Part shown: piece by piece, positions 1-64,000 of the stretch
Position numbering within the stretch: position 1 is the stretch's first letter
Layout of the letters: each line of letters opens with the position of its first letter
Assembly: GCA_903929795.1 (NCBI GenBank)
Contig: CAIYWC010000097.1
Span: 248,001 to 312,000 of the forward strand
DNA length: 64,000 bases
DNA from: an uncultured Myxococcales bacterium
Lineage (GTDB): Bacteria; Myxococcota_A; UBA9042
Reading direction: 5' to 3'
Notes under the pieces: generated by a model
Database searches by the model: none
The model's input: the letters and a program-made list of their open reading frames with translations, nothing else
What the model was told of the DNA's origin: nothing
Translations under genes and position numbers: made by a program

Positions 1-707
1 CGCCTGCGACCGAGATTCCACCGGGGCTGGCGCCACTTGCGTCGATCCACGGGACTGCGGGCACGATGCCCGCGCAGCCGCACGACGCGTGGCTGTGGCT
101 GGCGGATCGCGGCCCGGATCTGAACCTGGACGCCGGGCGGCAGGCGCTGGCGGCGCTGGCGCCGGTGCTGACGCTCGCAGAGGACACGCAAGGCTTTGTC
201 TACCGCGATGGCCGCGATTTGACAGGCTTTATCGACGGCACGGAGAACCCTTCGCTGGAAGAGGCGCCCGGCGTCGCGCTCATCGCGGATGGCCCGGGCG
301 CAGGCGGATCGTTTGCGCTGGTGCAGCGCTGGCGCCACAATCTCACGCGTTTTCAAGCACTTTCGCAAGAGGAGCAGGAACGCACGATCGGCCGGACCAA
401 GCCCGACAGCGTGCAACTGCTGGATTTGCCGCCGACATCGCACGTCGCGCGCATGGTGGTGGAGACCGCCGCGGGCGAGCTGAAGATCTGGCGGCGCTCC
501 GTTCCGTGGGGCAAGGCGTCCGTCAACGGCTTGCAATTCATCGCTTTTTCCGCGGATCCGCAGCGGTTTGTCTTGATGCTCCAGCGGATGTACGGCGCGG
601 CGCCCGATGGCCTGGCCGATCGCATGCTGGAATTCTCGCAGCCGGAGACCGGCGCGCTGTATTTCGTGCCGTCGACCGAGGCGCTGCTGCGGTGGGTCAA
701 GGGCTGA
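1..707 (+). CDS. Dyp-type heme peroxidase (YfeX-like), 5' end outside window
   Basis: Heme peroxidase of the dye-decolourising family, cut by the left edge: the frame stays open from base 3 through an internal ATG at 66, and the residues before it still fit the family, so the true start lies upstream. Visible marks are the signature GFIDGTENP (the GxxDG heme-pocket motif with its catalytic Asp), the QRWRHN segment carrying the expected proximal heme His, and the conserved Arg in SHVARM. The C-terminus (ETGALYFVPS) is also typical. About 235 residues of a usual ~300 are present. The physiological substrate is unknown for most members. Family call is firm; no neighbour suggests a specific role. 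Confidence 0.9.
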   Translation, partial: PATEIPPGLAPLASIHGTAGTMPAQPHDAWLWLADRGPDLNLDAGRQALAALAPVLTLAEDTQGFVYRDGRDLTGFIDGTENPSLEEAPGVALIADGPGAGGSFALVQRWRHNLTRFQALSQEEQERTIGRTKPDSVQLLDLPPTSHVARMVVETAAGELKIWRRSVPWGKASVNGLQFIAFSADPQRFVLMLQRMYGAAPDGLADRMLEFSQPETGALYFVPSTEALLRWVKG

Positions 708-710
708 CGG

Positions 711-1820
711 CTACTGCGCCTTGGCCGTGACGACTTTCATCCGCCCGTCCGCCGTCGCTTCCACCACGACCGAGCCGTCCCACGCGGTCCCATACAGCGC
801 CTTTTGGATGCGCTGCGGGCGGAATTTCTCGCCCGCGAGGCCCACCGGGACGTCGATCTCCGGCCGCCGCCGCGTCATACCCGCCTCCAGCATGTCGACG
901 ATTTCCTTGCGCGGATGGCCGAATTTCCACGCCGACCAGGTCAGTTGCCGCGACGCTGGACCCATTGAAAACACGGCGATTTCTGGGCTCATCGCCGCAA
1001 CAAGCTCCGGCAGCGTGCCATTGATCGAGCCGTGGTGGCCCACCTGGTACACGTCCACGTTCAGCACATCCGTGCCCGCCGAGCGCTTGAGCAGGTCGCG
1101 AATCGCCGGCTCCTCCAGATCGCCGGTAAACAGCGCGGAACTCTTGCCAAAATCGACGCGCAGGACGACCGAATGGTTGTTGGCGTTCTGGAACGGCGTC
1201 TTGCCAAAACGCATTCCCGGCCAGCCGGGATCGCCGGCAACTTGGCCCCACAGCGCGTGAATTTGCGGATCGATGTTCGGACAACGGATCGGGTCGATGA
1301 TCGCGTCCGTCAACCCGTGGGGATCCGCAATGTCCTCCAGGTGGACTGCGCGGTAGTGCGTCGTCTCGGCGTGATCGCGGGCGAACTGCTGCAATTCGCC
1401 CTGACCCGCGCCGCCTGAGCCCTGCGTCATGCCGTTGTCGATGGCGTTTTGCACCGCGAAATGGCTGATCACCGCGGCCACGCCGCGCGTGTGATCGATG
1501 TGCGGGTGCGTCAGCGCGACCAGCGCCAGCGTGCGGTTCAGGTCCTTGCGCCGGGCGAAGAAGCCGTCCAGGTAGCTCACCAGCGCCTTGTCGGAGTCAA
1601 ACGCGTCGTCCTGTTCGCCGCCCGTGTCGATCAGCATCGCCGCGCAGGGAAATTCCAGCAGCACGCCAAGGCCTTGGCCAATGTCGATGAAGTGGATGCG
1701 CATCACGTCGTCGCGGTCCGACACGGCTGGCGGCGGCGCGCCTGGGGATTCGCGCACTTGCTGCGCGGCACAGGCAGATACGAGCGCCAGCGCGCCAAGC
1801 AAAAAGAACAAATGTTTCAT
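711..1820 (-). CDS. ComEC/Rec2-like metallo-beta-lactamase-fold hydrolase, lipoprotein
   Basis: 369 residues. The N-terminus is a lipoprotein signal (MKHLFFLLGALALVSAC), placing the enzyme on a membrane facing the periplasm. The body is a metallo-beta-lactamase fold like the C-terminal domain of ComEC: FIDIGQG near residue 45, LIDTGG, the metal-binding THPHIDHTRG, NNHSVVLR, GDLE and VGHHGS. It is a stand-alone hydrolase without ComEC membrane segments, probably acting on a phosphoester or nucleic acid; the substrate cannot be read from sequence. It converges with the peroxidase gene (3 bp gap) and lies just downstream of the transglutaminase-like gene on the same strand. Confidence 0.85.
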   Translation of the reverse strand: MKHLFFLLGALALVSACAAQQVRESPGAPPPAVSDRDDVMRIHFIDIGQGLGVLLEFPCAAMLIDTGGEQDDAFDSDKALVSYLDGFFARRKDLNRTLALVALTHPHIDHTRGVAAVISHFAVQNAIDNGMTQGSGGAGQGELQQFARDHAETTHYRAVHLEDIADPHGLTDAIIDPIRCPNIDPQIHALWGQVAGDPGWPGMRFGKTPFQNANNHSVVLRVDFGKSSALFTGDLEEPAIRDLLKRSAGTDVLNVDVYQVGHHGSINGTLPELVAAMSPEIAVFSMGPASRQLTWSAWKFGHPRKEIVDMLEAGMTRRRPEIDVPVGLAGEKFRPQRIQKALYGTAWDGSVVVEATADGRMKVVTAKAQ

Positions 1821-1838
1821 GGTGTCCTGTGGAAGTGA

Positions 1839-2696
1839 CTACTCGTCTTCCCGCGCGTAGAACCAGCGACGTTCCGGCTCAAAACTGTCCAACGGCCCCC
1901 AGACGTCCTGCGCGGCGTCGAGGATCCAGACCTGGCCGCCACCGTCGGTCCAGCGCACCCAGGCGTGGCTGTACTGGCGCGGCACGTACTTGCGGTCGAT
2001 CGAGACATGGCCTTCCGCCCAGCCTTCGTCGACCAGGCGCTCCAACAGCGCGCCCAGCAGGCAGACCTGGTGGCGACAGACGCCGCCGTGGCGCCGCAAG
2101 TACACGTCCAGCCGCACTTTGTCGTCCGGACCCAGCGTGTGCTCCTGCGCGACCTGGGCGACGACGTGGCGGTCAAAGGGCAGCAAGCGGCTCACCAGCG
2201 CGCGCGCGAGCGTGGCGACGTGCAGGCCGACATACCGCTGCACGGCGCGCTTGCGGCCGGTCGTGATGTGCTGCCAGGGCCACATCGGTGCCTGTTTTTG
2301 CAGCTCCCGTAGCCAGTTGCGGTACACGTTGTCCAACAGCCCGGCGCGCGCCATGTCCACCACGATGGCCTCGCGCGGCTTGCGGCCGATGTACACGCCG
2401 CCGTCGATGCGGCTGTCGCGGCCGATGATCGGCCGGCCGAGGTAGCGGCCGTACGGCGTGCTCGGGTCCGTGCCCGATGGCGGCTCAAAGCCGGCATTGC
2501 TGCCCAAGCGCGCCATGACATGCGCTGTGTTGCCAGCTTGTGCGCTCCAGCCGTTGCTCAGCGACTCGACGATGACTTCGGTCTCCAGCGCCGCTGCTGA
2601 GGCGTCCTCCGCATGCACCGCGCCCGAATCGCCGCCGCCGCGGGACTCCGGTTCCAGTCGATCGAGATTGACGCCAGTGGGCCAGCTCATGCCCAT
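1839..2696 (-). CDS. Transglutaminase-like (papain-fold) protein
   Basis: A papain/transglutaminase-like fold is suggested by a Cys-His-Asp triad in order in the last third: Cys in GGVCRHQ, His in YSHAWVRW, and Asp in WILDAAQD. A basic stretch (TTGRKRAVQRYVGLH) precedes it. The N-terminal half is low-complexity and not recognised. The frame is open up to 2816, but a start there would overlap the start of the divergent exbB-like gene, so I prefer the Met at 2696 (alternative 2690), which leaves a ~118 bp divergent promoter region. Such domains act as peptidases or acyltransferases; substrate unknown. Confidence 0.65.
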   Translation of the reverse strand: MGMSWPTGVNLDRLEPESRGGGDSGAVHAEDASAAALETEVIVESLSNGWSAQAGNTAHVMARLGSNAGFEPPSGTDPSTPYGRYLGRPIIGRDSRIDGGVYIGRKPREAIVVDMARAGLLDNVYRNWLRELQKQAPMWPWQHITTGRKRAVQRYVGLHVATLARALVSRLLPFDRHVVAQVAQEHTLGPDDKVRLDVYLRRHGGVCRHQVCLLGALLERLVDEGWAEGHVSIDRKYVPRQYSHAWVRWTDGGGQVWILDAAQDVWGPLDSFEPERRWFYAREDE

Positions 2697-2814
2697 CAGC
2701 GTAACCGCCCCGCGCCCGCGCGCAAGCTGCGATCGCTGCGACTTCTGCGTGACGGCCGGTTTTTGCCGTGAACGCAGTTGCACGCGATCGCACAACGTCA
2801 TAGCCTTACGGGCC

Positions 2815-3546
2815 ATGAATGCTCTCGCTCACACATTTCTTCTCGCTCCCACCCACCTCTTCGGCCAGGTCGAAATGGATCCCCTGCAGGCGGCGCTGCA
2901 ATCGCGCGGCATGGTGCTGGTGACCCTGATCGTGCTGGTCGGCTTGTCGGTGCTGACGTGGATCATCATTGGCAGCCGGTTTGTCGCGCTGCGGGCGCTC
3001 AAGCGCGATGTGGCGCAATTCCGCACGGAATTCGCGAAGTTTCCGGACGTCAAAGCGGCGCAGGAGGCGCTGGGCAAGCGGTTCGTGCGGCTGCCGCACG
3101 TGCGGATGCTGCACGCTTTGCTCAAGGAAATTCACGCGTTGGAGCAGCAGGGCCCGATGGGCGAAGAAGACATCGACACGCTGGAACGTTCCATGCGCCG
3201 TACGACCGAGCCGCTTGTCGATGAGCTGGAATCCGGCCTGTCGCTGCTGGGCACCGTGGCGTCGTCTGCGCCGTTCATCGGCCTTTTTGGCACCGTCTGG
3301 GGCATCATGGGCGCGTTTGGTGGCTTGGCGGACACCGGTTCCGTGCTGCAGACCGTCGCGCCGCACATCGCACAGGCGCTCGTGGCGACCGCGGTGGGCT
3401 TGCTGGCGGCGATTCCCGCGGCGATGGCGTACAATGGCCTGGGCCGGATGGCCAAACGGCTGGTCACGGATCTCGACGGCTTTGGCCTGGAGCTGCTGAA
3501 CCTGGTCCGCCGGCAGCAGGTCCGCGTGCCCGTCCTGCCGATCTAG
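2815..3546 (+). CDS. MotA/TolQ/ExbB family proton channel protein
   Basis: 243 residues. Inner-membrane subunit of a proton-driven energy transducer. Membrane segments appear near residues 31-53 (LVTLIVLVGLSVLTWIIIG), 145-170 (APFIGLFGTVWGIMGAFGGL) and 180-200 (IAQALVATAVGLLAAIPAAMAY). The APFIGLFGTVWG and ALVATAVGLLAAIPA blocks are diagnostic of the ExbB/TolQ family. A second possible start is Met at 2875. It is followed 18 bp later by the ExbD gene and then a TonB/TolA-like gene, so the three form one operon. TolQ and ExbB roles cannot be separated here; no tolB, pal or TonB-dependent receptor is in the window. Confidence 0.92.
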   Translation: MNALAHTFLLAPTHLFGQVEMDPLQAALQSRGMVLVTLIVLVGLSVLTWIIIGSRFVALRALKRDVAQFRTEFAKFPDVKAAQEALGKRFVRLPHVRMLHALLKEIHALEQQGPMGEEDIDTLERSMRRTTEPLVDELESGLSLLGTVASSAPFIGLFGTVWGIMGAFGGLADTGSVLQTVAPHIAQALVATAVGLLAAIPAAMAYNGLGRMAKRLVTDLDGFGLELLNLVRRQQVRVPVLPI

Positions 3547-3564
3547 CCCGAACGGAGTTCACGC

Positions 3565-4131
3565 ATGGGCATGTCCATGGGAAAAGCGAGCGGCCGCGGG
3601 CGGGTAGCGCAATCGACGCTGGCGGAAATCAACGTCACGCCGCTGGTCGACGTGATGCTGGTGCTGCTGGTGATCTTCATGGTCGCGTCCGCCGTGGAGA
3701 CAAGCCGCATCGCCCGGGAAGCGGAAACGCTGCGGCAAACGGTGACGGAAGAGGCTGCGGCGGCGCAAAAGGACGAGCTGCAGGTGCCGGTGGACCTGCC
3801 GCGGGTCAGCGCGGAAAAGTCGGCGCAGAGCCTGAAGTCGGGCAAGCCGGTGATTTCCATCGACGCCGGCAAGCACGTCTACCTGGACACGACGCAGCTG
3901 ATCGATTGCCACGCGCTGTCGGTGGACGCGTGCCTGGACGGCTTTGAGGTCGCGCTGCACAAGCAGCCCCGGGCGCAGGGCCTGCGCGACGCGAACCTGC
4001 GCGCGGATCGCCACTTGGATTACGGCCTCGTGCTCGCGTTCATGTCGCGGCTGCGCAAGGCGGGCATCGAGCACTTTGGCCTGATTGCGGAAGAGCCGGG
4101 CACGGTCCAGCCGGCGTCGCAGCAGAAATAG
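3565..4131 (+). CDS. ExbD/TolR family biopolymer transport protein with a periplasmic Cys pair
   Basis: 188 residues. Partner of the upstream ExbB/TolQ-like channel. A short basic cytoplasmic tail is followed by one membrane segment (residues about 26-43) carrying the family's essential Asp29 in VTPLVDVMLVLL. The periplasmic domain runs to the end. Unusual: after the predicted TM there is a Lys/Glu/Gln-rich helix and then a strand region with Cys115 and Cys123 eight residues apart (QLIDCHALSVDACLDG), which could form a disulfide; most ExbD/TolR proteins lack this. The downstream gene starts within 15 bp, so translation is probably coupled. Confidence 0.92.
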   Translation: MGMSMGKASGRGRVAQSTLAEINVTPLVDVMLVLLVIFMVASAVETSRIAREAETLRQTVTEEAAAAQKDELQVPVDLPRVSAEKSAQSLKSGKPVISIDAGKHVYLDTTQLIDCHALSVDACLDGFEVALHKQPRAQGLRDANLRADRHLDYGLVLAFMSRLRKAGIEHFGLIAEEPGTVQPASQQK

Positions 4132-4143
4132 TTGGAGGTTCTG

Positions 4144-5031
4144 GTGGCGCAGGCGGTGGTTCACACGGGGCATACCGGCATCGAGACGGGTGACGTCGTG
4201 ATCGGTGTGACCGTGGCGCTGCTGGTCCACGTGCTGCTGGGCCTGGGCCTGTGGATGGCGCCGATGGGCGCGCCCGAGCGCCAGGCGGCGGCGAACCCGG
4301 ATGACGGCTGCGCTTCGGTCGTGAGCCCGTCCTGCGTGGGCGCCAAGCAGCTGAAATCCGCGCCGCAGCAAGCCCAGCCAGACGAGGTGGTGGCGGACCG
4401 GCGCTGCCCGGATCCGATTCGCCGGCTGCAGCGGCGCGAGCACGAGCCGGCGCCGTCGATCGCTGTGGACATTCTGCAGGCGCAGCTGGTGGCGGCGGAA
4501 GGTGTGCCCAACGGCGTGGAAAAGAACGACGTGGGCCAAAAGCCGGGGACGGGCGGCGCGGCGGCGGCCAAGCCCAAAGTGACGGAGAGCTTTTTTGGCG
4601 ATTCCAAGCTGGGCGACATGATCAAGCAGGAAGACCAGGGCGGGGAAGCGCGCAAAAAAAAGTTGGGTGATCTCATAGGCTTGAAAGACGGGCAAAAAGA
4701 TGGGCAGGGCAACGTCAACCAGACTGGCTCGGTCTATTGGCGCGAGGTCGGTCAGACGGTCAAGGCGCATTTTGAGCTGCCGCCGTCGGTGCCGGTGTGG
4801 GAGCGCTCTGGCCTGCGCGCCAAGGTACGCATCACGCGGATGACGATCACCGGCAGCATCCTGACGTGGACCTGGGAAAAGAAGAGTGGAAACGATGAGT
4901 TCGATAAGGCCGTCGCGTCCTTGATCACCAGCTACAAGTCCGGAATGCGCTCGCTGCCGACGCCGTCCAGCGACGCGCTGGCGGAGATCAACTCGCGTGG
5001 CGGCGTCATCGAATTGCGCGGCGGTCATTGA
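4144..5031 (+). CDS. TonB/TolA-like periplasm-spanning protein
   Basis: 295 residues from a GTG start. The start is chosen because GGAGGT at 4134-4139 lies just upstream; a TTG at 4132 is the alternative. One N-terminal membrane helix (DVVIGVTVALLVHVLLGLGL) is followed by a long polar linker with KKKLGDLIGLKDGQKDGQ, and a C-terminal domain from about residue 195 (YWREVGQTVKAHFELP...) resembling the TonB/TolA C-terminal fold that contacts outer-membrane partners. The linker start holds two Cys nine residues apart (GCASVVSPSC). With the two preceding genes it makes a complete energy-transduction trio. TonB versus TolA cannot be decided. Confidence 0.75.
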   Translation: MAQAVVHTGHTGIETGDVVIGVTVALLVHVLLGLGLWMAPMGAPERQAAANPDDGCASVVSPSCVGAKQLKSAPQQAQPDEVVADRRCPDPIRRLQRREHEPAPSIAVDILQAQLVAAEGVPNGVEKNDVGQKPGTGGAAAAKPKVTESFFGDSKLGDMIKQEDQGGEARKKKLGDLIGLKDGQKDGQGNVNQTGSVYWREVGQTVKAHFELPPSVPVWERSGLRAKVRITRMTITGSILTWTWEKKSGNDEFDKAVASLITSYKSGMRSLPTPSSDALAEINSRGGVIELRGGH

Positions 5032-5074
5032 CGCCGGGCGGGCAGGGCTGACGGTGCAGGAAGCGCAGGCCAAC

Positions 5075-6826
<1,752 letters not shown>

Positions 6827-6888
6827 GCACCAAAAATCGCAACAAACACAGATGGTTGACCGGCCGCAGCTGCCTTCGCCCGTCATGG

Positions 6889-6911
6889 CCTGTCGGAGAT
6901 CGTCCGACAGG
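6889..6911. terminator. Perfect inverted repeat in convergent gap, possible terminator
   Basis: CCTGTCGGA and TCCGACAGG are separated by GATCG, giving a 9 bp perfect stem with a 5-base loop between the convergent response-regulator and OmpA-like genes. There is no T-tract on either side, so intrinsic termination is uncertain; a protein-binding palindrome is the alternative. Nothing else recognisable lies in 6827-7092. Confidence 0.4.
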
Positions 6912-7092
6912 CACCGCGAGCCAATGCCGATCCACGAGGCGACTCACTTGGATAAACAGCCACTTGCGCCCGGCTCGCGCCCAGACGGGCGCAACGCGCG
7001 CCCTGAGCTGTCCGGATCACGCCGCCGTTTTGCCCCGCGAGCGCGCCGCCAGACGGGAGCGTTCCGAAATCAGATCGCACCAAGCCTAGCGA

Positions 7093-8580
7093 TTACAGCA
7101 GCTTGAACTCGATGCGGCGGTTCTTCGCTTGGCCGGCCTTCTTGGCGTTATCGGCGATCGGCTTTTCATCGCCGTATCCCACCGCGACGATGCGCGCGGC
7201 GTCGATGCCTTTCTCCACAAGATACGCCTTGACCGCGTCCGCGCGCTCCTGGCTCAGCTTCTTGTTGGCGGCCGCATCGCCGGAATTGTCCGTATGTCCG
7301 GACACTTCCACTTTGACCTCCGGGTACTCCTTCATCAGCGTCACCGCGTTGTCCAGCACCTTGAACGACGGCTTCTTGATGGAAGCCTTGCCGGTGTCAA
7401 ACACGATGCCCTTGATCGCGCCGGAGAAGCTCTTGGCCAGCTTGCTTGGCAGCTGGTCGGGGCAGCCGTCGCTGTCTTCGAAGCCGTTCTTGGTCTCGGG
7501 CTCGCTGGGGCACTTGTCGTCCTTGTCCGGGATGCCGTCCTTGTCCTGGTCGGGCAGCTGGTCGGGGCAGCCGTCTTCGTCCTGGTAGCCGTTCTTGGTC
7601 TCCGGCTGGTCGGGGCACTTGTCTTTGTCGTCCGGAATGCCGTCGTTGTCCTTGTCCAACACGTCCGGGCAGCCGTCCTCGTCCTGGAAGCCGTTGACGG
7701 TCTCAGGCTCGTTGGGGCACTTGTCCTTGTCGTTCGGGATGCCGTCCTTGTCGTCGTCGCCGGCGTCGGGGCACCCGTCTTCGTCCAGGTAGCCGTTCTT
7801 GGTCTCGGGCTCGTTGGGGCACTTGTCCTTGTCGTCCGGGATGCCGTCGGCGTCGTTGTCCGGATCCGGGCAGCCATCCTCGTCCTGGAAGCCGTCGCGG
7901 TCCTCGGGGTCGTTGGGGCATTTGTCGTGGTCGTCGTCGATGCCGTCCTTGTCGCTGTCGCCGGCGGTGGTGCCGAGGCGGACGTAGAAACCGGCCATGG
8001 CTTCCCAGTCGGTCTGCAGCGCAGACGTCAACTTCACGGAGTCATAGCCGGGAATGACGAGCATCCGGCCGTCGACGCGCGCGCCGAAGCGGCGGTGGAA
8101 ATCCCAACGCGCGCCGATGCCAAACACCGTGTCCGTGTCGAAATCCTTGACCTGGTGGCCTACGGCTTTCAGCACGCCTTCGGAGCCAAGGCCCACGGTC
8201 AGAAATGGCCGCACCGGGAAGTCGATCGGCAGCGAGGCGATGACCTGGCCGCGGATGCCGAGCACCGGATCGCTGGTGGAGGTGACGCTGCGCAAGTGCG
8301 AAAACGAGTACTTGAACTCGCCTTCCACGCCGAGCCAGCTGAAGATGTTGAAGCTGGCGCGCGCGCCGATCAGCCCGGCATTGCTCGCCGTGTCAGCGAC
8401 GAACTGCGGCTTGGTATCGCCCAATTCCGTGTTGTGGCTCAGCCAGTTGTAGCCGCCGAACACGCCGATGTCCGTCTCAAAGGCTTCCTGGGCCCAAGCG
8501 GAAGCGCTGGTCAGCAAGACAATCGCCGAAAAAAATGTTGGGATCCCAATGGTTGAGCGACCGATTCTGTGAAAATTCAT
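7093..8580 (-). CDS. OmpA-family outer-membrane protein with thrombospondin type 3 repeats
   Basis: 495 residues from Met 8580, which has GAGGG 5 bases upstream and gives a clean signal peptide (ending SASAWAQ); the frame extends further but without signal logic. Residues about 30-215 look like an 8-strand-type barrel (FGGYNWLSHNTEL...). Then come five Asp-rich, calcium-binding thrombospondin type 3 repeats (DKDGIPDDKDKCPNEPE type). The C-terminal OmpA domain binds peptidoglycan (VSGHTDNSGDAAANKKLSQERA, NRRIEFKLL). It is anchored in the outer membrane and ties it to the wall. Divergent from the ParA gene by 181 bp. Confidence 0.93.
   Translation of the reverse strand: MNFHRIGRSTIGIPTFFSAIVLLTSASAWAQEAFETDIGVFGGYNWLSHNTELGDTKPQFVADTASNAGLIGARASFNIFSWLGVEGEFKYSFSHLRSVTSTSDPVLGIRGQVIASLPIDFPVRPFLTVGLGSEGVLKAVGHQVKDFDTDTVFGIGARWDFHRRFGARVDGRMLVIPGYDSVKLTSALQTDWEAMAGFYVRLGTTAGDSDKDGIDDDHDKCPNDPEDRDGFQDEDGCPDPDNDADGIPDDKDKCPNEPETKNGYLDEDGCPDAGDDDKDGIPNDKDKCPNEPETVNGFQDEDGCPDVLDKDNDGIPDDKDKCPDQPETKNGYQDEDGCPDQLPDQDKDGIPDKDDKCPSEPETKNGFEDSDGCPDQLPSKLAKSFSGAIKGIVFDTGKASIKKPSFKVLDNAVTLMKEYPEVKVEVSGHTDNSGDAAANKKLSQERADAVKAYLVEKGIDAARIVAVGYGDEKPIADNAKKAGQAKNRRIEFKLL
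7447..7960 (-). repeat. Five thrombospondin type 3 repeat units within the OmpA-like gene
   Basis: Direct repeats of roughly 100 bp at the DNA level, coding for units of the form D-x-D-G-I-P-D-x-x-D-x-C-P-x-x-P-E followed by G-F/Y-x-D-x-D-G-C-P-D. They are conserved enough in DNA to allow recombination-driven length change. Confidence 0.9.
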
Positions 8581-8761
8581 CCGCACCCTCGTCAAAAAAG
8601 CCAATGCGCGATGGCGACGCGCAGCCGCAATGTTGCATTGCGTCAAGGTGGATGCAAGTCCCGGCGAAAATTCGCGGGCGCAAAGACGCGCAAAAGTTGA
8701 CGATAGTTCGCGACGATCGATGCTCTCGTCTGACGCGGTGCGTCACCGGATGGAGGTCAAG

Positions 8762-9637
8762 ATGTCGGTCATGAGTGCGGTCGTTCACGGAATCAGTCAG
8801 CAATTACAGCAACATATGCGCCAGTCGCCGATCCCTGTCCAGGGCTCCGGACGCGCACGCGTGATCGCGGTTGCCGCGCAAAAAGGCGGCGTTGGCAAGA
8901 CGACGAGCGCGGTCAACCTGGCGGTCGCACTTTCGCAAGTGCATGGTCTGTCGACGCTTTTGGTCGATCTGGACAACCAGGGCCACGTCGCGTCCAGCCT
9001 GCGCGCGCACGTCAAAGGCGTCGCGGCGCAGACGGTCTCCGGCGCGCTGCTGATGCCCGGGGCGGAGTTGGACCTGCGGCCGGCGATCGTGGCGACCAAC
9101 CTCGATCGGCTGTGGCTGACCGGCGCGGACAAGCAGCTGGGTGCGGCGGAAGCGCAGCTGGCGACCCGTTTGGGCCGCGAGATGCTGCTGACCCGGGCGC
9201 TGCGCGCGAGCCGCCAGCAGTTTGACGCGATCGTGCTGGATTGCCCGCCGAACCTCGGGCTGCTGACGCTGAACGCGCTGCTGGCCGCCGACCACGTGCT
9301 GGTGCCGTGCGATCTGAGCGTGCTGGCGCTGGAGGGCGTAGACGATTTGATGAATACGATCGGGCAGTTGGAGATGACGTTTGGCCGAGCGCCGCAGATT
9401 CTCGGGCTGCTGCACACGCGCGTGGACAAGCGCAACCACAAGCAGAATGCCGCGATCCGGCGCGCCGTCGCGCAGCGCTATGCGGGCCTGGCGATGGAGA
9501 CCGAGATTGCCGTCAACACGTCGCTGCCGACGGCGCAACTTGGCGGAACTTCAGTGTTTGCCTGTGCGCCGGACTCGACGGGCGCGCGGGATTACGCAGC
9601 GCTTGCGGCGGAAGTCCACGCGCGGGTCTTTGCCTGA
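8762..9637 (+). CDS. ParA/Soj-family ATPase, orphan
   Basis: 291 residues from Met 8762, chosen because GGAGG sits 5 bases upstream; the frame is open further back. Deviant Walker A at residues 41-48 (KGGVGKTT), Walker A' LLVDLDNQGH, and Walker B AIVLDCPPNLG identify a ParA/MinD-type ATPase that dimerises on ATP and usually binds DNA non-specifically or a membrane. The first ~30 residues are an extra tail rich in Gln and Val. No parB or parS-like site is visible next to it, so it is either chromosomal Soj away from its partner or a positioning ATPase for another cargo. The 3' end converges with the CdnL gene (10 bp). Confidence 0.88.
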   Translation: MSVMSAVVHGISQQLQQHMRQSPIPVQGSGRARVIAVAAQKGGVGKTTSAVNLAVALSQVHGLSTLLVDLDNQGHVASSLRAHVKGVAAQTVSGALLMPGAELDLRPAIVATNLDRLWLTGADKQLGAAEAQLATRLGREMLLTRALRASRQQFDAIVLDCPPNLGLLTLNALLAADHVLVPCDLSVLALEGVDDLMNTIGQLEMTFGRAPQILGLLHTRVDKRNHKQNAAIRRAVAQRYAGLAMETEIAVNTSLPTAQLGGTSVFACAPDSTGARDYAALAAEVHARVFA

Positions 9638-9647
9638 CGGGCCGAAA

Positions 9648-10163
9648 TCAGTCGGTCGCGCTTTCCGCGACGACGCCGGGAATCGTGAAAATCGCGTCCA
9701 ATTCCTGAGCGATATCACCCTCTTCCGTCGCGCGCGCCACCGACAATTCCTTGACCAAAAGCGTGCGCGCCTGATCGAGCATCTTGCGCTCACCAAACGA
9801 CAGCGCCTTTGTGGACTTGAGCAGGCTCAGGTCGCGCAGCACTTCCGCGATGTCGAAGATCGAGCCGTTGTTGAGCTTTTCCACGTAGGAACGGTAGCGG
9901 CGGTTCCAGGTCTGGTGCGAGACCTGCATGGAGCGGTCTTTCAGCATCCGGTAGATGCGGTCGACCTCCATATTGCCAATCACCTTGCGCAGGCCCACGG
10001 AGTGCACTTTCGAGACGGGAATCATGATTTTACGATTGGTATTCAGGACGTTGAGCATGTACAGAACTTCGGTGTTGCCCGAGATCTGCTTGGACTCAAT
10101 GCCCGTGATTTCCGTCACGCCTTGGCCGGGATAGACAGCGCGATCGCCGATCTTGAACATCAT
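9648..10163 (-). CDS. cdnL: CarD/CdnL-type RNA polymerase-binding transcription regulator
   Basis: 171 residues. Start at 10163 with GGAGG 5 bases upstream. The N-terminal Tudor-like RNA polymerase-interaction domain (MFKIGDRAVYPGQGVTEI) and the helical C-terminal domain (WNRRYRSYVEKLNNG, LSFGERKMLDQARTLL) match the CdnL/CarD family, which binds the polymerase beta subunit and stabilises open complexes at rRNA and other promoters. Length is close to the ~164 residues of the Myxococcus protein. A likely promoter is listed upstream. Whether it is the essential CdnL or a paralogue cannot be told from one window. Confidence 0.93.
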   Translation of the reverse strand: MMFKIGDRAVYPGQGVTEITGIESKQISGNTEVLYMLNVLNTNRKIMIPVSKVHSVGLRKVIGNMEVDRIYRMLKDRSMQVSHQTWNRRYRSYVEKLNNGSIFDIAEVLRDLSLLKSTKALSFGERKMLDQARTLLVKELSVARATEEGDIAQELDAIFTIPGVVAESATD

Positions 10164-10281
10164 GACAGCCTCCGCGGGAGATCGATGCGTGTGCATCGGT
10201 CGTGGCAAGGGCCGCAGGCTTAAGGCGCGCGGCGTCTGGGGCAGTCTGACGGAATCAATGCATGCCGTCAGGCCGTCCCTG

Positions 10282-10311
10282 AGTATAGCGCGTCGCCGGA
10301 AGGCGGAGCAA
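10282..10311 (-). promoter_or_regulatory. Candidate sigma70 promoter for cdnL
   Basis: On the minus strand TTGCTC (10311-10306), an 18-base spacer and TATACT (10287-10282) precede the cdnL start by about 120 bases. The -10 box matches consensus at five of six positions; the -35 is moderate. Predicted only by eye. Confidence 0.4.
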
Positions 10312-10351
10312 CGGAAATCGGCGGCGCCACACAATCCGTGACGAATTGGTG

Positions 10352-10954
10352 TCAGATCAACGTCTGTCGTGCCTTGAGTGCGCGGCCCAGCGTGCCGTGG
10401 TCGAGGTACTGCAAGTCGGTGCCCTGCGGCACGCCGCTGGCGATCCGCGACGTCCGCACCGGTCGCCCGCGCAGCAGGCCGTGCACATACGACGCGGTCG
10501 CTTCACCTTCCACCGAGATCGACGTCGCGAGAATGACCTCCTCGACGCTGTCCGCTGCCAGCCGCCCCAGCAGATCGTCGATGTGCAGATCGCGCGGCCC
10601 GACACCTCGCAGCGGCGACAGGACGCCGCCCAGCACATGGTAATGACCGTGGAATTCGCCGGAGCGCTCGATCGCCAGCAGGTCCGCGATGCCTTCCACC
10701 ACGCACACCGTCCGCGGATCCCGGCGCGGATCGCTGCACACCGCGCACAGCCGCGCCGTCGCCAGGTGGTGGCATTGCTGGCAAAAGCCCACGCCCGCGT
10801 GCAGGCCCGCGAGCGCGTGCGAGAGTGCCTCCGCGTACGCCGGCGGCTGGCTGAGGATGTGCAGCGCCAGGCGTTGCGCGGACCGTTCGCCCACGCCCGG
10901 CAGGCGACCCAGCAGCGCGGTCAGGCGTTCCAGCGCCTGCGGCAGCGCATCCAT
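10352..10954 (-). CDS. recR: Recombination mediator protein RecR
   Basis: 200 residues, full length for the family. RecR works with RecO/RecF to load RecA at gaps. Visible are the N-terminal helix-hairpin-helix (LLGRLPGVGERSAQRLALH), the four-Cys zinc motif (CQQCHHLATARLCAVC), the Toprim domain (VCVVEGIADLLAIERS) and the C-terminal block SRIASGVPQGTDLQYLD. Its ATG overlaps the dnaX stop codon by one base (TGATG), so it is translationally coupled to dnaX. The ybaB gene that often sits between dnaX and recR is missing. Confidence 0.97.
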   Translation of the reverse strand: MDALPQALERLTALLGRLPGVGERSAQRLALHILSQPPAYAEALSHALAGLHAGVGFCQQCHHLATARLCAVCSDPRRDPRTVCVVEGIADLLAIERSGEFHGHYHVLGGVLSPLRGVGPRDLHIDDLLGRLAADSVEEVILATSISVEGEATASYVHGLLRGRPVRTSRIASGVPQGTDLQYLDHGTLGRALKARQTLI

Positions 10955-12741
10955 CAGAGGCTGGCCTCGTCCACGGAAACATGCGTGATTTCGCCCTGAA
11001 ACGCCTCGACAACCATCTGCACGCGGCTGTCGTCGCGCAGGGCGGCCTCGCGGTCGCTGCGGCTGGTGGATTTTTCGCGCTGGCGGCGTCCGCTCAGGCT
11101 CTCCTGGCTGGCGCGCGCGTCCGGCGGGCCGACTTCCACGCGGACATCGCCCAGCACGCGGGTCGCGCCAGCCTGCATCGCGTCAAGTGAATCCGCCTCG
11201 CGTGCCGAAGATGAAAGAAATTCAGTGCCGAAACGCAGCGTGACTGTCGTGCCGTCAAACGACGTCAGCGCGCGGTCGATCAGCGTCGCGACGGTCGACT
11301 TGCCGGCGTCGCGAATCGCCGCGGCCCAGGCCAACAGCGTGGCGTCATCCAGCGCGCGTGGCTGGCGCGCCGGCAGTGGTTGAGGCGCGGGCGGCGCCAC
11401 CGCGCTCGCGGGTTCAGGCAGCGGCTGGGGCGGCCGCGGTGGCGTGAGCGGTTGCGTGCGCGCAAGCCCGGGCGGCGGCGGCAGCCCACCCGGAGACGGC
11501 AGCCCACCCGGAGACGGCAGCGCACCCGGCGTCGGCGGCTTGGGCGGCGCCCCCTGCGGCGTCTGTTGCGGATTGCGCGCCGGGGGCAGCCCGCGCCCAC
11601 CCGCCAGCAGCGACTCGACCCGCACAGCGAGGTCCGCGACGTCGATCAGCGCCGCGGCCCGGCACAGCCGCACCATGCCCAGCTCCAGCGTCAGGCGCGG
11701 ATGCCCCGCGCGCGCGACCTGCTCCGCCAGCTCCAGCAGCACGTGCGCCAGGCGCTCCAGCTCGGCAGTCGGCACGTCGCGCGCCATCGCCTGCAGCTGT
11801 TCCAGCTCGGTCTCGGCGCGATCCACCAGATCCCGCGCATTCGCGCCAGTCAGCCGCGCGACCAGCAAGTCCCGGGATTCCATGGCCATTGTGCGCGCAA
11901 AAGTCTTCAGGTCCATGCCGTGGTCGTGCGCCGCCGCGACGCTCTCGATCGCCCGCTTGGCGTCGCGGCCCAGAAGCGCCTGCATCAGCGCATGGGTGCG
12001 GTTGCGATCGGCGACGCCCAGCAGCCCTGCCACCTCGTCGCCGACCAGATTGGCGCCGCCAAACGCGATGACCTGGTCCAGCACCGACAGCGAATCGCGC
12101 AGCGACCCGTCGCCTTCGCGCGCCACCAGGTACAGCGCTTCCAGCTCGGCAATCACGCCTTCGCTCTCGCAGATCTTGGCCAGCAGCTTGACGATATCGC
12201 CCGCCTTGACCCGGCGGAAGTCATAGCGCTGGCAGCGCGAGCGGATCGTGATCGGCAGCCGCTGCGGGTCCGTCGTCGCCAGGATGAACGTCACGTGCGC
12301 GGGCGGCTCCTCCAGCGTCTTCAGGAACGCGTTGGCCGCCTCGTTGGTCAGCATATGCGCTTCGTCGATGATGTAGATCTTGTGGCGATCGCGCACCGGC
12401 GAGTAGCCAACGCCGCTGCGCAGCTCGCGAATTTCGTCAATGCCGCGGTTGCTGGCGGCGTCCAATTCGTGGACGTCGATGCACGTGCTGCTGGCGATTT
12501 CCCGGCACGGCGCGCATACGCCGCACGGGGTCGGCGTCGGGCCGTTCACGCAGTTGAGCATCTTGGCGACAATGCGCGCGGTCGAGGTCTTGCCGGTCCC
12601 GCGCGCGCCGCAAAACAGCAGCGCATGCGGTACCCGTTTCATCTCGATGGCGTTGCACAAGGCCCGGGCGATGTGCTCCTGGCCGACGAGCTCGGACAGC
12701 ATGGCCGGCCGGTATTTGCGGGCAAGGACGAGGTACGCCAT
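10954..12741 (-). CDS. dnaX: DNA polymerase III subunit tau (DnaX)
   Basis: 595 residues from Met 12741 (MAYLVLARKYRP), the usual start of this protein. Clamp-loader ATPase: Walker A GARGTGKTS, zinc-binding Cys cluster (CxxC in CGVCAPC), Walker B IIDEAHML and sensor ATTDPQRLP. A proline-rich linker near residues 400-475, with tandem LPSPGG units, leads to a tau-type C-terminal region that binds the polymerase core and helicase. No obvious frameshift slippery heptamer was seen, so only full-length tau is predicted. It overlaps recR and lies just downstream of the SRP RNA, as in Bacillus (scr-dnaX-recR). Confidence 0.95.
   Translation of the reverse strand: MAYLVLARKYRPAMLSELVGQEHIARALCNAIEMKRVPHALLFCGARGTGKTSTARIVAKMLNCVNGPTPTPCGVCAPCREIASSTCIDVHELDAASNRGIDEIRELRSGVGYSPVRDRHKIYIIDEAHMLTNEAANAFLKTLEEPPAHVTFILATTDPQRLPITIRSRCQRYDFRRVKAGDIVKLLAKICESEGVIAELEALYLVAREGDGSLRDSLSVLDQVIAFGGANLVGDEVAGLLGVADRNRTHALMQALLGRDAKRAIESVAAAHDHGMDLKTFARTMAMESRDLLVARLTGANARDLVDRAETELEQLQAMARDVPTAELERLAHVLLELAEQVARAGHPRLTLELGMVRLCRAAALIDVADLAVRVESLLAGGRGLPPARNPQQTPQGAPPKPPTPGALPSPGGLPSPGGLPPPPGLARTQPLTPPRPPQPLPEPASAVAPPAPQPLPARQPRALDDATLLAWAAAIRDAGKSTVATLIDRALTSFDGTTVTLRFGTEFLSSSAREADSLDAMQAGATRVLGDVRVEVGPPDARASQESLSGRRQREKSTSRSDREAALRDDSRVQMVVEAFQGEITHVSVDEASL
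11478..11530 (-). repeat. 18-bp tandem repeat in the dnaX proline-rich linker
   Basis: The unit CACCCGGAGACGGCAGCC (plus-strand reading) recurs in tandem with a degenerate third copy, coding Leu-Pro-Ser-Pro-Gly-Gly repeats in the flexible linker of DnaX. A probable site of copy-number variation. Confidence 0.75.
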
Positions 12742-12777
12742 CTTGAACCCCCAGACGCGAAGTTCGACCAGAAACAC

Positions 12778-12804
12778 AAAAGGCCCCGAAAATCGGGGCC
12801 TTTT
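12778..12804 (-). terminator. Intrinsic terminator downstream of SRP RNA
   Basis: Near-perfect hairpin AAAAGGCCCCGA / TCGGGGCCTTTT around a 3-base loop, with A- and T-tracts at both ends so that it can act in either direction. It lies about 10 bases after the SRP RNA 3' end and 37 bases before the dnaX start. It would separate or attenuate transcription between the RNA cluster and dnaX-recR. Confidence 0.85.
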
Positions 12805-12812
12805 GCTCATTC

Positions 12813-12910
12813 ATGTCCAGGGCTGGCGGCACACGGCTTAGCCGCTACCGTTGCTTCCTCTCAGACCTGGCGGGGTTCACAACACCACCGTTGCCGCCAG
12901 CCTTGGACAC
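12813..12910 (-). ncRNA. ffs: Signal recognition particle RNA (4.5S-type, small)
   Basis: On the minus strand the conserved SRP domain IV hairpin is present: CCAGGTCTGAGAGGAAGCAA, with the GAGAG/GGAAGCA apical and internal loop elements that bind Ffh. Flanking arms GTCC-AAGGCTGGCGGC and GCCGCCAGCC-CTGGAC pair to close a rod of about 95 nt, the short bacterial form. A strong terminator follows. Position directly upstream of dnaX matches the arrangement in several bacterial phyla. The exact 5' end is by eye. Confidence 0.9.
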
Positions 12911-12955
12911 GAATCGCGCAGACACTTCTTCCACCGTGCATCGCCTCGGTCGTGG

Positions 12956-13043
12956 CGGAGAGAACGGGATTCGAACCCGTGGTACCCTTTTGGAGTACAC
13001 CCGCTTTCCAGGCGAGTACCATAAACCACTCGGACATCTCTCC
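12956..13043 (-). tRNA. tRNA-Ser(GGA)
   Basis: 88 nt class II tRNA. Acceptor GGAGAGA pairs fully with TCTCTCC, discriminator G; anticodon loop CTGGAAA gives GGA (reads UCC/UCU). Long variable arm (GGGTGTACTCCAAAAGGGTACC) as expected for serine; T-loop TTCGAAT. CCA is not encoded. It lies 45 bases upstream of the SRP RNA in the same orientation. Confidence 0.95.
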
Positions 13044-13177
13044 GTTCGCGCTTCTCATCTTCGCCGATCCGCGGCTTACGTCCTCGCGAGCCTCGGTCGC
13101 GTACGTCAGTACGCTCGGTCGGTCCGCTCCGGGCGCGCTCGCGGCTCGGCTGAAGCTGCTGTGCGCGATCACATTTA

Positions 13178-13202
13178 CCCTAAACCACTCGGACGTCTCT
13201 CC
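13178..13202 (-). pseudogene. 5' fragment of a tRNA-Ser
   Basis: The 25 bases read on the minus strand as the first part of tRNA-Ser: GGAGAGACGTCCGAGTGG then TTTAGGG. It differs from the 5' end of tRNA-Ser(GGA) 135 bp away at only two positions, but no anticodon stem, variable arm, T-arm or 3' acceptor follows. It is a broken or partial duplicate, probably from recombination within the serine tRNA cluster. Confidence 0.75.
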
Positions 13203-13233
13203 GGCCTCGGGCAGAAACACCACAATTCACTGG

Positions 13234-13318
13234 CGGAGAGCGAGGGATTCGAACCCCCGATACCTTTCGGTACACCTGATTTCGAGTCAGGCTCCATCAG
13301 CCACTCGGACAGCTCTCC
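13234..13318 (-). tRNA. tRNA-Ser(CGA)
   Basis: 85 nt class II tRNA. Acceptor GGAGAGC pairs with GCTCTCC; anticodon stem CTGAC/ATCAG-type with loop giving CGA (reads UCG). Variable arm GTGTACCGAAAGGTATC; T-arm with TTCGAAT loop. CCA not encoded. Located between the tRNA fragment and tadA. Confidence 0.95.
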
Positions 13319-13460
13319 AGTGAGTGGGCACGCGACCTGCGGTGCAGGCGCGCGCTTGAGATAACGCTGTGTTCTGCCTAACGATTTGCCCTTTTCGCCG
13401 GTGCGCAACCGGACGGGCAAGCCGCGCCACGATAGCGCAGCCCGGGGTTGCGTGCAAGGG

Positions 13461-14006
13461 TCAGCCCGCGGGCGCCTCCGCCGGCGGCACGTCGTCAACC
13501 CGATCCAGCGGATGCACGTCGTGGTCGATGGCCGGGATCACGCGCTCGCCGCTGCGCAGGCTGGCAAAAAAACCAGTGAGCATCCGGCTCGCCGCCGCGC
13601 GCCGCACGCCTTCGGTCAGGATCATCCGGTGGTTCAGCCGCTCGTCGTGGCCCAGCTGGTACAGGCTGACCGCCGCGCCGGCCTTGGGATCGCGGCAGGC
13701 AAAAACCAGCCGCCCCACGCGCGCGTTGATCGCCGCGCCCATGCACATCGGGCAGGGCTCCAGCGTCACGTACAGGGTGCAGTCGTTCAGCCGCCAGGAG
13801 CCCAACGTACGCCCGGCCTGGCCCAGCACGATGATCTCCGCATGCGCTGTCGGATCCTGGTCCTGCTCGCGGCGATTGGACGCGATCGCCACGATTTCGC
13901 CCTCATGCACGACGACTGCGCCGATCGGCACGTCTCCCGCATGGCCAGCTTGCACCGCCGCGCGCAGGGCCACGTCCATGAAGTACTGGTCGGGGTGGAG
14001 GGTCAT
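13461..14006 (-). CDS. tadA: tRNA-specific adenosine deaminase TadA
   Basis: 181 residues from Met 14006. Converts A34 to inosine in tRNA-Arg(ACG), allowing decoding of CGU, CGC and CGA. Zinc site of the deaminase family: H55 and catalytic E57 in AHAEI, C85 and C88 in EPCPMC. The N-terminal helix (YFMDVALRAAVQAG) and PIGAVVVHEG are typical. A C-terminal tail of ~20 residues is not conserved. Its substrate tRNA gene lies 85 bases upstream on the same strand, an unusually direct pairing. Confidence 0.95.
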   Translation of the reverse strand: MTLHPDQYFMDVALRAAVQAGHAGDVPIGAVVVHEGEIVAIASNRREQDQDPTAHAEIIVLGQAGRTLGSWRLNDCTLYVTLEPCPMCMGAAINARVGRLVFACRDPKAGAAVSLYQLGHDERLNHRMILTEGVRRAAASRMLTGFFASLRSGERVIPAIDHDVHPLDRVDDVPPAEAPAG

Positions 14007-14090
14007 GTCGTGGTGATTCCGCACAGGGCCGTTCTGCGCCTCACTGCTTCTGCAGCGTTCGCGTCGGAAGCGTGAATCTCTTGAGGAGGG

Positions 14091-14164
14091 CGGGCACAGC
14101 TGGGCTCGAACCAGCAACCTTCGGTTTCGTAGACCGATGCTCTATCCAGTTGAGCTATGAGCCC
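14091..14164 (-). tRNA. tRNA-Arg(ACG)
   Basis: 74 nt. Anticodon loop CTACGAA gives ACG, whose A34 is the TadA target. D-arm GCTCAACTGGATAGAGC and T-arm with TTCGAGC loop are standard. The acceptor stem GGGCTCA/TGTGCCC has one T-T (U-U) mismatch at pair 5-68. Discriminator G; CCA not encoded. Confidence 0.95.
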
Positions 14165-14215
14165 GTTGCAAGGACGGGAAGGCACCAGAAACAGGTCAGC
14201 AACGACGGTTGCTGG

Positions 14216-14304
14216 CGGGGAGGAGGGGATTCGAACCCCTGATAGGATTTAAACCCTATGACGGTTTAGCAAACCGTTGCCTTCAGCCACTCGGCCACCT
14301 CTCC
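14216..14304 (-). tRNA. tRNA-Ser(GCT)
   Basis: 89 nt class II tRNA. Anticodon stem ACGGT/ACCGT with GCT in the loop (reads AGC/AGU). Long variable arm CATAGGGTTTAAATCCTATC. Acceptor GGAGAGG against CCTCCCC has an A-C mismatch at pair 3-70. CCA not encoded. Confidence 0.95.
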
Positions 14305-14385
14305 GTCATCTGCGAAAGACCTCCAGGCGTTGCCTTTTTGGCCCTCCGGTGAGGATTTCTTTCACTCCCCGAAGGGATTCGCGGG

Positions 14386-14471
14386 CGGGAGAGGAGGGAT
14401 TCGAACCCCCGGAGGCTATTCACCTCGGCGGTTTTCAAGACCGCTGCCATAAACCGCTCGGCCACTCTCCC
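14386..14471 (-). tRNA. tRNA-Ser(TGA)
   Basis: 86 nt class II tRNA, first of the minus-strand cluster. Acceptor GGGAGAG pairs fully with CTCTCCC; anticodon TGA (reads UCA, UCG, probably UCU). Variable arm CGAGGTGAATAGCCTCC. CCA not encoded. A good promoter lies about 80 bases upstream. Confidence 0.95.
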
Positions 14472-14551
14472 CAAGTTTCGGCCAGCGCGGGGCTGGTTGC
14501 AACGTCGGGCGAAGCATTGCTCGCGGGCGCACCGCAAGCGAGTGGGCCAAG

Positions 14552-14580
14552 AGTCTAGCCACCTCGTGGCCGTTGCGCAA
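14552..14580 (-). promoter_or_regulatory. Candidate sigma70 promoter for the tRNA/SRP cluster
   Basis: Minus-strand TTGCGC (14580-14575), a 17-base spacer and TAGACT (14557-14552) precede tRNA-Ser(TGA). Spacing is ideal and both boxes keep the most conserved bases. It lies in the divergent gap before the acyl-CoA reductase gene. Confidence 0.5.
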
Positions 14581-14595
14581 GCCCCCTTGCTGCCC

Positions 14596-15831
14596 ATGCC
14601 GCAATCGGGGATGCTGCGCGCGGCAGTCAGGCGGAGTCAGCACGTGCGCGAATTCGAGGCGATTGGCGAACTTGCGGCACGCGCGGCGAATCCGGCGGAC
14701 CCGCTGCACGCGCTGCTGACCGCGGGCATCGCGCAGACGTCCGGCCTGCATCCCGCGAGCCTGGAGCGGCTGGTCGTGCTGTGGGGCCAGCATTGGCAAC
14801 GTGATGAATTGCAAAAGGCTTTACGGCGTGGGCTGCACGGACACGCGCGGACGTTCCGGCCCGTGGGAAGGGTCGCGATCGTCGCGCCGGGCAACCTGTG
14901 CGTTGCGACGTGGCAGGCGATCGCCGAGGCGTTGCTCGTCGGCAACCGCGTGACGGTGCGGCCGGGCTCGGGCGATCCGCACGCGGCGGACAACTTTGCG
15001 CGCGCGCTGCGGCACATCGACCCGTTTCTTGCAGATCGCTTGGAAATTCAACGGTTTGAGCGCGGTGATCGGACCGCATGGCTGCGCTGGCTCGGCCAGT
15101 CCGATGCGCTGCTGGTCTTTGGCGGCGACGAGGCGACCGGCGCCGTGCTGCAGCTCGCCGGTCAGGCGCAGTTCGTCGGGCGCGTGCGGTTGCACGGTCA
15201 CCTCCAGTCGATTGGCGTCCTCTCGACGCAGCTCCTCGCGGACCCGGATGCGCTGCGGCGCGCTGCGGCGGGCTGGGCGGTGGACGCGCTGCTGGCCGAC
15301 GGGCGTGGCTGCATGTCCCTTCGCGCGCTGTGGCTGGTCGGCGCGATCGATGACGCGGGCCGGTCGCTGGTCCGCTCGACCTTGGCAACAGAATTCGCGA
15401 GTGTTGCCAATGAGTTGCCTGCTGGACGTGTGGACCCGCGCTGGCAGGCCCAGAGTCAGCTGGCGATCGAGAGCCACGCTTTTGCCGCCACCGTGAGCGG
15501 CGAACGCTGGCTGGAGCGAGGCGCCGGCTGGGCGATCCTCGGCACGCAGGGACCGACAGCGGCGGCGCTGGGGCCGGGTGCGCGGGCGCTGGCGGTGTGG
15601 GAGGCGACCGATGCGCGCGATCTGCAGCGGCAGCTGACGCCCTGGCAGCACAAGCTCTCGACGGCGTCTGTGGCGCTCGGCGCCGATCGCGCGCACGTGC
15701 GCGACCTGCTGGAGCGACTCGGGGTGCACCGGACCTGCGCGCCTGGGGCGATGCAGGCGCCGCCGGCCGATCGCGCGCCCGATGGCCATGTGCCGTTCAG
15801 CGCGCTCGTTCGGCTGTCGGATCGGGCTTAG
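14596..15831 (+). CDS. LuxC-type acyl-CoA/acyl-protein reductase
   Basis: 411 residues from Met 14596 (alternative 14611); the frame is open upstream but runs into the tRNA promoter region. An aldehyde-dehydrogenase-like fold of the LuxC family: substrate/NADPH region RPVGRVAIVAPGNLCVATW with GNRVTVRPGSGDP, and the catalytic Cys in DGRGCMSLRALW. The family reduces activated fatty acyl groups to aldehydes. LuxC usually works with the acyl-protein synthetase LuxE, and with LuxAB in luminous bacteria, but none is nearby, so the acyl donor and fate of the aldehyde are unknown. Its stop is followed at once by a copy of the dispersed repeat. Confidence 0.8.
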   Translation: MPQSGMLRAAVRRSQHVREFEAIGELAARAANPADPLHALLTAGIAQTSGLHPASLERLVVLWGQHWQRDELQKALRRGLHGHARTFRPVGRVAIVAPGNLCVATWQAIAEALLVGNRVTVRPGSGDPHAADNFARALRHIDPFLADRLEIQRFERGDRTAWLRWLGQSDALLVFGGDEATGAVLQLAGQAQFVGRVRLHGHLQSIGVLSTQLLADPDALRRAAAGWAVDALLADGRGCMSLRALWLVGAIDDAGRSLVRSTLATEFASVANELPAGRVDPRWQAQSQLAIESHAFAATVSGERWLERGAGWAILGTQGPTAAALGPGARALAVWEATDARDLQRQLTPWQHKLSTASVALGADRAHVRDLLERLGVHRTCAPGAMQAPPADRAPDGHVPFSALVRLSDRA

Positions 15832-15832
15832 G

Positions 15833-15925
15833 CACGCTGACCGAATGCGAAGTTCCTGGCCTTTGGAACCGCAGTGTGCCGCCCGAGGTGCACGCTGGCG
15901 GTCCCCGTCCGAGAGGCAACAGGCC
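15833..15925 (+). repeat. Dispersed intergenic repeat, copy 1
   Basis: Begins one base after the luxC-like stop codon with CACGCTGACCGAA. It contains AGTGTGCCGCCCGAGGTGCA, then CGGTCC and GTCCGAGAGGCAACAGG. It shares order and much sequence with copies at 39.3, 43.4, 55.4 and 63.8 kb. Lies between convergent genes. Confidence 0.7.
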
Positions 15926-15971
15926 TACCGGACTGAACGTGGTGTCGCGTTTGGGCCAGCCTGCGCGGCCG

Positions 15972-17441
15972 TCAGCGCGCGCGTTTGGGCGTCATCCACA
16001 CGGACTGTTTGCCGCGCTGCACGAGCAGCGACAGCACGTCATCGGGCCGCGCCGCGCGAACATCCGCCTCCAGCGTCGCGGCGGTTGTCACCTGGCGCTT
16101 GCCCAGCCGCGTAATCACGTCGCCTACGCGCAGCCCCGCATGATCGCCCACGCCGCCGCGATCCACGGCGACAACCAGCGCGCCCGTCGTCGCAGCGATG
16201 CCAAAGCGCTTGCGGAGTCCCGGCGTCAAGTCAGCCACCGTCAGCGCCAAGCCGGCGATCGGCAGCGTCGTCTGGGGAGCCTCCGCCGGCGGCATCGGCC
16301 GCGGCGGTTCGACGATCTCCAGCGGTCGCGGCAGCGCCTGCAGCTGGACCTGAACGGTCAGCGATTTGCCGTCGCGGATCAGCTCCACGGGCACCTTGGC
16401 GTGCACGCCGGCCTGCGCCGCCAGCCACGGCAGATCGCCCGCCGCGCGCACGGGCTGGCCGTCAAACGCCGTCAGCACGTCGCCTGGCCGCAGCCCCGCT
16501 TGGTCCGCCGGGCTGCCCGGGCCCACTTCCGTCAGGACCGCGCCGGCGACGCGCGCGAGCTTGAGCACCTTGGCCAGCTCCGGCGTCACGTCCCGAAACG
16601 CCAGGCCGAGAAACGAGCGCTCCACGCGGCCTTTCGCCAGCTGCGGCAGCAGCTTCTTGGCCATGTTGGACGGAATGGCAAAGCCGATGCCCTGCGCGTC
16701 GCCGCGGATTGCGGTATTGATGCCGATGACCTCGCCGCGGATGTTGCACAGCGGGCCGCCGGAATTGCCGGGGTTGATGCTGGCATCGGTCTGGATGAAG
16801 CTGGCGAGCATCGGTTTGCCGGTAGGCTGGACCTCGCTGCGGCCGATCGCGCTGACGATGCCGACGGTGACGGTGTTGGTCAGGCCAAACGGGTTGCCGA
16901 TGGCGACGACCCACTCGCCCGGGCTGATTTTGCCGCTGTCGCCGAGCGGCGCGATCGGGAACGGGCCCTTGCTGTCGACCTGCAGCAGCGCCAGATCCGT
17001 GCGCGGGTCGCGGCCGATGACGCGCGCCTTGAAGACGCGGTCGTTGGCCGTGCGCACGGTGATGTCGCGGGCGCCGTCGATGACGTGGTCGTTGGTCAGC
17101 AGGTAGCCGCTGGCGTGGATGAAAAAGCCGGCGCCTTCGCTGGTGACGATCGCGCCCGAGCTGCCTTCGCGCCCGGCTTGGCCTCCGCTGCCGACGGTGG
17201 AGATGTTCACGACGGCCGGCGAAATCCGCTTGTACAGCACGGAGAACGCGTCCATCGTCACGGGCGAATGGGCGCTCAAACCGGTGTGCCCGGCCGGTTT
17301 CTCGCTCCACAGCCTGTCCGGGACGCGACCGTCCTGCGGCGCGGCCATCGCCGTGCCTGGCGCAAGCACCAGCAGCAAGATCCAACGCAGCATCGTCCGC
17401 TCCCAGCCGGGCCTATGCAACACGCGCGCGGTCCGGTTCAT
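15972..17441 (-). CDS. HtrA/DegP-type periplasmic serine protease with two PDZ domains
   Basis: 489 residues. Signal peptide (LRWILLLVLAPGTAMAAP) after an N-terminal extension; an alternative Met at 17393 would shorten it, but the 17441 ATG overlaps the upstream stop by 4 bases (ATGA), which supports coupling. Trypsin-like catalytic triad: H119 (TNDHVI), D149 (RTDLALL) and S227 (GNSGGPL). Two PDZ domains follow, one around residues 270-360 and one at the C-terminus (GALVVAVDRGG...). Envelope quality-control protease and chaperone. Last gene of the 23 kb envelope-protein run. Confidence 0.95.
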   Translation of the reverse strand: MNRTARVLHRPGWERTMLRWILLLVLAPGTAMAAPQDGRVPDRLWSEKPAGHTGLSAHSPVTMDAFSVLYKRISPAVVNISTVGSGGQAGREGSSGAIVTSEGAGFFIHASGYLLTNDHVIDGARDITVRTANDRVFKARVIGRDPRTDLALLQVDSKGPFPIAPLGDSGKISPGEWVVAIGNPFGLTNTVTVGIVSAIGRSEVQPTGKPMLASFIQTDASINPGNSGGPLCNIRGEVIGINTAIRGDAQGIGFAIPSNMAKKLLPQLAKGRVERSFLGLAFRDVTPELAKVLKLARVAGAVLTEVGPGSPADQAGLRPGDVLTAFDGQPVRAAGDLPWLAAQAGVHAKVPVELIRDGKSLTVQVQLQALPRPLEIVEPPRPMPPAEAPQTTLPIAGLALTVADLTPGLRKRFGIAATTGALVVAVDRGGVGDHAGLRVGDVITRLGKRQVTTAATLEADVRAARPDDVLSLLVQRGKQSVWMTPKRAR

Positions 17442-18208
17442 TTCGCGGTGGCGGCGGGCGACAGCGCCTGGAGGTACCTGGCCTTCGCGTAGCCGTTTTG
17501 CCCGCTCGCCGGGCCCGTCAGCACTTCCAGCCGCGACCAGCCTTCGCCGGTCGTCAAGAATACGTGGACGCGATCGCCGTCGTTCAAGTGCGCCAAATCG
17601 CGGGCCTGCGGGTGCGCCGCCGCCCGCAGCACCAGGTACGGCGACTCCGGATCCGCGCGCACGCCCGTCACCTCGTGCGTCGCGCGCGACACGCGACGCG
17701 CGTCTTCCAGCGCGTGCTGGCGCGCGTTGGCCTTCTCGTCGCGCAGTTCGACAACGGACGCCTGCGTCGCCGCATCATCGCGAACGTTCACCGGAATCCG
17801 CCGGATCGCGTCGATCGCCTGCTGCGCCGCCATCGCCAGCTTGGGATCGTCGCGGCTGTTGCCGTACGCCGCAATCGCCTTGTCGGCGGCATCCGCAGCC
17901 GCCTCGATGGGCGCGAGCGCGGCTGTTGCCTCTGAACCGTCCGCAGGCGGCGCGTCGGCGGATCGCCCCGGCTTGGGTGCAACCCACGGTGCTGGGTCAG
18001 AATCGGCTTGCGGCTTCATGACTTTGCCGTCACCCGTGACGCTCTCCAGCCAGGCCCGCCAACGATACGGCAGCACTTCCGAGTCCGGCGTGAACGACGT
18101 GTACGCGAACAGCCCGACGATTCCGGCAGCGATCACGCTCAAGCCGCCGATGCCGACATACAGCAGCCAAGGCGGTAGTCTGCGATTTTGTTGCGGATCC
18201 GGTGGCAC
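17438..18208 (-). CDS. Membrane-anchored protein with C-terminal SH3-like domain
   Basis: 256 residues. A short cytoplasmic start is followed by one membrane helix (WLLYVGIGGLSVIAAGIVGLFAY). A Pro/Ala-rich linker and a predicted coiled helical region (APIEAAADAADKAIAAY..., VVELRDEKANARQHALEDARRV) come next. The C-terminal ~70 residues look like a bacterial SH3 domain (GDRVHVFLTTGEGWSRLEVL ... NGYAKARYLQAL), which typically binds cell wall. Coupled to the HtrA protease by a 4-base overlap, suggesting a shared job such as wall-linked stress sensing. Domain call by pattern only. Confidence 0.65.
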   Translation of the reverse strand: MPPDPQQNRRLPPWLLYVGIGGLSVIAAGIVGLFAYTSFTPDSEVLPYRWRAWLESVTGDGKVMKPQADSDPAPWVAPKPGRSADAPPADGSEATAALAPIEAAADAADKAIAAYGNSRDDPKLAMAAQQAIDAIRRIPVNVRDDAATQASVVELRDEKANARQHALEDARRVSRATHEVTGVRADPESPYLVLRAAAHPQARDLAHLNDGDRVHVFLTTGEGWSRLEVLTGPASGQNGYAKARYLQALSPAATAK

Positions 18209-18238
18209 AGCTTCCCCCGGGGCGAGCGCGTTGACCGG

Positions 18239-18607
18239 CTACTGGACCAGCGCCAGGCGCGACGGCGGCACGCAGTACTTCTGGGCGGCCGTCGTCGCCG
18301 TCGCCGGCGCGAACGTCCAGCATTTGGCGCTGCCGGAGACGCCGGATTCCGCGGGGCAGTCCGCGTCGGAGCTGCAATCCTGCGTGCAGACCGGCGCCGT
18401 GCCGTAATAGGCCAGGCAAATGTTGAGATCGCACTGCGGATGCTTGGTCACGACGCAGCTGGTGCTGCCGGCCGTTCCGGTGCAAATGCCCTTGTCAGTC
18501 ACTTCCTTGTCCAACGGGCAGGACGCGTAGGGCGCCGTGGTTTCGCAACCGGCGAGCCAGCACGACAAGCCCAGGGCCAGGACGGCGAGGATTCGATCGA
18601 AGCGCAT
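18239..18607 (-). CDS. Small Cys-rich lipoprotein of unknown function
   Basis: 122 residues from Met 18607, which gives a clean lipoprotein signal ending LSCWLAGC. The mature part has eleven further Cys in C-P-L-D, C-T-G, C-V-V, C-D-L-N-I-C and C-T-Q-D-C-S-S-D-A-D-C patterns, as in myxobacterial secreted Cys-rich proteins, so several disulfides are likely. It lies 70 bp after the giant surface protein and 31 bp before the SH3-like gene. No family recognised. Confidence 0.7.
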   Translation of the reverse strand: MRFDRILAVLALGLSCWLAGCETTAPYASCPLDKEVTDKGICTGTAGSTSCVVTKHPQCDLNICLAYYGTAPVCTQDCSSDADCPAESGVSGSAKCWTFAPATATTAAQKYCVPPSRLALVQ

Positions 18608-18677
18608 GAGCCAGATTCCTTGGGGAATGATCCCGCGTGTCGGGTTGTAGCCTTTGCAGGCGCGGCGCGTCAATCGC

Positions 18678-21600
18678 CTAATACATGCCCGTCATGCGCA
18701 TGAAGAAGCCGCCCTGGTCGGTTGTGCGGATGTCGCCCGCGTTGGTCTCGGTGAAATGCGTGAAGTTGTAGCCGCCGCCCACACGCAGCGCCTTGGCAAA
18801 GCGCCACGCCACTTCCAGCAGCGCGCCGTGCTGCAAGTCCTTGGTGAGCAGCGTCTCCAGGAACCGGTATTCCGTCGCCAAATCAATGCGGTCCGTGACA
18901 TGCCAGCCCAGCCGGGAAATGAGCAGCAGGGTCGAAGAATTCTCCGGTGTCATGTCCGCCAGCGCCTCCGTCACGCGCCGCAGCGCGGCTTTCTGCGAGA
19001 ACTCAAAGCGCAACGGCAGCTGTGCCACCGGCTCGATGCTCAGGATGTCCTTGACCGACCGCTCCGTCGTTCCGGTGCCGTCCGTGCTCGGCCGCTGGTC
19101 GATGAGATGGCTGACTTTGGTGATGAGATTGAGCCAGTTGTGCGTGATCGGTCGGAACGCCGCGCCCAGCGTCGCCTCCAGTGCTTCGGCCTCCAGCGTG
19201 TCGGTGGTCTGGTTCTGCGTGCGCGTGTAGTTCGCGCGGCCAAACAGCGTCCACTCCTTGCTCAGCCCGACCTGGCCGTTGTTCAGCGTCAGGATCTGCA
19301 GCTTGCGCACGCCGCCGAAATTCGGATCGCCTTGATCGAGCCGCACTTCCTGGCGCGAGGTGACCTTGTATTTCTCCGCCCGCAGCCACTCCAGGCCCAG
19401 CGACAGCGCGTCGCGCGACGTGTTGCCGCCGCCCGCCGCGAACGTCTGCTGCCGCTCGTAGCCTGCGTCCAGGTTCACGCCCTTGGCGACCTCAAACCGC
19501 TTGCCCACGCCCATCACCGCGCGGTTCATGCGGGCGTCGTTCAGCGCGTCCACCTGGTATTCGCCGTACGCGCGGGTCTTTTGGTCGTCGCCGTAGCGGC
19601 TCTCCGCGCCCACGACGCTCGACGACACCAGGTGGCCGGTCGCGTTCGAGTCCTCCAGGCGCTGCTGGACGTACAGGCTCGTGCTCTTGTCCAGCATCGT
19701 GCGCAGGCCCGCCGACGTCGCGTTCTGGCCCGCCCAGCCCAAGCGCTCGCTGACGACAACCGCCAAATCCTTGGCGATTTTGTACTCCACGCCCAGCGCG
19801 GTCGACAGGTGATCCGCCGTGTTGCGGAACTGCGTCGGATCGCCGCCGATGATGCCCTGCTGGTCCGCCCGCAGCACCAGCCGATCCGTCGCGCGATACG
19901 CCGCGCCCGCCGCGACCGTGTCGCTGGTGCGGCCGGTGCCCAGGCTGTCCAGCCCGTACGCCACCGTGTTCGCGCCGAGCAGCGTCCATTTTGCGTCCAA
20001 CTTGTGGGCGTCCTGCACCGATGCCGTCTGCTGGCTCAGGCTCAGGAAGCTGCTGGTCGGATTGGCATTTTGGTTAGCCAGACTGCCCGGCGGCAGCACC
20101 GAGCCCGTGCCGACAAGCCCGCCCACCGCGCCGTACTGCGTGCCCGTGCCCGGCGCGCTGTACGGGTTCGCGACACCGCCGTCCGAGAACAAGCCGTCGT
20201 AGCGCACCTGCAGCGTGTTGCGCTGGCTGAGCGGCAGCATCGCGTCCACGCCGGCTTTTTGCATGCCCTGCTGCAGGATTGAGCCGCCCGACTGGAACCC
20301 TGCCTGCATCCACTGGTACCACGCGCGCACGCGCCCGCGGTCGTTCACGCCCGTCACGTCCGGCGGCAAGTCGGTCGGCCGCGCGTCCGGCGACCGGCCC
20401 AGCACGTCGCGCAGGTCCAAATCCACGGCCACCTTCACCGCTTGGCCTTGCACCGGCTGGCCTGCGCTGGTCGTCGTCGTCGGCTGGGTCTGTTGGCCAA
20501 AAGTCAGTCCGCCGTCATCGGAGACCGCCAGCAACGTGTCGCGCGACTGGCTGAACGCGTATTCTCCCGTCATTTTGCTGCGTTCGCCCAGCTTGACGAC
20601 GACGTCGCCGCCCGCCACGCGGTAGGTCGGCGCATCGGCGCGGCCTTCCTGCACGTAGCTGCCGCCGACATCGACGCGGCCGTTGGCAAACTTTTCGCGC
20701 AGTTGCCCGCCAAAGGACACGGAATCCGTGCTCTGGACGCCGCGCGCCTCGTACGTCGTCTCGACAAACAGCGGCTGGCCATTCCACGTCATGCTCTGGC
20801 CCGCCAGACCGGTCTGGCCCAGCAGCAGCGTGCCGTCTACCGCGCCCGACACCGGCGACTTGAACGTCAGGCGGCCTTGCACCGGGTCGATGACGTAATC
20901 CGTGTTGCGCGCCTGCGGAATGCGCCCCAGCTCCATGCCCGAGATGCGGTCGCGGATCACCAGGTCGATGCGCTCGGAGCCTTCCACAACATCGCGAACC
21001 GACAGGTAATACAGCGAACCGCCGGTCCCGCGCATCACGTCCGTGTGCCGCGCGACGGTGGCGTCTTGCTGGGCGGCAAAGCCCTTGACGGTCGTGTCAA
21101 AGTCTCCGTATTTGCGGCTGAATTCCAGCCATGCGCCGTACAGCGTGCGGTCGTAGCGCAGCAGCTCGATGCCCTGCAGCCGCGCCGCGAAGTTGCCGAT
21201 CAGGAACTTGGTCCGCTCGGCTTCCACGAGGATGTACAGCTGGCCGCGCGCCTTGACGTCCTGCGTCGGCGCGGACGCATCTCCGTACACCGGATAGAAT
21301 TTCGTCGGATCGATCAGGTTCGTGGCAAAATCCTGTAAATTCGGGTCTTTGGCAGTGTCCACGTGTGCCGTGAACGACAGATCTTTGAGCCCGAGGAACT
21401 CGCCGCTCACCCGCCCCTTCGCATACAGCGCGACGCGACCGGTCAGCTGCACGTTGCCGATCGCCAGCGACCCCGGCTGATCGACCTCCTCCAGATGCGC
21501 GCCTACGTGGCTCACAGAACCGTCGGCGATCGCCAGCAGGAACAGCGCGCGGTCCTTGACCGTCACCGGCCGTTCCAGGATCGCCCGGTTGCCGGCCTTG

Positions 21601-24600
21601 TCGGTGGCCGTCACCGTCAGCGTCGACGCGCCGATCGGCAGGCGCACCAGCGCGTAGAAGTTGCCGTCCTCGTCGACGATCGCGGCCTGGCCTTGGACCT
21701 CCACGCGGTTGGCCCGCAGCGTCTTACCGCGCACCGCGAGCTCCGGCTGTGCCAGCTCCAGCGGGCCCGGCGGCAGCATCACCGACAGTTCTGCGGCCGG
21801 CAGACCGGCGGCTTGTGCGGCAACCGGCGACAGCGCACCGGGCTGGGCCACTTCCGCAGCTGCGGCGGGCAGGGCGACGGCCGCTGGCGCCGAGGTGGCT
21901 CCCGTTGGCACGGCCGCGGCTACGGGCACCGCATCGGCCTGAGCCTTCAGCCCCTCGAGCAGCGCGGCGCCAAAAATCCCGGGATCCGTTGCGGTTTCAC
22001 CTGCCGGCAAGCCGACGGCGGCACGCGCACTGGGCAGCGCTTTGGCACCGACAGTCACGAACTCATCGCGGCCCGCGCCATCGGCTTGCCGCAAACTGAT
22101 CAGCACCTTGCCATCGGCGGGCCGGTCGACAAGGAGTGCGGCGCGGCCGGCGTCGTCCAACTCAAACGGGTTGCCGTTGATCAGCAGCCGCGGTGGCTTG
22201 GCGGCCAGCGTAAACGCGTCCTTGCGCGGATCCGTCACGTTATCGCGCACTTCAAACGGGATTGGCGCCGACCACACGCGGCTGCCCCACTCGGTCTCCG
22301 CGCGCAGGCGCAGGGCATACGGGCGACCGCGGGTCAAATCGCCGATACCGCTGAATCCCGGACGCGCCCGCAGCGTCACCTGCAGCGGCGGATCGCGGCC
22401 ATCCACTTGTTCGACAAGCAGCGCGCCCAAGCGGCCGCCTTCGCCCAGCTCGCGGACTTCCAGCGCGTGGCGGACCCAGCCGCCGGAGTGCTCGACCTGC
22501 AGCACGATCGGCGCCCCAGGCTCCAGCGCCGTCGACGTCGGGTCGGACGGCAGTCGCGGATCGCCCAGCGGTCGCTTGTCCGGCCCCAGCAGCCGCGCGC
22601 GCAGGAACCGCGGCGCCATCACCTTGCTGTCCACGGCAATCGCCAGCGTCGCCGCATCCACGGCCACGGGCACGACGCCCGGGCCCGGCTTGGGCGGCTC
22701 ATCGCGCGGACTGTCCGTCGTCGCGGTCGCCTCCACGCGCGTCGGACCGACCGCCTCGAACTTGCAGGCAATCGGGAACGTCAGCGGCAGCGTCAGGCCA
22801 CGCGTCAGGTACAACACTTTTTGCTCGTCGCCGATCACCGTCGAGCCCGGCGGCAGCGTGTCCGCGTCCAGCTTGAACAGGTGGTTGCCCGGCGGGATGT
22901 CCATCAGGTGCGCGCGGCCATAGGCGTCCGTCACGGCAAACTGGCCAATATCCGCGTAGATCCGCGCGCCGGGCAGGCCGTCCTCGCCGTCGTCCTGCTG
23001 GCCGTTCTGGTTGCCGTCGCAGTACGCTTTGACCAGCACCATGCCCTTGTCAAACAGTGGATCGGCCTGTACCAGGAACTGCGCCGTCGACCGGCCGCTC
23101 AGCTGCTGGCCGGAAATGTCATACAATTGCGCCGCAAATTCAAGCTGTTGACCCGCCTTGGCGGTTGGCGTCACGACCATCTGTGCGCGCAGTGTCAGGC
23201 TGCCACCCGGCGGCAAGTCCAGGCCGACCGGCTTGTTCGTCGTCGGCGAAATGCGGTGCACCACCATCAGCGGCGCGTCCAGCTGCGCCAGCGGGATCTT
23301 GACCGGCAGGTTGTTGGCGCCCAGCACCGTCAGATCCGCGCCGCCCGGCACAAGATTCAGGCCTGTCGGCAGCAGGTTGCGCAGCTCCACGCCGCCGCGG
23401 CCTGTCAGCGCATCCGCGGCAAAGCCCGCGGTGGAGTTGTTCTGCACCGTCACGGTTGCGTACAGCAGATCGCCGACCTGCGCTTGCGCCTTGGACAGCC
23501 GCACGCCGACGGCAATCGCGCTGGACAGCTGCTCCACCGGCAAGTGGTTGTGGCGCGGCGCCGGCGGACCGCCCGTCACCGTCTGTGCGCCCCGACCGCC
23601 CGGCGTCGGCACCGCGGTTGCGCCCTGCAGCGAGAAGCGCGTCAGGTACCGCGGCAGCGTGTTACCGGCGATCTGCGGCAGCGCGTCGGGCACCACCAGA
23701 CCTTGCTTGTCCAGCAGCGCGATGCCCGGATCCGGCCCATGGCCCGCCACAGGGAATGCCAGTCCGGCAGAAACTGTCGCCAATTCAATGCGATACGCGC
23801 GACCAGGCAGCGGCGCGAACATGTACGCGCCCGACGGATCGGTCGTCTGGCCCTGCTGGCCTGGCGGCAGCGCGTCGTCTGCCAGCAGCGCGTTGGGCGC
23901 GACCGGATCGCCCTCGTCATAGCGCAGCCACAGCCGCACGCCCGGCGTTGTCGTGCCCGCGTGCGCGTCGTACACGCGCCCCGTCGGCCGAATCGCCAGA
24001 TCCAGCTTGCCCGACAGCTGGCCCGGGGCGTCGACAATCCGCTCCAGGAACACCGCGCCGCCGGGCGATAGCACGCGCACCCGCCGCTGGCCGTTGGGCA
24101 CGTGCAGCACGTGGTACTGGCCTTGGTCATCGGCGATCGCCGTCAGGATCGGCCCGTCCACGCCCGCAGGCGGCAGCACGGCGACCTGGAAATGCGGGAA
24201 ACGCAGGTCCGTCTGCGGCTCAAACACGTTGTCGTCGATGCCGACATCCTCAAAAATCACACCGGAAATCGCGCCTTCGCCGATCTGCGCGCCGGTCGTC
24301 ACGCACGCCGGCTTGGACTCCGCGTGCACCGTCCCGGCGTTCAGCAGCACGTCCACCTTGGCGATATTGCAGATCGTCGACGCATCCGCCACGTTCGCCG
24401 CCACGCGCGCGCGCACGGACACGACCGCGCTCTCGCCCGCCTGCACCGACAGCCCCACGACCTTCAGCGTCGACCCGTCGTTTTGCAGCACCAGCCCCGG
24501 CGGCAGCAGCACGTCAGAATCCTTCAAGGGATCCATGCCCTTGGGCAGCGTGTCCTGCAGCACGATGCTGTCGGCTTTGGCGTTGCCGTTGTTTTGGACC

Positions 24601-27600
24601 GTCAGCGTGTAGCGCAGCCAGTCGCCCGGCTGCACCGACCCGCCGTTCTCGTCCTGCACGGCCTTGGTCACCGTCACCAGCGGCGCCGCCGGGCCAATCT
24701 GCGTCACGGTTGGCTGATTGCCGTTGCTGTCGTCGTTGTCGGCGTCGGTCGGCTCTGCCGGCACGCCTTTCGCGTTGGCGGTTCCCTGGTTGGACACCAG
24801 CACGCCGCCGAGAATCTTCACCTGGAACGTGACCACGCGCTGGCTGCCCGCGTCGATGGTGCCTAGATCCACGTGCACTTTGCCGGCGCTCACATCCACC
24901 CGACCCGCATCGCCGTCGGCCACGTCCGTCAGCGGTTTGCCATCCAGCATCAGGCTGGATCCGACGTAATGCGTCGTGTTCGGCAGCGGATCGTCCAGTG
25001 TGACCTGCTCCGCCGCGCCCGCGCCCGTGTTGCGCACGGTGACGGTGTAGACAATCGCCTCCCCGATGTCGGCCTGGCCGTTGCCGTTCACGTCCAGCAC
25101 CTGCGCGGTCTTTTGCGTCTGGCGAATCGACGGGCCCTTGCCGATGCTCAGCGTCGCCGGGCCAATCGCGGTCGGCGGCACGTTGTCGGCCACCGCCGTC
25201 GCGGTGTTGGACACCTGCCCGCCCTCCTGCGCGTCCGGCCGCAGCCGCGTGCGGAAGGTCACGACTGCCGCGTTGGCCGTGCCCACCTGCAGCGTGCCGA
25301 GCGCCAGCCCCGCCGCCAACGGCGACGCGCCACTGACATCGGGCACCGTGTTGCCGTTCAGCGTCGTCGAGCCCGGCTCGTAGGTCATGCCCGCCGGCAC
25401 CGCGTCCATCAGTCTCACGCCCGTCAGCGGCGCCGGCGACGTCGCGACCACGGTGATCCGCCACGTCACCGTCTCGCCGGGCATCAGCGCGCCGCCGTTG
25501 TCATCCTTCCCCGTCTTGGTCGACGCCTCCAGCGCGCTTTCGGTCCGCACCAGCACTACGGTCGGGTCATTCACCGTCGGCGTATTCGGGTCATCCGACG
25601 GCACCGCCGCCGGCACCGCGTCCGCCTTGACTTGCGCCTGGTTGGGCACCGTCGCCCCGTCCGGCGTATTCGCCTTGACCCGCGCGTCAAACGTCACGGT
25701 CGCCGTCGCGCCGGGCACCACCGAGGCCAGCGCGGTCGCGTTGGCCGCCGTCCAGGACACCGTCGTCACGCCCGCATTCGTCGTCTGTTTGCCGCCCTGG
25801 CCGACCGCCACGATTTCCAGCCGCGGGTCCAGCACGTCGTCGATCGCCACGTTCTCCGCCGCCGACAAGCCGGTCACCGACACCGCGATCGTGTACCGCA
25901 GCACGTCCAGCGGCGCGACCTTGCCGCCATTCAAATCCTCGACAGTCTTGACGACTTTCAGCTTGGGAATCGCGACAATCGCCAGCGTCGCCGGCTTGGC
26001 GTCGTAGCTGATGCCCGTCTCGCCCTCCTTCGCGCTCGCCTTGCCCTGCGCCACCGCGCCGTTCGCCGCCGTCGGTTTCACCCGCAGCGTCGCCGCCAGC
26101 GCCACCGACGCGCCACCCGGAATGTTCGCCAACCCTGCGTTATTCTTAATCGTCCAGGTCAGCAGCTTCTGCGCGTCGTCCCAGGTCGCGCCCTGGGGCG
26201 CCGTCACGTCAAACAGGGTCGCGTCCACCGGCACCGACACCGTCACGTTGCTCGCGTTTTCCGCCGTCGGCACCGTCACAATCACATGCAGCGTCACGGT
26301 GTCGCCCGGCTGCGCCGGCGTGGTCGCGGGCGCCTCCGGCGTCAGCTTGGTGTCCACCTGCAAGGTCGGGTATTTCACTGGGATGTTCAGCGAATTACTC
26401 AGCTGCTGCGCGGCATTTTGTGCCTTCGCCCGGGCCTGGTTGACGACAACCGTCCCCGTTGGCAGGTTCGGGCCGATCGCCGCATCAAAAGTCACGGTCG
26501 TCGTCTGACCCGGCGCCAGCGTCGGCACCAGCCAGTTCACCGTCGTGCCCGACACGCTGCCGCCTGTCCCGGCAATGGGGCTCACCAGCTGCGCCGGCAG
26601 GTCGTCGCTCACGGCCAGCTGCTGCGCCGCCGCGTTGCCGACGTTTTGCACGACAATCGTGAACCGCGCCTTGTCGCCCGGGAACAGGTGGCCGCCCGTC
26701 AGGTCCGTGTAGCTCTTTTGCAGCGTCAGGATCGGCCGGTTGACCACGAGGACCGGAAGTCCGGGAATCGCCTGTGATTGCAGCAAGTTTTGGGCCGAAG
26801 CTTGGGCCTGTAGCGCCAGCGAATCGCCGTCCTGGTCCGTCGCCGCAACCGTTCCGCGCACCGAGAGCGTCAGCGAGGCGCCCACCGCCACCGACGGCAC
26901 GACCCACGTCACAACGCCGTTCGCCACGGTCCCGCCGCCCAACGCCTGCAGGTTCGCCCACTTCGCGTTCAGCGGCAGCGTCACCGTCACGTTCTTGGCA
27001 TCGGCTTTGCCCGTGTTCTTGAGCTTGACGTCCAGCCGCACCACATTGCCCGGCGCGGCTTGGCCAATCTTTTGCACCCAGCCGCTTTCGTCGTCAGACG
27101 TCAGCGACGACTGGCTCAGGTTGGGCTGCGCGACAACTTTCAGCGTCGCCGTCGGGTTCGGCGTCACCGCCGGAATCTGCGCGATCACGTTCAGCAGCGT
27201 GCCATCCGGCGTGCCCGGCGCGATCGTCGCGCTGATGTGCAGCGTCACATCGCCCGTCGGCGTGATCGAGACGATCGGCACCGTCCAAGCGATCGTCCCC
27301 GCCGTCAGCGTTCCACCGTCAAAAACCTGCACATTGGTCAGCCCCGCCGCGGGCAGCAGCGCCTGGATGTTGACCAGCTGCGCCAGCGCGTCGCCCTTGT
27401 TTTGCAGCACGAGGCTCAGGTTGACCTGATCGCCGGGCTCCAGCGCGCCGCCGTTCATGTCCTGCACGACCCAATGGCTCGGCGACAGGTCGGCCTTGGC
27501 GACCACGGTCACGGTCGTCGGCTCGCGGATCGCGGTCGTCAGGTCCGCGTCCGAAAGCACCGGCACCTGCAGACCGGTCGCCGTGATCTGCGCCTGCTCG

Positions 27601-30600
27601 ATGATCACCGCGCCGTTGAGCTGCGGCGTCTTCACCGTCGTCTGCACCGTCAGCGTCACGGAATCGCCCGGCGCCAGCGTGCCCAGCGTCCACGTCACCG
27701 TTCCGCCCGCCGTGCCCGCGCCCTGGACCACACCGCCGTTGCTCGCCACGATGCTGCCCAGCCGCGCGTCCAGCGGCAGCGTCGCCACCGTCGCCTTCGC
27801 CGCGCCATCGCCGTCATTGCGCACCGTCAGCGTGTACGTCAGCGCATCGCCCGGGCGCACGTCGCCGCCGTTCACGTCCAGCACCGTCAGCTTGGTCTTG
27901 GAGAAGTCGACCTTCGACTGCACGCTCACGGTCGTCGGGTCATTGGCCGTCGGCGTCGTCGGGTCGTCGGACTTCAGCGCCGTCGCTTGGCCGCCATACG
28001 TCACCAGCGCTTGGTTCTGGATCGCCGTGCCGTCGTCCAGCCCGGTCTTGACCGTCGCCGTGAACCGCAGCGTCACTTCGTCCGCGGCGTTCACGCCCAG
28101 CGCGGCGATCACCGGCCAGGTCACTTGACCCTTGGTCGCGTCAAACGCGCCGCCATCCAGCACGACCACGTTTTCCAGCCCTGCCGGTAGCGGATCGACG
28201 ACGGTCACGCCCTTGGCCAGCGCGTTGCCGGTGTTGCGGATCTTCAGCGAATACGTCAGCCCGGTCTTGGGCTTGACCGTCGCCTGGTTCAGCTGCTGGC
28301 CGCCCACCGTCGCGAACACGTTCTTTTGGACAACGACCTGCGACGCGCTCGCCACGTCAAAGCAGGTCGGCGTGCCCGCGGGCGTCAGCGGCGTGTTGGG
28401 CGGGCTTGTAAACGACGCCGCCGGGTTCTCATTTGCCTTGATTTGCGCCTGGTTGCAGACGTGGGTCGCGTTGTCCAGCGGCTTTTTCACCGTTGCGCTT
28501 ACGGTCAGCGGCGTGCTCGCACCGGCGGCCACGTTGCCCAGCGTCCAGGTGACCGTGCCCGTGCTCGCGTTGTAAGCGCCGCCTTGGCCGACTTGCACAT
28601 TCTCGATTTCCTTGGGCAAAACGTCGGTGACAACGACGCCGGTGCCCGCCTGGTTGCCGGAATTGACGATCGTCAGGTTGTAGCTGACCGCCGCGCCGGC
28701 TTGGATCTGCGCCGCGCTGACGGTCTTGGTGCTCGCGCCAAAATCCGGCAGGTTGACGACCGAAAAGCTGATCGTGTTCGTGCTCGCGGTCGACGGCGTC
28801 TCAGTGAACGCCAGCTTGCCGGTGTTGCTGATGAGCGTGCCGCTCGCCGTCGCCTTATCCACCACCGCCGTGAACGTCAGCTCCGGCGGTTTGTCGCCGG
28901 GCAGCAGGCTGGGAATCGCGTTCCAGGTCACGGTTGACGTCGCCGCGTTGAATGTGCCGCCCGTCACGACCACCTGCGTCAGCTGCGGCGCGACGACGTC
29001 CGTGACCACGACGTTGCTCGCCGGGCTGTTGCCGGTGTTGCGCGGGTGGATGAGAAACGTGAGCTTGTCGCCGCCTTGGACGGAGCCGCCGTTGGAGTCG
29101 ACGTAACTCTTGTCGGACGTCGTCAAATTCGGCGCGGAAGTTACTGTAAATACAGTTGGATCCGTCTTTCCAGGCTTGGCAGGATCGTCCGACAGCGCGG
29201 GCGCCAGCAAGCCGTCACCGGTCAGCGTCACCTGATCGCTCACCAGCTTGCCCTGCGGCGCCGGCGTCTGCAGCTTGGCTGTCACCGTCACCGTCTTGGC
29301 CGCGTCACCGTTTTGCAGCGTTCCCACCGGCCAGGTCACCGTTTGGCCCGCCACGGTGCCGCCCGCCGACGCCACAATCGTCCCCAGCGCCGGATCCAGC
29401 GTCGTCGTCAGCACGCCGTTGGTCACCACGCCCTTGCCGGTATTTTGCAGCACGACCGTGTAGGTCACCGTGTCGCCCGGGTTGAACGTGCTGCCGCCCG
29501 AGGACGTGACCACGTCGGTGAACGTCGCAATGTTCGGGCTGGCCTGGACCTTCACCGTCGCGGAAATCGTTTGCGGCTTCGCGAGTTGTGGACCGGTCGC
29601 CGTCGCCACTGCCGCAATGGACGTCCCGTTGATCGCCGTCGCCTTGACCTTGACGCTGTAGTGCAGCACCAGCTGGCCGCCCGCCGCGATGCCCGCCGAG
29701 CTCCAGATGATGCTGTTGCTGCCGGCGTCCAGCGCGCCGCCTCCGTCGATGCCGCTCACGCCTTCGAGGTTCGCGTCCACCGGTAGGGTGATCTGCAGCG
29801 CGCCGGTCGTCACCTTGCCGGTGTTGGTCAGCGTCAGCGTGTAATTCAGCACGTCCGCCGGCTCCAGCGAGCCGCCGTTGACGTCCACCACCGTCAGCAC
29901 CGACGTCGACAGGTCCGGACCGCCCTGGACCGTCGTCACGGGCGTCTGCACCGTCGTCGGCGTCTGGCCGTCGGTCGGCGACAGCGTCGCGAGGTTCTGG
30001 AACGTCTCCCCTGGCGGCGTGTCCGGCTTGATTTGCGCTGTAAAATTCAGGGATTTGGTCTGGCCCGCCGGCACCGTCACCACGCCGGTCAGCACCGTGC
30101 CGTTCAGCGTCAGCTCGGGGCTCTGCGACGAGACGAAGACGAGGCCAGACGGGATCTGGTCGCTCACGTTGACCGTCGCATCGCCCGCGCCGGAGTTCTG
30201 GATATTGATGGTGAATTTCACCTGATCGCCGGGCAGGAACGGCGTGCCGGGTGACAAATCCGTCACCGTCTTGGTCGACTTGGTCAGGTCCGACAGCACC
30301 TGCAGCGTCAGCACCGTCGGGTTCTCCGCGCCGGGCTGGTTGGGATCGTCGGTCTTGTACGTCTTGGCGCCGATGACCGCCGTCCCCTGCGTGTTGACGA
30401 TGTGCCCCGCCACCGGGTTGATGCCAAGCGCTTGCAATGTTGCGAGATCCTTGACTTTTGCCACAATCGTCAAGATGACCTGCTGGCCTGACGCGATCGG
30501 CACTGCGTCAAAGCGCACCTGGCCCGTGCTGTTCACGCCGCCCGTCGCCGTCGACTTGTTGGTGCCCGGACCCGTCGCCGAGATGAACGACAGCTCCGGC

Positions 30601-32339
30601 GGCAGGTCAAAACCCACGGTGTCGATGGAAAGCGCTGTCGCGGAGAGGCTTTGCAGCGTCAGGGTGAACGTCACCGTGCCCGCGGGGCTCTGCTTGAGCG
30701 GCAGCACGGCCAGCGACGGCGGCGCGAGCTGCGGCGGCACCAGCTTGACGACAGACGTCTGCGTCGCGATGGAATCCGCGTACTTGGCGTTGACGTATGT
30801 ATACGAAACCATGCCAGAACTGTCGATTTCCGTGACGCCAGGCACCGCCTTGATCTTGACCTTGAACGTCACCGTGCGGTTGGACTTGCCGCCGGCGGAG
30901 CTGGTCAACGTGCCGAGGTTCAGCCCGGTCGCCAGTGGGCTCTGGCCGCCGATGTCGGGCACGACGGCGCCGTCAACAGTCGTCGAACCCGGCAGATAGT
31001 CGGTGCCAGGCGGCGGAAACGTTGCGAATTTCAAGGTGGTATTGTCCGCGTCGAGCGGCCCGGTGTTGAGCAAGTCGTCCGTGTACGTCAGCGTGTCGCC
31101 GGGCGAAGCTTCCGTGTAGTTGGCGTAGAACTTATTGACAGTGCTCTTGAAATTAGGTGCCTTGCGGTTGACCTGCAGCAGCGTCCAGCCGTAGACGAAG
31201 AACTCGCCGTTGCCCGCCAGATTGTCCTCGTGGTACGCCGGTTCCTGGTTGGTCGCGAGCGTGCCGTCACCGGAAGAGACCACCAAAGTCGCTGTCGTAT
31301 CATTGGGTTTCACCAGAGTCGAGACGTCAAACGTGTCCAGATCGATGCCCGTCTCCGGCGTCGAGTTCATGATGTTGTGCGCTTCATTGTTGCCCGCGCC
31401 GCCGGTCAGTTCGATGCCGTTGAACGAAACGAAATCCCAGCAGCTCGCGCACGGCGGGCTATCCGGACCATTGTTGCCCGGGTCCTGCTCCGGATTGCCC
31501 AGCTGCTTGTCGCCCTCCAGCGCGTAATACGTCAGCTGCGCGTCGGGCGGATCGGCCACCAGGAAGTCACTGATCGCAAACTTGATTTGCCCAACCGAGC
31601 TGACCTGCTCGTCCAGCAGCACGTAGCCGTCGTACAGGAACACATCGCGCAGCGTCGTCTCGGAAAACGCCGTGTCGTAGACGAAAACCATGGTCCACGA
31701 GGCGTACCGCGCCTGGCAGGCGATGTCGCCCTGCGCGCAGCACACGGTCTCAGCGATCGCCGGGTCGCCCGGCTTTTGGCCGCACGGCTCCGCTGCCGTC
31801 GCGATGTGGATGTTGGCGACTTTCGCGTCGATGCCGCCGACTGTGTACGTGCCATTCCAGTGGTCGGAGCCAGGGTGTGCCTGCAAAAGCGACGTGATAT
31901 CGCGGCGGCAATAGTAGTGCGTGCCGGTGCCGTTGGGCGTCGGGTCGGTGCGCGTGTCGCAGCCGTCCGCGGCGAGCGTCTGCTGGGCGCCGTCGGCGAG
32001 CGTCAGCACGGCTGTGTTGTCGTAGCCGGTGCTCGGCTCCGACGCGCCCCAATACAGGTAAGCGCCGACGATTTTGGCGTCCTGCGGCATCTTTTGGGCG
32101 ATTTTGACGGTGTCGGAACTCTGCGCCAGCAGCTTGTCGTTGAAGCGGTAGTCGATGAAGTTGGTGACAAGGCTCGCGCCCAGCTGTACCGACTTGCCGT
32201 AGACTTTGAACGCCTTGGGCGCGGACGGATAGTTGCCGACCACGAGCGCGTGCGCGGGCGCGGCGCTGGCGAGCACGCAGGCGATCGGCAGGAGCCAACC
32301 CAACGCGTGTGCTCGCCATTTCCGCCACCCGTACGTCAT
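18678..32339 (-). CDS. Giant (4553 aa) DUF11-repeat surface protein with C-terminal outer-membrane barrel
   Basis: Signal peptide ends ASAAPAHA. Residues ~30-390 form an unrecognised N-terminal domain with a few Cys. About 17 tandem DUF11-type beta-sandwich modules (P-G-D-x-x-x-Y-T/x-V-x-N-T-G pattern) fill ~390-2680. Residues ~2690-3680 mix Cna-B/SdrD-like domains (AISGVIFEDVG, VKAYCDGNQNGQQDDGEDGLPG), another DUF11 unit and Ig-like segments. From ~3690 the sequence (YPVYGDASAP, LIGNFAARLQG, alternating hydrophobic strands, C-terminal Tyr) looks like an outer-membrane beta-barrel. This would place a very long stalk outside the cell or in the periplasm, tethered by its own barrel. Likely roles: adhesion or surface layer. 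AGGAAG lies 9 bases before the start. Confidence 0.85.
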   Translation of the reverse strand: MTYGWRKWRAHALGWLLPIACVLASAAPAHALVVGNYPSAPKAFKVYGKSVQLGASLVTNFIDYRFNDKLLAQSSDTVKIAQKMPQDAKIVGAYLYWGASEPSTGYDNTAVLTLADGAQQTLAADGCDTRTDPTPNGTGTHYYCRRDITSLLQAHPGSDHWNGTYTVGGIDAKVANIHIATAAEPCGQKPGDPAIAETVCCAQGDIACQARYASWTMVFVYDTAFSETTLRDVFLYDGYVLLDEQVSSVGQIKFAISDFLVADPPDAQLTYYALEGDKQLGNPEQDPGNNGPDSPPCASCWDFVSFNGIELTGGAGNNEAHNIMNSTPETGIDLDTFDVSTLVKPNDTTATLVVSSGDGTLATNQEPAYHEDNLAGNGEFFVYGWTLLQVNRKAPNFKSTVNKFYANYTEASPGDTLTYTDDLLNTGPLDADNTTLKFATFPPPGTDYLPGSTTVDGAVVPDIGGQSPLATGLNLGTLTSSAGGKSNRTVTFKVKIKAVPGVTEIDSSGMVSYTYVNAKYADSIATQTSVVKLVPPQLAPPSLAVLPLKQSPAGTVTFTLTLQSLSATALSIDTVGFDLPPELSFISATGPGTNKSTATGGVNSTGQVRFDAVPIASGQQVILTIVAKVKDLATLQALGINPVAGHIVNTQGTAVIGAKTYKTDDPNQPGAENPTVLTLQVLSDLTKSTKTVTDLSPGTPFLPGDQVKFTINIQNSGAGDATVNVSDQIPSGLVFVSSQSPELTLNGTVLTGVVTVPAGQTKSLNFTAQIKPDTPPGETFQNLATLSPTDGQTPTTVQTPVTTVQGGPDLSTSVLTVVDVNGGSLEPADVLNYTLTLTNTGKVTTGALQITLPVDANLEGVSGIDGGGALDAGSNSIIWSSAGIAAGGQLVLHYSVKVKATAINGTSIAAVATATGPQLAKPQTISATVKVQASPNIATFTDVVTSSGGSTFNPGDTVTYTVVLQNTGKGVVTNGVLTTTLDPALGTIVASAGGTVAGQTVTWPVGTLQNGDAAKTVTVTAKLQTPAPQGKLVSDQVTLTGDGLLAPALSDDPAKPGKTDPTVFTVTSAPNLTTSDKSYVDSNGGSVQGGDKLTFLIHPRNTGNSPASNVVVTDVVAPQLTQVVVTGGTFNAATSTVTWNAIPSLLPGDKPPELTFTAVVDKATASGTLISNTGKLAFTETPSTASTNTISFSVVNLPDFGASTKTVSAAQIQAGAAVSYNLTIVNSGNQAGTGVVVTDVLPKEIENVQVGQGGAYNASTGTVTWTLGNVAAGASTPLTVSATVKKPLDNATHVCNQAQIKANENPAASFTSPPNTPLTPAGTPTCFDVASASQVVVQKNVFATVGGQQLNQATVKPKTGLTYSLKIRNTGNALAKGVTVVDPLPAGLENVVVLDGGAFDATKGQVTWPVIAALGVNAADEVTLRFTATVKTGLDDGTAIQNQALVTYGGQATALKSDDPTTPTANDPTTVSVQSKVDFSKTKLTVLDVNGGDVRPGDALTYTLTVRNDGDGAAKATVATLPLDARLGSIVASNGGVVQGAGTAGGTVTWTLGTLAPGDSVTLTVQTTVKTPQLNGAVIIEQAQITATGLQVPVLSDADLTTAIREPTTVTVVAKADLSPSHWVVQDMNGGALEPGDQVNLSLVLQNKGDALAQLVNIQALLPAAGLTNVQVFDGGTLTAGTIAWTVPIVSITPTGDVTLHISATIAPGTPDGTLLNVIAQIPAVTPNPTATLKVVAQPNLSQSSLTSDDESGWVQKIGQAAPGNVVRLDVKLKNTGKADAKNVTVTLPLNAKWANLQALGGGTVANGVVTWVVPSVAVGASLTLSVRGTVAATDQDGDSLALQAQASAQNLLQSQAIPGLPVLVVNRPILTLQKSYTDLTGGHLFPGDKARFTIVVQNVGNAAAQQLAVSDDLPAQLVSPIAGTGGSVSGTTVNWLVPTLAPGQTTTVTFDAAIGPNLPTGTVVVNQARAKAQNAAQQLSNSLNIPVKYPTLQVDTKLTPEAPATTPAQPGDTVTLHVIVTVPTAENASNVTVSVPVDATLFDVTAPQGATWDDAQKLLTWTIKNNAGLANIPGGASVALAATLRVKPTAANGAVAQGKASAKEGETGISYDAKPATLAIVAIPKLKVVKTVEDLNGGKVAPLDVLRYTIAVSVTGLSAAENVAIDDVLDPRLEIVAVGQGGKQTTNAGVTTVSWTAANATALASVVPGATATVTFDARVKANTPDGATVPNQAQVKADAVPAAVPSDDPNTPTVNDPTVVLVRTESALEASTKTGKDDNGGALMPGETVTWRITVVATSPAPLTGVRLMDAVPAGMTYEPGSTTLNGNTVPDVSGASPLAAGLALGTLQVGTANAAVVTFRTRLRPDAQEGGQVSNTATAVADNVPPTAIGPATLSIGKGPSIRQTQKTAQVLDVNGNGQADIGEAIVYTVTVRNTGAGAAEQVTLDDPLPNTTHYVGSSLMLDGKPLTDVADGDAGRVDVSAGKVHVDLGTIDAGSQRVVTFQVKILGGVLVSNQGTANAKGVPAEPTDADNDDSNGNQPTVTQIGPAAPLVTVTKAVQDENGGSVQPGDWLRYTLTVQNNGNAKADSIVLQDTLPKGMDPLKDSDVLLPPGLVLQNDGSTLKVVGLSVQAGESAVVSVRARVAANVADASTICNIAKVDVLLNAGTVHAESKPACVTTGAQIGEGAISGVIFEDVGIDDNVFEPQTDLRFPHFQVAVLPPAGVDGPILTAIADDQGQYHVLHVPNGQRRVRVLSPGGAVFLERIVDAPGQLSGKLDLAIRPTGRVYDAHAGTTTPGVRLWLRYDEGDPVAPNALLADDALPPGQQGQTTDPSGAYMFAPLPGRAYRIELATVSAGLAFPVAGHGPDPGIALLDKQGLVVPDALPQIAGNTLPRYLTRFSLQGATAVPTPGGRGAQTVTGGPPAPRHNHLPVEQLSSAIAVGVRLSKAQAQVGDLLYATVTVQNNSTAGFAADALTGRGGVELRNLLPTGLNLVPGGADLTVLGANNLPVKIPLAQLDAPLMVVHRISPTTNKPVGLDLPPGGSLTLRAQMVVTPTAKAGQQLEFAAQLYDISGQQLSGRSTAQFLVQADPLFDKGMVLVKAYCDGNQNGQQDDGEDGLPGARIYADIGQFAVTDAYGRAHLMDIPPGNHLFKLDADTLPPGSTVIGDEQKVLYLTRGLTLPLTFPIACKFEAVGPTRVEATATTDSPRDEPPKPGPGVVPVAVDAATLAIAVDSKVMAPRFLRARLLGPDKRPLGDPRLPSDPTSTALEPGAPIVLQVEHSGGWVRHALEVRELGEGGRLGALLVEQVDGRDPPLQVTLRARPGFSGIGDLTRGRPYALRLRAETEWGSRVWSAPIPFEVRDNVTDPRKDAFTLAAKPPRLLINGNPFELDDAGRAALLVDRPADGKVLISLRQADGAGRDEFVTVGAKALPSARAAVGLPAGETATDPGIFGAALLEGLKAQADAVPVAAAVPTGATSAPAAVALPAAAAEVAQPGALSPVAAQAAGLPAAELSVMLPPGPLELAQPELAVRGKTLRANRVEVQGQAAIVDEDGNFYALVRLPIGASTLTVTATDKAGNRAILERPVTVKDRALFLLAIADGSVSHVGAHLEEVDQPGSLAIGNVQLTGRVALYAKGRVSGEFLGLKDLSFTAHVDTAKDPNLQDFATNLIDPTKFYPVYGDASAPTQDVKARGQLYILVEAERTKFLIGNFAARLQGIELLRYDRTLYGAWLEFSRKYGDFDTTVKGFAAQQDATVARHTDVMRGTGGSLYYLSVRDVVEGSERIDLVIRDRISGMELGRIPQARNTDYVIDPVQGRLTFKSPVSGAVDGTLLLGQTGLAGQSMTWNGQPLFVETTYEARGVQSTDSVSFGGQLREKFANGRVDVGGSYVQEGRADAPTYRVAGGDVVVKLGERSKMTGEYAFSQSRDTLLAVSDDGGLTFGQQTQPTTTTSAGQPVQGQAVKVAVDLDLRDVLGRSPDARPTDLPPDVTGVNDRGRVRAWYQWMQAGFQSGGSILQQGMQKAGVDAMLPLSQRNTLQVRYDGLFSDGGVANPYSAPGTGTQYGAVGGLVGTGSVLPPGSLANQNANPTSSFLSLSQQTASVQDAHKLDAKWTLLGANTVAYGLDSLGTGRTSDTVAAGAAYRATDRLVLRADQQGIIGGDPTQFRNTADHLSTALGVEYKIAKDLAVVVSERLGWAGQNATSAGLRTMLDKSTSLYVQQRLEDSNATGHLVSSSVVGAESRYGDDQKTRAYGEYQVDALNDARMNRAVMGVGKRFEVAKGVNLDAGYERQQTFAAGGGNTSRDALSLGLEWLRAEKYKVTSRQEVRLDQGDPNFGGVRKLQILTLNNGQVGLSKEWTLFGRANYTRTQNQTTDTLEAEALEATLGAAFRPITHNWLNLITKVSHLIDQRPSTDGTGTTERSVKDILSIEPVAQLPLRFEFSQKAALRRVTEALADMTPENSSTLLLISRLGWHVTDRIDLATEYRFLETLLTKDLQHGALLEVAWRFAKALRVGGGYNFTHFTETNAGDIRTTDQGGFFMRMTGMY
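24290..31165 (-). repeat. Tandem array of about 17 DUF11-type modules
   Basis: Divergent protein-level repeats of ~110-140 residues in the giant gene. Units open with motifs such as D-V-N-G-G-x-L-x-P-G-D and run through Y-T-L-T-V-x-N-T-G and V-T-W-x-x-G-T-L-x-x-G. DNA identity between units is moderate, so the array is old rather than a recent expansion. Confidence 0.8.
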
Positions 32340-32353
32340 GAGCCTTGTCTTCC

Positions 32354-32373
32354 TGCCTCGATGGCGCGAGGCA
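32354..32373 (-). promoter_or_regulatory. Hairpin abutting the ribosome-binding site of the giant gene
   Basis: TGCCTCG and CGAGGCA flank a 6-base loop in the 55 bp gap between the Kelch lipoprotein gene and the giant gene. The stem ends exactly where AGGAAG (32354-32349) begins, so it could limit ribosome access or protect the mRNA 5' end; weak termination is the alternative. Confidence 0.4.
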
Positions 32374-32394
32374 AACGGTGCGCGCTACGAATGG

Positions 32395-34113
32395 CTAATA
32401 GTTCGGATTCCAGAGCACGACGTCCGTGCGGCCGGTCAAGGGCGAACCGCCGGCGCCGCCGACGATGAGCACGTGGCCGGTGTTCAAGCCCACCGCAGCG
32501 CCCAGCGCGCGGCCGCCGTCGCCCAGGAGGTTCTGGATCGGGTCGACGTTGGTCGCCACGCCGCCCGCGCCGTCGTCGTCCTCGTGCAAGTATTCGCCGC
32601 TGTTCAAGTGGTTGGTGTCGGAGTCACTGCCGCCGGCGATGAGCAGCTGTCCGGTGGCTGGCCCGGACGTCACCGCAGCGACGCTCGGCGCGGCGCGGCC
32701 GTTGGTCAGTTGCTTGGTGGCGACGATCTTGCTCTGCACGATGTCAAACACGTCTACCGTCTTGTTGGCGCTGGAGTGCGCGACGTCGTTAAAGCCGCCG
32801 ATCATGTAGACGTGGTAGTAGTTGGCCGTGGCATTGGCGACAAAAAGCGCGGCGGGCCAGATGCGCGTCGGCTGGTTGTCGTAAGACACTGGATTCCAAA
32901 GGAAACCGGCTGGCGTGGTCGGACAATCCGCCGGGCAGTTCGTCATCGCGTCGGACACGAGCACGCTGCCGTTGGCCACCGTGAACTGGACGACCTCCAT
33001 CTTGTTGACGGCGCCCTGGGTGTTTTCGCCGCCGATCAGCATCACGAAGCCACCGTCGGGGCCGGGCACGCGCACGCCCGCGTGGTGCCAGCGCGCGGTG
33101 GTGAGCTGGCCCATGGCCTTGAAGCCGCCCGTTGCATGCCAGATTTCCCACGTATTACCACCACATGCGCCAGCGTGCGGATCGGCGGGGCAGTCTTCAT
33201 TGCCTTGGCCGCCGAGGATCAGGAAATAATCCTGGTGGTCGAACATCTGGATGACCGTCGGCGCGATACGGCCAAAATGCATCGTGGGTACCGTCTGCGT
33301 CGGGCTTGTCACTTCCCCGGTCGCGATGTTGTAAAACTCAATCTTATTCGAGGCTTTTGGCGCATTCGTCGCATCCATTTCCACGCCGCCCACGATCGCC
33401 ACGACCGTCTGGCCGACTGCCATCGTGTGGAATGCCCGGGGCGTCGCGAGCTGCCCCGCCGGATCTGTCGCCACGTCCAAGGCCCGCGTGTCCGGGTCGT
33501 ACACCGCGATGGTCGACTGGAACGATGCGTAACTCGCACGATCAAACGCGCTTTTTGCGCTGCCTTTGGGTACTGCGCCTCCGGCCATCACCACCTTGCC
33601 GTTTGGCAGCGTCGCCACGCCGGTCGCCGCGTGCGCAGCCGGCAGCTCCGTCTGCGGCGAATTGCCCGACGCGTCCGGCTCGCCAAACGCCGCGGCGAAC
33701 GTGTTGATGCGGGTCACGTACGGGTGGAGCTCCAGCGCCGCGGAATCCGCGTACACGTCCGTGGGCACCGTCGCGCCGCGCGCAATCGCGCTCGTGGGCT
33801 GCGTGTCGCCGTTATACACGTCGACGCGAATCTGCCGCGCGGCGCCAAAAGGCACCGAAGGCGCCGCGACTTGCATGCCCTGGGCATAAGGCTGGATATT
33901 CGAGGGCTTGCCGTCCGAGCCCAGAAAATCCGCGAACATCACAATGAACCGCGAATCCGCCGTCCCCAGCGGGTTATCGCCGTTGGCCGGCACGCGGACC
34001 GCCACGATGAGCTTGTTTTCCTGCTTGGCCGTCGTGGCTTGGCACGCAGCCAGCAGCGTCAACGCGGGCAACGCCAGAAGATGGCTCAGTTTTGAGGTGC
34101 GGCGGGTCAGCAT
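32395..34113 (-). CDS. Kelch-repeat lipoprotein
   Basis: 572 residues from Met 34113, giving a lipoprotein signal ending LTLLAAC; a Met at 34158 overlapping the upstream stop (ATGA) would add 15 residues ahead of the signal and is less likely. From about residue 130 there are repeated Kelch blades: ATGVATLPNGKVVMAGG, AFHTMAVGQTVVAIVGG, HAGVRVPG...MLIGG, MIGGFNDV, GQLLIAGG and TGHVLIVGG, consistent with a beta-propeller. Propellers of this kind bind proteins or glycans. Middle gene of the envelope run, immediately before the giant surface protein. Confidence 0.85.
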   Translation of the reverse strand: MLTRRTSKLSHLLALPALTLLAACQATTAKQENKLIVAVRVPANGDNPLGTADSRFIVMFADFLGSDGKPSNIQPYAQGMQVAAPSVPFGAARQIRVDVYNGDTQPTSAIARGATVPTDVYADSAALELHPYVTRINTFAAAFGEPDASGNSPQTELPAAHAATGVATLPNGKVVMAGGAVPKGSAKSAFDRASYASFQSTIAVYDPDTRALDVATDPAGQLATPRAFHTMAVGQTVVAIVGGVEMDATNAPKASNKIEFYNIATGEVTSPTQTVPTMHFGRIAPTVIQMFDHQDYFLILGGQGNEDCPADPHAGACGGNTWEIWHATGGFKAMGQLTTARWHHAGVRVPGPDGGFVMLIGGENTQGAVNKMEVVQFTVANGSVLVSDAMTNCPADCPTTPAGFLWNPVSYDNQPTRIWPAALFVANATANYYHVYMIGGFNDVAHSSANKTVDVFDIVQSKIVATKQLTNGRAAPSVAAVTSGPATGQLLIAGGSDSDTNHLNSGEYLHEDDDGAGGVATNVDPIQNLLGDGGRALGAAVGLNTGHVLIVGGAGGSPLTGRTDVVLWNPNY

Positions 34114-34154
34114 GATCTCGCTCCGGGGGCGGTCAGTGGGCAGCGTGAGGCGGC

Positions 34155-35735
34155 TCATGGGATGATCCCGACGGCGGTGAAGCCGGTCGCGGGCGCGGGC
34201 TGGCGCGTGGCGGCGTAGATGATGCCGGCAGCGGCACCGACCACGACGACGCCGCCGATGGTCCACGGCCACCACTTCTTGTACCACGGCTTCTTTTGCG
34301 TCTCGTCTTCGTCGTGCAGCAGACCAGCGTACGGGTCCGCGTTCGCGTCCAGCGCCGTCTCCACTTCCGGCACCGGCGCAACTTTGGGCTCGGGCTTGGG
34401 CGCGGGCGTCGGCTTGGCCTTGGGCAGCGGCGCCTCCTCCTCCTGAACCGGCGGCGCGACTGGCACAACGGCCGCCGCAGGCTCCGCCGTCGCTTCGCGG
34501 CTGGCATCAAAAACCGCTGGCAAATCCTCGACTTCCTTGCACGTCGTCAGCGCCGCGCGCACGCGCCCTTCGGCGTCCAGCGTCTTCATCTGCAGATCGC
34601 CCAGCGTCGGCTGGTAGTCGACCTTGTCCAGCGCGCACGACCGCTTGGTCTTGGCCTGGAACAAGAACAGGTGCAGCTCCAGCGACCGCGCGCTCTTGGA
34701 CACGACGCCGTAGAGCAGATACTGCGCACCGATCTGCTTGCTGAACATGGACGCCATGTTTTTGAAGACTTTTTCGTGGAAATTGCCGCTGCCGGCGAAC
34801 GCCTTGATGTCCTCAGGCGGCACCGTCAGGCCGATGGAGCTCGGATCCTCTTCCAGCTTGATGTTGGCGCTGACTGCGCCGTCTTTACCTTTGGCAACAA
34901 AGACTTGGCCCCACGGCAGCGCGCCGACTTTGCGGACCTGGACGTAGTGCGTGCCCTGCAGCAAATCCTTGGCTTGGGACGGGCAATTGCCGACTTTCAC
35001 GCCGTCGACAAACACGTCCGCGCCCGCCAGCGGGCAGTCAACGCTCAGGTTGGCGCCTTCCTTGTCGGCCAGGCCTTGGCGCGCGGCGGTCAGCGCCTGC
35101 TGCAGCGGTTTGGACGCCTTGCGCGTGTCCACCACAAAAGTCGGCTGTAGCACCACGGCCTTTTCCAGCCATTCCCGCGCGCCCTTGGCGTCGTTGAGCT
35201 TGAGCGACACCGCCGCCGCCTGCGCGTACACGTCCACCAGCTTGGTGAAATCGACAAGCTCCACGAAGTTGTCCTCGTAGCGCTGCGCCGCCGCCTTGAG
35301 CAGCTTCATCGTATCGGCCGGATCCTCGTTGTCCTCCACCATCGTCCGCGCCGTCACGGACAGCGTGTCCGCGCGCTCCAGGGCTTTTTGCGCCGGAGTC
35401 TGCGGTTTTTCCTTCACTTCCTTGACGATCGGCGTCAGCGGCTTGCCGGAATCGATGACCTTGGCCGGGAGGGGCCGCAGCGCGTCGCCGGCGCTCAACA
35501 TCTGCCGCAGGTATTCCTCGATGCGCGCCGCCGCGAGCACGCCGACCTCGCCTTTGCGGGCAAAAGGCACGATGCCGATCGCCGGCTTCTCCGGCTCCTG
35601 CGCCCACGCCTGGCTGCCGCCCCAGCGCTGCGGCAGCGGCATCAGCAGGGACGCGGTGGAGAACGTCAGCAGCAACACCTGCGCCACGCAACGCAGCGCG
35701 ACGTCTTTTTGCACAATTGCCCTGGAACGGGACAC
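34155..35735 (-). CDS. PEGA-like domain envelope protein
   Basis: 526 residues from a GTG start at 35735, chosen for GGAGGT 5 bases upstream; it also gives a signal-like N-terminus (VAQVLLLTFSTASLLMPL ... AWAQ). Residues ~45-90 (AIGIVPFARKGEVGVLAAARIEEYLRQML) resemble proteins that score periplasmic components; a helical, tetratricopeptide-like middle follows, then a PEGA-like domain (ADVFVDGVKVGNCP ... GTHYVQVRKVG). A Pro/Ala/Lys linker leads to a C-terminal membrane helix (WWPWTIGGVVVVGAAAGIIY). Myxobacteria carry many such proteins of unknown role. It precedes the Kelch lipoprotein by 41 bp. Confidence 0.7.
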   Translation of the reverse strand: MSRSRAIVQKDVALRCVAQVLLLTFSTASLLMPLPQRWGGSQAWAQEPEKPAIGIVPFARKGEVGVLAAARIEEYLRQMLSAGDALRPLPAKVIDSGKPLTPIVKEVKEKPQTPAQKALERADTLSVTARTMVEDNEDPADTMKLLKAAAQRYEDNFVELVDFTKLVDVYAQAAAVSLKLNDAKGAREWLEKAVVLQPTFVVDTRKASKPLQQALTAARQGLADKEGANLSVDCPLAGADVFVDGVKVGNCPSQAKDLLQGTHYVQVRKVGALPWGQVFVAKGKDGAVSANIKLEEDPSSIGLTVPPEDIKAFAGSGNFHEKVFKNMASMFSKQIGAQYLLYGVVSKSARSLELHLFLFQAKTKRSCALDKVDYQPTLGDLQMKTLDAEGRVRAALTTCKEVEDLPAVFDASREATAEPAAAVVPVAPPVQEEEAPLPKAKPTPAPKPEPKVAPVPEVETALDANADPYAGLLHDEDETQKKPWYKKWWPWTIGGVVVVGAAAGIIYAATRQPAPATGFTAVGIIP

Positions 35736-35840
35736 GATCGACCTCCGAGTCTGACGGGTGCGTGCATCGACGCGCACTGACGCGAGCGTGAGACGCAACC
35801 TGCAAGTTTGCCTGAAACACACCCGCTTGCCAAACAACCG

Positions 35841-36632
35841 TTAGGGCCGCTGGAGCGCCTGATCGGGTCTTGGCAAAACGACAATGCCCACCGGTACTTG
35901 AACCGGCGTCGGCACGCTGACGTGCACCAAACCGGCGTCGATTTCCAGCATGGTCGACGGTCCACCGTCCAGGTTCAGGGCATTGGACAATCCAGGACCG
36001 CCGTCGCGCTCGGAACGTTGCAGGAATGTTGTCAACTCCTGCAGCTGCAGCACGCCCTCGCTCACCACCAGCACGACCCGCCCCGTGCCGTCGGAGCCCA
36101 ACGCCGTACGGCGCGCTTGGCCCGGCTTGAACGTCATCGGCTGGCCGTCCACCAGCAGCCGCGGCCCGCACTCCACCGCAAATTCCAGCTCCGGCAGCGG
36201 CTTCCAGTCCCGCGCGTGGCGCAGCAGCGGCTGTTGCGCGGCGATCCCGAACACGCCGTGGTCGACGTGGCGCAGGGGCGACAGTGTCTCGCCATTGTCC
36301 ACCAGCAGGCCCAGCGGCTTGTACGCCGGATCGAAGAAACCGCCGTTGATCGCCGCCACCGCGCCCGGTAGCGCCGCGCGAAAGTCCGCCGGACTGCCCA
36401 GCTGCCGCCCCATTTTTTGCGGAGTCACGACGCGCAGCTGCCACTGGCGCGGCGTCAACCGCAGGAGGTGCAGCGCGACGGGCTGCTGGTCCTCGCCGAC
36501 CAACAGCTCCGCCTTCGCGTATTCCAGGCCGGGCAGCGCGGTTTGCCAGTGCAGCGGCTCGCGCACGGGCGCACGGGTACACGCGCAGAGCGCGAGCAGC
36601 CACAGCAGGGTCGTGGAGCGAAGCGGATTCAC
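35841..36632 (-). CDS. Phosphodiester glycosidase (NAGPA/DUF2233-like) lipoprotein
   Basis: 263 residues. Lipoprotein-type start (LRSTTLLWLLALCAC). The body has the hallmarks of the NAGPA family: AAINGGFFDPAYKPLGLLVDNG, ECGPRLLVDG, RRTALG and LNLDGGPSTML. Members hydrolyse sugar phosphodiesters; bacterial ones often sit with exopolysaccharide genes. Here it lies 30 bp after the disulfide-enzyme fusion and 105 bp before the PEGA-like gene. Substrate unknown; an envelope polysaccharide or teichoic-like phosphodiester is a guess. Confidence 0.85.
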   Translation of the reverse strand: MNPLRSTTLLWLLALCACTRAPVREPLHWQTALPGLEYAKAELLVGEDQQPVALHLLRLTPRQWQLRVVTPQKMGRQLGSPADFRAALPGAVAAINGGFFDPAYKPLGLLVDNGETLSPLRHVDHGVFGIAAQQPLLRHARDWKPLPELEFAVECGPRLLVDGQPMTFKPGQARRTALGSDGTGRVVLVVSEGVLQLQELTTFLQRSERDGGPGLSNALNLDGGPSTMLEIDAGLVHVSVPTPVQVPVGIVVLPRPDQALQRP

Positions 36633-36662
36633 GCCGTCATGCTACGACGTTTGCCGGTGGCC

Positions 36663-39158
36663 TCAAAGCTGACTTTTCACGGCCGAGCGCAGTTTTTCCA
36701 GCTGCTCTTCCGGCTTGAAGCCCGTGTCCATGAACCGCACGATGCCCTGGCGGTCGATGATGAACGTCGCCGGCATCGAGTACACGTTGAATTGGCCCAT
36801 CAGCTCGCTCTCCGCGTCGCTGATCACGCTCCAGTTCGCCTCGAAGCCCTTGGCAAATTCCTGCGACTTGCCCGTCTCGCGATCGACGCCCACCGAGACG
36901 ATCTGGAAGCCTTTGGCCTTGTTTTCCTTGTACAAATTGACCAACTCGGGGAATTCCTTCTTGCACGGGCCGCACCAGCTGGCAAAGAAGTTGATGAGCG
37001 TGACCTTGCCCTTGAAATCCTTGGTGTTGATCGGATTGCCCGCGGTGTCCTTGACGCTGAATGCCGGCACGGGCTTGCCGACCATCTCCCCGTCATCCTT
37101 GGCGATTTTGTTGGCGTCAATCTTGCCCTGCTGGACGTCCGTGTCGGCGCAGCAGCGAAATCCGGTCGTCATGTTGCGGTTGCCGATGCCAAAGCTGGCG
37201 GAGCGCTGGTTGCACGCCGCGCGTTCGCCGGAGCTGTTGTGGCCGCCCATCAAGCCTGCCGTCTCCTTGGTCGTGCCGGTCCACTCGCCGATGTTGCCGG
37301 CGAGGTCGAAAATCCCGCTGGGCGTGCGGCATTTTTCCAGGCTGCCGGTCTTGCCGGCCTTGCCCTTGTACTTGTCTTCCTGGTCGCGGCAGACGCCGAC
37401 TTCGTAGAACGAGCCGTACGGGTACATGTTGCCCTCGACGTTGTCGTCGGCGAACTGGCCGTTTTTGTTCTCGTCGATCGGCGGCGTGCCGGTGCAGGCG
37501 GCGGTCCATTCCTCCTCGGTGCACAGGCGCTTGCCGGCCTTTTGGCACGCGGCGTCGGACTCGGTCCAGCTCGCCAGCGCCGGCTCCACGTCCGGCAGGC
37601 TCACGGCCTTGCCGTCCTGGGTCAGCGTCGCCTCGTACGCGTCGATGAAGAACGACTTGGTCGCCGTCTTCCCGCCGATCATGTGCGATCCGTCCGGCTT
37701 GGGCGCCATCACGACCGGCGCACCGGCGGGCGCAGCGCCCTGGGCTTCCGGGTGCTCAAGCGATTTTTCGATGTAATATTCAAGAATTGCCGTCGACGCC
37801 GAGCCCGTCACCAACCGGCCGTTGATGTACGTCCGCGGCGCGCCGTTGATGCCGGCCTTCACGGCGAGGTCGATGTCGTGGTTGATGCGCTGCTGCACCG
37901 TCGGGTCCTTCACGCACGCGTCGTATTTCGCCATGTCCAGGCCCAGCTCGGTCGCATAACCGCGATTGGACTCGGGATCCAGCTTCGGCTGCGCGGCATA
38001 CAGCTTGTCGTGCATTTCCCAGAACTTGCCCTGCCGGCCGGCGCAGATGCCGGTGATCGACGCATTGCATGCGTTCGGGTGCTTGTCGTAGCCGGCCATG
38101 TAGCGGTTGCAGCTGGGGTTCATCGGGAAATGCTTCATGATAAAGCGGACTTTATCTTTGTACTTGGCCTTGACCGGCTCCATCGTCAGCGCGAGGTATT
38201 TGCAGTACGGGCACTCGAAATCCGAGTACTTGACGACCGTCACCTTGGCGTCCGGATTGCCGAAAACGTAGTCTTCTCCGTCGATTGGCGTCAGGTAGAA
38301 CGTGTAGCCGTCCTCGGTTTTCTTGCCGCTGGGCACGCCGACGCCCGCCGGTGGCGTCGCTGCCGCTGCCGGTGCCGCTTGAACCGCTGCAGCCGCCGGG
38401 GCGCCGCCGGTGTTTTCGGCGACGTTTGCCGGTTCGGCGGGCTTGGCGCCGCCGGCAAAAGCTTGATCCAATTCGGCTTTTTCCTGCGCCAGCCGGCCCA
38501 CTTCCATGCGCGCCTTGGTCGAGTCGTAGCCATACCAAGCCACGCCGCCGGCGATGATGAAGACGCCGAGCGAAACTGGCAGTGGCTCGGCGAGACTGGC
38601 CAAGCCCTTCAACGCATTGAGAATTCCCGCGCCAATGGTCCTGGGCCCCGCGGCGACGGCGAGCGCGGTCACGGCGAAGTTGATGAGGTAGAGCGAGACG
38701 CAGTAGAGGCAGTAGGCGCCAACCTGGGTGGAGGAGTACCAAATCAGCGCGCAGGACATCAGGCTGCACAACACGCCGATGCCCACGACGCCGTTCAACG
38801 CCATCGCGCCGGCCTCGCGCACGGCTTTGTCGGTGGTCTTGAGCGCCGCCAGCGCTTTCCAGGTCAGCCAGATCACCACGGCGTAAGTCGGGATGCCGAG
38901 CACGCTGATTGGGATGCCTTTGATCTCCGACCAGCCGGACATGTTGACCGCGTCGCAGTTGATCGAGCCGCCGAGGTTGCAGCTGGAGACGTAGCCCTTG
39001 GTGTAGAGGATCGACAGCTTGTGGTGTGCCAAGAAGATCGACACGCCGATGCCGGCTGCGCACAAGGCTATGATCGCATAGAGAAAATTGGGTAGGCCGG
39101 GCAGTCCCGAATCCTGAGTTGCGTCGCGGCGGGCCTGGTTGTGAGCGGCATCGGCCAT
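36663..39158 (-). CDS. Four-module disulfide enzyme: VKOR - DsbA-like - SUMF1/FGE-like - TlpA-like thioredoxin
   Basis: 831 residues from Met 39158 (AGGAG upstream). Residues ~22-210: vitamin K epoxide reductase membrane bundle with loop Cys C60 and C68 and active-site C150-L-Y-C153. After an Ala/Pro linker, ~285-470: DsbA-like thioredoxin fold with C316-P-Y-C319 and cis-Pro loop GAPRTY. Residues ~490-672: SUMF1/formylglycine-enzyme-like fold (FFIDAYEAT, CTEEEWTAAC, PSGIFDLAGNIGEW, GFRCC). Residues ~690-831: TlpA-like thioredoxin with FFASWCGPC (C729, C732) and cis-Pro SMPATF. VKOR would re-oxidise the DsbA module using quinone; the TlpA module is normally reducing. First gene of the envelope-protein run. 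Confidence 0.93.
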   Translation of the reverse strand: MADAAHNQARRDATQDSGLPGLPNFLYAIIALCAAGIGVSIFLAHHKLSILYTKGYVSSCNLGGSINCDAVNMSGWSEIKGIPISVLGIPTYAVVIWLTWKALAALKTTDKAVREAGAMALNGVVGIGVLCSLMSCALIWYSSTQVGAYCLYCVSLYLINFAVTALAVAAGPRTIGAGILNALKGLASLAEPLPVSLGVFIIAGGVAWYGYDSTKARMEVGRLAQEKAELDQAFAGGAKPAEPANVAENTGGAPAAAAVQAAPAAAATPPAGVGVPSGKKTEDGYTFYLTPIDGEDYVFGNPDAKVTVVKYSDFECPYCKYLALTMEPVKAKYKDKVRFIMKHFPMNPSCNRYMAGYDKHPNACNASITGICAGRQGKFWEMHDKLYAAQPKLDPESNRGYATELGLDMAKYDACVKDPTVQQRINHDIDLAVKAGINGAPRTYINGRLVTGSASTAILEYYIEKSLEHPEAQGAAPAGAPVVMAPKPDGSHMIGGKTATKSFFIDAYEATLTQDGKAVSLPDVEPALASWTESDAACQKAGKRLCTEEEWTAACTGTPPIDENKNGQFADDNVEGNMYPYGSFYEVGVCRDQEDKYKGKAGKTGSLEKCRTPSGIFDLAGNIGEWTGTTKETAGLMGGHNSSGERAACNQRSASFGIGNRNMTTGFRCCADTDVQQGKIDANKIAKDDGEMVGKPVPAFSVKDTAGNPINTKDFKGKVTLINFFASWCGPCKKEFPELVNLYKENKAKGFQIVSVGVDRETGKSQEFAKGFEANWSVISDAESELMGQFNVYSMPATFIIDRQGIVRFMDTGFKPEEQLEKLRSAVKSQL

Positions 39159-39469
39159 GGCGGTTCTCCTGGTGGCAAGCGTGGAGCGCAAAAAAGCGCC
39201 GGGCGCGAAATATAGGACGACCCCGCTGATTCGCAAGGCACCCGCCGTGCAATTCTTGGCGGACCCGCAGTATTCCCGCCATTGGGTCGCAGTTCGGCGG
39301 CGAATGCGGTATACACGCCGGCCGAAGTTCGGGATCAACCGTTCTTCATCGGCGGCGTGCCACCGCAGGTGCACGCGCACGGTCCAGTCCGAAATGCGAC
39401 AGGTCTAAGCCTCGGGCCTTGGTCTTGCACACAGGTTTTCATGGATGGAAGCCGCGGCCGGAGGTCCAG
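39159..39469. other. Divergent intergenic region holding a dispersed repeat
   Basis: The 311 bp between the disulfide-enzyme fusion (minus) and trmFO (plus) has no credible gene. Its right half is copy 2 of the dispersed repeat. The left half carries GGCGCGAAATATAGGACGAC and must hold the promoter of the envelope run, but no clear -35/-10 pair was found. Confidence 0.6.
39313..39425 (+). repeat. Dispersed intergenic repeat, copy 2
   Basis: Contains ACACGCCGGCCGAAGTTCG, GGCGGCGTGCCACCGCAGGT, GCACGCGCACGGTCC and AGTCCGAAATGCGACAGG. Closest relative is copy 3 (43.4 kb, opposite strand). Lies in a divergent gap, unlike most copies. Confidence 0.75.
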
Positions 39470-40825
39470 TTGGCAGAAGCGGCGCAGGTGATCGTGATTG
39501 GCGGGGGCTTGGCGGGCTGTGAGTGCGCGTGGCAGCTGGCGGAGCGCGGAATTCGCGTGGAGCTCCACGAGCAAAAACCGCAGCAGCGCACGGCCGCCCA
39601 GACGACCGACGGTCTCGCAGAGCTGGTCTGTTCCAATTCGCTGCGTAGCGACAATCCCTTGAATACGATTGGACTTTTGCACGAAGACCTGCGGCTGGCT
39701 GGCTCACTGCTGCTGGCGCTGGCGGACGCACACCGCGTGCCCGCGGGCGACGCGCTGGCGGTCGATCGCGACCAGTTTTCGGCGGCGGTCGAATGCGCGA
39801 TTCGCGAACATCCGAATATCACGGTGATTTCCGGCGAAGTGACGGAGATGCCTCTCGCGCGCGGCGTGCCCATCGTGGTCGCGACCGGGCCGCTGACGTC
39901 CGACGCGCTGGCGCGGCAAGTGGTGGCGCTGACCGGCCAGGAGCGGCTGGCGTTTTTCGACGCGATCGCGCCGATCGTGTCCGACGAAAGTATTGATTAC
40001 GACAAGGTGTTTGCCGCGTCGCGCTGGGGCAAAGGCGAGACGGACGACTACCTGAACTGCCCGATGGACAAGCCGCAGTACCTCGCGTTCATCGACGCGC
40101 TGCTGACGGCCGAATACTTGCCGCTGCAGGATTTCGAGAAAGGTGTCCAGTACTTCCAGGGCTGTCAGCCGGTCGAGGTGATCGCCGCGTCGGGGCCGAA
40201 GTCGCTGCGTTTTGGGCCGATGAAGCCGACCGGCCTGGACGATCCAAAGACCGGGCGATGGGCATACGCGATCGTCCAGTTGCGTGCGGAGAATCGCCAC
40301 AAAACTGCTTGGAATCTTGTGGGTTTCCAGACCAAGATGCGCCAGGCGGACCAGCGCCGTGTCCTGGGCCTAATTCCGGGGCTGGAGCACGCGGAATTCC
40401 TGCGCTACGGCTCGGTGCACCGCAACACGTTTCTCGACAGCCCGCGGTTGCTGGACGCGGCGATGCGGCTCAAGTCGTGTCCGCAGCTGCGTTTTGCCGG
40501 GCAAATGACCGGCGTGGAAGGCTACGTGGAGTCGACCGCGTCGGGGCTCTGGGTTGGGCTGGCGCTGGCGGCGGAGCTGGCGGGGCGGGAATTGCCGCTG
40601 CCGCCAGAGACGACGGCGTGGGGCGCGCTGTTGCACCACGTGATCGACGATTCGGTGCCGGAATTCCAGCCATCGAACGTGCACTGGGGCATGATGCCGG
40701 CGCTGGACGCCGTTGACGGCGCCAAAAAACGCAACAAGGGCGAGCGCAAAGCCGCACACCTGGAGCGGGCGCGGATCGCGCGCGACGCGTGGCTGGCGGC
40801 GTGGTTGCCGGGCAAAACGGCGTAA
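39470..40825 (+). CDS. trmFO: tRNA (uracil-54-C5)-methyltransferase TrmFO (FAD/folate-dependent)
   Basis: 451 residues from a TTG at 39470, chosen because GGAGGT lies 4 bases upstream and the product then begins right at the FAD-binding strand. Dinucleotide motif VIVIGGGLAGCECAW, then LVCSNSLRSD, ATGPLTSDAL, FFDAIAPIV and GQMTGVEGYVES are TrmFO signatures. The enzyme makes ribothymidine at position 54 of tRNA T-loops using methylene-tetrahydrofolate, replacing the SAM-dependent TrmA; typical of Firmicutes and deltaproteobacterial lineages. The nearby tRNAs all carry TTCG at this site. Length is normal. Confidence 0.95.
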   Translation: MAEAAQVIVIGGGLAGCECAWQLAERGIRVELHEQKPQQRTAAQTTDGLAELVCSNSLRSDNPLNTIGLLHEDLRLAGSLLLALADAHRVPAGDALAVDRDQFSAAVECAIREHPNITVISGEVTEMPLARGVPIVVATGPLTSDALARQVVALTGQERLAFFDAIAPIVSDESIDYDKVFAASRWGKGETDDYLNCPMDKPQYLAFIDALLTAEYLPLQDFEKGVQYFQGCQPVEVIAASGPKSLRFGPMKPTGLDDPKTGRWAYAIVQLRAENRHKTAWNLVGFQTKMRQADQRRVLGLIPGLEHAEFLRYGSVHRNTFLDSPRLLDAAMRLKSCPQLRFAGQMTGVEGYVESTASGLWVGLALAAELAGRELPLPPETTAWGALLHHVIDDSVPEFQPSNVHWGMMPALDAVDGAKKRNKGERKAAHLERARIARDAWLAAWLPGKTA

Positions 40826-40840
40826 GCGGGCTGCGTGGGT

Positions 40841-40862
40841 TGTGGATAAGTCCTGTGGATAA
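40841..40862 (-). other. Tandem pair of perfect DnaA boxes
   Basis: TGTGGATAA occurs at 40841-40849 and 40854-40862, both exact reverse complements of the DnaA box TTATCCACA, spaced 13 bp start to start. They lie 15 bp after the trmFO stop. An unusually AT-rich stretch (about 40900-40955) follows, contrasting with the GC-rich surroundings. Could be an origin element, a DnaA titration/regulatory site, or a DnaA-controlled promoter. Confidence 0.7.
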
Positions 40863-41063
40863 CGCTGACGCGCCTTGGATTTCGATCACTTGCCGCGACA
40901 GGTTGTCCAAAGGAATCGCCACGGAATTGACAAAAATCAGCAATCTCAAGAACTTGAATGCATCGCGTTGACGGCGATCGCGCCCGTCGCTACGGACATC
41001 GCGCGTTTGTGGGATCGCGTCAGTGGGGCGCCGATCGATGCAGGCAAGGCGATCCAGGCGATC

Positions 41064-41924
41064 ATGCGGTATCTGGCCACCGGTCCCGTGCTGGGCAGCA
41101 AAAAGCGCCGCGATTTGCGGCGTTTGGCGACGATCCTGATCGTCGTCGCGGTCGCCGGGCTGGCGGCCTGGCTGTCGCTGCGCGTGGTCGCGCGCGATTT
41201 GGCGGAAGGCCGGCACATTCACGCCAAGCACGCGGATGACGCACACGTCAAGGTACTGCCAAGCCCCACGGCTGTGGGCGTTGCTGCCGCATTTCGCCCC
41301 GGTGGACCGGCCGTACCGCCTGTGGTTGTGCCAGCCGCTGTCGCGATCGGCGCCGATCCCGTCGCCCAGGCGCTGCTCGCTGCGGGTCGCGATCACCTCG
41401 CGCGCAAGGTCGCCGCCGCATCCTTTCCCGTCGACGACAGCCGCGCCAACAAGGGCTCCGGCATCGACCTGATTGACCGCGGCCTGGAGCGCATCCTCAG
41501 CCTGCGCCAGGCGCTGCCACGCCACCGCGCGCGCGCGCCGCAGCTGTACGGCCTGCGCGAGAAACCGGCGCTGACGGGCGACGAGCGTCGCCGGGCGCTG
41601 ACCGCGGAGAACCTGCAGATTTTCCTCACGACTTTCGCCCAGAACCTGGACGGCACGCGCGACAGCTTGGAGGCGGGCGACATCGTGCTGCTCCAGCGGC
41701 TGCACGGCGCGCGGCGGCTGCTGCCGGCGGTGGTCAGCGACGTGGTGGACGGCGACGGCACGCCGATGGTCATCACGCTGGACCCGGTCGATCGGGTGGC
41801 GCGCGAGCAGCTGCTGGCGACCTACGCCGTTGAGGGTCATTTCCGCTTGCATGTGGCAGACATCGAGCGCATTCGCCAGAGCTTGGACCTGCCGGTGGGC
41901 GCGCCGGCCGGTACGCCACTCTAG
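41064..41924 (+). CDS. Single-pass membrane protein, possibly DUF1287/NlpC-like
   Basis: 286 residues from Met 41064. Start uncertain: the frame is open from a TTG at 40875, and GC-rich third positions begin near 40960, so a TTG at 40968 is possible. A basic N-terminus precedes one membrane helix (LATILIVVAVAGLAAWLSL), putting the rest outside the cytoplasm. The C-terminal part (NLQIFLTTFAQNL, SLEAGDIVLL, LPAVVSDVVDGDGTPMVITLD, VEGHFRL) reads like a divergent DUF1287 domain, though an obvious catalytic Cys is not visible. 39 bp before xseA. Confidence 0.5.
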   Translation: MRYLATGPVLGSKKRRDLRRLATILIVVAVAGLAAWLSLRVVARDLAEGRHIHAKHADDAHVKVLPSPTAVGVAAAFRPGGPAVPPVVVPAAVAIGADPVAQALLAAGRDHLARKVAAASFPVDDSRANKGSGIDLIDRGLERILSLRQALPRHRARAPQLYGLREKPALTGDERRRALTAENLQIFLTTFAQNLDGTRDSLEAGDIVLLQRLHGARRLLPAVVSDVVDGDGTPMVITLDPVDRVAREQLLATYAVEGHFRLHVADIERIRQSLDLPVGAPAGTPL

Positions 41925-41963
41925 CGCTTGATCGCGCCTGCACGCTGGCATACGCTGCGGTGC

Positions 41964-43292
41964 GTGCAGCCGACCCCCGCCATTTCCGTCACCGCGCTCA
42001 ATGAGCGGATTCGCGCCGCCCTGACGCCGATGCGCGAGCTGCGGGTCGAAGGCGAGGTCTCCGGCGCACGATTCTCCAGCGGCCACCTGTACTTCGACTT
42101 GAAGGACGCCGGTTCCAAGATCCGCGTGACGGTGTGGCGTTCCAGCGTCGGTCGGCTGAGCACGGAGGTTCGCGACGGCCAACAGGTGATTGTTACTGGT
42201 AAAATCGACGTCTGGGTCCAAGGGGGCAGCTACGCGCTCAACGCGACGGATGTGGAGCCCGCGGGCCTGGGCCAACGCTTTGCCGCGTTGCAGGCGCTGA
42301 AGGAAAAGCTGACCGCTCAAGGGCTTTTTGACGCCAGCCGCAAGCTGCCGCTGCCGTTCTTGCCCAGGGTCGTCGGCTTGGCGACGTCGCCCACCGGCGC
42401 CGCGCTGCGCGACATGGTGCGCGTGCTGAACGACCGGTTTCCGGTGCGCGTCCTCGTCGCGCCGTGCAAGGTGCAGGGCGACGGTGCCGCGGAGAGCATC
42501 GCGCAGGCCATTGAATTATTGGATAAATCTGGACTTTGCGACGTGATCATCGCCGGCCGCGGCGGTGGATCGCTGGAGGACCTGTGGGCGTTCAACGAGG
42601 AGCGCGTCGTGCGGGCGATCGCGGCGTGCGTGACGCCGATTGTCAGCGCCGTCGGCCACGAAGTCGACACGCTGCTGAGCGATTTGGCGGCGGACGTGCG
42701 GGCGCCGACGCCGTCGGTGGCAGCTGAGCTTGTGGTGCCGCGCCTGGCCGACCTGCAGTGGCAAGTTCAGGACGCGCGCGGGCGCATGGCGCGCGTGGTG
42801 AAAAAACAAATCCGCAATGAACGAGCGATGTTGCGGCAGCGTCTGGCGCGATTGGGCCACGGCGACCAGCTGACCGGCCCGCTTGTGCTGCGGCTGGACG
42901 AGCTGACGCGGCGGCTGGGCGCGGCGGCGCAACGGCAAGTGGCGGATCGGCATCGGCTGCTGGCGAGTCGGCACCAGCGGCTCACCCAGGCGCATCCGCT
43001 GCGCAAGCTCGCGACGCAGCAGCGCCGGCTGGACGCGTTGCAGGCGCGGCTGCTGGCGGTGCGCGAGGCGCTGGTCCGGGCCAAGCGCGATCGGCTGGAG
43101 CGCAAGACCGCGGTGCTGGTGGCGCTGAGCCCGAAGTCGGCGCTCAAGCGCGGCTACGGCATCGTGCGGCGGGCGGGGACGCGCGAGGCGCTGCAGTCGG
43201 TGCGCGGCGTGGCGCTGGGCCAGGCGGTGGAGGTGCTGCTGGGCGACGGAGCGCTGGATTGCCGGGTGGAAAAGCTGCGTCCAGACGCGTAG
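41964..43292 (+). CDS. xseA: Exodeoxyribonuclease VII large subunit
   Basis: 442 residues from a GTG at 41964 (VQPTPAISVTALN), preferred over a TTG at 41928. N-terminal OB-fold (RELRVEGEVSGARFSSGHLYFDLKD) binds single-stranded DNA. The catalytic domain follows with PRVVGLATSPTGAALRDM, IIAGRGGGSLEDLWAFNEE and VSAVGHEVDTLLSDLAAD, all diagnostic. The C-terminus is the long helical region (LDALQARLLAVREALVRAKRDRL) and LKRGYGIV. The enzyme degrades single-stranded DNA from both ends with the small subunit XseB, whose gene is not next to it here. Confidence 0.96.
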   Translation: MQPTPAISVTALNERIRAALTPMRELRVEGEVSGARFSSGHLYFDLKDAGSKIRVTVWRSSVGRLSTEVRDGQQVIVTGKIDVWVQGGSYALNATDVEPAGLGQRFAALQALKEKLTAQGLFDASRKLPLPFLPRVVGLATSPTGAALRDMVRVLNDRFPVRVLVAPCKVQGDGAAESIAQAIELLDKSGLCDVIIAGRGGGSLEDLWAFNEERVVRAIAACVTPIVSAVGHEVDTLLSDLAADVRAPTPSVAAELVVPRLADLQWQVQDARGRMARVVKKQIRNERAMLRQRLARLGHGDQLTGPLVLRLDELTRRLGAAAQRQVADRHRLLASRHQRLTQAHPLRKLATQQRRLDALQARLLAVREALVRAKRDRLERKTAVLVALSPKSALKRGYGIVRRAGTREALQSVRGVALGQAVEVLLGDGALDCRVEKLRPDA

Positions 43293-43370
43293 TTGCGCTT
43301 GCCGACCGGATCGACGCCTGCCAGACGGCGCGATCGCCAATTGCAGTCCGCGGAGCTACACCTGCTGACC

Positions 43371-43491
43371 TAAGACGAACCCCAAGTTTCATTGAGCGGA
43401 GCTGTCGCATTTCGGACCGGGATCGCGAGCGTGCACTTCCGGTGGCACGCCGCGGTGCCTGAGGCTGTGACGTTGGAATTCGGTCAGCGTG
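43371..43491 (-). repeat. Dispersed intergenic repeat, copy 3
   Basis: Read on the minus strand it starts two bases after the FHA-AAA+ stop codon with ACACGCTGACCGAA. It continues with CGCGGCGTGCCACCGGAAGT, GCACGCTCGCG and CGGTCCGAAATGCGACAG, then AAACTTGGGGTTCGTCTTA. The best-preserved copy; it fills the convergent gap with xseA. Confidence 0.75.
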
Positions 43492-43492
43492 T

Positions 43493-44899
43493 TTACTTCT
43501 CCACCGGCAGCGACCAGCCCGCTTCCTCCTCGGATTCCCGGCGCGCCGCGCGCAGCTCGGACTGGTCGATGCCTGCGTAGTCCAGCCAGCGGTAGACTTG
43601 CCGCCGGTGCACGCCGAAATCGCGCGCGACCGTGTCGACGTTGCCGCGAAATTTCGCCACGGCCGCGCGCAGCCGGGACGCCGACGGCCGCTTGGCCTCC
43701 CGCGTGCCCACACCCGCACCTGGGGCCACGCGGGTCAGCGCCGCGGCGACGTCCGGGCCCAAATGCTCCACGCCGACGCGCTCGCCCTGCGCCAGCGCGT
43801 GCGCCCGCGTCAGGCAGCCGCGCACCATCCGGAGGTTGTCGGGCCAATCGTACAGCAGCAGCGCCTGGACGGCGTCCGGGGTCAGCATCGTCGCCCACGG
43901 CACCGGCACGCCGCGCGCCGTGATCGGGCAGACCGCATCGGCCAGCGCCAGCAGGTCGCCGCGCCGCGCCGAGAGCGGCGGCATGTGCACCGTGCTGACC
44001 CGCAGGCGCGCCAGCAGGTCACGGCGAAATTTACCTTTGTCCACAAGCCGTTGCAGATCCACGCTGCTGGAAGCGATGAACCGCACGTCCACCGGCACGT
44101 CCGCGATTGCGCCAACCGGCCGCACCGCGCGCTCCTCCAGGGTCCGCAGCAGCTTGGCCTGCAGCGGCAGCGACAGCTCGCCGATGTCGTCCAGCAGCAG
44201 GGTCCCGTTCTGCGCCTCGCGCACGCGCCCAAGCCGCGGCCCGGTCAGGCCCGGAACGGCGTTGGCGACGTGGCCAAAAAGCTCCGTCTCAAAAAGCTCC
44301 GGCGGCACCGCCGCGACGTTGCAGCGCACGACCGGTCCCTGGCGCTCCGAGAGCCGGTGAATCTCCAGCGCCGCGTGCTCCTTGCCCGTGCCCGTCTCGC
44401 CCTGCAGCAGCACGTGGAGCGACTGCGCCGCCGCGACGCCGATCTCGAACCGCATCATCCGCGCCTGCTCGGTCTGTCCCGGCAAGTTCGCGGTCGGCAG
44501 CGCGCGGTCGCGGGCCATCCCGCCGTCGGCTTCGAGCACCAGTACCGTCGCCCCCAACCGCAGCACCGCGCCGTCGCCCAGCTGCGCGTGCTGCGTGCGC
44601 TGGCCGGCAATGAAGGTGCCATTGCGGCTGCCGTCATCGACCAGCCACACGCCGTCCTCCGCCACCTGCAGCCGCGCGTGCTGCCGCGACAGGGACGGGT
44701 CGGCGAACGTCCAACTCACGTCCTGGCGACCCAGCGTCGTCGTTCCTGGCACCAGCTCCAGGACCTGGCCGCGCCAGCGATCGTCGGGCGTACACAGCAC
44801 GTGCAGCCGCCAGCGCAGGCGCGTTTGCCGCTTGGGCACGGCGTCATCGGTCGGCGTCGGGTTGGTCGTCGTGATGACGGCGTTGGGCGTTCTGGGCAT
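43493..44899 (-). CDS. FHA-AAA+ regulator resembling a sigma54 activator but lacking GAFTGA
   Basis: 468 residues. FHA domain at ~45-125 (TTLGRQDVSW, SLSRQHARL, DDGSRNGTFIAGQ) binds phosphothreonine. AAA+ domain ~140-380 with Walker A GETGTGKE and Walker B LLLDDIGEL. A Fis-like helix-turn-helix closes the protein (NVDTVARDFGVHRRQVYRWL). Where activators have GAFTGA the sequence is NAVPGLTGPR, so contact with sigma54 should fail; it may repress, or act on other polymerase forms. Lies 33 bp downstream of the Ser/Thr kinase, a natural source of the phosphothreonine it would read. Confidence 0.88.
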   Translation of the reverse strand: MPRTPNAVITTTNPTPTDDAVPKRQTRLRWRLHVLCTPDDRWRGQVLELVPGTTTLGRQDVSWTFADPSLSRQHARLQVAEDGVWLVDDGSRNGTFIAGQRTQHAQLGDGAVLRLGATVLVLEADGGMARDRALPTANLPGQTEQARMMRFEIGVAAAQSLHVLLQGETGTGKEHAALEIHRLSERQGPVVRCNVAAVPPELFETELFGHVANAVPGLTGPRLGRVREAQNGTLLLDDIGELSLPLQAKLLRTLEERAVRPVGAIADVPVDVRFIASSSVDLQRLVDKGKFRRDLLARLRVSTVHMPPLSARRGDLLALADAVCPITARGVPVPWATMLTPDAVQALLLYDWPDNLRMVRGCLTRAHALAQGERVGVEHLGPDVAAALTRVAPGAGVGTREAKRPSASRLRAAVAKFRGNVDTVARDFGVHRRQVYRWLDYAGIDQSELRAARRESEEEAGWSLPVEK

Positions 44900-44932
44900 C
44901 GGCGCTCCTGGATCGGGACGATTGAGCGAAAG

Positions 44933-46201
44933 CTACTGCGACGAGGCCGGTTTTTGGCCATCAGCCGCGGGCCCGGAGCTGCTTGGCCGCACGGGCGCTT
45001 GGGTGTGCTGCACTCGGGACGGCGTCTGATCCGCACCCTGCGTTGCCCGCCAGCTTGCCAGCGCCACCGCCGCGATACCCGCGCCCGCCAGCGCCCACGC
45101 TGCAACCCGTCGTCGTGCAATCGGCCTGACGACCGGCGTCACGCCGCTTGCCGAAGCTGTGCTCGCCGCATCCCACCGTGCCGGCTCGGCGTCCGCGTTG
45201 GCCGCCAGCGCCGCGTCGGTCAGTTCCGCCGGACCCGTTTGGCCGCGCAACAGCGCCGCGTGCATCGCCGCCGCCGACTCAAACCGGCGCTCCGGTTGCT
45301 TGGCCAGCGCGCGCATGACGACTTGCGCGAACGGCGGCGTCACCGGCGTCTGCGCGTGGCTGGCGACGTCCGGCACCGGCCGATGCACATGGCCCCAAAG
45401 CACCGCCATCGTCCCGTCGCCGACAAACGGCAGCTTGCCCGCGACCATCCGGTACAAAATCACGCCGAGCGCGTACAGGTCCGCGCGGCGATCGACTTCA
45501 CCACCCACGCACTGCTCCGGGCTCATATAGTGCGGCGTGCCCATCGCGCGCTCATGCGGCGTCAGCGAGGAATCCCGTACCAAGGCGAGGCCGAAATCCA
45601 GCAGCTTTACCGCGCCATCGCTCCGGCGAATCGCGATGTTGGACGGTTTCAGGTCGCGGTGCACCAGCCCCGCCGCGTGCGCCTCCGCCAGACCGTCCAG
45701 CACGTCCAGCGCGATGCGCGTCGCCTCGGCTTCCGACATCACCTTGTCTTGCCCGCGCAAGTGCCGCAGCACGGATTCCAGCGTCGGCCCGTCGACGTAT
45801 TCCATTGCGAGGTACAGCGCGCCCTGCTCGGTCTGGCCGACATCGAACACGCGCGCCGTGTGGGTCCCGGTCAGCCGCGCGGACACTTGCGCTTCGCGAA
45901 AAAACCTACGCAAATCGATGATATCCGTGCTTTCGGTGCCCGGCAGCTTCAGCGCCACGGTGCCCAAGCCCAGCAAGTGCTCCGCGCGATACACCGTGCC
46001 GTGCCCGCCGCGCGCGATCTCGGCCGTAATGCGGTATTTGCCGGCGACGATCTGCCCGGGCGCGAGCTGCCAATCGGCCGTTTCGAATGCGTGGAGGTCG
46101 ATCGTGGCAGTGGAGTCAGCGCGGCAAACAGCCGAAACCGTCGTGGTGCCGCACCGGGGGCAGAGGCGGGGCGCAGCGATGGGAAGCGCGTCAGCGAGCA
46201 T
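44933..46201 (-). CDS. Hanks-type Ser/Thr protein kinase, membrane-anchored
   Basis: 422 residues from Met 46201; a longer frame to 46237 lacks a good start. N-terminal CPRCG...VCRA looks like a zinc ribbon fragment. Kinase domain ~52-320: Gly loop IARGGHGTVYRAE, Lys85 (VALKLP), catalytic H181-R-D183-LKPSN, D202-F-G, and activation segment MGTPHYMSPEQ. After a linker there is one C-terminal membrane helix (VAAWALAGAGIAAVALASW) and a short Pro/Ser-rich tail. Typical of myxobacterial signalling. Probably cotranscribed with the FHA regulator. Confidence 0.94.
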   Translation of the reverse strand: MLADALPIAAPRLCPRCGTTTVSAVCRADSTATIDLHAFETADWQLAPGQIVAGKYRITAEIARGGHGTVYRAEHLLGLGTVALKLPGTESTDIIDLRRFFREAQVSARLTGTHTARVFDVGQTEQGALYLAMEYVDGPTLESVLRHLRGQDKVMSEAEATRIALDVLDGLAEAHAAGLVHRDLKPSNIAIRRSDGAVKLLDFGLALVRDSSLTPHERAMGTPHYMSPEQCVGGEVDRRADLYALGVILYRMVAGKLPFVGDGTMAVLWGHVHRPVPDVASHAQTPVTPPFAQVVMRALAKQPERRFESAAAMHAALLRGQTGPAELTDAALAANADAEPARWDAASTASASGVTPVVRPIARRRVAAWALAGAGIAAVALASWRATQGADQTPSRVQHTQAPVRPSSSGPAADGQKPASSQ

Positions 46202-46511
46202 GTTTTGAGTGTGCTGGACTTTGGCCCCGGGGGTCAAGATGCAAGCGTTCGCCAGTGAAGAACGTTATTTCTGGCTTATTCTCGTGAGACGGTGAGACAC
46301 CAGTGTCCCGGCGAATTTGCCCTTGGGGTCCGGCCGACGCCATGCGCGCTTGTCGCATACCGCACGCCTCTTGCATCCGACGCACTTGCTGTTGCGTCGC
46401 CCAACATCCCACTAAAACGTCGTAGCTTCATTTACTTGCGCACTTCCGCTGGTATCGTGGTCGGCGCGGCTCCGGCGCCTGCTGCCGTGCGTGTGTGCGG
46501 CGCCGCGGCGG
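46202..46511. other. 310 bp intergenic region, probable kinase promoter
   Basis: Between the Cys-rich lipoprotein gene end and the kinase start, both on the minus strand. It is less GC-rich than average around 46255-46290 and 46400-46440, with short direct repeats GTGAGACGGTGAGAC. No gene, clear terminator or -35/-10 pair recognised. Confidence 0.5.
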
Positions 46512-49500
46512 TCAGTGCCGGACGTAGAGCATTCCGCGCAAATTCGCCGGGTTCACATAGGCCGTGTTGCCGCAATAATTGCCGGCGAGCGCGATGGTCT
46601 GGCCGGTCTTGCCGCCGATCGCCATCCCGTAGCTGGCAAAACCGCTGTTGATGCACGCGGCGGGCAGATACGGCGGCAGGGCCAGGTCGTGTTCCACCCA
46701 GGTCGTCGCGTCGGCCTGTCCATACGCCGTGTCGGCATGCGTGAGTAAAACCGGGACAAGATTGCCGGTCGCGGGGTCGGTCTTGTGGCCCCACACCAGG
46801 ACCGAGCCGCTGACCGCGGTCACGTCGCTGAACTGGTAGTTGCTGCCATACAAGCTGACGCCGGTCAGCACGGAGGAGCCGTCGGCGACGTACGCGATGC
46901 TGCCAGACGGGCCGACGGTCCAGACCAGGCTGCTGCCCGCGGTCATGAATTGCGCGGTGTTGTAGGCGAGCAGGCCGCCGGTGGCGAGGCTCGACGCGAT
47001 CTTCAGGTTCGGTCCCGTGCTGACCGCGCCCCACGTGCCGGAAATGCCTGCGGCGGAGACGGTGTCCAACGCGTTGGCGACGCTGCCGTTCCACTTCTGC
47101 AAGCCGCCGATGAACGTGAGCGGCGGCGCGCAGGAGCCCGCGGGAAAACAGATCGACGTGTAGGCGCTGATGGCCGTACCGGTGCCAAACGCGCCGGAGA
47201 CCGCGCCTTTGTTGCAGGTCCACGCCGTCGTGGTGTCGCCTGGGCCGCCTTGGCAGCGGCCGAGAACTGCGCCGTCCGTCGCGTTGTGGCCGGCCAACAG
47301 CGCGTAGCCAGAGGTGCCGGCGACGCGAAAGGCCGCGCTGTGCCACTCGGTTGTCGCCAAGAAGGGCGCGCTGACGGCCTTGCCGAACGCGGCGCTGGTG
47401 CCCGCGACCCAGGACTTGCTGCCCGGCACGTGAAAGGCGGTGAAGTTGTTGGCGCCGCCGGCGACCTGCGGCGACAATGCGCGGATCGGCCCGCTGTTTT
47501 GACTCGCGGCCAGTTGCGCGAGGCTCCAGCCGCCGCCGCCGGTGATGGCGATCTCGTTGATGCTCCATTTGCTGGCCAGCGCGACGCTGGACGCGGTGGT
47601 CTGCGCCCCGCTGAACCACCAGGAATCGCCGGTGCTGTCGTAGGTGACACGCGTGATGGGGCCACCCGCGTCAGCGACGATGCCAAAGCCCGCGCACTTG
47701 GCGCTGAGGCACACGTCGCCGCTGGTGGCGCCGTCCCCGTCGTCGCAGGCGGCAAAGTTCGCCATCGCGCTGCCGCCCTGGCAGCCGCCCAAGCCGTCGC
47801 AGGCGTCGCCCAAAGTGCATGGTTCGTTGTCCGAGCACGCGGTGCCCTGGGTCGAAGGTGTGTTGGCGCAGCCCTGTGTCGATTCGGCACAGGCGGACGT
47901 ATAGCACGCCGGTGCCGGAGCGCAGATGACGGGGCTGCCGCCGCCGCAGGTGCCGGCGGTGCAGGTTTCGCCGGCGGTGCAAAAGAGCCCGTCGTTGCAC
48001 AGGGTGCCGTCGCCGAGCGCCACGGCTTGGCAGACCGGCGTGCTGCCGCTCGCGACGCATTGGCCGACGTGGCAGGTGTCGCTGGACGCTGAGCAGTCAA
48101 AAAGCGCGGTGGCCACGCAGATCCCGTCCGGGGTGCAGGCGCTGGCGGTCGTGCACGGGGCGCCGTCGTCGCACGGCAAGCCCGCCGCGAGCTGGAACGT
48201 GCACGCGGCGGTGGCCACGTCGCACGCATCGACGGTGCACGGATTGCCGTCATTGCACATCGCGTCGGCGTTGCAGCCGCACGTCGCGTTCCAGGCCCCG
48301 CCGGCGCACGCGCCGAACCCGTCGCAATGGTCGCCGACTGTGCAGCTCTGGCCGTCGTCGCAGGTGGCGGTGACGTCGAGCGGCTTCTGCACGCAGCCAC
48401 CGGTGGTCGGATCGCACCAGCCCGCGCTGCACGCCTGGCCCGGGCACACGATGCCCTGACCGGGCTGGCAGTCGCCGCTGGCATCGCATTGGTCATTGAT
48501 TGTACAGGGATTTCCGTCGTTGCACGCGGTTGTCGCCGGCACGGGCGTGAGCGCGCACGCCTGGTTCGCGGGATCGCACGAGCCCGCCGCGCACGCCGTA
48601 CCCGCGCACGCGGTCACGCCCAGGCCAACGCACTTGCCGTTGCCGTCGCACTGGTCCAGTGTGGTGCAGAACTGCCCGTCATCACAGCTGATTCCGGCGA
48701 TCTTGGGCGCTGTGACGCACGCCTGCTGGGTTTCGTTGCACGCGCCGCTGTTGCACGCATCCGCCAGCGCGCCGCAGGACCGCGGGCCGCCGCCCACGCA
48801 CTGGCCGTTGCCGTCGCAGCCGTCGCCGACCGTGCAGTATAGGCCGTCGGTGCACGCCGTCCCGCCGGACTTGTGCTGCACGCTGCAGCTTGGCACGCCG
48901 CCGGTGTTGACGCAGACGCCAAAATCGCAGGCGTTGCCGGCCTCGACTTGCCCGCAATCGAACGGCTTGCCTGGCGTGCACACGCCGACCGCGCACGCGT
49001 CGCCGACGGTGCAGCCGTCCTGGTCCGCGTCGCATGGCGTGCCGTCGCCCTTGGACAGCGCGCTGCATTGGCCAGTGCCGGGGGCGCAGGCGCCGGTGTG
49101 GCACGCATCGCTCAAGCTGCTGCAATCCTTGGGGCTGTTGCCGGCCTTGCAGACACCGCCGCCGCAAGTGCCGCTGCCCGACGTCTGGCACTTGTCCGCC
49201 GCGTCGCAGGCGCCGCCGTCTTGCGGCTTGAACTGGCACTTGCTGGCTTGGCAGGAGTCCGCGGTGCATGGGTTCTTGTCGTCGCAGTCGCCGTCGGTTG
49301 CACAGCTGCAGATCGGCGTGGCTGTGCACGTGCCGCCCTGGCAGCTGTTGGCGGTGCACGCGTTGCCGTCGTCGCAGCTTGCGGCGTCGTTATTGGCGTA
49401 AACGCAGCCTTTTTGTGGCGCGCAGCTGTCGGTCGTGCAGGGATTGCCGTCGTCGCAGGTCGAGACATCGGGCGCGTGGACGCACGTGCCGCTGGCCTTG

Positions 49501-50825
49501 ACGCAGCTGTCCAGCGTGCAGGCGATGGCGTCGTCGCACGGCTTGGCCGCGCCGCCGCACGCGCCCTTGGCGCAGACGTCCCCGGTCGTGCACGCGTTGG
49601 CGTCGTCGCACGGCCCGGTGTTCACTTCATGGACGCAGCCCGATTGCGGCACGCACACGTCGTTGGTGCATGGGTTCTTGTCGTCGCACGCCAGCAATCC
49701 GGTGCCCACGCACGCGCCCGTCTGGCAGGTCTCGCCGGTGGTGCAGTCGTTGCCGTCATCGCACGGCGCGCCTTCATTCTTGCTCTTTTGTGCACACTTC
49801 CCGCTCGCCGGGTCGCAGCCGTTGTGCAGGCAGACCGAGTCCTGGCTGCTGTCGCAGTACACCGCGTTGGCGCCAACCGCGACGCAGCTGGCGTTCTGGC
49901 AGACCAGCGCGCCGATGCACAGGTTTTGCGTCTTGCCCAGGCAATCCGCGTCCGTGCTGCAGGCGCACGCGCCGGACACCTGGCCGGTGCAGCTTCCGGT
50001 CGCGTCGCAGGCGTCGGCGATGGTGCATTCGTTGCCGTCGCTGCAGGTGACGCCAAGCGCCAGGCTGGTCACGGTGCAGCCCAGCGCGAGGTCGCAGCCG
50101 TCCACCGTGCACGGGTTGCCATCGTCGCATTTGCCGGCCTGGGCCGTGTGCGCGCAGCCCTTGGCGCTGCTGCAGGTGTCCAACGTGCAGGCGATGCCGT
50201 CGGAGCAACTGACCGGAGCGCCCTTGCACGTCCCGCCGATGCACGTGTCGCCGCTGGTGCACGCGTCCGCATCGTCGCAGGGCAGCGTCAAGTCGGTGAT
50301 CGGGTCGTGCTTGATGGCGATGCCCTGGTCGCAGTAGTCCTTGGTGCACGGGTTGCCGTCGTCATAGTCGGCGTCCGTCGCGGCGATGCAGCTGCCCGCC
50401 GCGCATTTTTGCCCGCACGCGCCCGCTCCGCACGCGGCGCCGTCTTTCAGGTTGCCGAGCACGCATTGGCCCGCGCTGCAGGTCGTCTGGCTGCACGCGC
50501 CCGGCGTGACCGCGCTGTCCTTGCAGGTGGTGCCTTCCGGCTTGGCGATCTGCGCGCAATACCCGTTGCTGCATTGGGCAACGAGGCACGGCGATTTCTC
50601 CTTGAACTGGTCGACGCAGTCGAAATCTGTCAGGCAATCCGTGCCGGCGACGTCGCCGACGGTGTCCGCGGCGCCTTCCAAGCCCCAGACATCGCCCGCG
50701 TCGGCGGCATCCGCGTCGGGCGCGGCGATCGCGGCGTCATCCCCGATAACGGCAATGTCGCCACAGGCGGAAATGCCAGCAAAAACGCCAAGCCAAGCTG
50801 CAAGGATCCCCTGTGAACTGCGCAT
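46512..50825 (-). CDS. Large Cys-rich repeat lipoprotein (C-D-D-G-N-x-C-T repeats)
   Basis: 1437 residues from Met 50825, chosen because it gives a lipoprotein signal ending FAGISAC; the upstream extension is Arg/Ala-rich and unlikely. An acidic spacer follows. Residues ~64-1045 contain about 21 units like CDDGNPCTxDxC with loops CxxGxC, so over a hundred Cys probably paired in disulfides. The last ~390 residues lack Cys repeats and look like a beta-propeller or lectin-like domain (ITRVTYDSTGDSWWFSGAQ, YALLAGHN, NLRGMLYVRH). A cell-surface structural or binding protein; this repeat type is abundant in Bradymonadales/myxobacterial genomes. Function unknown. Confidence 0.85.
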   Translation of the reverse strand: MRSSQGILAAWLGVFAGISACGDIAVIGDDAAIAAPDADAADAGDVWGLEGAADTVGDVAGTDCLTDFDCVDQFKEKSPCLVAQCSNGYCAQIAKPEGTTCKDSAVTPGACSQTTCSAGQCVLGNLKDGAACGAGACGQKCAAGSCIAATDADYDDGNPCTKDYCDQGIAIKHDPITDLTLPCDDADACTSGDTCIGGTCKGAPVSCSDGIACTLDTCSSAKGCAHTAQAGKCDDGNPCTVDGCDLALGCTVTSLALGVTCSDGNECTIADACDATGSCTGQVSGACACSTDADCLGKTQNLCIGALVCQNASCVAVGANAVYCDSSQDSVCLHNGCDPASGKCAQKSKNEGAPCDDGNDCTTGETCQTGACVGTGLLACDDKNPCTNDVCVPQSGCVHEVNTGPCDDANACTTGDVCAKGACGGAAKPCDDAIACTLDSCVKASGTCVHAPDVSTCDDGNPCTTDSCAPQKGCVYANNDAASCDDGNACTANSCQGGTCTATPICSCATDGDCDDKNPCTADSCQASKCQFKPQDGGACDAADKCQTSGSGTCGGGVCKAGNSPKDCSSLSDACHTGACAPGTGQCSALSKGDGTPCDADQDGCTVGDACAVGVCTPGKPFDCGQVEAGNACDFGVCVNTGGVPSCSVQHKSGGTACTDGLYCTVGDGCDGNGQCVGGGPRSCGALADACNSGACNETQQACVTAPKIAGISCDDGQFCTTLDQCDGNGKCVGLGVTACAGTACAAGSCDPANQACALTPVPATTACNDGNPCTINDQCDASGDCQPGQGIVCPGQACSAGWCDPTTGGCVQKPLDVTATCDDGQSCTVGDHCDGFGACAGGAWNATCGCNADAMCNDGNPCTVDACDVATAACTFQLAAGLPCDDGAPCTTASACTPDGICVATALFDCSASSDTCHVGQCVASGSTPVCQAVALGDGTLCNDGLFCTAGETCTAGTCGGGSPVICAPAPACYTSACAESTQGCANTPSTQGTACSDNEPCTLGDACDGLGGCQGGSAMANFAACDDGDGATSGDVCLSAKCAGFGIVADAGGPITRVTYDSTGDSWWFSGAQTTASSVALASKWSINEIAITGGGGWSLAQLAASQNSGPIRALSPQVAGGANNFTAFHVPGSKSWVAGTSAAFGKAVSAPFLATTEWHSAAFRVAGTSGYALLAGHNATDGAVLGRCQGGPGDTTTAWTCNKGAVSGAFGTGTAISAYTSICFPAGSCAPPLTFIGGLQKWNGSVANALDTVSAAGISGTWGAVSTGPNLKIASSLATGGLLAYNTAQFMTAGSSLVWTVGPSGSIAYVADGSSVLTGVSLYGSNYQFSDVTAVSGSVLVWGHKTDPATGNLVPVLLTHADTAYGQADATTWVEHDLALPPYLPAACINSGFASYGMAIGGKTGQTIALAGNYCGNTAYVNPANLRGMLYVRH
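47690..50640 (-). repeat. Array of about 21 Cys-rich C-x-D-G-x-x-C-T units
   Basis: Protein-level repeats of ~40-50 residues within the large lipoprotein gene. Core is C-D/N-D-G-N/x-x-C-T-x-x-D/G-x-C. DNA copies are similar over 12-20 bp blocks such as the complement of GACGACGGCAACCC. Confidence 0.85.
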
Positions 50826-50899
50826 GGCGGCCTTGGCATCGCGGCGGGCGACGCCGGCAGGATAGGGACGCGCCCGTGCCGCGTCAAAAGCAGTGGGCG

Positions 50900-52054
50900 C
50901 TACTCTTCCAGGTTGCGGCCGTCGCGCAGTGGACCGCGTTCCAGCCAAGTCCGCGCTGCCTGCCGGCCTTCCTCGTACATCGCCAACATCGCGCCGCGCT
51001 CAAAATACAGGTACGAGCCAGCGTCAAAATGCCCCGACGGTGGCGGCCGAATCGCCCGAAACAGCTCCACTTGGCGCAGATCCGGGTCGCCGTGCTGGGC
51101 GGCAATTGCGTTGCGATCCAGCAGCAGCTTGCGGTCCGTGTTGTACGCGTTCTCCAAAAACGTGTCGGCCAGCCGCTCGATCGCGTGGCCCAGCGTCGTC
51201 ATCGGCTGGGACGCTTGACCGGGGCCCATCGTCACGAGCACGGGCACGATGCGGTGCGCGCCCAGCGCCACGGCTGGCGCCATCGGCGAATTCACAAGCA
51301 AGCCGCCGTCCCACAGGTCCAGATCGCCGACGCGCACCGGGTTGAACAGCAGCGGGATGGACGCGCTGGCGAGGATCATGTCCAGCGAAATCACCGGCTC
51401 GTAGCGGTAGTGCTTGCTCGCCGACGTCAGCTTTTCCGGCCGATGGTTCACGATGCGGATCACGCTGCCGGTCCGCGCGTCCACCGTGTTGATCGCCAGC
51501 TTGACGCGCGTCGACCGCAGCTCTCGGGCACCAATCGCCTTGGCGAGCCGCTCCCGCACCGGCTCCGTCGAGAACAGGTAGGTCGATTGGATGCCGGCCA
51601 ACAGCTGGGAAATGCTGTCAAAACGCGCCGTCAGCAGGAATTCCAGCAGCATTGCCAAGCGGCCGCTCTCCCGGTACCAGCGGTGCTTGGCCAGCAGCCC
51701 GCCGAGGATCCGCACCTCGCGCTCGCGGCGCCCCAACGCGCGCAGGGGCTCCTGGCGCAGCAGCCGCTGCAGCTCTTGGCCCAGCGACTGAAAGAACGAC
51801 TCGTTGGCCACCACCGGCGGGTTGTCGGCGAGGTCCAGCCAGAACGCCAGCAGGTCGTCCGGCGATAGCCCCGCGGCGATCAGCGCGCCGTTCAACGCGC
51901 CTGCAGAGGTCCCGCTCAGCACGTCCGGCACGTCGCGAAAACCGCTGGGGTGCTCGCGCAGCGTCTTCCAGACGCCGACCTGGAACGCGCCGCGCGCGCC
52001 GCCGCCGGACAGGACCAGGCTGAGCGGCCGCTGGGGATCGGGAGAAAGGGGCAT
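50900..52054 (-). CDS. Patatin-like phospholipase
   Basis: 384 residues from Met 52054 with GAGG upstream; Met at 52096 is possible. The Ser-Asp dyad hydrolase family is shown by the oxyanion loop LVLSGGGARGAFQVGV, nucleophile elbow GTSAGAL (GxSxG) and the DGG motif in LWDGGLLVNSP. There is no signal peptide or membrane helix, so it is probably cytoplasmic or exported by another route; bacterial members hydrolyse phospholipid acyl chains and some act as toxins. It lies 74 bp upstream of the Cys-rich lipoprotein on the same strand. Confidence 0.92.
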   Translation of the reverse strand: MPLSPDPQRPLSLVLSGGGARGAFQVGVWKTLREHPSGFRDVPDVLSGTSAGALNGALIAAGLSPDDLLAFWLDLADNPPVVANESFFQSLGQELQRLLRQEPLRALGRREREVRILGGLLAKHRWYRESGRLAMLLEFLLTARFDSISQLLAGIQSTYLFSTEPVRERLAKAIGARELRSTRVKLAINTVDARTGSVIRIVNHRPEKLTSASKHYRYEPVISLDMILASASIPLLFNPVRVGDLDLWDGGLLVNSPMAPAVALGAHRIVPVLVTMGPGQASQPMTTLGHAIERLADTFLENAYNTDRKLLLDRNAIAAQHGDPDLRQVELFRAIRPPPSGHFDAGSYLYFERGAMLAMYEEGRQAARTWLERGPLRDGRNLEE

Positions 52055-52224
52055 GGGCTGCCTCGCACGGCGCCGATGACGGCGCATGGCGGTCACTGTA
52101 CCAGTGCCGCGCCTGTCGGCAAAAAAGCCCGCTGCCTGCGCGGCGTTCGCCGTTGCCCATTGACGCCTCCGCGCTCAAGCGCGATCCTCCTCCGCGGCCG
52201 CCAAGGCCTTTTCGCGGAGCGCCG

Positions 52225-52473
52225 ATGTACACCGTGACCTTGCAATCTTTCCCGCACGAGAAGCTGCACCGCCTGGAGCGGGTCGTGCAAAAACACTCCG
52301 GCGGCAAGCTGGAGTATCCGGAGCGCAACGCGCTGCTGGCGCTGGTCGAGGCGGGTCAGCCGCAGATCGTGGCGCGGTATGCGGAAGAGCACGTCGCTGA
52401 AAATGTCGTCCTGGAATACAAGACCCATGGCGCGACCGCGGTCTGGGCGGACGAGAGCGCCGCCGCGGCATGA
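52225..52473 (+). CDS. Small unknown protein coupled to moaA
   Basis: 82 residues from Met 52225 (GGAG upstream). Not recognised. The order strand-helix-helix-strand (YTVTLQSFPHEKLHRLERVV ... NALLALVEAGQPQIVARYA ... VVLEYKTHGATAVW) faintly resembles the ribosomal L7/L12 C-terminal or ClpS fold; this is only a pattern impression. The acidic C-terminal tail ends in Ala repeats. Its stop overlaps the moaA start by four bases (ATGA), so the two are cotranslated. Confidence 0.6.
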   Translation: MYTVTLQSFPHEKLHRLERVVQKHSGGKLEYPERNALLALVEAGQPQIVARYAEEHVAENVVLEYKTHGATAVWADESAAAA

Positions 52474-53576
52474 GCTTGCCCGGTCACCGTGGGAACATCG
52501 CGGGGCGCTGTGCCGAGCGGCCGACCCGCAGCTTGGGCATCAGCGGCGCGCCACGCGCCAGCATCCTGAAAAATCCCTTTCAGCTCGTGGATTTGCAGCA
52601 CAGGCGCGTGGAGTACCTGCGCCTTTCGGTGACGGATCGCTGCAATTTCCGGTGCACGTATTGCATGCCGGCGGCTGGCGTCGATGTGGTGCCGCGCGCG
52701 GAACTGCTTGATTTTGCTGAAATGGTCGCGTTGACGCGGATCTTCGTGCAGCTGGGCGTGCGGCGCGTGCGGCTGACGGGCGGCGAGCCGCTTGTGCGGC
52801 GGGATATCGTGGACCTGGTGGCGCAGCTGGCGGCGATCCCGGGCGTGGACGACCTGGCGATGACGACCAACGGCCACCTGCTGGCGGACCTGGCGCAGCC
52901 GCTGCGGGACGCCGGGCTGCAGCGCCTGAACGTGAGCATCGACACGCTGGATCCCCAGCAATTCTCCCATGTCAGCCGCGGTGGTGCGCTGCAGCCGGTG
53001 CTGGACGGCATCGCGGCGGCCCAGCGGGCGGGCTTTGCCTCGATCAAGCTGAACGCGGTGACGTTGAAAGGCCTGAACGACGACGCGCTGGTGCCGCTGT
53101 GCGATTTTGCTGCGGCGCAAGGCTTGGTGCTGCGGCTGATCGAGTACATGCCGATTGGCGTGGACGCGGCCTGGGGCCCGGAGACTTGGCTGCCGATCGC
53201 GGACGCGCGCGCGCGGGTGCAGGCGGCGTACGCGCTGGAGCCGGACGAGTCGGGCGAGATTGTCGGCGGTGGGCCGGCGCGGTATTGGCGGGGGCGACAC
53301 CGGCAGACGGGGCAGGCGCTGCGCGTGGGTTTTATCGCGGCGGTGAGTGAGAAATTCTGCGAAGCCTGCAACCGCGTGCGGCTGAGCCCGACCGGCGTGC
53401 TGCGGGAGTGCCTGTCGGCGCGCGGATCGCTGAGCCTGCGCGACAAGCTGCGGTCAGGTGCGACGCACGACGAGCTGACGGCCGCGATTCGCGACGCGCT
53501 GGCGGGCAAGGTCGACGGCCACCAGTACGATGCGGCGGTGCCGACGCTGGAGTCGATGAGCGCGATTGGCGGGTGA
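52470..53576 (+). CDS. moaA: GTP 3',8-cyclase MoaA
   Basis: 368 residues; first step of molybdenum cofactor synthesis. Radical-SAM cluster Cys are C58, C62, C65 (CNFRCTYC); LTGGEPLVRRD binds SAM. The second iron-sulfur cluster site is CEACNRVRLSPTGVLREC, and the C-terminus ends in Gly-Gly (SAIGG), needed for activity. The N-terminus is ~35 residues longer than usual when started at the coupled ATG 52470; a start near the FQLVDLQHR segment is possible. No other moa gene is adjacent, though an E1-like gene lies at 63 kb. Confidence 0.95.
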   Translation: MSLPGHRGNIAGRCAERPTRSLGISGAPRASILKNPFQLVDLQHRRVEYLRLSVTDRCNFRCTYCMPAAGVDVVPRAELLDFAEMVALTRIFVQLGVRRVRLTGGEPLVRRDIVDLVAQLAAIPGVDDLAMTTNGHLLADLAQPLRDAGLQRLNVSIDTLDPQQFSHVSRGGALQPVLDGIAAAQRAGFASIKLNAVTLKGLNDDALVPLCDFAAAQGLVLRLIEYMPIGVDAAWGPETWLPIADARARVQAAYALEPDESGEIVGGGPARYWRGRHRQTGQALRVGFIAAVSEKFCEACNRVRLSPTGVLRECLSARGSLSLRDKLRSGATHDELTAAIRDALAGKVDGHQYDAAVPTLESMSAIGG

Positions 53577-53615
53577 TTTCAAGCGCTTGGGCTGGGTCCG
53601 CGCGCGTGCGTTCAG

Positions 53616-54854
53616 TCAGCGCGGATCGCCGGTGAGCATCGCGCGCACGCCGAGATACCCGAGCGCCAGCGCCAAAGCCAGCGCGGCAAACGTCACCGCC
53701 AGCCGCTGCGGCGACGGCTGCGGCGCCGGTGGAAGCTCGCGCGACAGCACGACGCCGGCCAGCGTCCCGGCAATCAAGCCGCCAATGTGCGCGCCGTTGT
53801 CGACCACGCGCAGGCTGAAACCGAACGCGAGGTTGATGACCGTGAACATCCCGGCGCTGCGCAACAGGCCGCGATACACCTGCATGGGCACGGACTTGCG
53901 GCGTGCGAGCGCGAAACCGAGCATGCCGCCCATTACGCCGAAGACCGCGCCGGACGCGCCGACGGAGTAGTTCTGGCTCGTGCTCAGCGTCCAGGCGAGC
54001 GAAAGCAGTGAGCCGCCGATCGCGCTGGTCAGGTAGACGCCGATGTAGGCCGCTCGACCGAACAGTCGCTCCGCCAAATCCCCCATGGATTTGAGCACGT
54101 ACATGTTCATGCCGATGTGCAGTACGCTGGCGTGCAAGAACGCGCACGCCAGCAGCCGCCACGCCTGGCCGTCGGTCACGGTCAGCTGGACCGAGTTGGC
54201 GCCCAGCGTCAACAGCGTCTCGTCGTCAAAACCGCTGATGAGCCAGCCTGCCGGGTTCTGGTGGTGGGTAAACGCAAGGCTTGCGGACACGACAAAAAGC
54301 GCGATGTTGGCGCCGATGAGCCACGGCGTCGCCGCAACCGTCGGCGAGGCGCGCCGCAGCCGCTCAAAAAACACTTCCGGATTGCGGGGATCGCCCAGGC
54401 TCGCCAGGTGGTCGAGCGGATTGGTCGCCGCGAGCGAAGCGGCCGCTTCCGGTGCGAAAATCGCCTGCAGCATCGGCGCAAGCCGCGAGCCGTAGCAGTG
54501 CTGGTCCAGCGCAGAAATACCAATCAATTCAACACGATGCTGCGCAGCTAGCGTCTGCAACGTCGCGGCGCGGACCGTCGGGACGTCCATCGCCACCACC
54601 ACGACGCGCGGCGGCAGCGGTCCCAGCGCCACGTGCGTGAGCCAGGCGTCCAGCTGTTCCGGCGTCGGCGCCAGCCACGGCAGCACGACCCACACGCCCG
54701 CCGGCAGGTGCGGGTGCGCGGACAGCTCCAGCGCGACGGCGGCGTGCTTCCAGTTTTCCTCGGTCGCGCGGCTGACGTAGTGCCCGCCCTGGGCCAACAG
54801 GAACTGCTGGACCCGCGCCGAGACGTCTTCCGGATTGGCGTGCGGGTGTGGCAT
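53616..54854 (-). CDS. Rhomboid-family intramembrane serine protease with soluble N-terminal half
   Basis: 412 residues. Residues 1-190 are soluble and unrecognised, with an alternating alpha/beta look (PPRVVVVAMDVPTVRAATL). From ~195 there are six to seven membrane helices. Rhomboid catalytic features: HIGMN, the nucleophile in SVGASGAVFGVMGG, and the His in NGAHIGGLIAG. Cleaves membrane-anchored substrates. Divergent from the small lipoprotein gene by 122 bp; its 3' end converges with moaA. Confidence 0.92.
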   Translation of the reverse strand: MPHPHANPEDVSARVQQFLLAQGGHYVSRATEENWKHAAVALELSAHPHLPAGVWVVLPWLAPTPEQLDAWLTHVALGPLPPRVVVVAMDVPTVRAATLQTLAAQHRVELIGISALDQHCYGSRLAPMLQAIFAPEAAASLAATNPLDHLASLGDPRNPEVFFERLRRASPTVAATPWLIGANIALFVVSASLAFTHHQNPAGWLISGFDDETLLTLGANSVQLTVTDGQAWRLLACAFLHASVLHIGMNMYVLKSMGDLAERLFGRAAYIGVYLTSAIGGSLLSLAWTLSTSQNYSVGASGAVFGVMGGMLGFALARRKSVPMQVYRGLLRSAGMFTVINLAFGFSLRVVDNGAHIGGLIAGTLAGVVLSRELPPAPQPSPQRLAVTFAALALALALGYLGVRAMLTGDPR

Positions 54855-54943
54855 CAGGCGGTCCAGACTACACGAGGGCCGCGGCGGCGCAAACCCGTGA
54901 CAAACCGCGACCTGCGCCGCTGGCTACAACCCCGCATCGGGGC

Positions 54944-54949
54944 TACAAT
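54944..54949 (+). promoter_or_regulatory. Candidate -10 box for the small lipoprotein gene
   Basis: TACAAT lies 16 bases before GGGAGG, which is 6 bases before the ATG. The match is five of six, but the expected -35 position is weak. GGCTACAA is directly repeated 20 bp apart (54922 and 54942), which could instead be a regulator site. Confidence 0.3.
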
Positions 54950-54976
54950 TCCCGGCGGACATCTGGGAGGTGCCTC

Positions 54977-55432
54977 ATGTACAAACTCATTGCGTCCCTG
55001 GCCCTGTTGTTGACGGCGTGCGGCGGGCCGACCGTCGTTGCCGAAGCGCGCTACGTGCCGCGCGGCCCTGATGCGCCGCGGCCGCAGAAAGAAACCGATT
55101 TCTTTGCTGAATTCGTCGGCGATCACCATCCGACCGGCAAGGTATTCCGCCTGCAGGGCAAGCCGGTAGCGGTCGATGGACCGAACGTCATCCTGACACT
55201 GGTCAAGGCCGATTGGTCGACCATCACAGCGCCCGGCGGCAAGGAACACCGCGAAGCGACAGCACAAATCATGGTACAACAGGGCGCGGAGAGCCACAGC
55301 GTTTCAGTCAACCAAGGCGACGACGGCGTGGCGTTCAACGTGCGCATCACGGTCAAAGGCGCGGGCGAGGACTACAACAAGGCGCGCCTGGACTACCTGC
55401 CGTGGGTCGATTGCCAGGTCGACGCGCTCTAA
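54977..55432 (+). CDS. Small lipoprotein of unknown function
   Basis: 151 residues. GGGAGG 6 bases before the ATG fixes the start. Lipoprotein signal ends ASLALLLTAC; the residue after Cys is Gly, so outer-membrane sorting is likely. The mature part is short and strand-rich (FRLQGKPVAVDGPNVILTLVKADW, HREATAQIMVQQG, VAFNVRITVKGAGEDY). No family recognised. Divergently placed to the rhomboid protease and followed by a dispersed repeat. Confidence 0.75.
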   Translation: MYKLIASLALLLTACGGPTVVAEARYVPRGPDAPRPQKETDFFAEFVGDHHPTGKVFRLQGKPVAVDGPNVILTLVKADWSTITAPGGKEHREATAQIMVQQGAESHSVSVNQGDDGVAFNVRITVKGAGEDYNKARLDYLPWVDCQVDAL

Positions 55433-55435
55433 CGA

Positions 55436-55519
55436 TCCTCCAACACCCGACTTTTGCGGTCAAGCGCATTGCGGATCGGGACCGCGCGCGTTTGACCTCG
55501 AACTTCGGTCGGAGCGTTT
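55436..55519 (-). repeat. Dispersed intergenic repeat, copy 5 (shortened)
   Basis: Minus-strand reading begins about 10 bases after the SDR gene stop: GCTCCGACCGAAGTTCG, then CGCGCGCGGTCCCGATCCG and CAATGCG. It lacks the central GTGCCACCGG block of copies 2 and 3. Sits between convergent genes. Confidence 0.55.
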
Positions 55520-55529
55520 CGCCGCGGCG

Positions 55530-56282
55530 TCAGCTGGGCAGGTGGTTCATTCGGTCGAACATCTGCGCGAAGTCCTGGCGCGACGCCTGCATCAAGCGCG
55601 ACGCGCCGGCGATCGCGATCTCCGCCCGATCCTGCCGCAGCCCGTCCAGGATCTCGGCCGCCGCCTGACCCACCGCGATGCCGCGGTCGACCTGGCCCCG
55701 CCGCGCCCGCGCGCCCCGGTCCAGCTCGGTGTCGACCGTCGGCGGAATCACTTCGAAAACCTGTACGCTGGCGCCCTGCAGCTGGTGCCGCAGCGACACC
55801 GTGAACGCGTGCATCGCCGCCTTGGTCGCGCAGTAAATCGGCATGACGGCGATCGGCACAAAGCCCAACCCTGAAGAAACATTGATGATCGCCGCCGATT
55901 CTTGCGCCAGGAGATGCGGCAGCAAGTTCGCGGTCAGGTACACCGGGCCTTCAAAGTTGATGCGCGCCTCGTTGTCGCCCGCCTCCAGCTCTTTCAGGCC
56001 TTGCCGCAGGTCGATCATCCGCTGCACGCCGGCGTTGTTCACAAGCACGTTGACGCCGGCTTCGCGGGCCCACGTCGCAAGCGCCTGACGATCCTCGGGT
56101 TTGCTGATGTCGCAGCGCTTGACCTCCAGGGCCGGAAACTGCGCCTGGGCGGCCAGCAGCTTGTCCTCGCGCCGACCGCAGACCAGCACGCGATTGCCAG
56201 CCAGCAGCAACCCTTCCGCCAGCGCGAGGCCGATGCCCGTCGCACCGCCGGTGATCAGCACGGTTTGTCCTGAAAGCTTCAT
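55530..56282 (-). CDS. Short-chain dehydrogenase/reductase (DltE-like)
   Basis: 250 residues, full length. Rossmann motif VLITGGATGIGLALAEGL, NNAGV, catalytic Ser in NVSSGLGF and Y-C-A-T-K active-site block. The combination with VFEVIPPTVDTEL is typical of DltE/YdfG-like oxidoreductases of unknown substrate. NAD(P) preference: R in GRRED after strand 2 suggests NADPH. It follows the nitroreductase gene by 10 bp on the same strand, so the two redox enzymes are probably cotranscribed. Confidence 0.93.
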   Translation of the reverse strand: MKLSGQTVLITGGATGIGLALAEGLLLAGNRVLVCGRREDKLLAAQAQFPALEVKRCDISKPEDRQALATWAREAGVNVLVNNAGVQRMIDLRQGLKELEAGDNEARINFEGPVYLTANLLPHLLAQESAAIINVSSGLGFVPIAVMPIYCATKAAMHAFTVSLRHQLQGASVQVFEVIPPTVDTELDRGARARRGQVDRGIAVGQAAAEILDGLRQDRAEIAIAGASRLMQASRQDFAQMFDRMNHLPS

Positions 56283-56292
56283 CGCAGCCTCC

Positions 56293-57087
56293 TCAGTTCA
56301 GGCCCTTGTGGCCCCACGCGTTGTGGTGGCAGAACTCCTCGACCTCGCGTCGCACGCGCGGGTAGCGGCTGACCTTGCTGAGCGAATAGCCGATGCGGCA
56401 CGTGAACCCGATGCGCAAGTTCGCGGGAAAACCGAGGATTTTGCGCGCCTCGTCCTCCACGCTGTCGCCGACCATGTTGGAGCTGTAGGCACTGATGATC
56501 TGCATCCCCAGCCCGAGCGACTCCGCCGTCAGCCACACATTTTCCATCACGCAGCCCAGGCTGATGAAGCCCAGCGCGTCGTGCTCCGACGCCGGCGCAC
56601 GCTCGTCGCCGTTGTACAGCACGACCAGCAGCAGCGGGCCGCCCTGGACCGTCTCGCGCAGCGAACGCCCCTCGCTTGCCGGCACGCGGCCCTCTTTCGC
56701 CGCGGCAGTCCGCCACGCCGCCGGAAACATGTCCGCGAGAACCCCGCGTTTCTTGGCCAGAAATTCCGCCATGGTGAACGACATCTGCCGGTAGTTCTCG
56801 CGGATGAAATCGGCGTTCAGGCCGGACTTCACCCCGCTGAGCCGGGCGATGAGTGCGGGATCATCGACGGCGATGACCTCGAAATTCTGCATGTTGTGCG
56901 CGGTCGGCGCCCAGCGCGCGGCATCGAGCAGCTGCGCCACAGCCAGCGCGGGCACCGGGCGCTTGAGGTCGAACGGCCCGCGTGCCGAGTGCCGCTGTTG
57001 CGTCAGCCGCTGCAATCCAGCGGCGATGTCCGTCGCCTGAGGTTGGGTTTCGGTCGTCTGTGTCGGTTGATTGTGCAGCACCATCAC
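56293..57087 (-). CDS. Nitroreductase family protein
   Basis: 264 residues. FMN-dependent nitroreductase fold: RHSARGPFDLKRPV near residue 32, LLDAARWAPTAHNMQNFEVI (FMN-binding), and late block CVMENVWLTAESLGLGMQIIS. The C-terminal RIGFTCRIGY is also typical. Such enzymes use NAD(P)H to reduce nitro groups, quinones or flavins; the physiological substrate is unknown. A tandem Met at 57087/57084 makes the exact start uncertain by one residue. Operon partner of the SDR gene. Confidence 0.9.
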   Translation of the reverse strand: MMVLHNQPTQTTETQPQATDIAAGLQRLTQQRHSARGPFDLKRPVPALAVAQLLDAARWAPTAHNMQNFEVIAVDDPALIARLSGVKSGLNADFIRENYRQMSFTMAEFLAKKRGVLADMFPAAWRTAAAKEGRVPASEGRSLRETVQGGPLLLVVLYNGDERAPASEHDALGFISLGCVMENVWLTAESLGLGMQIISAYSSNMVGDSVEDEARKILGFPANLRIGFTCRIGYSLSKVSRYPRVRREVEEFCHHNAWGHKGLN

Positions 57088-57174
57088 GCCCTCTTCTTGC
57101 TGCTCGGCGGCCCGGTCGCCAGGCGCGAGCTCTGGGAAGATAGGCGGCGGCGGGACCGCGTCAATCGGCTGGAG

Positions 57175-57882
57175 CTACCGGCGCCGGCGGTGGAGCGCAG
57201 TCCGCGCTTGCGGGCCCAGCGGCAACGTCGCCGCCGCTTGACGCCCCGCCTCCCAGGCATCCGCGTCCACCCGCACGCCGCGGCTCTTGCCCAGCTTGAA
57301 CCGCTCCGCCATGAACCGCTCCAGCGCGTCCCGCTGCGCCCTTGCGACCGGGTCCACGCGCACGAGCGCCGCCGCGCTGAACTCCCCGCGCACGTCCGCC
57401 GCCACGCCCGACAGCCGATCCGCCAGCGCCGTAACGCAGCCCACGCGGAACGCCTCGTGCCACTGGCGATCCTGGCCCGCACCGAGCGTCGCCGAGAGCC
57501 ACTCGATGCGCGTCACCAGCCAAGTCCACAGCGCTCCGACCGCCGCCCGATCGCGCGCGCGCCCGACCAGCACGAGCGCCCGGTCGGTGCCGCGGTCCAG
57601 CGTGTAGGCGAAACAGCCGTTGGCCTCCGCCAGCGCGTTCGCCAGCACGGTCTTCCAGGTGCGCAGCCGCTTGGACGCCTCCAGCGGCGTGTCGCGCGCG
57701 TCCTCGATCGGCTCCGGATCGTCGGCCACGGTCTGATCCGCGTCCAGCCACGTCTGCAGCCGGTGGCGGGCAATGAGCGTCTGGGCCAGCGCCGCGGCAG
57801 CCGTCGCCTCGTGGATGTTGGGCGACGTCGCCAGTGCCAGCAGCTTGCGGACGCGGTCGAGCAGGGGCGGATCGTGCGACAT
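57175..57882 (-). CDS. DUF2786 domain protein
   Basis: 235 residues. The N-terminal DUF2786 pattern is clear: LLDRVRKLLALATSPNIHEATAAAALAQTLIARH. The rest (LRTWKTVLANALAEANGCFAYT ... LWTWLVTRIEWLS ... FRVGCVTALADRL) fits the DUF7168-like partner region found in phage- and plasmid-encoded relatives. Function unknown. Oriented away from trpS, with their starts about 105 bp apart. It may be a remnant of a mobile element, but no other phage gene is close. Confidence 0.85.
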   Translation of the reverse strand: MSHDPPLLDRVRKLLALATSPNIHEATAAAALAQTLIARHRLQTWLDADQTVADDPEPIEDARDTPLEASKRLRTWKTVLANALAEANGCFAYTLDRGTDRALVLVGRARDRAAVGALWTWLVTRIEWLSATLGAGQDRQWHEAFRVGCVTALADRLSGVAADVRGEFSAAALVRVDPVARAQRDALERFMAERFKLGKSRGVRVDADAWEAGRQAAATLPLGPQARTALHRRRR

Positions 57883-57988
57883 GTGGAGAGTCTAGCGCAT
57901 CTGGTCCCAGGTGCGCGACTGGCCCGCTCCCTTGCAAATCCGCGAAAATGTGCTTCCCTTCGTCCCCGGCGATCCTCCGCCGCTCCGG

Positions 57989-59032
57989 ATGCCCATGTCG
58001 CACGCGCCCCGCCTCCGCTCGCTTTCGGGCATCAAACCGACCGGCCAGCCGCATTGGGGCAATTATTTCGGCATGATCCAGCCGGCAATCGCGTTGGCCG
58101 ACGACCACGACGCGTTCTATTTCGTCGCCGATCTGCACGCGCTGACGACCGTGCGCGATCGCGAGGCGCTGCAGCGCGACACCCTGGGGATCGCCGCGAC
58201 GATGCTGGCCGCGGGCCTGGACCCGGCGACGAGCACGCTCTGGCGGCAGTCGGATGTGCCGGAAGTGCTTGAATTGGCGTGGATTTTGGGTTGCGTGACA
58301 AGCATGGGTTTGATGGAGCGCGCGCATGGCTACAAGGATGCCAAGGCCAAAGGCAAGGATCTCGGCTTTGGCGCGTTTGGCTATCCGGTGCTGATGGCGG
58401 CGGACATTTTGCTGTACGATTCCGATGTTGTGCCTGTCGGCAAGGACCAGGTGCAGCACCTGGAGATGGCGCGCGACATGGCGACCTGGTTCAACGTCGC
58501 GTTCATGGGCGCGCCGGCAGGTGGCACGGTCGCGGACGTCAAGTGGGACGGGCGGATGCTCAAGAAACCGGACGCGCTTGTGCAAGCCAAGACGGCGATC
58601 GTGCCGGGCGTGGACGGCCAGAAGATGTCCAAATCGTATGACAACTACATCGCGATCTTCGCGAGCGAAAAAGAGCTGAAAAAAGGCGTGATGGCGATCA
58701 AGACGGACTGCAAAGGCTTGGAAGAGCCCAAGGATCCGGATACTTGCAACGTGTTCCAACTCTTCAAGCTGTTTGCCGCGCCGGCGCAACAAGCCGAGCT
58801 GGCGGCCAAGTACCGCGCTGGCGGCTTTGGCTATGGTCATGCGAAGCTGGAACTGCTGGCGCTGGCGGAAGCGCATTTTGGCCCCAAGCGGGCGCGCTAC
58901 GACGCGCTGATGGCGCGGCCCGATGACCTGCGCGACATCCTGAAGCTGGGTGCGCAGAAGGCGCGCGCCGTGGCGCAGCCGGTGATGGAGCGGGTGCGCG
59001 ATGCGACGGGCCTCCCGCCGCGGGCTTGGTGA
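57989..59032 (+). CDS. trpS: Tryptophanyl-tRNA synthetase
   Basis: 347 residues from Met 57989 (Met 57995 and an upstream start at 57911 are alternatives; a start here matches usual length). Class I synthetase: HIGH-type motif in GIKPTGQPHWGNYFG, KMSKS loop in GQKMSKSYDN, plus YPVLMAADILLYDSDVVPVGKDQ that binds Trp and dimerises. Charges tRNA-Trp. The next gene starts 3 bp after its stop, making trpS the head of a five-gene string. Confidence 0.96.
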   Translation: MPMSHAPRLRSLSGIKPTGQPHWGNYFGMIQPAIALADDHDAFYFVADLHALTTVRDREALQRDTLGIAATMLAAGLDPATSTLWRQSDVPEVLELAWILGCVTSMGLMERAHGYKDAKAKGKDLGFGAFGYPVLMAADILLYDSDVVPVGKDQVQHLEMARDMATWFNVAFMGAPAGGTVADVKWDGRMLKKPDALVQAKTAIVPGVDGQKMSKSYDNYIAIFASEKELKKGVMAIKTDCKGLEEPKDPDTCNVFQLFKLFAAPAQQAELAAKYRAGGFGYGHAKLELLALAEAHFGPKRARYDALMARPDDLRDILKLGAQKARAVAQPVMERVRDATGLPPRAW

Positions 59033-59035
59033 CCG

Positions 59036-59896
59036 ATGGTGGAGCCGCGCGACGTCGAAATCCTGCCGCCCGATCCGGAGTGGCGCGCGCCGCACGAGCA
59101 GGTGCGCGTGTACGAGGTCATCGACGTGCCAGTCGGCGACGAGCCTGCGCGCGTCAAGCCGCAGCGGACAGGCGACGCGCGCATCGTCGCGAAGTGGGCC
59201 AAGTGGGCGCTGCGGCTGTACGTGCTGGCGGTCGGGTCCATGCTGCTGGTCTGGCTGTTCGAGCCGTTTGGTCCCAACCTGCTGGGGCACGTGACCGGCT
59301 GGCTGGAGGCGCAGGGCGCGCTGGGCAAGGCGCTGGTGGTGGTGGGCGTGGCGGCGGCCTGTCCGCTGTTTCTGCCGGTCGGGCCGCTGGCCGTGATTCC
59401 GGGCTACATTTACGGCGGCGTGGAAGGCACGGCGCTGGCGATTGCCGGGTCGAGCATCGGCGGGCTGGTTAATTTCTACATTGCGCGCTGGTACTTGGAG
59501 CCGCACATGCACGCGTGGCTGGACAAGAATCCAGTGCCGGCGACGCTGTACCGCACGATGGACGCCCGCGGCGTGCGGATCGCCCTGGGCCTGCGCGTGA
59601 CGCCGATCATGCACTACGGCGTGCTGTGCTTTTTGTCCGGGCTGGCGTCGATGCGCTGGTGGCAGTTCGTGCCGGCGATGGCGCTGGGCGGCCTGCCGTG
59701 GACGTCGGTCTGGGCGAGCGTGGGCGAGATGCTGCACGAGGCGCTCAAACCGATTACGCTGGGCGCGCTGGACACAAACCCGTACGCTTGGCCGATGCGC
59801 TGGGCCGGGCTTGTCGTGCTGGTGGCGCTGGCGGTGTGGGTAGGCCGGCTGGCGCGTCAGGATCTGGCGAAGGCCGCGACGGAGGCGCAGCGATGA
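59036..59896 (+). CDS. VTT/TVP38-DedA family membrane protein
   Basis: 286 residues. A ~55-residue acidic cytoplasmic tail precedes membrane helices: LRLYVLAVGSMLLVWLF, KALVVVGVAAACPLFLPVGPLAV, a re-entrant region with PGYIYGGVEGTALAIAGSSIGGLVNFYIARWY, and two more near the end. The G-x-x-x-G/N-F-x-x-A-R pattern and PIMHYGVLCFLSGLASM match the VTT domain shared by DedA and TMEM41B-type lipid scramblases. Likely moves or handles membrane lipids. Its stop overlaps the GH31 start (ATGA). Confidence 0.85.
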   Translation: MVEPRDVEILPPDPEWRAPHEQVRVYEVIDVPVGDEPARVKPQRTGDARIVAKWAKWALRLYVLAVGSMLLVWLFEPFGPNLLGHVTGWLEAQGALGKALVVVGVAAACPLFLPVGPLAVIPGYIYGGVEGTALAIAGSSIGGLVNFYIARWYLEPHMHAWLDKNPVPATLYRTMDARGVRIALGLRVTPIMHYGVLCFLSGLASMRWWQFVPAMALGGLPWTSVWASVGEMLHEALKPITLGALDTNPYAWPMRWAGLVVLVALAVWVGRLARQDLAKAATEAQR

Positions 59897-62592
59897 CGCG
59901 ATATGCCTGGGTTTTTTCCGCCATTGCGCTGGCGGCTTGTGGCAACAAGACGACCGCCGCCGCCAACGATGCGGACGCGCTGCAAGCGTCTGATGTCGTC
60001 GATGCGCTTGCCGATGTCTCGCCAACGGACGCTGCGGGCGATACGACCGTGCCCGTGCCGACCGCCGCGGCCGTGACGCTGACCGCGGGCCAGGCGTCGC
60101 TGGCGGTGGATCGCGACGCGCGCACGCTGACGCTCGCGTGGGCAGGCGCGGCGCGCACGGCGATGGACCTGAACAAGCTGCGCGTCGGCCGCGTCAAGTC
60201 CTGGGATCCAGACTGGAATTACAGCCCGGACGACATGGCCGGCAACGGTCCGGACGGGCTGAGCTGGCTGCACGTAACGACGGCCGAGTGGACGCCGCAC
60301 GTGCTGGATGGCGGCGTCACCGGCGTGACGCTGCTGCTGCATCTGATTGATGACAAAGGCGTTTCCGGCCCGGATTACCAGCTGGCGATCGAGCCGCGCG
60401 ATGCCGGCAATTTCCGCGCCACGCTGCAGCCGGCGGACGCCCAGCTGAACGACGACCTGGCGCACGACAAGGTCGCGACGGACACGCCGGTATACGTCGA
60501 TCTGCGCGCACAAGTACCTGTGACAGAACGATTTTACGGTCTTGGCGAGTACTTCGACACGCCGCAGCACCGCGGCAAGGTCCGCCACATGCAGATCGTC
60601 ATCGACACGAGCATTGACGCCGGCTACAACGAGGCGCATGTGCCGATTCCGCTGCTGATTGGCACGCGCGGCTGGGGGCTTTTTGTCGAGGATCGCCACC
60701 CGGGAATTTGGGACGTCGCCGCGGCGCAGTCCGACGAGGTGCAGGCGCTTTTTGCCCACCACGAGACGACGTTTTGGTTGCTGGCAGCGGAACAACCGCT
60801 CGAAATTACTGGCAAATACACGCAGCTGACCGGCGCGCCGGTGCTGCCGGCCAAGTGGGCGTTTGGCACGCTGATTTGGCGCAATGAAAACAAGGACACC
60901 GCGGAAGTGCTGGGCGACATGCAGGCGATTCGCGACAACGATCTGGCGATTTCCGGCATGTGGCTGGACCGGCCATTCGACGTGGCAGTGAACAGTTTTG
61001 GCTTTGATCCCGCAAAGTTTGCCGATCCGAAGGCGCTTGTCGATGGCATCCACGCCAAGGGCATGCGCATGGGCGAATGGTCGACGCCGTACCTGGACCC
61101 GGGGCCGGCGAATCCCAAGGCGGATCACCGCGATGAGGCGGTGCAGAAAGGCTATTTTGTCACGTCGCCGCTGGGCAACGCCGAGACCAAGCTGTCCCAG
61201 TGGGGCGCGCCGATTGACTTGACGAACCCGGACGCGCTGGCGTTTTGGAAATCGCGGATCAAACAAGCGACGGACGCGGGCGTGGAGGGCTGGAAAATGG
61301 ACTACGGCGAGGACATCCAAGCTGGAATTCTCACTGGCCGCACGCACTTCGCATTTTGGGACGGCAGCGACGAGCGCACGATGCACCACGGCTTTCACCC
61401 GTTTTACCACCGCCCGTACGCGGAGAGCCTGCCCGCGACCGGCGGCTGGCTGCTCAGCCGCGCAGGCACATTTGGCGACCAGATTTACTCGTCCATCATC
61501 TGGCCCGGCGACCTCTGCGCCAACTGGGCGCACCACGGCGATTGCGACGCGGACGGCACCACGTGCCACACCGGCGGCTTGCCCGCGTCGGTCTCGGCGT
61601 CCATCAGCCTGCCGGCCAGCGGCTACCCACTTTTTGGCCCAGATACAGGCGGTTACAAGCACGGCCGCGCGGGCAAGGAGCTGTTCTTGCGCTGGCTGCA
61701 GCATTCGGCGTTTTCCGGCATCTTGCAGATCGGCGGCGGCGACCAGCACAACCCCTGGGATTTTGCCAAGTACACCGACAACCCGTATAACTTGGAAGGT
61801 TTCAGCCAGTTCGATCAGGAAGTGCTCGATATTTCTCGTTATTTCATTCGACTCCACACCCGGCTTTTTCCGTATCTCTACAGCTACGCGCAAAATGCCC
61901 ACGAGCACAAGCCCGGGCTGACCCGCGCGCTGGGGCTGCAGTTTCCGGAGCTGAACGATTTCGCGGGTATTGCCGACTTTGAGGCGACGGAATACGCGTT
62001 CGGCGACGACTTTCTGGTCGCGCCGTTCACGCAGCCCGGTGGTGTGCGCAAAGTTCTGATTCCAAAGGGACAATGGCTGGATTGGTGGACGCATCAGCCC
62101 GTCGGTCTTCCGGGCGCGGCGACGGTGATTGACGTGGCGCTGCCGCTCGCGCAGTCGCCGATGTACGTGCGCGCGGGCGCGCTGATCGCGCTGCTGCGGC
62201 CGACGATCGACACGCTGGCGCCGGCGACGGACCCGACGGTGGACAGCTTTGCCGGAAATCCGGGGCGGCTGTACGTCATCGCCACGCCGGGGCCGCCGAC
62301 CGCGCGGACGCTGTATGACGGCACGCAGATCGCCACGACGGCGCTGACCGGCTTTGACGCCGCGAACGTGTTCACCACGCAAAAAGGCGATGATTTCACT
62401 GCAGATGTCGAGTGGCAATTCTGGCTGGGCGCGACCGCCGCCAAGCCCGTGCCGACGCTTCAGGGCGGTGTCGCGCTGACCGAGAGCCTCGACGACGCGA
62501 ACTGGCAGACGTGCAGCAGCTGCTGGCGCTGGGACGCGACGAGCCACACGGCGGACGTGCGGGTCGCGATCGGCGCGGTCTTTACGCTATGA
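59893..62592 (+). CDS. Glycoside hydrolase family 31 lipoprotein
   Basis: 899 residues. Lipoprotein signal (MTRYAWVFSAIALAAC), then an Asp/Ala-rich spacer. GH31 N-terminal beta-sandwich ~65-270, catalytic barrel ~290-640 and two C-terminal beta domains. Nucleophile is D470 in EGWKMDYGED, of the K-x-D-x-G-E type seen in alpha-xylosidase/sulfoquinovosidase branches; GLGEYFD, GMWLDRPF and GPDTGGY are also present. Hydrolyses an alpha-glycoside outside the cytoplasm; sugar unknown. Four-base overlaps at both ends tie it to VTT and the unknown gene. Confidence 0.92.
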   Translation: MTRYAWVFSAIALAACGNKTTAAANDADALQASDVVDALADVSPTDAAGDTTVPVPTAAAVTLTAGQASLAVDRDARTLTLAWAGAARTAMDLNKLRVGRVKSWDPDWNYSPDDMAGNGPDGLSWLHVTTAEWTPHVLDGGVTGVTLLLHLIDDKGVSGPDYQLAIEPRDAGNFRATLQPADAQLNDDLAHDKVATDTPVYVDLRAQVPVTERFYGLGEYFDTPQHRGKVRHMQIVIDTSIDAGYNEAHVPIPLLIGTRGWGLFVEDRHPGIWDVAAAQSDEVQALFAHHETTFWLLAAEQPLEITGKYTQLTGAPVLPAKWAFGTLIWRNENKDTAEVLGDMQAIRDNDLAISGMWLDRPFDVAVNSFGFDPAKFADPKALVDGIHAKGMRMGEWSTPYLDPGPANPKADHRDEAVQKGYFVTSPLGNAETKLSQWGAPIDLTNPDALAFWKSRIKQATDAGVEGWKMDYGEDIQAGILTGRTHFAFWDGSDERTMHHGFHPFYHRPYAESLPATGGWLLSRAGTFGDQIYSSIIWPGDLCANWAHHGDCDADGTTCHTGGLPASVSASISLPASGYPLFGPDTGGYKHGRAGKELFLRWLQHSAFSGILQIGGGDQHNPWDFAKYTDNPYNLEGFSQFDQEVLDISRYFIRLHTRLFPYLYSYAQNAHEHKPGLTRALGLQFPELNDFAGIADFEATEYAFGDDFLVAPFTQPGGVRKVLIPKGQWLDWWTHQPVGLPGAATVIDVALPLAQSPMYVRAGALIALLRPTIDTLAPATDPTVDSFAGNPGRLYVIATPGPPTARTLYDGTQIATTALTGFDAANVFTTQKGDDFTADVEWQFWLGATAAKPVPTLQGGVALTESLDDANWQTCSSCWRWDATSHTADVRVAIGAVFTL

Positions 62593-63113
62593 GCGACCAC
62601 CACGGCATTCCGCGGGCGTTGGGCAAGCCGCGGCGGGACACGGGCCTGCCGCCGGTGGAGCACGTGCAGGAGAGCTGGCTGCTGGAGCTGTTGGGCTGGC
62701 AGCTCCACGCGCGGCTGCCGGCGAAGCTGGACCTCCACGGTCACCGCGCGACGCGACCGCCGTGCCTGCTGAACAGTCCAGACGTGTGGATCGGCCTGGA
62801 TCTGATGGCGGCGCTGCGGGACTTGCGCAGCCGACCGCGGGCATTTTCGCAGCAGGCAGGGCGCTACGCGGAGCTGATACGCGGCGCGCAGCTGGATGGC
62901 AAGCGCGTGCTGCTGGAGCTGGTGGACCCGGACGGCGAACCGAACGAGGCGGATCAGAAGCTCGTGGACGCGCTGGCGAAGTACCTGGACGCGGAGATTC
63001 GCATGCTGGGGCCCGCGGAAATTCAGCGGATTCTCGCGATGGCGCGCTATCCTGACCACCTGTGCGCGCGCAATCCGCTGGCGTGGGCGCACGAACTGGC
63101 GCGGGCGCCGTGA
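62589..63113 (+). CDS. Unknown protein between GH31 and E1-like genes
   Basis: 174 residues; ATGA overlap with the GH31 stop and GTGA overlap with the E1-like start, so it is firmly part of the operon. No signal, membrane helix or known motif. Predicted mostly helical, with RVLLELVDPDGEPNEADQKLVDALAKYLDAEIRML in the middle, two Cys (PPCLLN, HLCARN), and an HLCARNPLAWAHELA end. Not recognised; a partner of the E1-like enzyme is a reasonable guess from position alone. Confidence 0.75.
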   Translation: MSDHHGIPRALGKPRRDTGLPPVEHVQESWLLELLGWQLHARLPAKLDLHGHRATRPPCLLNSPDVWIGLDLMAALRDLRSRPRAFSQQAGRYAELIRGAQLDGKRVLLELVDPDGEPNEADQKLVDALAKYLDAEIRMLGPAEIQRILAMARYPDHLCARNPLAWAHELARAP

Positions 63114-63772
63114 CGCGCGTGGCGCTGGTCGGCTGTGGTGGCCTCGGCGTTCCGGCGGCGTGGACGCTGGCGCTGGGCGGTCAGCGGGCGTTTCGGCTCA
63201 TCGACGCGGACGTGGTGGAGGAGTCGAACCTGCACCGTCAGGTGCTGTACACCACGCCGGATATCGGCCTGCTGAAGGCGGCGCGGTTGGCGGAATTCCT
63301 GCGCGCGCATTTTGGCGCGGACGTGCAAACCGCGGCGACGCGGCTGGATGCGGCCAACGCCGAGGCGCTGCTGGACGGCTGCGCCGCGGTGCTGGAAGGC
63401 AGCGATGACGCGTTGGCGAAGTTTGCCGTGAACGATTGGGCAGTTGCGCAGCCGCGACGCCGCACCGCGGTCATCGCTGCGGCGATAGGCCGGCGCGGCC
63501 AGTGGTTCGCCGTCACGCCAGAGTCGAGCTGCTACCGCTGCCTGTTCGAGGCGCCTCCGCCGCCGGAGAGCCTGTCGACCTGCGCAGTTGCCGGCGTGCT
63601 GGGGCCGGTGACGGGTCAAGTCGGCGGCTATGCGGCGCGCGCACTCTTGCATGCGCTGGCGGGGCAGCCGGACGCCGCGGTTGGCGCGCTGGTGCGGTTC
63701 TCGCCGCGCGGGCTGCTGCGGACACCGGTGGCGGTTGCGGCCGATTGCCTGTGCCAGCTCCACGCTTGCTGA
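63110..63772 (+). CDS. ThiF/MoeB/HesA-type E1-like adenylating enzyme
   Basis: 220 residues from a GTG overlapping the previous stop. Nucleotide-binding core VALVGCGGLGVPAAW, then DADVVEESNLHRQVL (the D-x-V-x-x-S-N-L-x-R-Q signature) and EGSDDALAKFAVND. SCYRCLFE supplies one CxxC pair for zinc; the second pair expected near the end is replaced by CLCQLHAC. Family members adenylate the C-terminal Gly-Gly of ubiquitin-like sulfur carriers (ThiS, MoaD) or peptides. No carrier protein gene is adjacent; MoaA lies 10 kb away. Slightly shorter than MoeB. Confidence 0.87.
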   Translation: MTRVALVGCGGLGVPAAWTLALGGQRAFRLIDADVVEESNLHRQVLYTTPDIGLLKAARLAEFLRAHFGADVQTAATRLDAANAEALLDGCAAVLEGSDDALAKFAVNDWAVAQPRRRTAVIAAAIGRRGQWFAVTPESSCYRCLFEAPPPPESLSTCAVAGVLGPVTGQVGGYAARALLHALAGQPDAAVGALVRFSPRGLLRTPVAVAADCLCQLHAC

Positions 63773-63856
63773 CTGAAAACGAACACCAAGCCTGGTCTGG
63801 GAGACCGGTTGCATTTCGGACTGGCGCGCCGCGGTTGCGGGCTTGGGTCAGCGGGC
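63773..63856 (-). repeat. Dispersed intergenic repeat, copy 4 (shortened)
   Basis: Minus-strand reading: CGCTGACCCAAG, AACCGCGGCGCGCC, AGTCCGAAATGCAACCGGTC, then AGGCTTGGTGTTCGTTTTCA next to the E1-like stop. It lacks the central CACCGGAAGTGCAC block. Follows the E1-like gene and precedes a plus-strand regulator gene. Confidence 0.65.
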
Positions 63857-63921
63857 CGTGCCAGACGCGCGTGCGGCCCGCTGGTATAGTTGCGTCGATC
63901 CGGGTTAAGCTGCCGCCACCC

Positions 63922-64000
63922 ATGTCGATCCCAACCGGCCACATCCAGCCGAACGTTGAACGCGCGCTTGTGCTCGTCATCGACGATTCCGTGGACGTGG
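63922..64000 (+). CDS. Start of a response-regulator (REC) protein, cut by window end
   Basis: The first 26 codons give a polar tail and then VLVIDDSVDV, the first strand and acidic pocket (Asp-Asp) of a receiver domain. The rest lies outside the window, so the output domain is unknown. It starts about 65 bp after the dispersed repeat and may have its own promoter (TGGTATAGT at about 63881). Confidence 0.65.
   Translation, partial: MSIPTGHIQPNVERALVLVIDDSVDV

Follow-up and report, generated by a model that had tools for sequence, protein, structure and literature searches.

In model bacteria, disulfide formation and disulfide reduction run through different proteins, a division that prevents a wasteful short circuit between the two pathways. 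A gene in the window analysed here, a stretch of 64,000 nucleotides from an uncultured Myxococcota genome, raises the question of whether both activities can be carried by one polypeptide chain. The gene and its parts, in positions of the window, are as follows:

36663..39158, minus strand: whole gene VKOR-DsbA-SUMF-TlpA, 831 aa (Pfam domains; conserved in the family)
38658..39077, minus strand: VKOR domain, residues 28-167 (Pfam PF07884; Cys conservation)
38514..38582, minus strand: fifth transmembrane helix, about residues 193-215 (AlphaFold helix 193-235)
37767..38276, minus strand: DsbA-fold module (Thioredoxin_4), residues 295-464 (Pfam, alignment, Foldseek)
37119..37706, minus strand: SUMF1/FGE-like domain, residues about 485-680 (Pfam PF03781; PDB alignment; 62-sequence columns)
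36699..37082, minus strand: TlpA/ResA-like module, residues about 693-820 (Pfam, NCBIfam, Foldseek, alignment)

The coding frame opens with ATG at 39158 and runs without interruption through 831 codons to the stop at 36663 on the minus strand, at the coordinates given for a single frame in the initial annotation. The four-part order proposed there was borne out by Pfam, which recognized VKOR at residues 28-167 (E 1.9e-20), Thioredoxin_4/DSBA at 295-464 (6.3e-24), FGE-sulfatase at 521-632 (4.6e-11) and AhpC-TSA/Redoxin at 693-819 (1.9e-28), each match exceeding its cut-off, with two different thioredoxin (Trx) modules in one chain. All four domains were present in 20 of 20 aligned relatives. 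The catalytic cysteines (60/68/150/153, 316/319 and 729/732) lie at the positions reported earlier and were conserved in an alignment of 33 sequences wherever the respective region was present (Cys60 in 30 of 31). The AlphaFold model contains four VKOR helices, a long fifth helix (193-235), a linker of low confidence and three soluble domains; its pTM of 0.41 for the full-length protein, and of 0.62 for residues 278-831, is too low to place the domains relative to each other.

That the frame is an assembly chimera or a read-through of separate genes is extremely improbable. All 22 genomes of the window's family, among them the one from which the window comes, carry the gene, with few exceptions at full length, at 49-90% identity to the window protein and with no internal stops; a mis-joined frame was rejected on these grounds, and relatives of such divergence that lack stops show the gene to be real, not a product of chance or mis-joining. 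Its carriers form an uncultured freshwater group of Myxococcota. Across 284 Myxococcota genomes, of which 195 contain a VKOR, the family profile matched 53 at E <= 1e-60; a few of these matches cover the VKOR-DsbA part only, and the four-part arrangement recurs in other Myxococcota families. A four-part gene was also seen in a UBP10_UBA1149 MAG (L016), nested among Myxococcota in the tree, and this occurrence may reflect transfer, mis-binning or reclassification. A record titled as a Klebsiella pneumoniae MAG (L012) encodes a protein of about 70% identity within the gene cluster typical of the family, and its title is probably mislabelled. A literature search restricted to open-licence papers found no description of the four-part architecture. 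The architecture is firm, undescribed in the open literature, and extends the known VKOR-DsbA fusions.

The first half of the protein has the make-up of a VKOR-DsbA oxidase: a VKOR domain with both cysteine pairs, Cys60/68 in the loop and Cys150/153 (CLYC) on the quinone side, a fifth helix, and a C-terminal Trx module with a CXXC motif. The proteobacterial and spirochaete VKOR-thioredoxin/DsbA fusions (PMC4555120) share with it the four-helix VKOR core, the two Cys pairs, the fifth helix and the thioredoxin-fold module that comes next. Unlike them, the protein described here carries two added domains, SUMF and TlpA, and its DsbA active site is never CPHC when SUMF is present. An Ala/Pro-rich linker extends from the fifth helix to about residue 275, with low pLDDT at 230-269 in the AlphaFold model. 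By analogy with the VKOR family, VKOR would draw electrons from the DsbA-fold module via Cys60/Cys68 and hand them to quinone via Cys150/Cys153, and through this flow the chain would make disulfides in exported proteins.

The repertoire of Dsb proteins in the family gives this half additional weight. The VKOR of the fusion is the only one in the window genome, and DsbB, DsbC_N and DsbD_N (DsbD-alpha) were each found in 0 of 22 family genomes; these are draft genomes, and the absences are firmest for the 15 with at least 90% completeness and at most 5% contamination. Since the fusion holds the window's sole VKOR and DsbB, DsbC and DsbD-alpha are lacking throughout the 22 genomes, it is probably the main source of disulfides in the window's family. 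A general role is further indicated by 10 of the 22 genomes, in which the fusion was the only VKOR found. Proteins with DsbD_TM occurred in 20 of 22 family genomes, and the larger one of the window genome ends in a C-terminal Thioredoxin_7 domain with a WCANC motif.

The CXXC motif and the residues that flank it predict the direction of a thiol-disulfide reaction only loosely. The DsbA-fold module carries C316-PY-C319, a cis-proline at 441 and extra cysteines at 350, 364, 372 and 415, and its Foldseek matches comprised 3gyk, BdbD (3eu3), ScsC (7rgv) and alpha-DsbA2 (6eez). Histidine in the CXXC motif was found in none of 60 SUMF-linked proteins versus 13 of 24 two-part VKOR-DsbA proteins; next to SUMF, the oxidase motif CPHC never occurs, and CPYC or CGYC are commonest. 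CPYC is present in 18 of 22 proteins of the window's family, and outside the family CGYC (17/38) is the most frequent motif, accompanied by CPFC (10/38). Position -6 holds Lys in 22/22 of the window's family, with Glu kept in 20 of 38 proteins outside it. CGYC is the motif of DsbC and PmScsC and CPYC that of DsbG and CcScsC (PMC6450060, PMC7089426), and such isomerase-type motifs overlap with those of oxidases (PMC6450060). Known DsbA-fold isomerases (PMC6450060), namely ScsC (CPYC in Caulobacter, CGYC in Proteus), Wolbachia alpha-DsbA2 and L. pneumophila DsbA2, have the fold (Foldseek 7rgv and 6eez) and the CXXC motifs in common with the module; they are oligomers with N-terminal extensions, whereas the module of the fusion is joined in one chain to VKOR and TlpA, and its cis-proline is preceded by Ala (AcP) in 15 of 22 proteins of the window's family. 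The remaining seven have TcP, which was considered as an isomerase sign specific to the fusion and dropped, GTcP being found in 21 of 24 two-part proteins as well. Because CPHC is absent and motifs of the DsbG/ScsC/DsbC type mostly take its place, the DsbA module may also take part in correction; judged by its motif, it would give disulfides to clients and could shuffle wrong ones.

The presence of a SUMF1/FGE-like domain between the two Trx modules, as originally annotated, holds up: the PF03781 match scored 43 bits against a cut-off of 23.3, and the cysteines of the structural disulfides are kept. Human FGE has structural disulfides 218-365 and 235-346 (PMC4505483), which correspond to Cys538-669 and Cys555-649 of the fusion, invariant in 62 of 62 sequences; four further cysteines of the domain (546, 590, 610 and 670) are equally invariant, giving eight in total. 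In the PDB alignment, the catalytic Cys336/Cys341 of FGE fall on Gly639/Gly644, and a column check found Cys at these positions in 0 of 62 relatives. A working FGE was thus rejected. The domain shares with FGE (SUMF1) and SUMF2 the family match and the four cysteines of two structural disulfides, and its best sequence match in the PDB is SUMF2; it differs from FGE in the missing catalytic pair, the four extra invariant cysteines and its smaller size. AlphaFold modelled the fold at low confidence. Since the catalytic cysteines have been lost and eight others are invariant, the domain is probably inactive as FGE and stabilised by as many as four disulfides, and it may serve as a spacer or client platform. 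A side branch (L230, L233 and L234) has DxxS in place of the DsbA CXXC and retains the eight SUMF cysteines and the four extra DsbA cysteines; no TlpA was seen adjoining these genes, two of the three being cut by contig or locus ends.

The last module carries C729-GP-C732, Asn723 at -6, Glu735 at +6 and a cis-proline at 796. Its nearest solved structures are ResA and DsbE/CcmG-type proteins, and ResA was ranked first by NCBIfam with a score under the curated cut-off. In DsbA, BdbD and PDI a buried Glu occupies the position six residues ahead of CXXC, and the reductants CcmG, ResA and StoA have no acid at -6 and a buried Glu six past the first cysteine (PMC3961690). Among fused TlpA modules, an acid at -6 was found in 0 of 47 and Glu at +6 in 45 of 47, which is the reductant pattern, and by this residue rule the active site of the TlpA module is of the reductant type. 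TlpA/ResA/CcmG reductants agree with the module in WCGPC, in 34% identity to ResA (structural alignment), in Glu at +6 and in the lack of an acid at -6; they are normally separate proteins, whereas here the module is the terminal part of an oxidase chain. These data bear on the unlikely possibility of a purely oxidising relay, in which VKOR would oxidise both thioredoxin modules and TlpA would act as a second oxidase for other clients. No known oxidase other than VKOR was found in the window genome, and according to PMC3853704 the TlpA/DsbE-fold proteins DsbE and DsbF of M. tuberculosis assist oxidative folding; however, the retained reductant pattern and the ResA and DsbE/CcmG-type structural relatives argue against such a relay, as do the short DsbD/CcdA-type electron carriers in these genomes.

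A functional tie between TlpA and the rest of the chain is strongly supported by genes in which the two are split. Three-part VKOR-DsbA-SUMF genes, ending after SUMF, occur in other families, and a separate TlpA gene lies directly upstream on the same strand in 10 of 10 complete three-part genes versus 1 of 20 two-part VKOR-DsbA genes (Fisher 3.7e-7; the 10 split genes form one clade in the tree and are not 10 independent events). Because TlpA adjoins all complete three-part genes and hardly any two-part ones, it belongs functionally with the VKOR-DsbA-SUMF unit. The separate TlpA proteins inspected by eye have signal-like N-terminal segments. In a quick TlpA tree, most separate copies group with unrelated TlpA at a support of 94, below threshold and too weak to tell fission from replacement of the separate TlpA. 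The earlier proposal of an oxidising VKOR-DsbA half joined to a reductant-type TlpA half is thereby supported, its TlpA part being strengthened by the split pairs and the residues at -6 and +6. A tether between two unrelated jobs is quite unlikely: VKOR-DsbA would make disulfides and TlpA would reduce unrelated partners, possibly apocytochrome c, CuA centres or peroxiredoxins, the two being linked for co-regulation only. TlpA/ResA/CcmG proteins do normally act on such partners, and a route from ScsB via TlpA to PprX has been described (PMC5403849), but this explanation accounts neither for the SUMF-dependent company of TlpA with VKOR-DsbA nor for the altered DsbA active site.

Tandem DsbA modules were observed in several Myxococcota genes. 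One gene (L111 106-3099) is a five-part variant, VKOR-DsbA-DsbA-SUMF-TlpA, and two loci of the window genome, L224 980-3157 (contig C179) and L225 280-2988 (C58), encode large proteins in which three DsbA modules follow one another. Tandem-DsbA genes followed directly by a TlpA gene were found in L022, L024, L026, L027, L035, L040, L068, L075 and L076, with four DsbA copies in most and two in the nearest, L024, gene; these genes, which include neither VKOR nor SUMF, are another way in which Myxococcota pair DsbA with TlpA.

We consider the chances about even that the fusion is a membrane-anchored periplasmic thiol-disulfide machine with several functions per chain, which both makes and corrects disulfides; its main rivals are the purely oxidising relay and the two unrelated jobs on one tether. 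In such a machine, the TlpA/ResA module would reduce incorrect disulfides in clients shared with the DsbA module, or reset that module, and would probably be recharged by a short DsbD consisting of the membrane and C-terminal thioredoxin parts. The dead, disulfide-braced SUMF domain would keep the two thioredoxin modules at a distance from each other and may also bind clients. An oxidant and a reductant in one chain carry the risk of a futile cycle. More tentatively, the chain could be a self-contained Dsb system that forms disulfides, proofreads them and takes them apart, with quinone-linked oxidising modules set against a DsbD-linked reducing one and the dead FGE domain in between, standing in for DsbA, DsbB and DsbC in this lineage.

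The surroundings of the gene offer a candidate client. The fusion heads a five-gene cluster (18678-39158, minus strand), the next gene of which starts 30 bp downstream:

35841..36632, minus strand: NAGPA-type phosphodiester glycosidase, probable lipoprotein (Pfam PF09992; family gene order)
34155..35837, minus strand: PEGA-domain protein, probably exported, start approximate (domain match; family gene order)
32395..34164, minus strand: Kelch-repeat protein, probable lipoprotein, start approximate (domain match; family gene order)
18678..32339, minus strand: DUF11-repeat giant, 4553 aa, end of the conserved cluster (family loci comparison)

This order is kept in those loci of the family that are long enough to show it, and the giant DUF11 protein was found in 14 loci. 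Its N-terminal 300 residues contain eight cysteines conserved in most of 15 sequences. The giant is a plausible client of the fusion and, by the shared cluster, the likeliest dedicated one in the window's family. Both the conserved order and the eight cysteines would suit a system that serves chiefly this cluster and matures the giant and its exported neighbours; such dedication is nevertheless decidedly unlikely, as the relatives outside the family (L016, L018 and L020) lack these neighbours and the genomes with no other VKOR found point to a general role. An anti-phage defence role was also considered and dropped, PADLOC giving no match.

A conserved natural fusion of an oxidant and a reductant, occurring also as a split pair, would show that coupling of the two is possible and would provide a ready test object. 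For the Myxococcota that lack DsbB, DsbC and DsbD-alpha, the fusion would help to explain how their Cys-rich exported proteins are folded.
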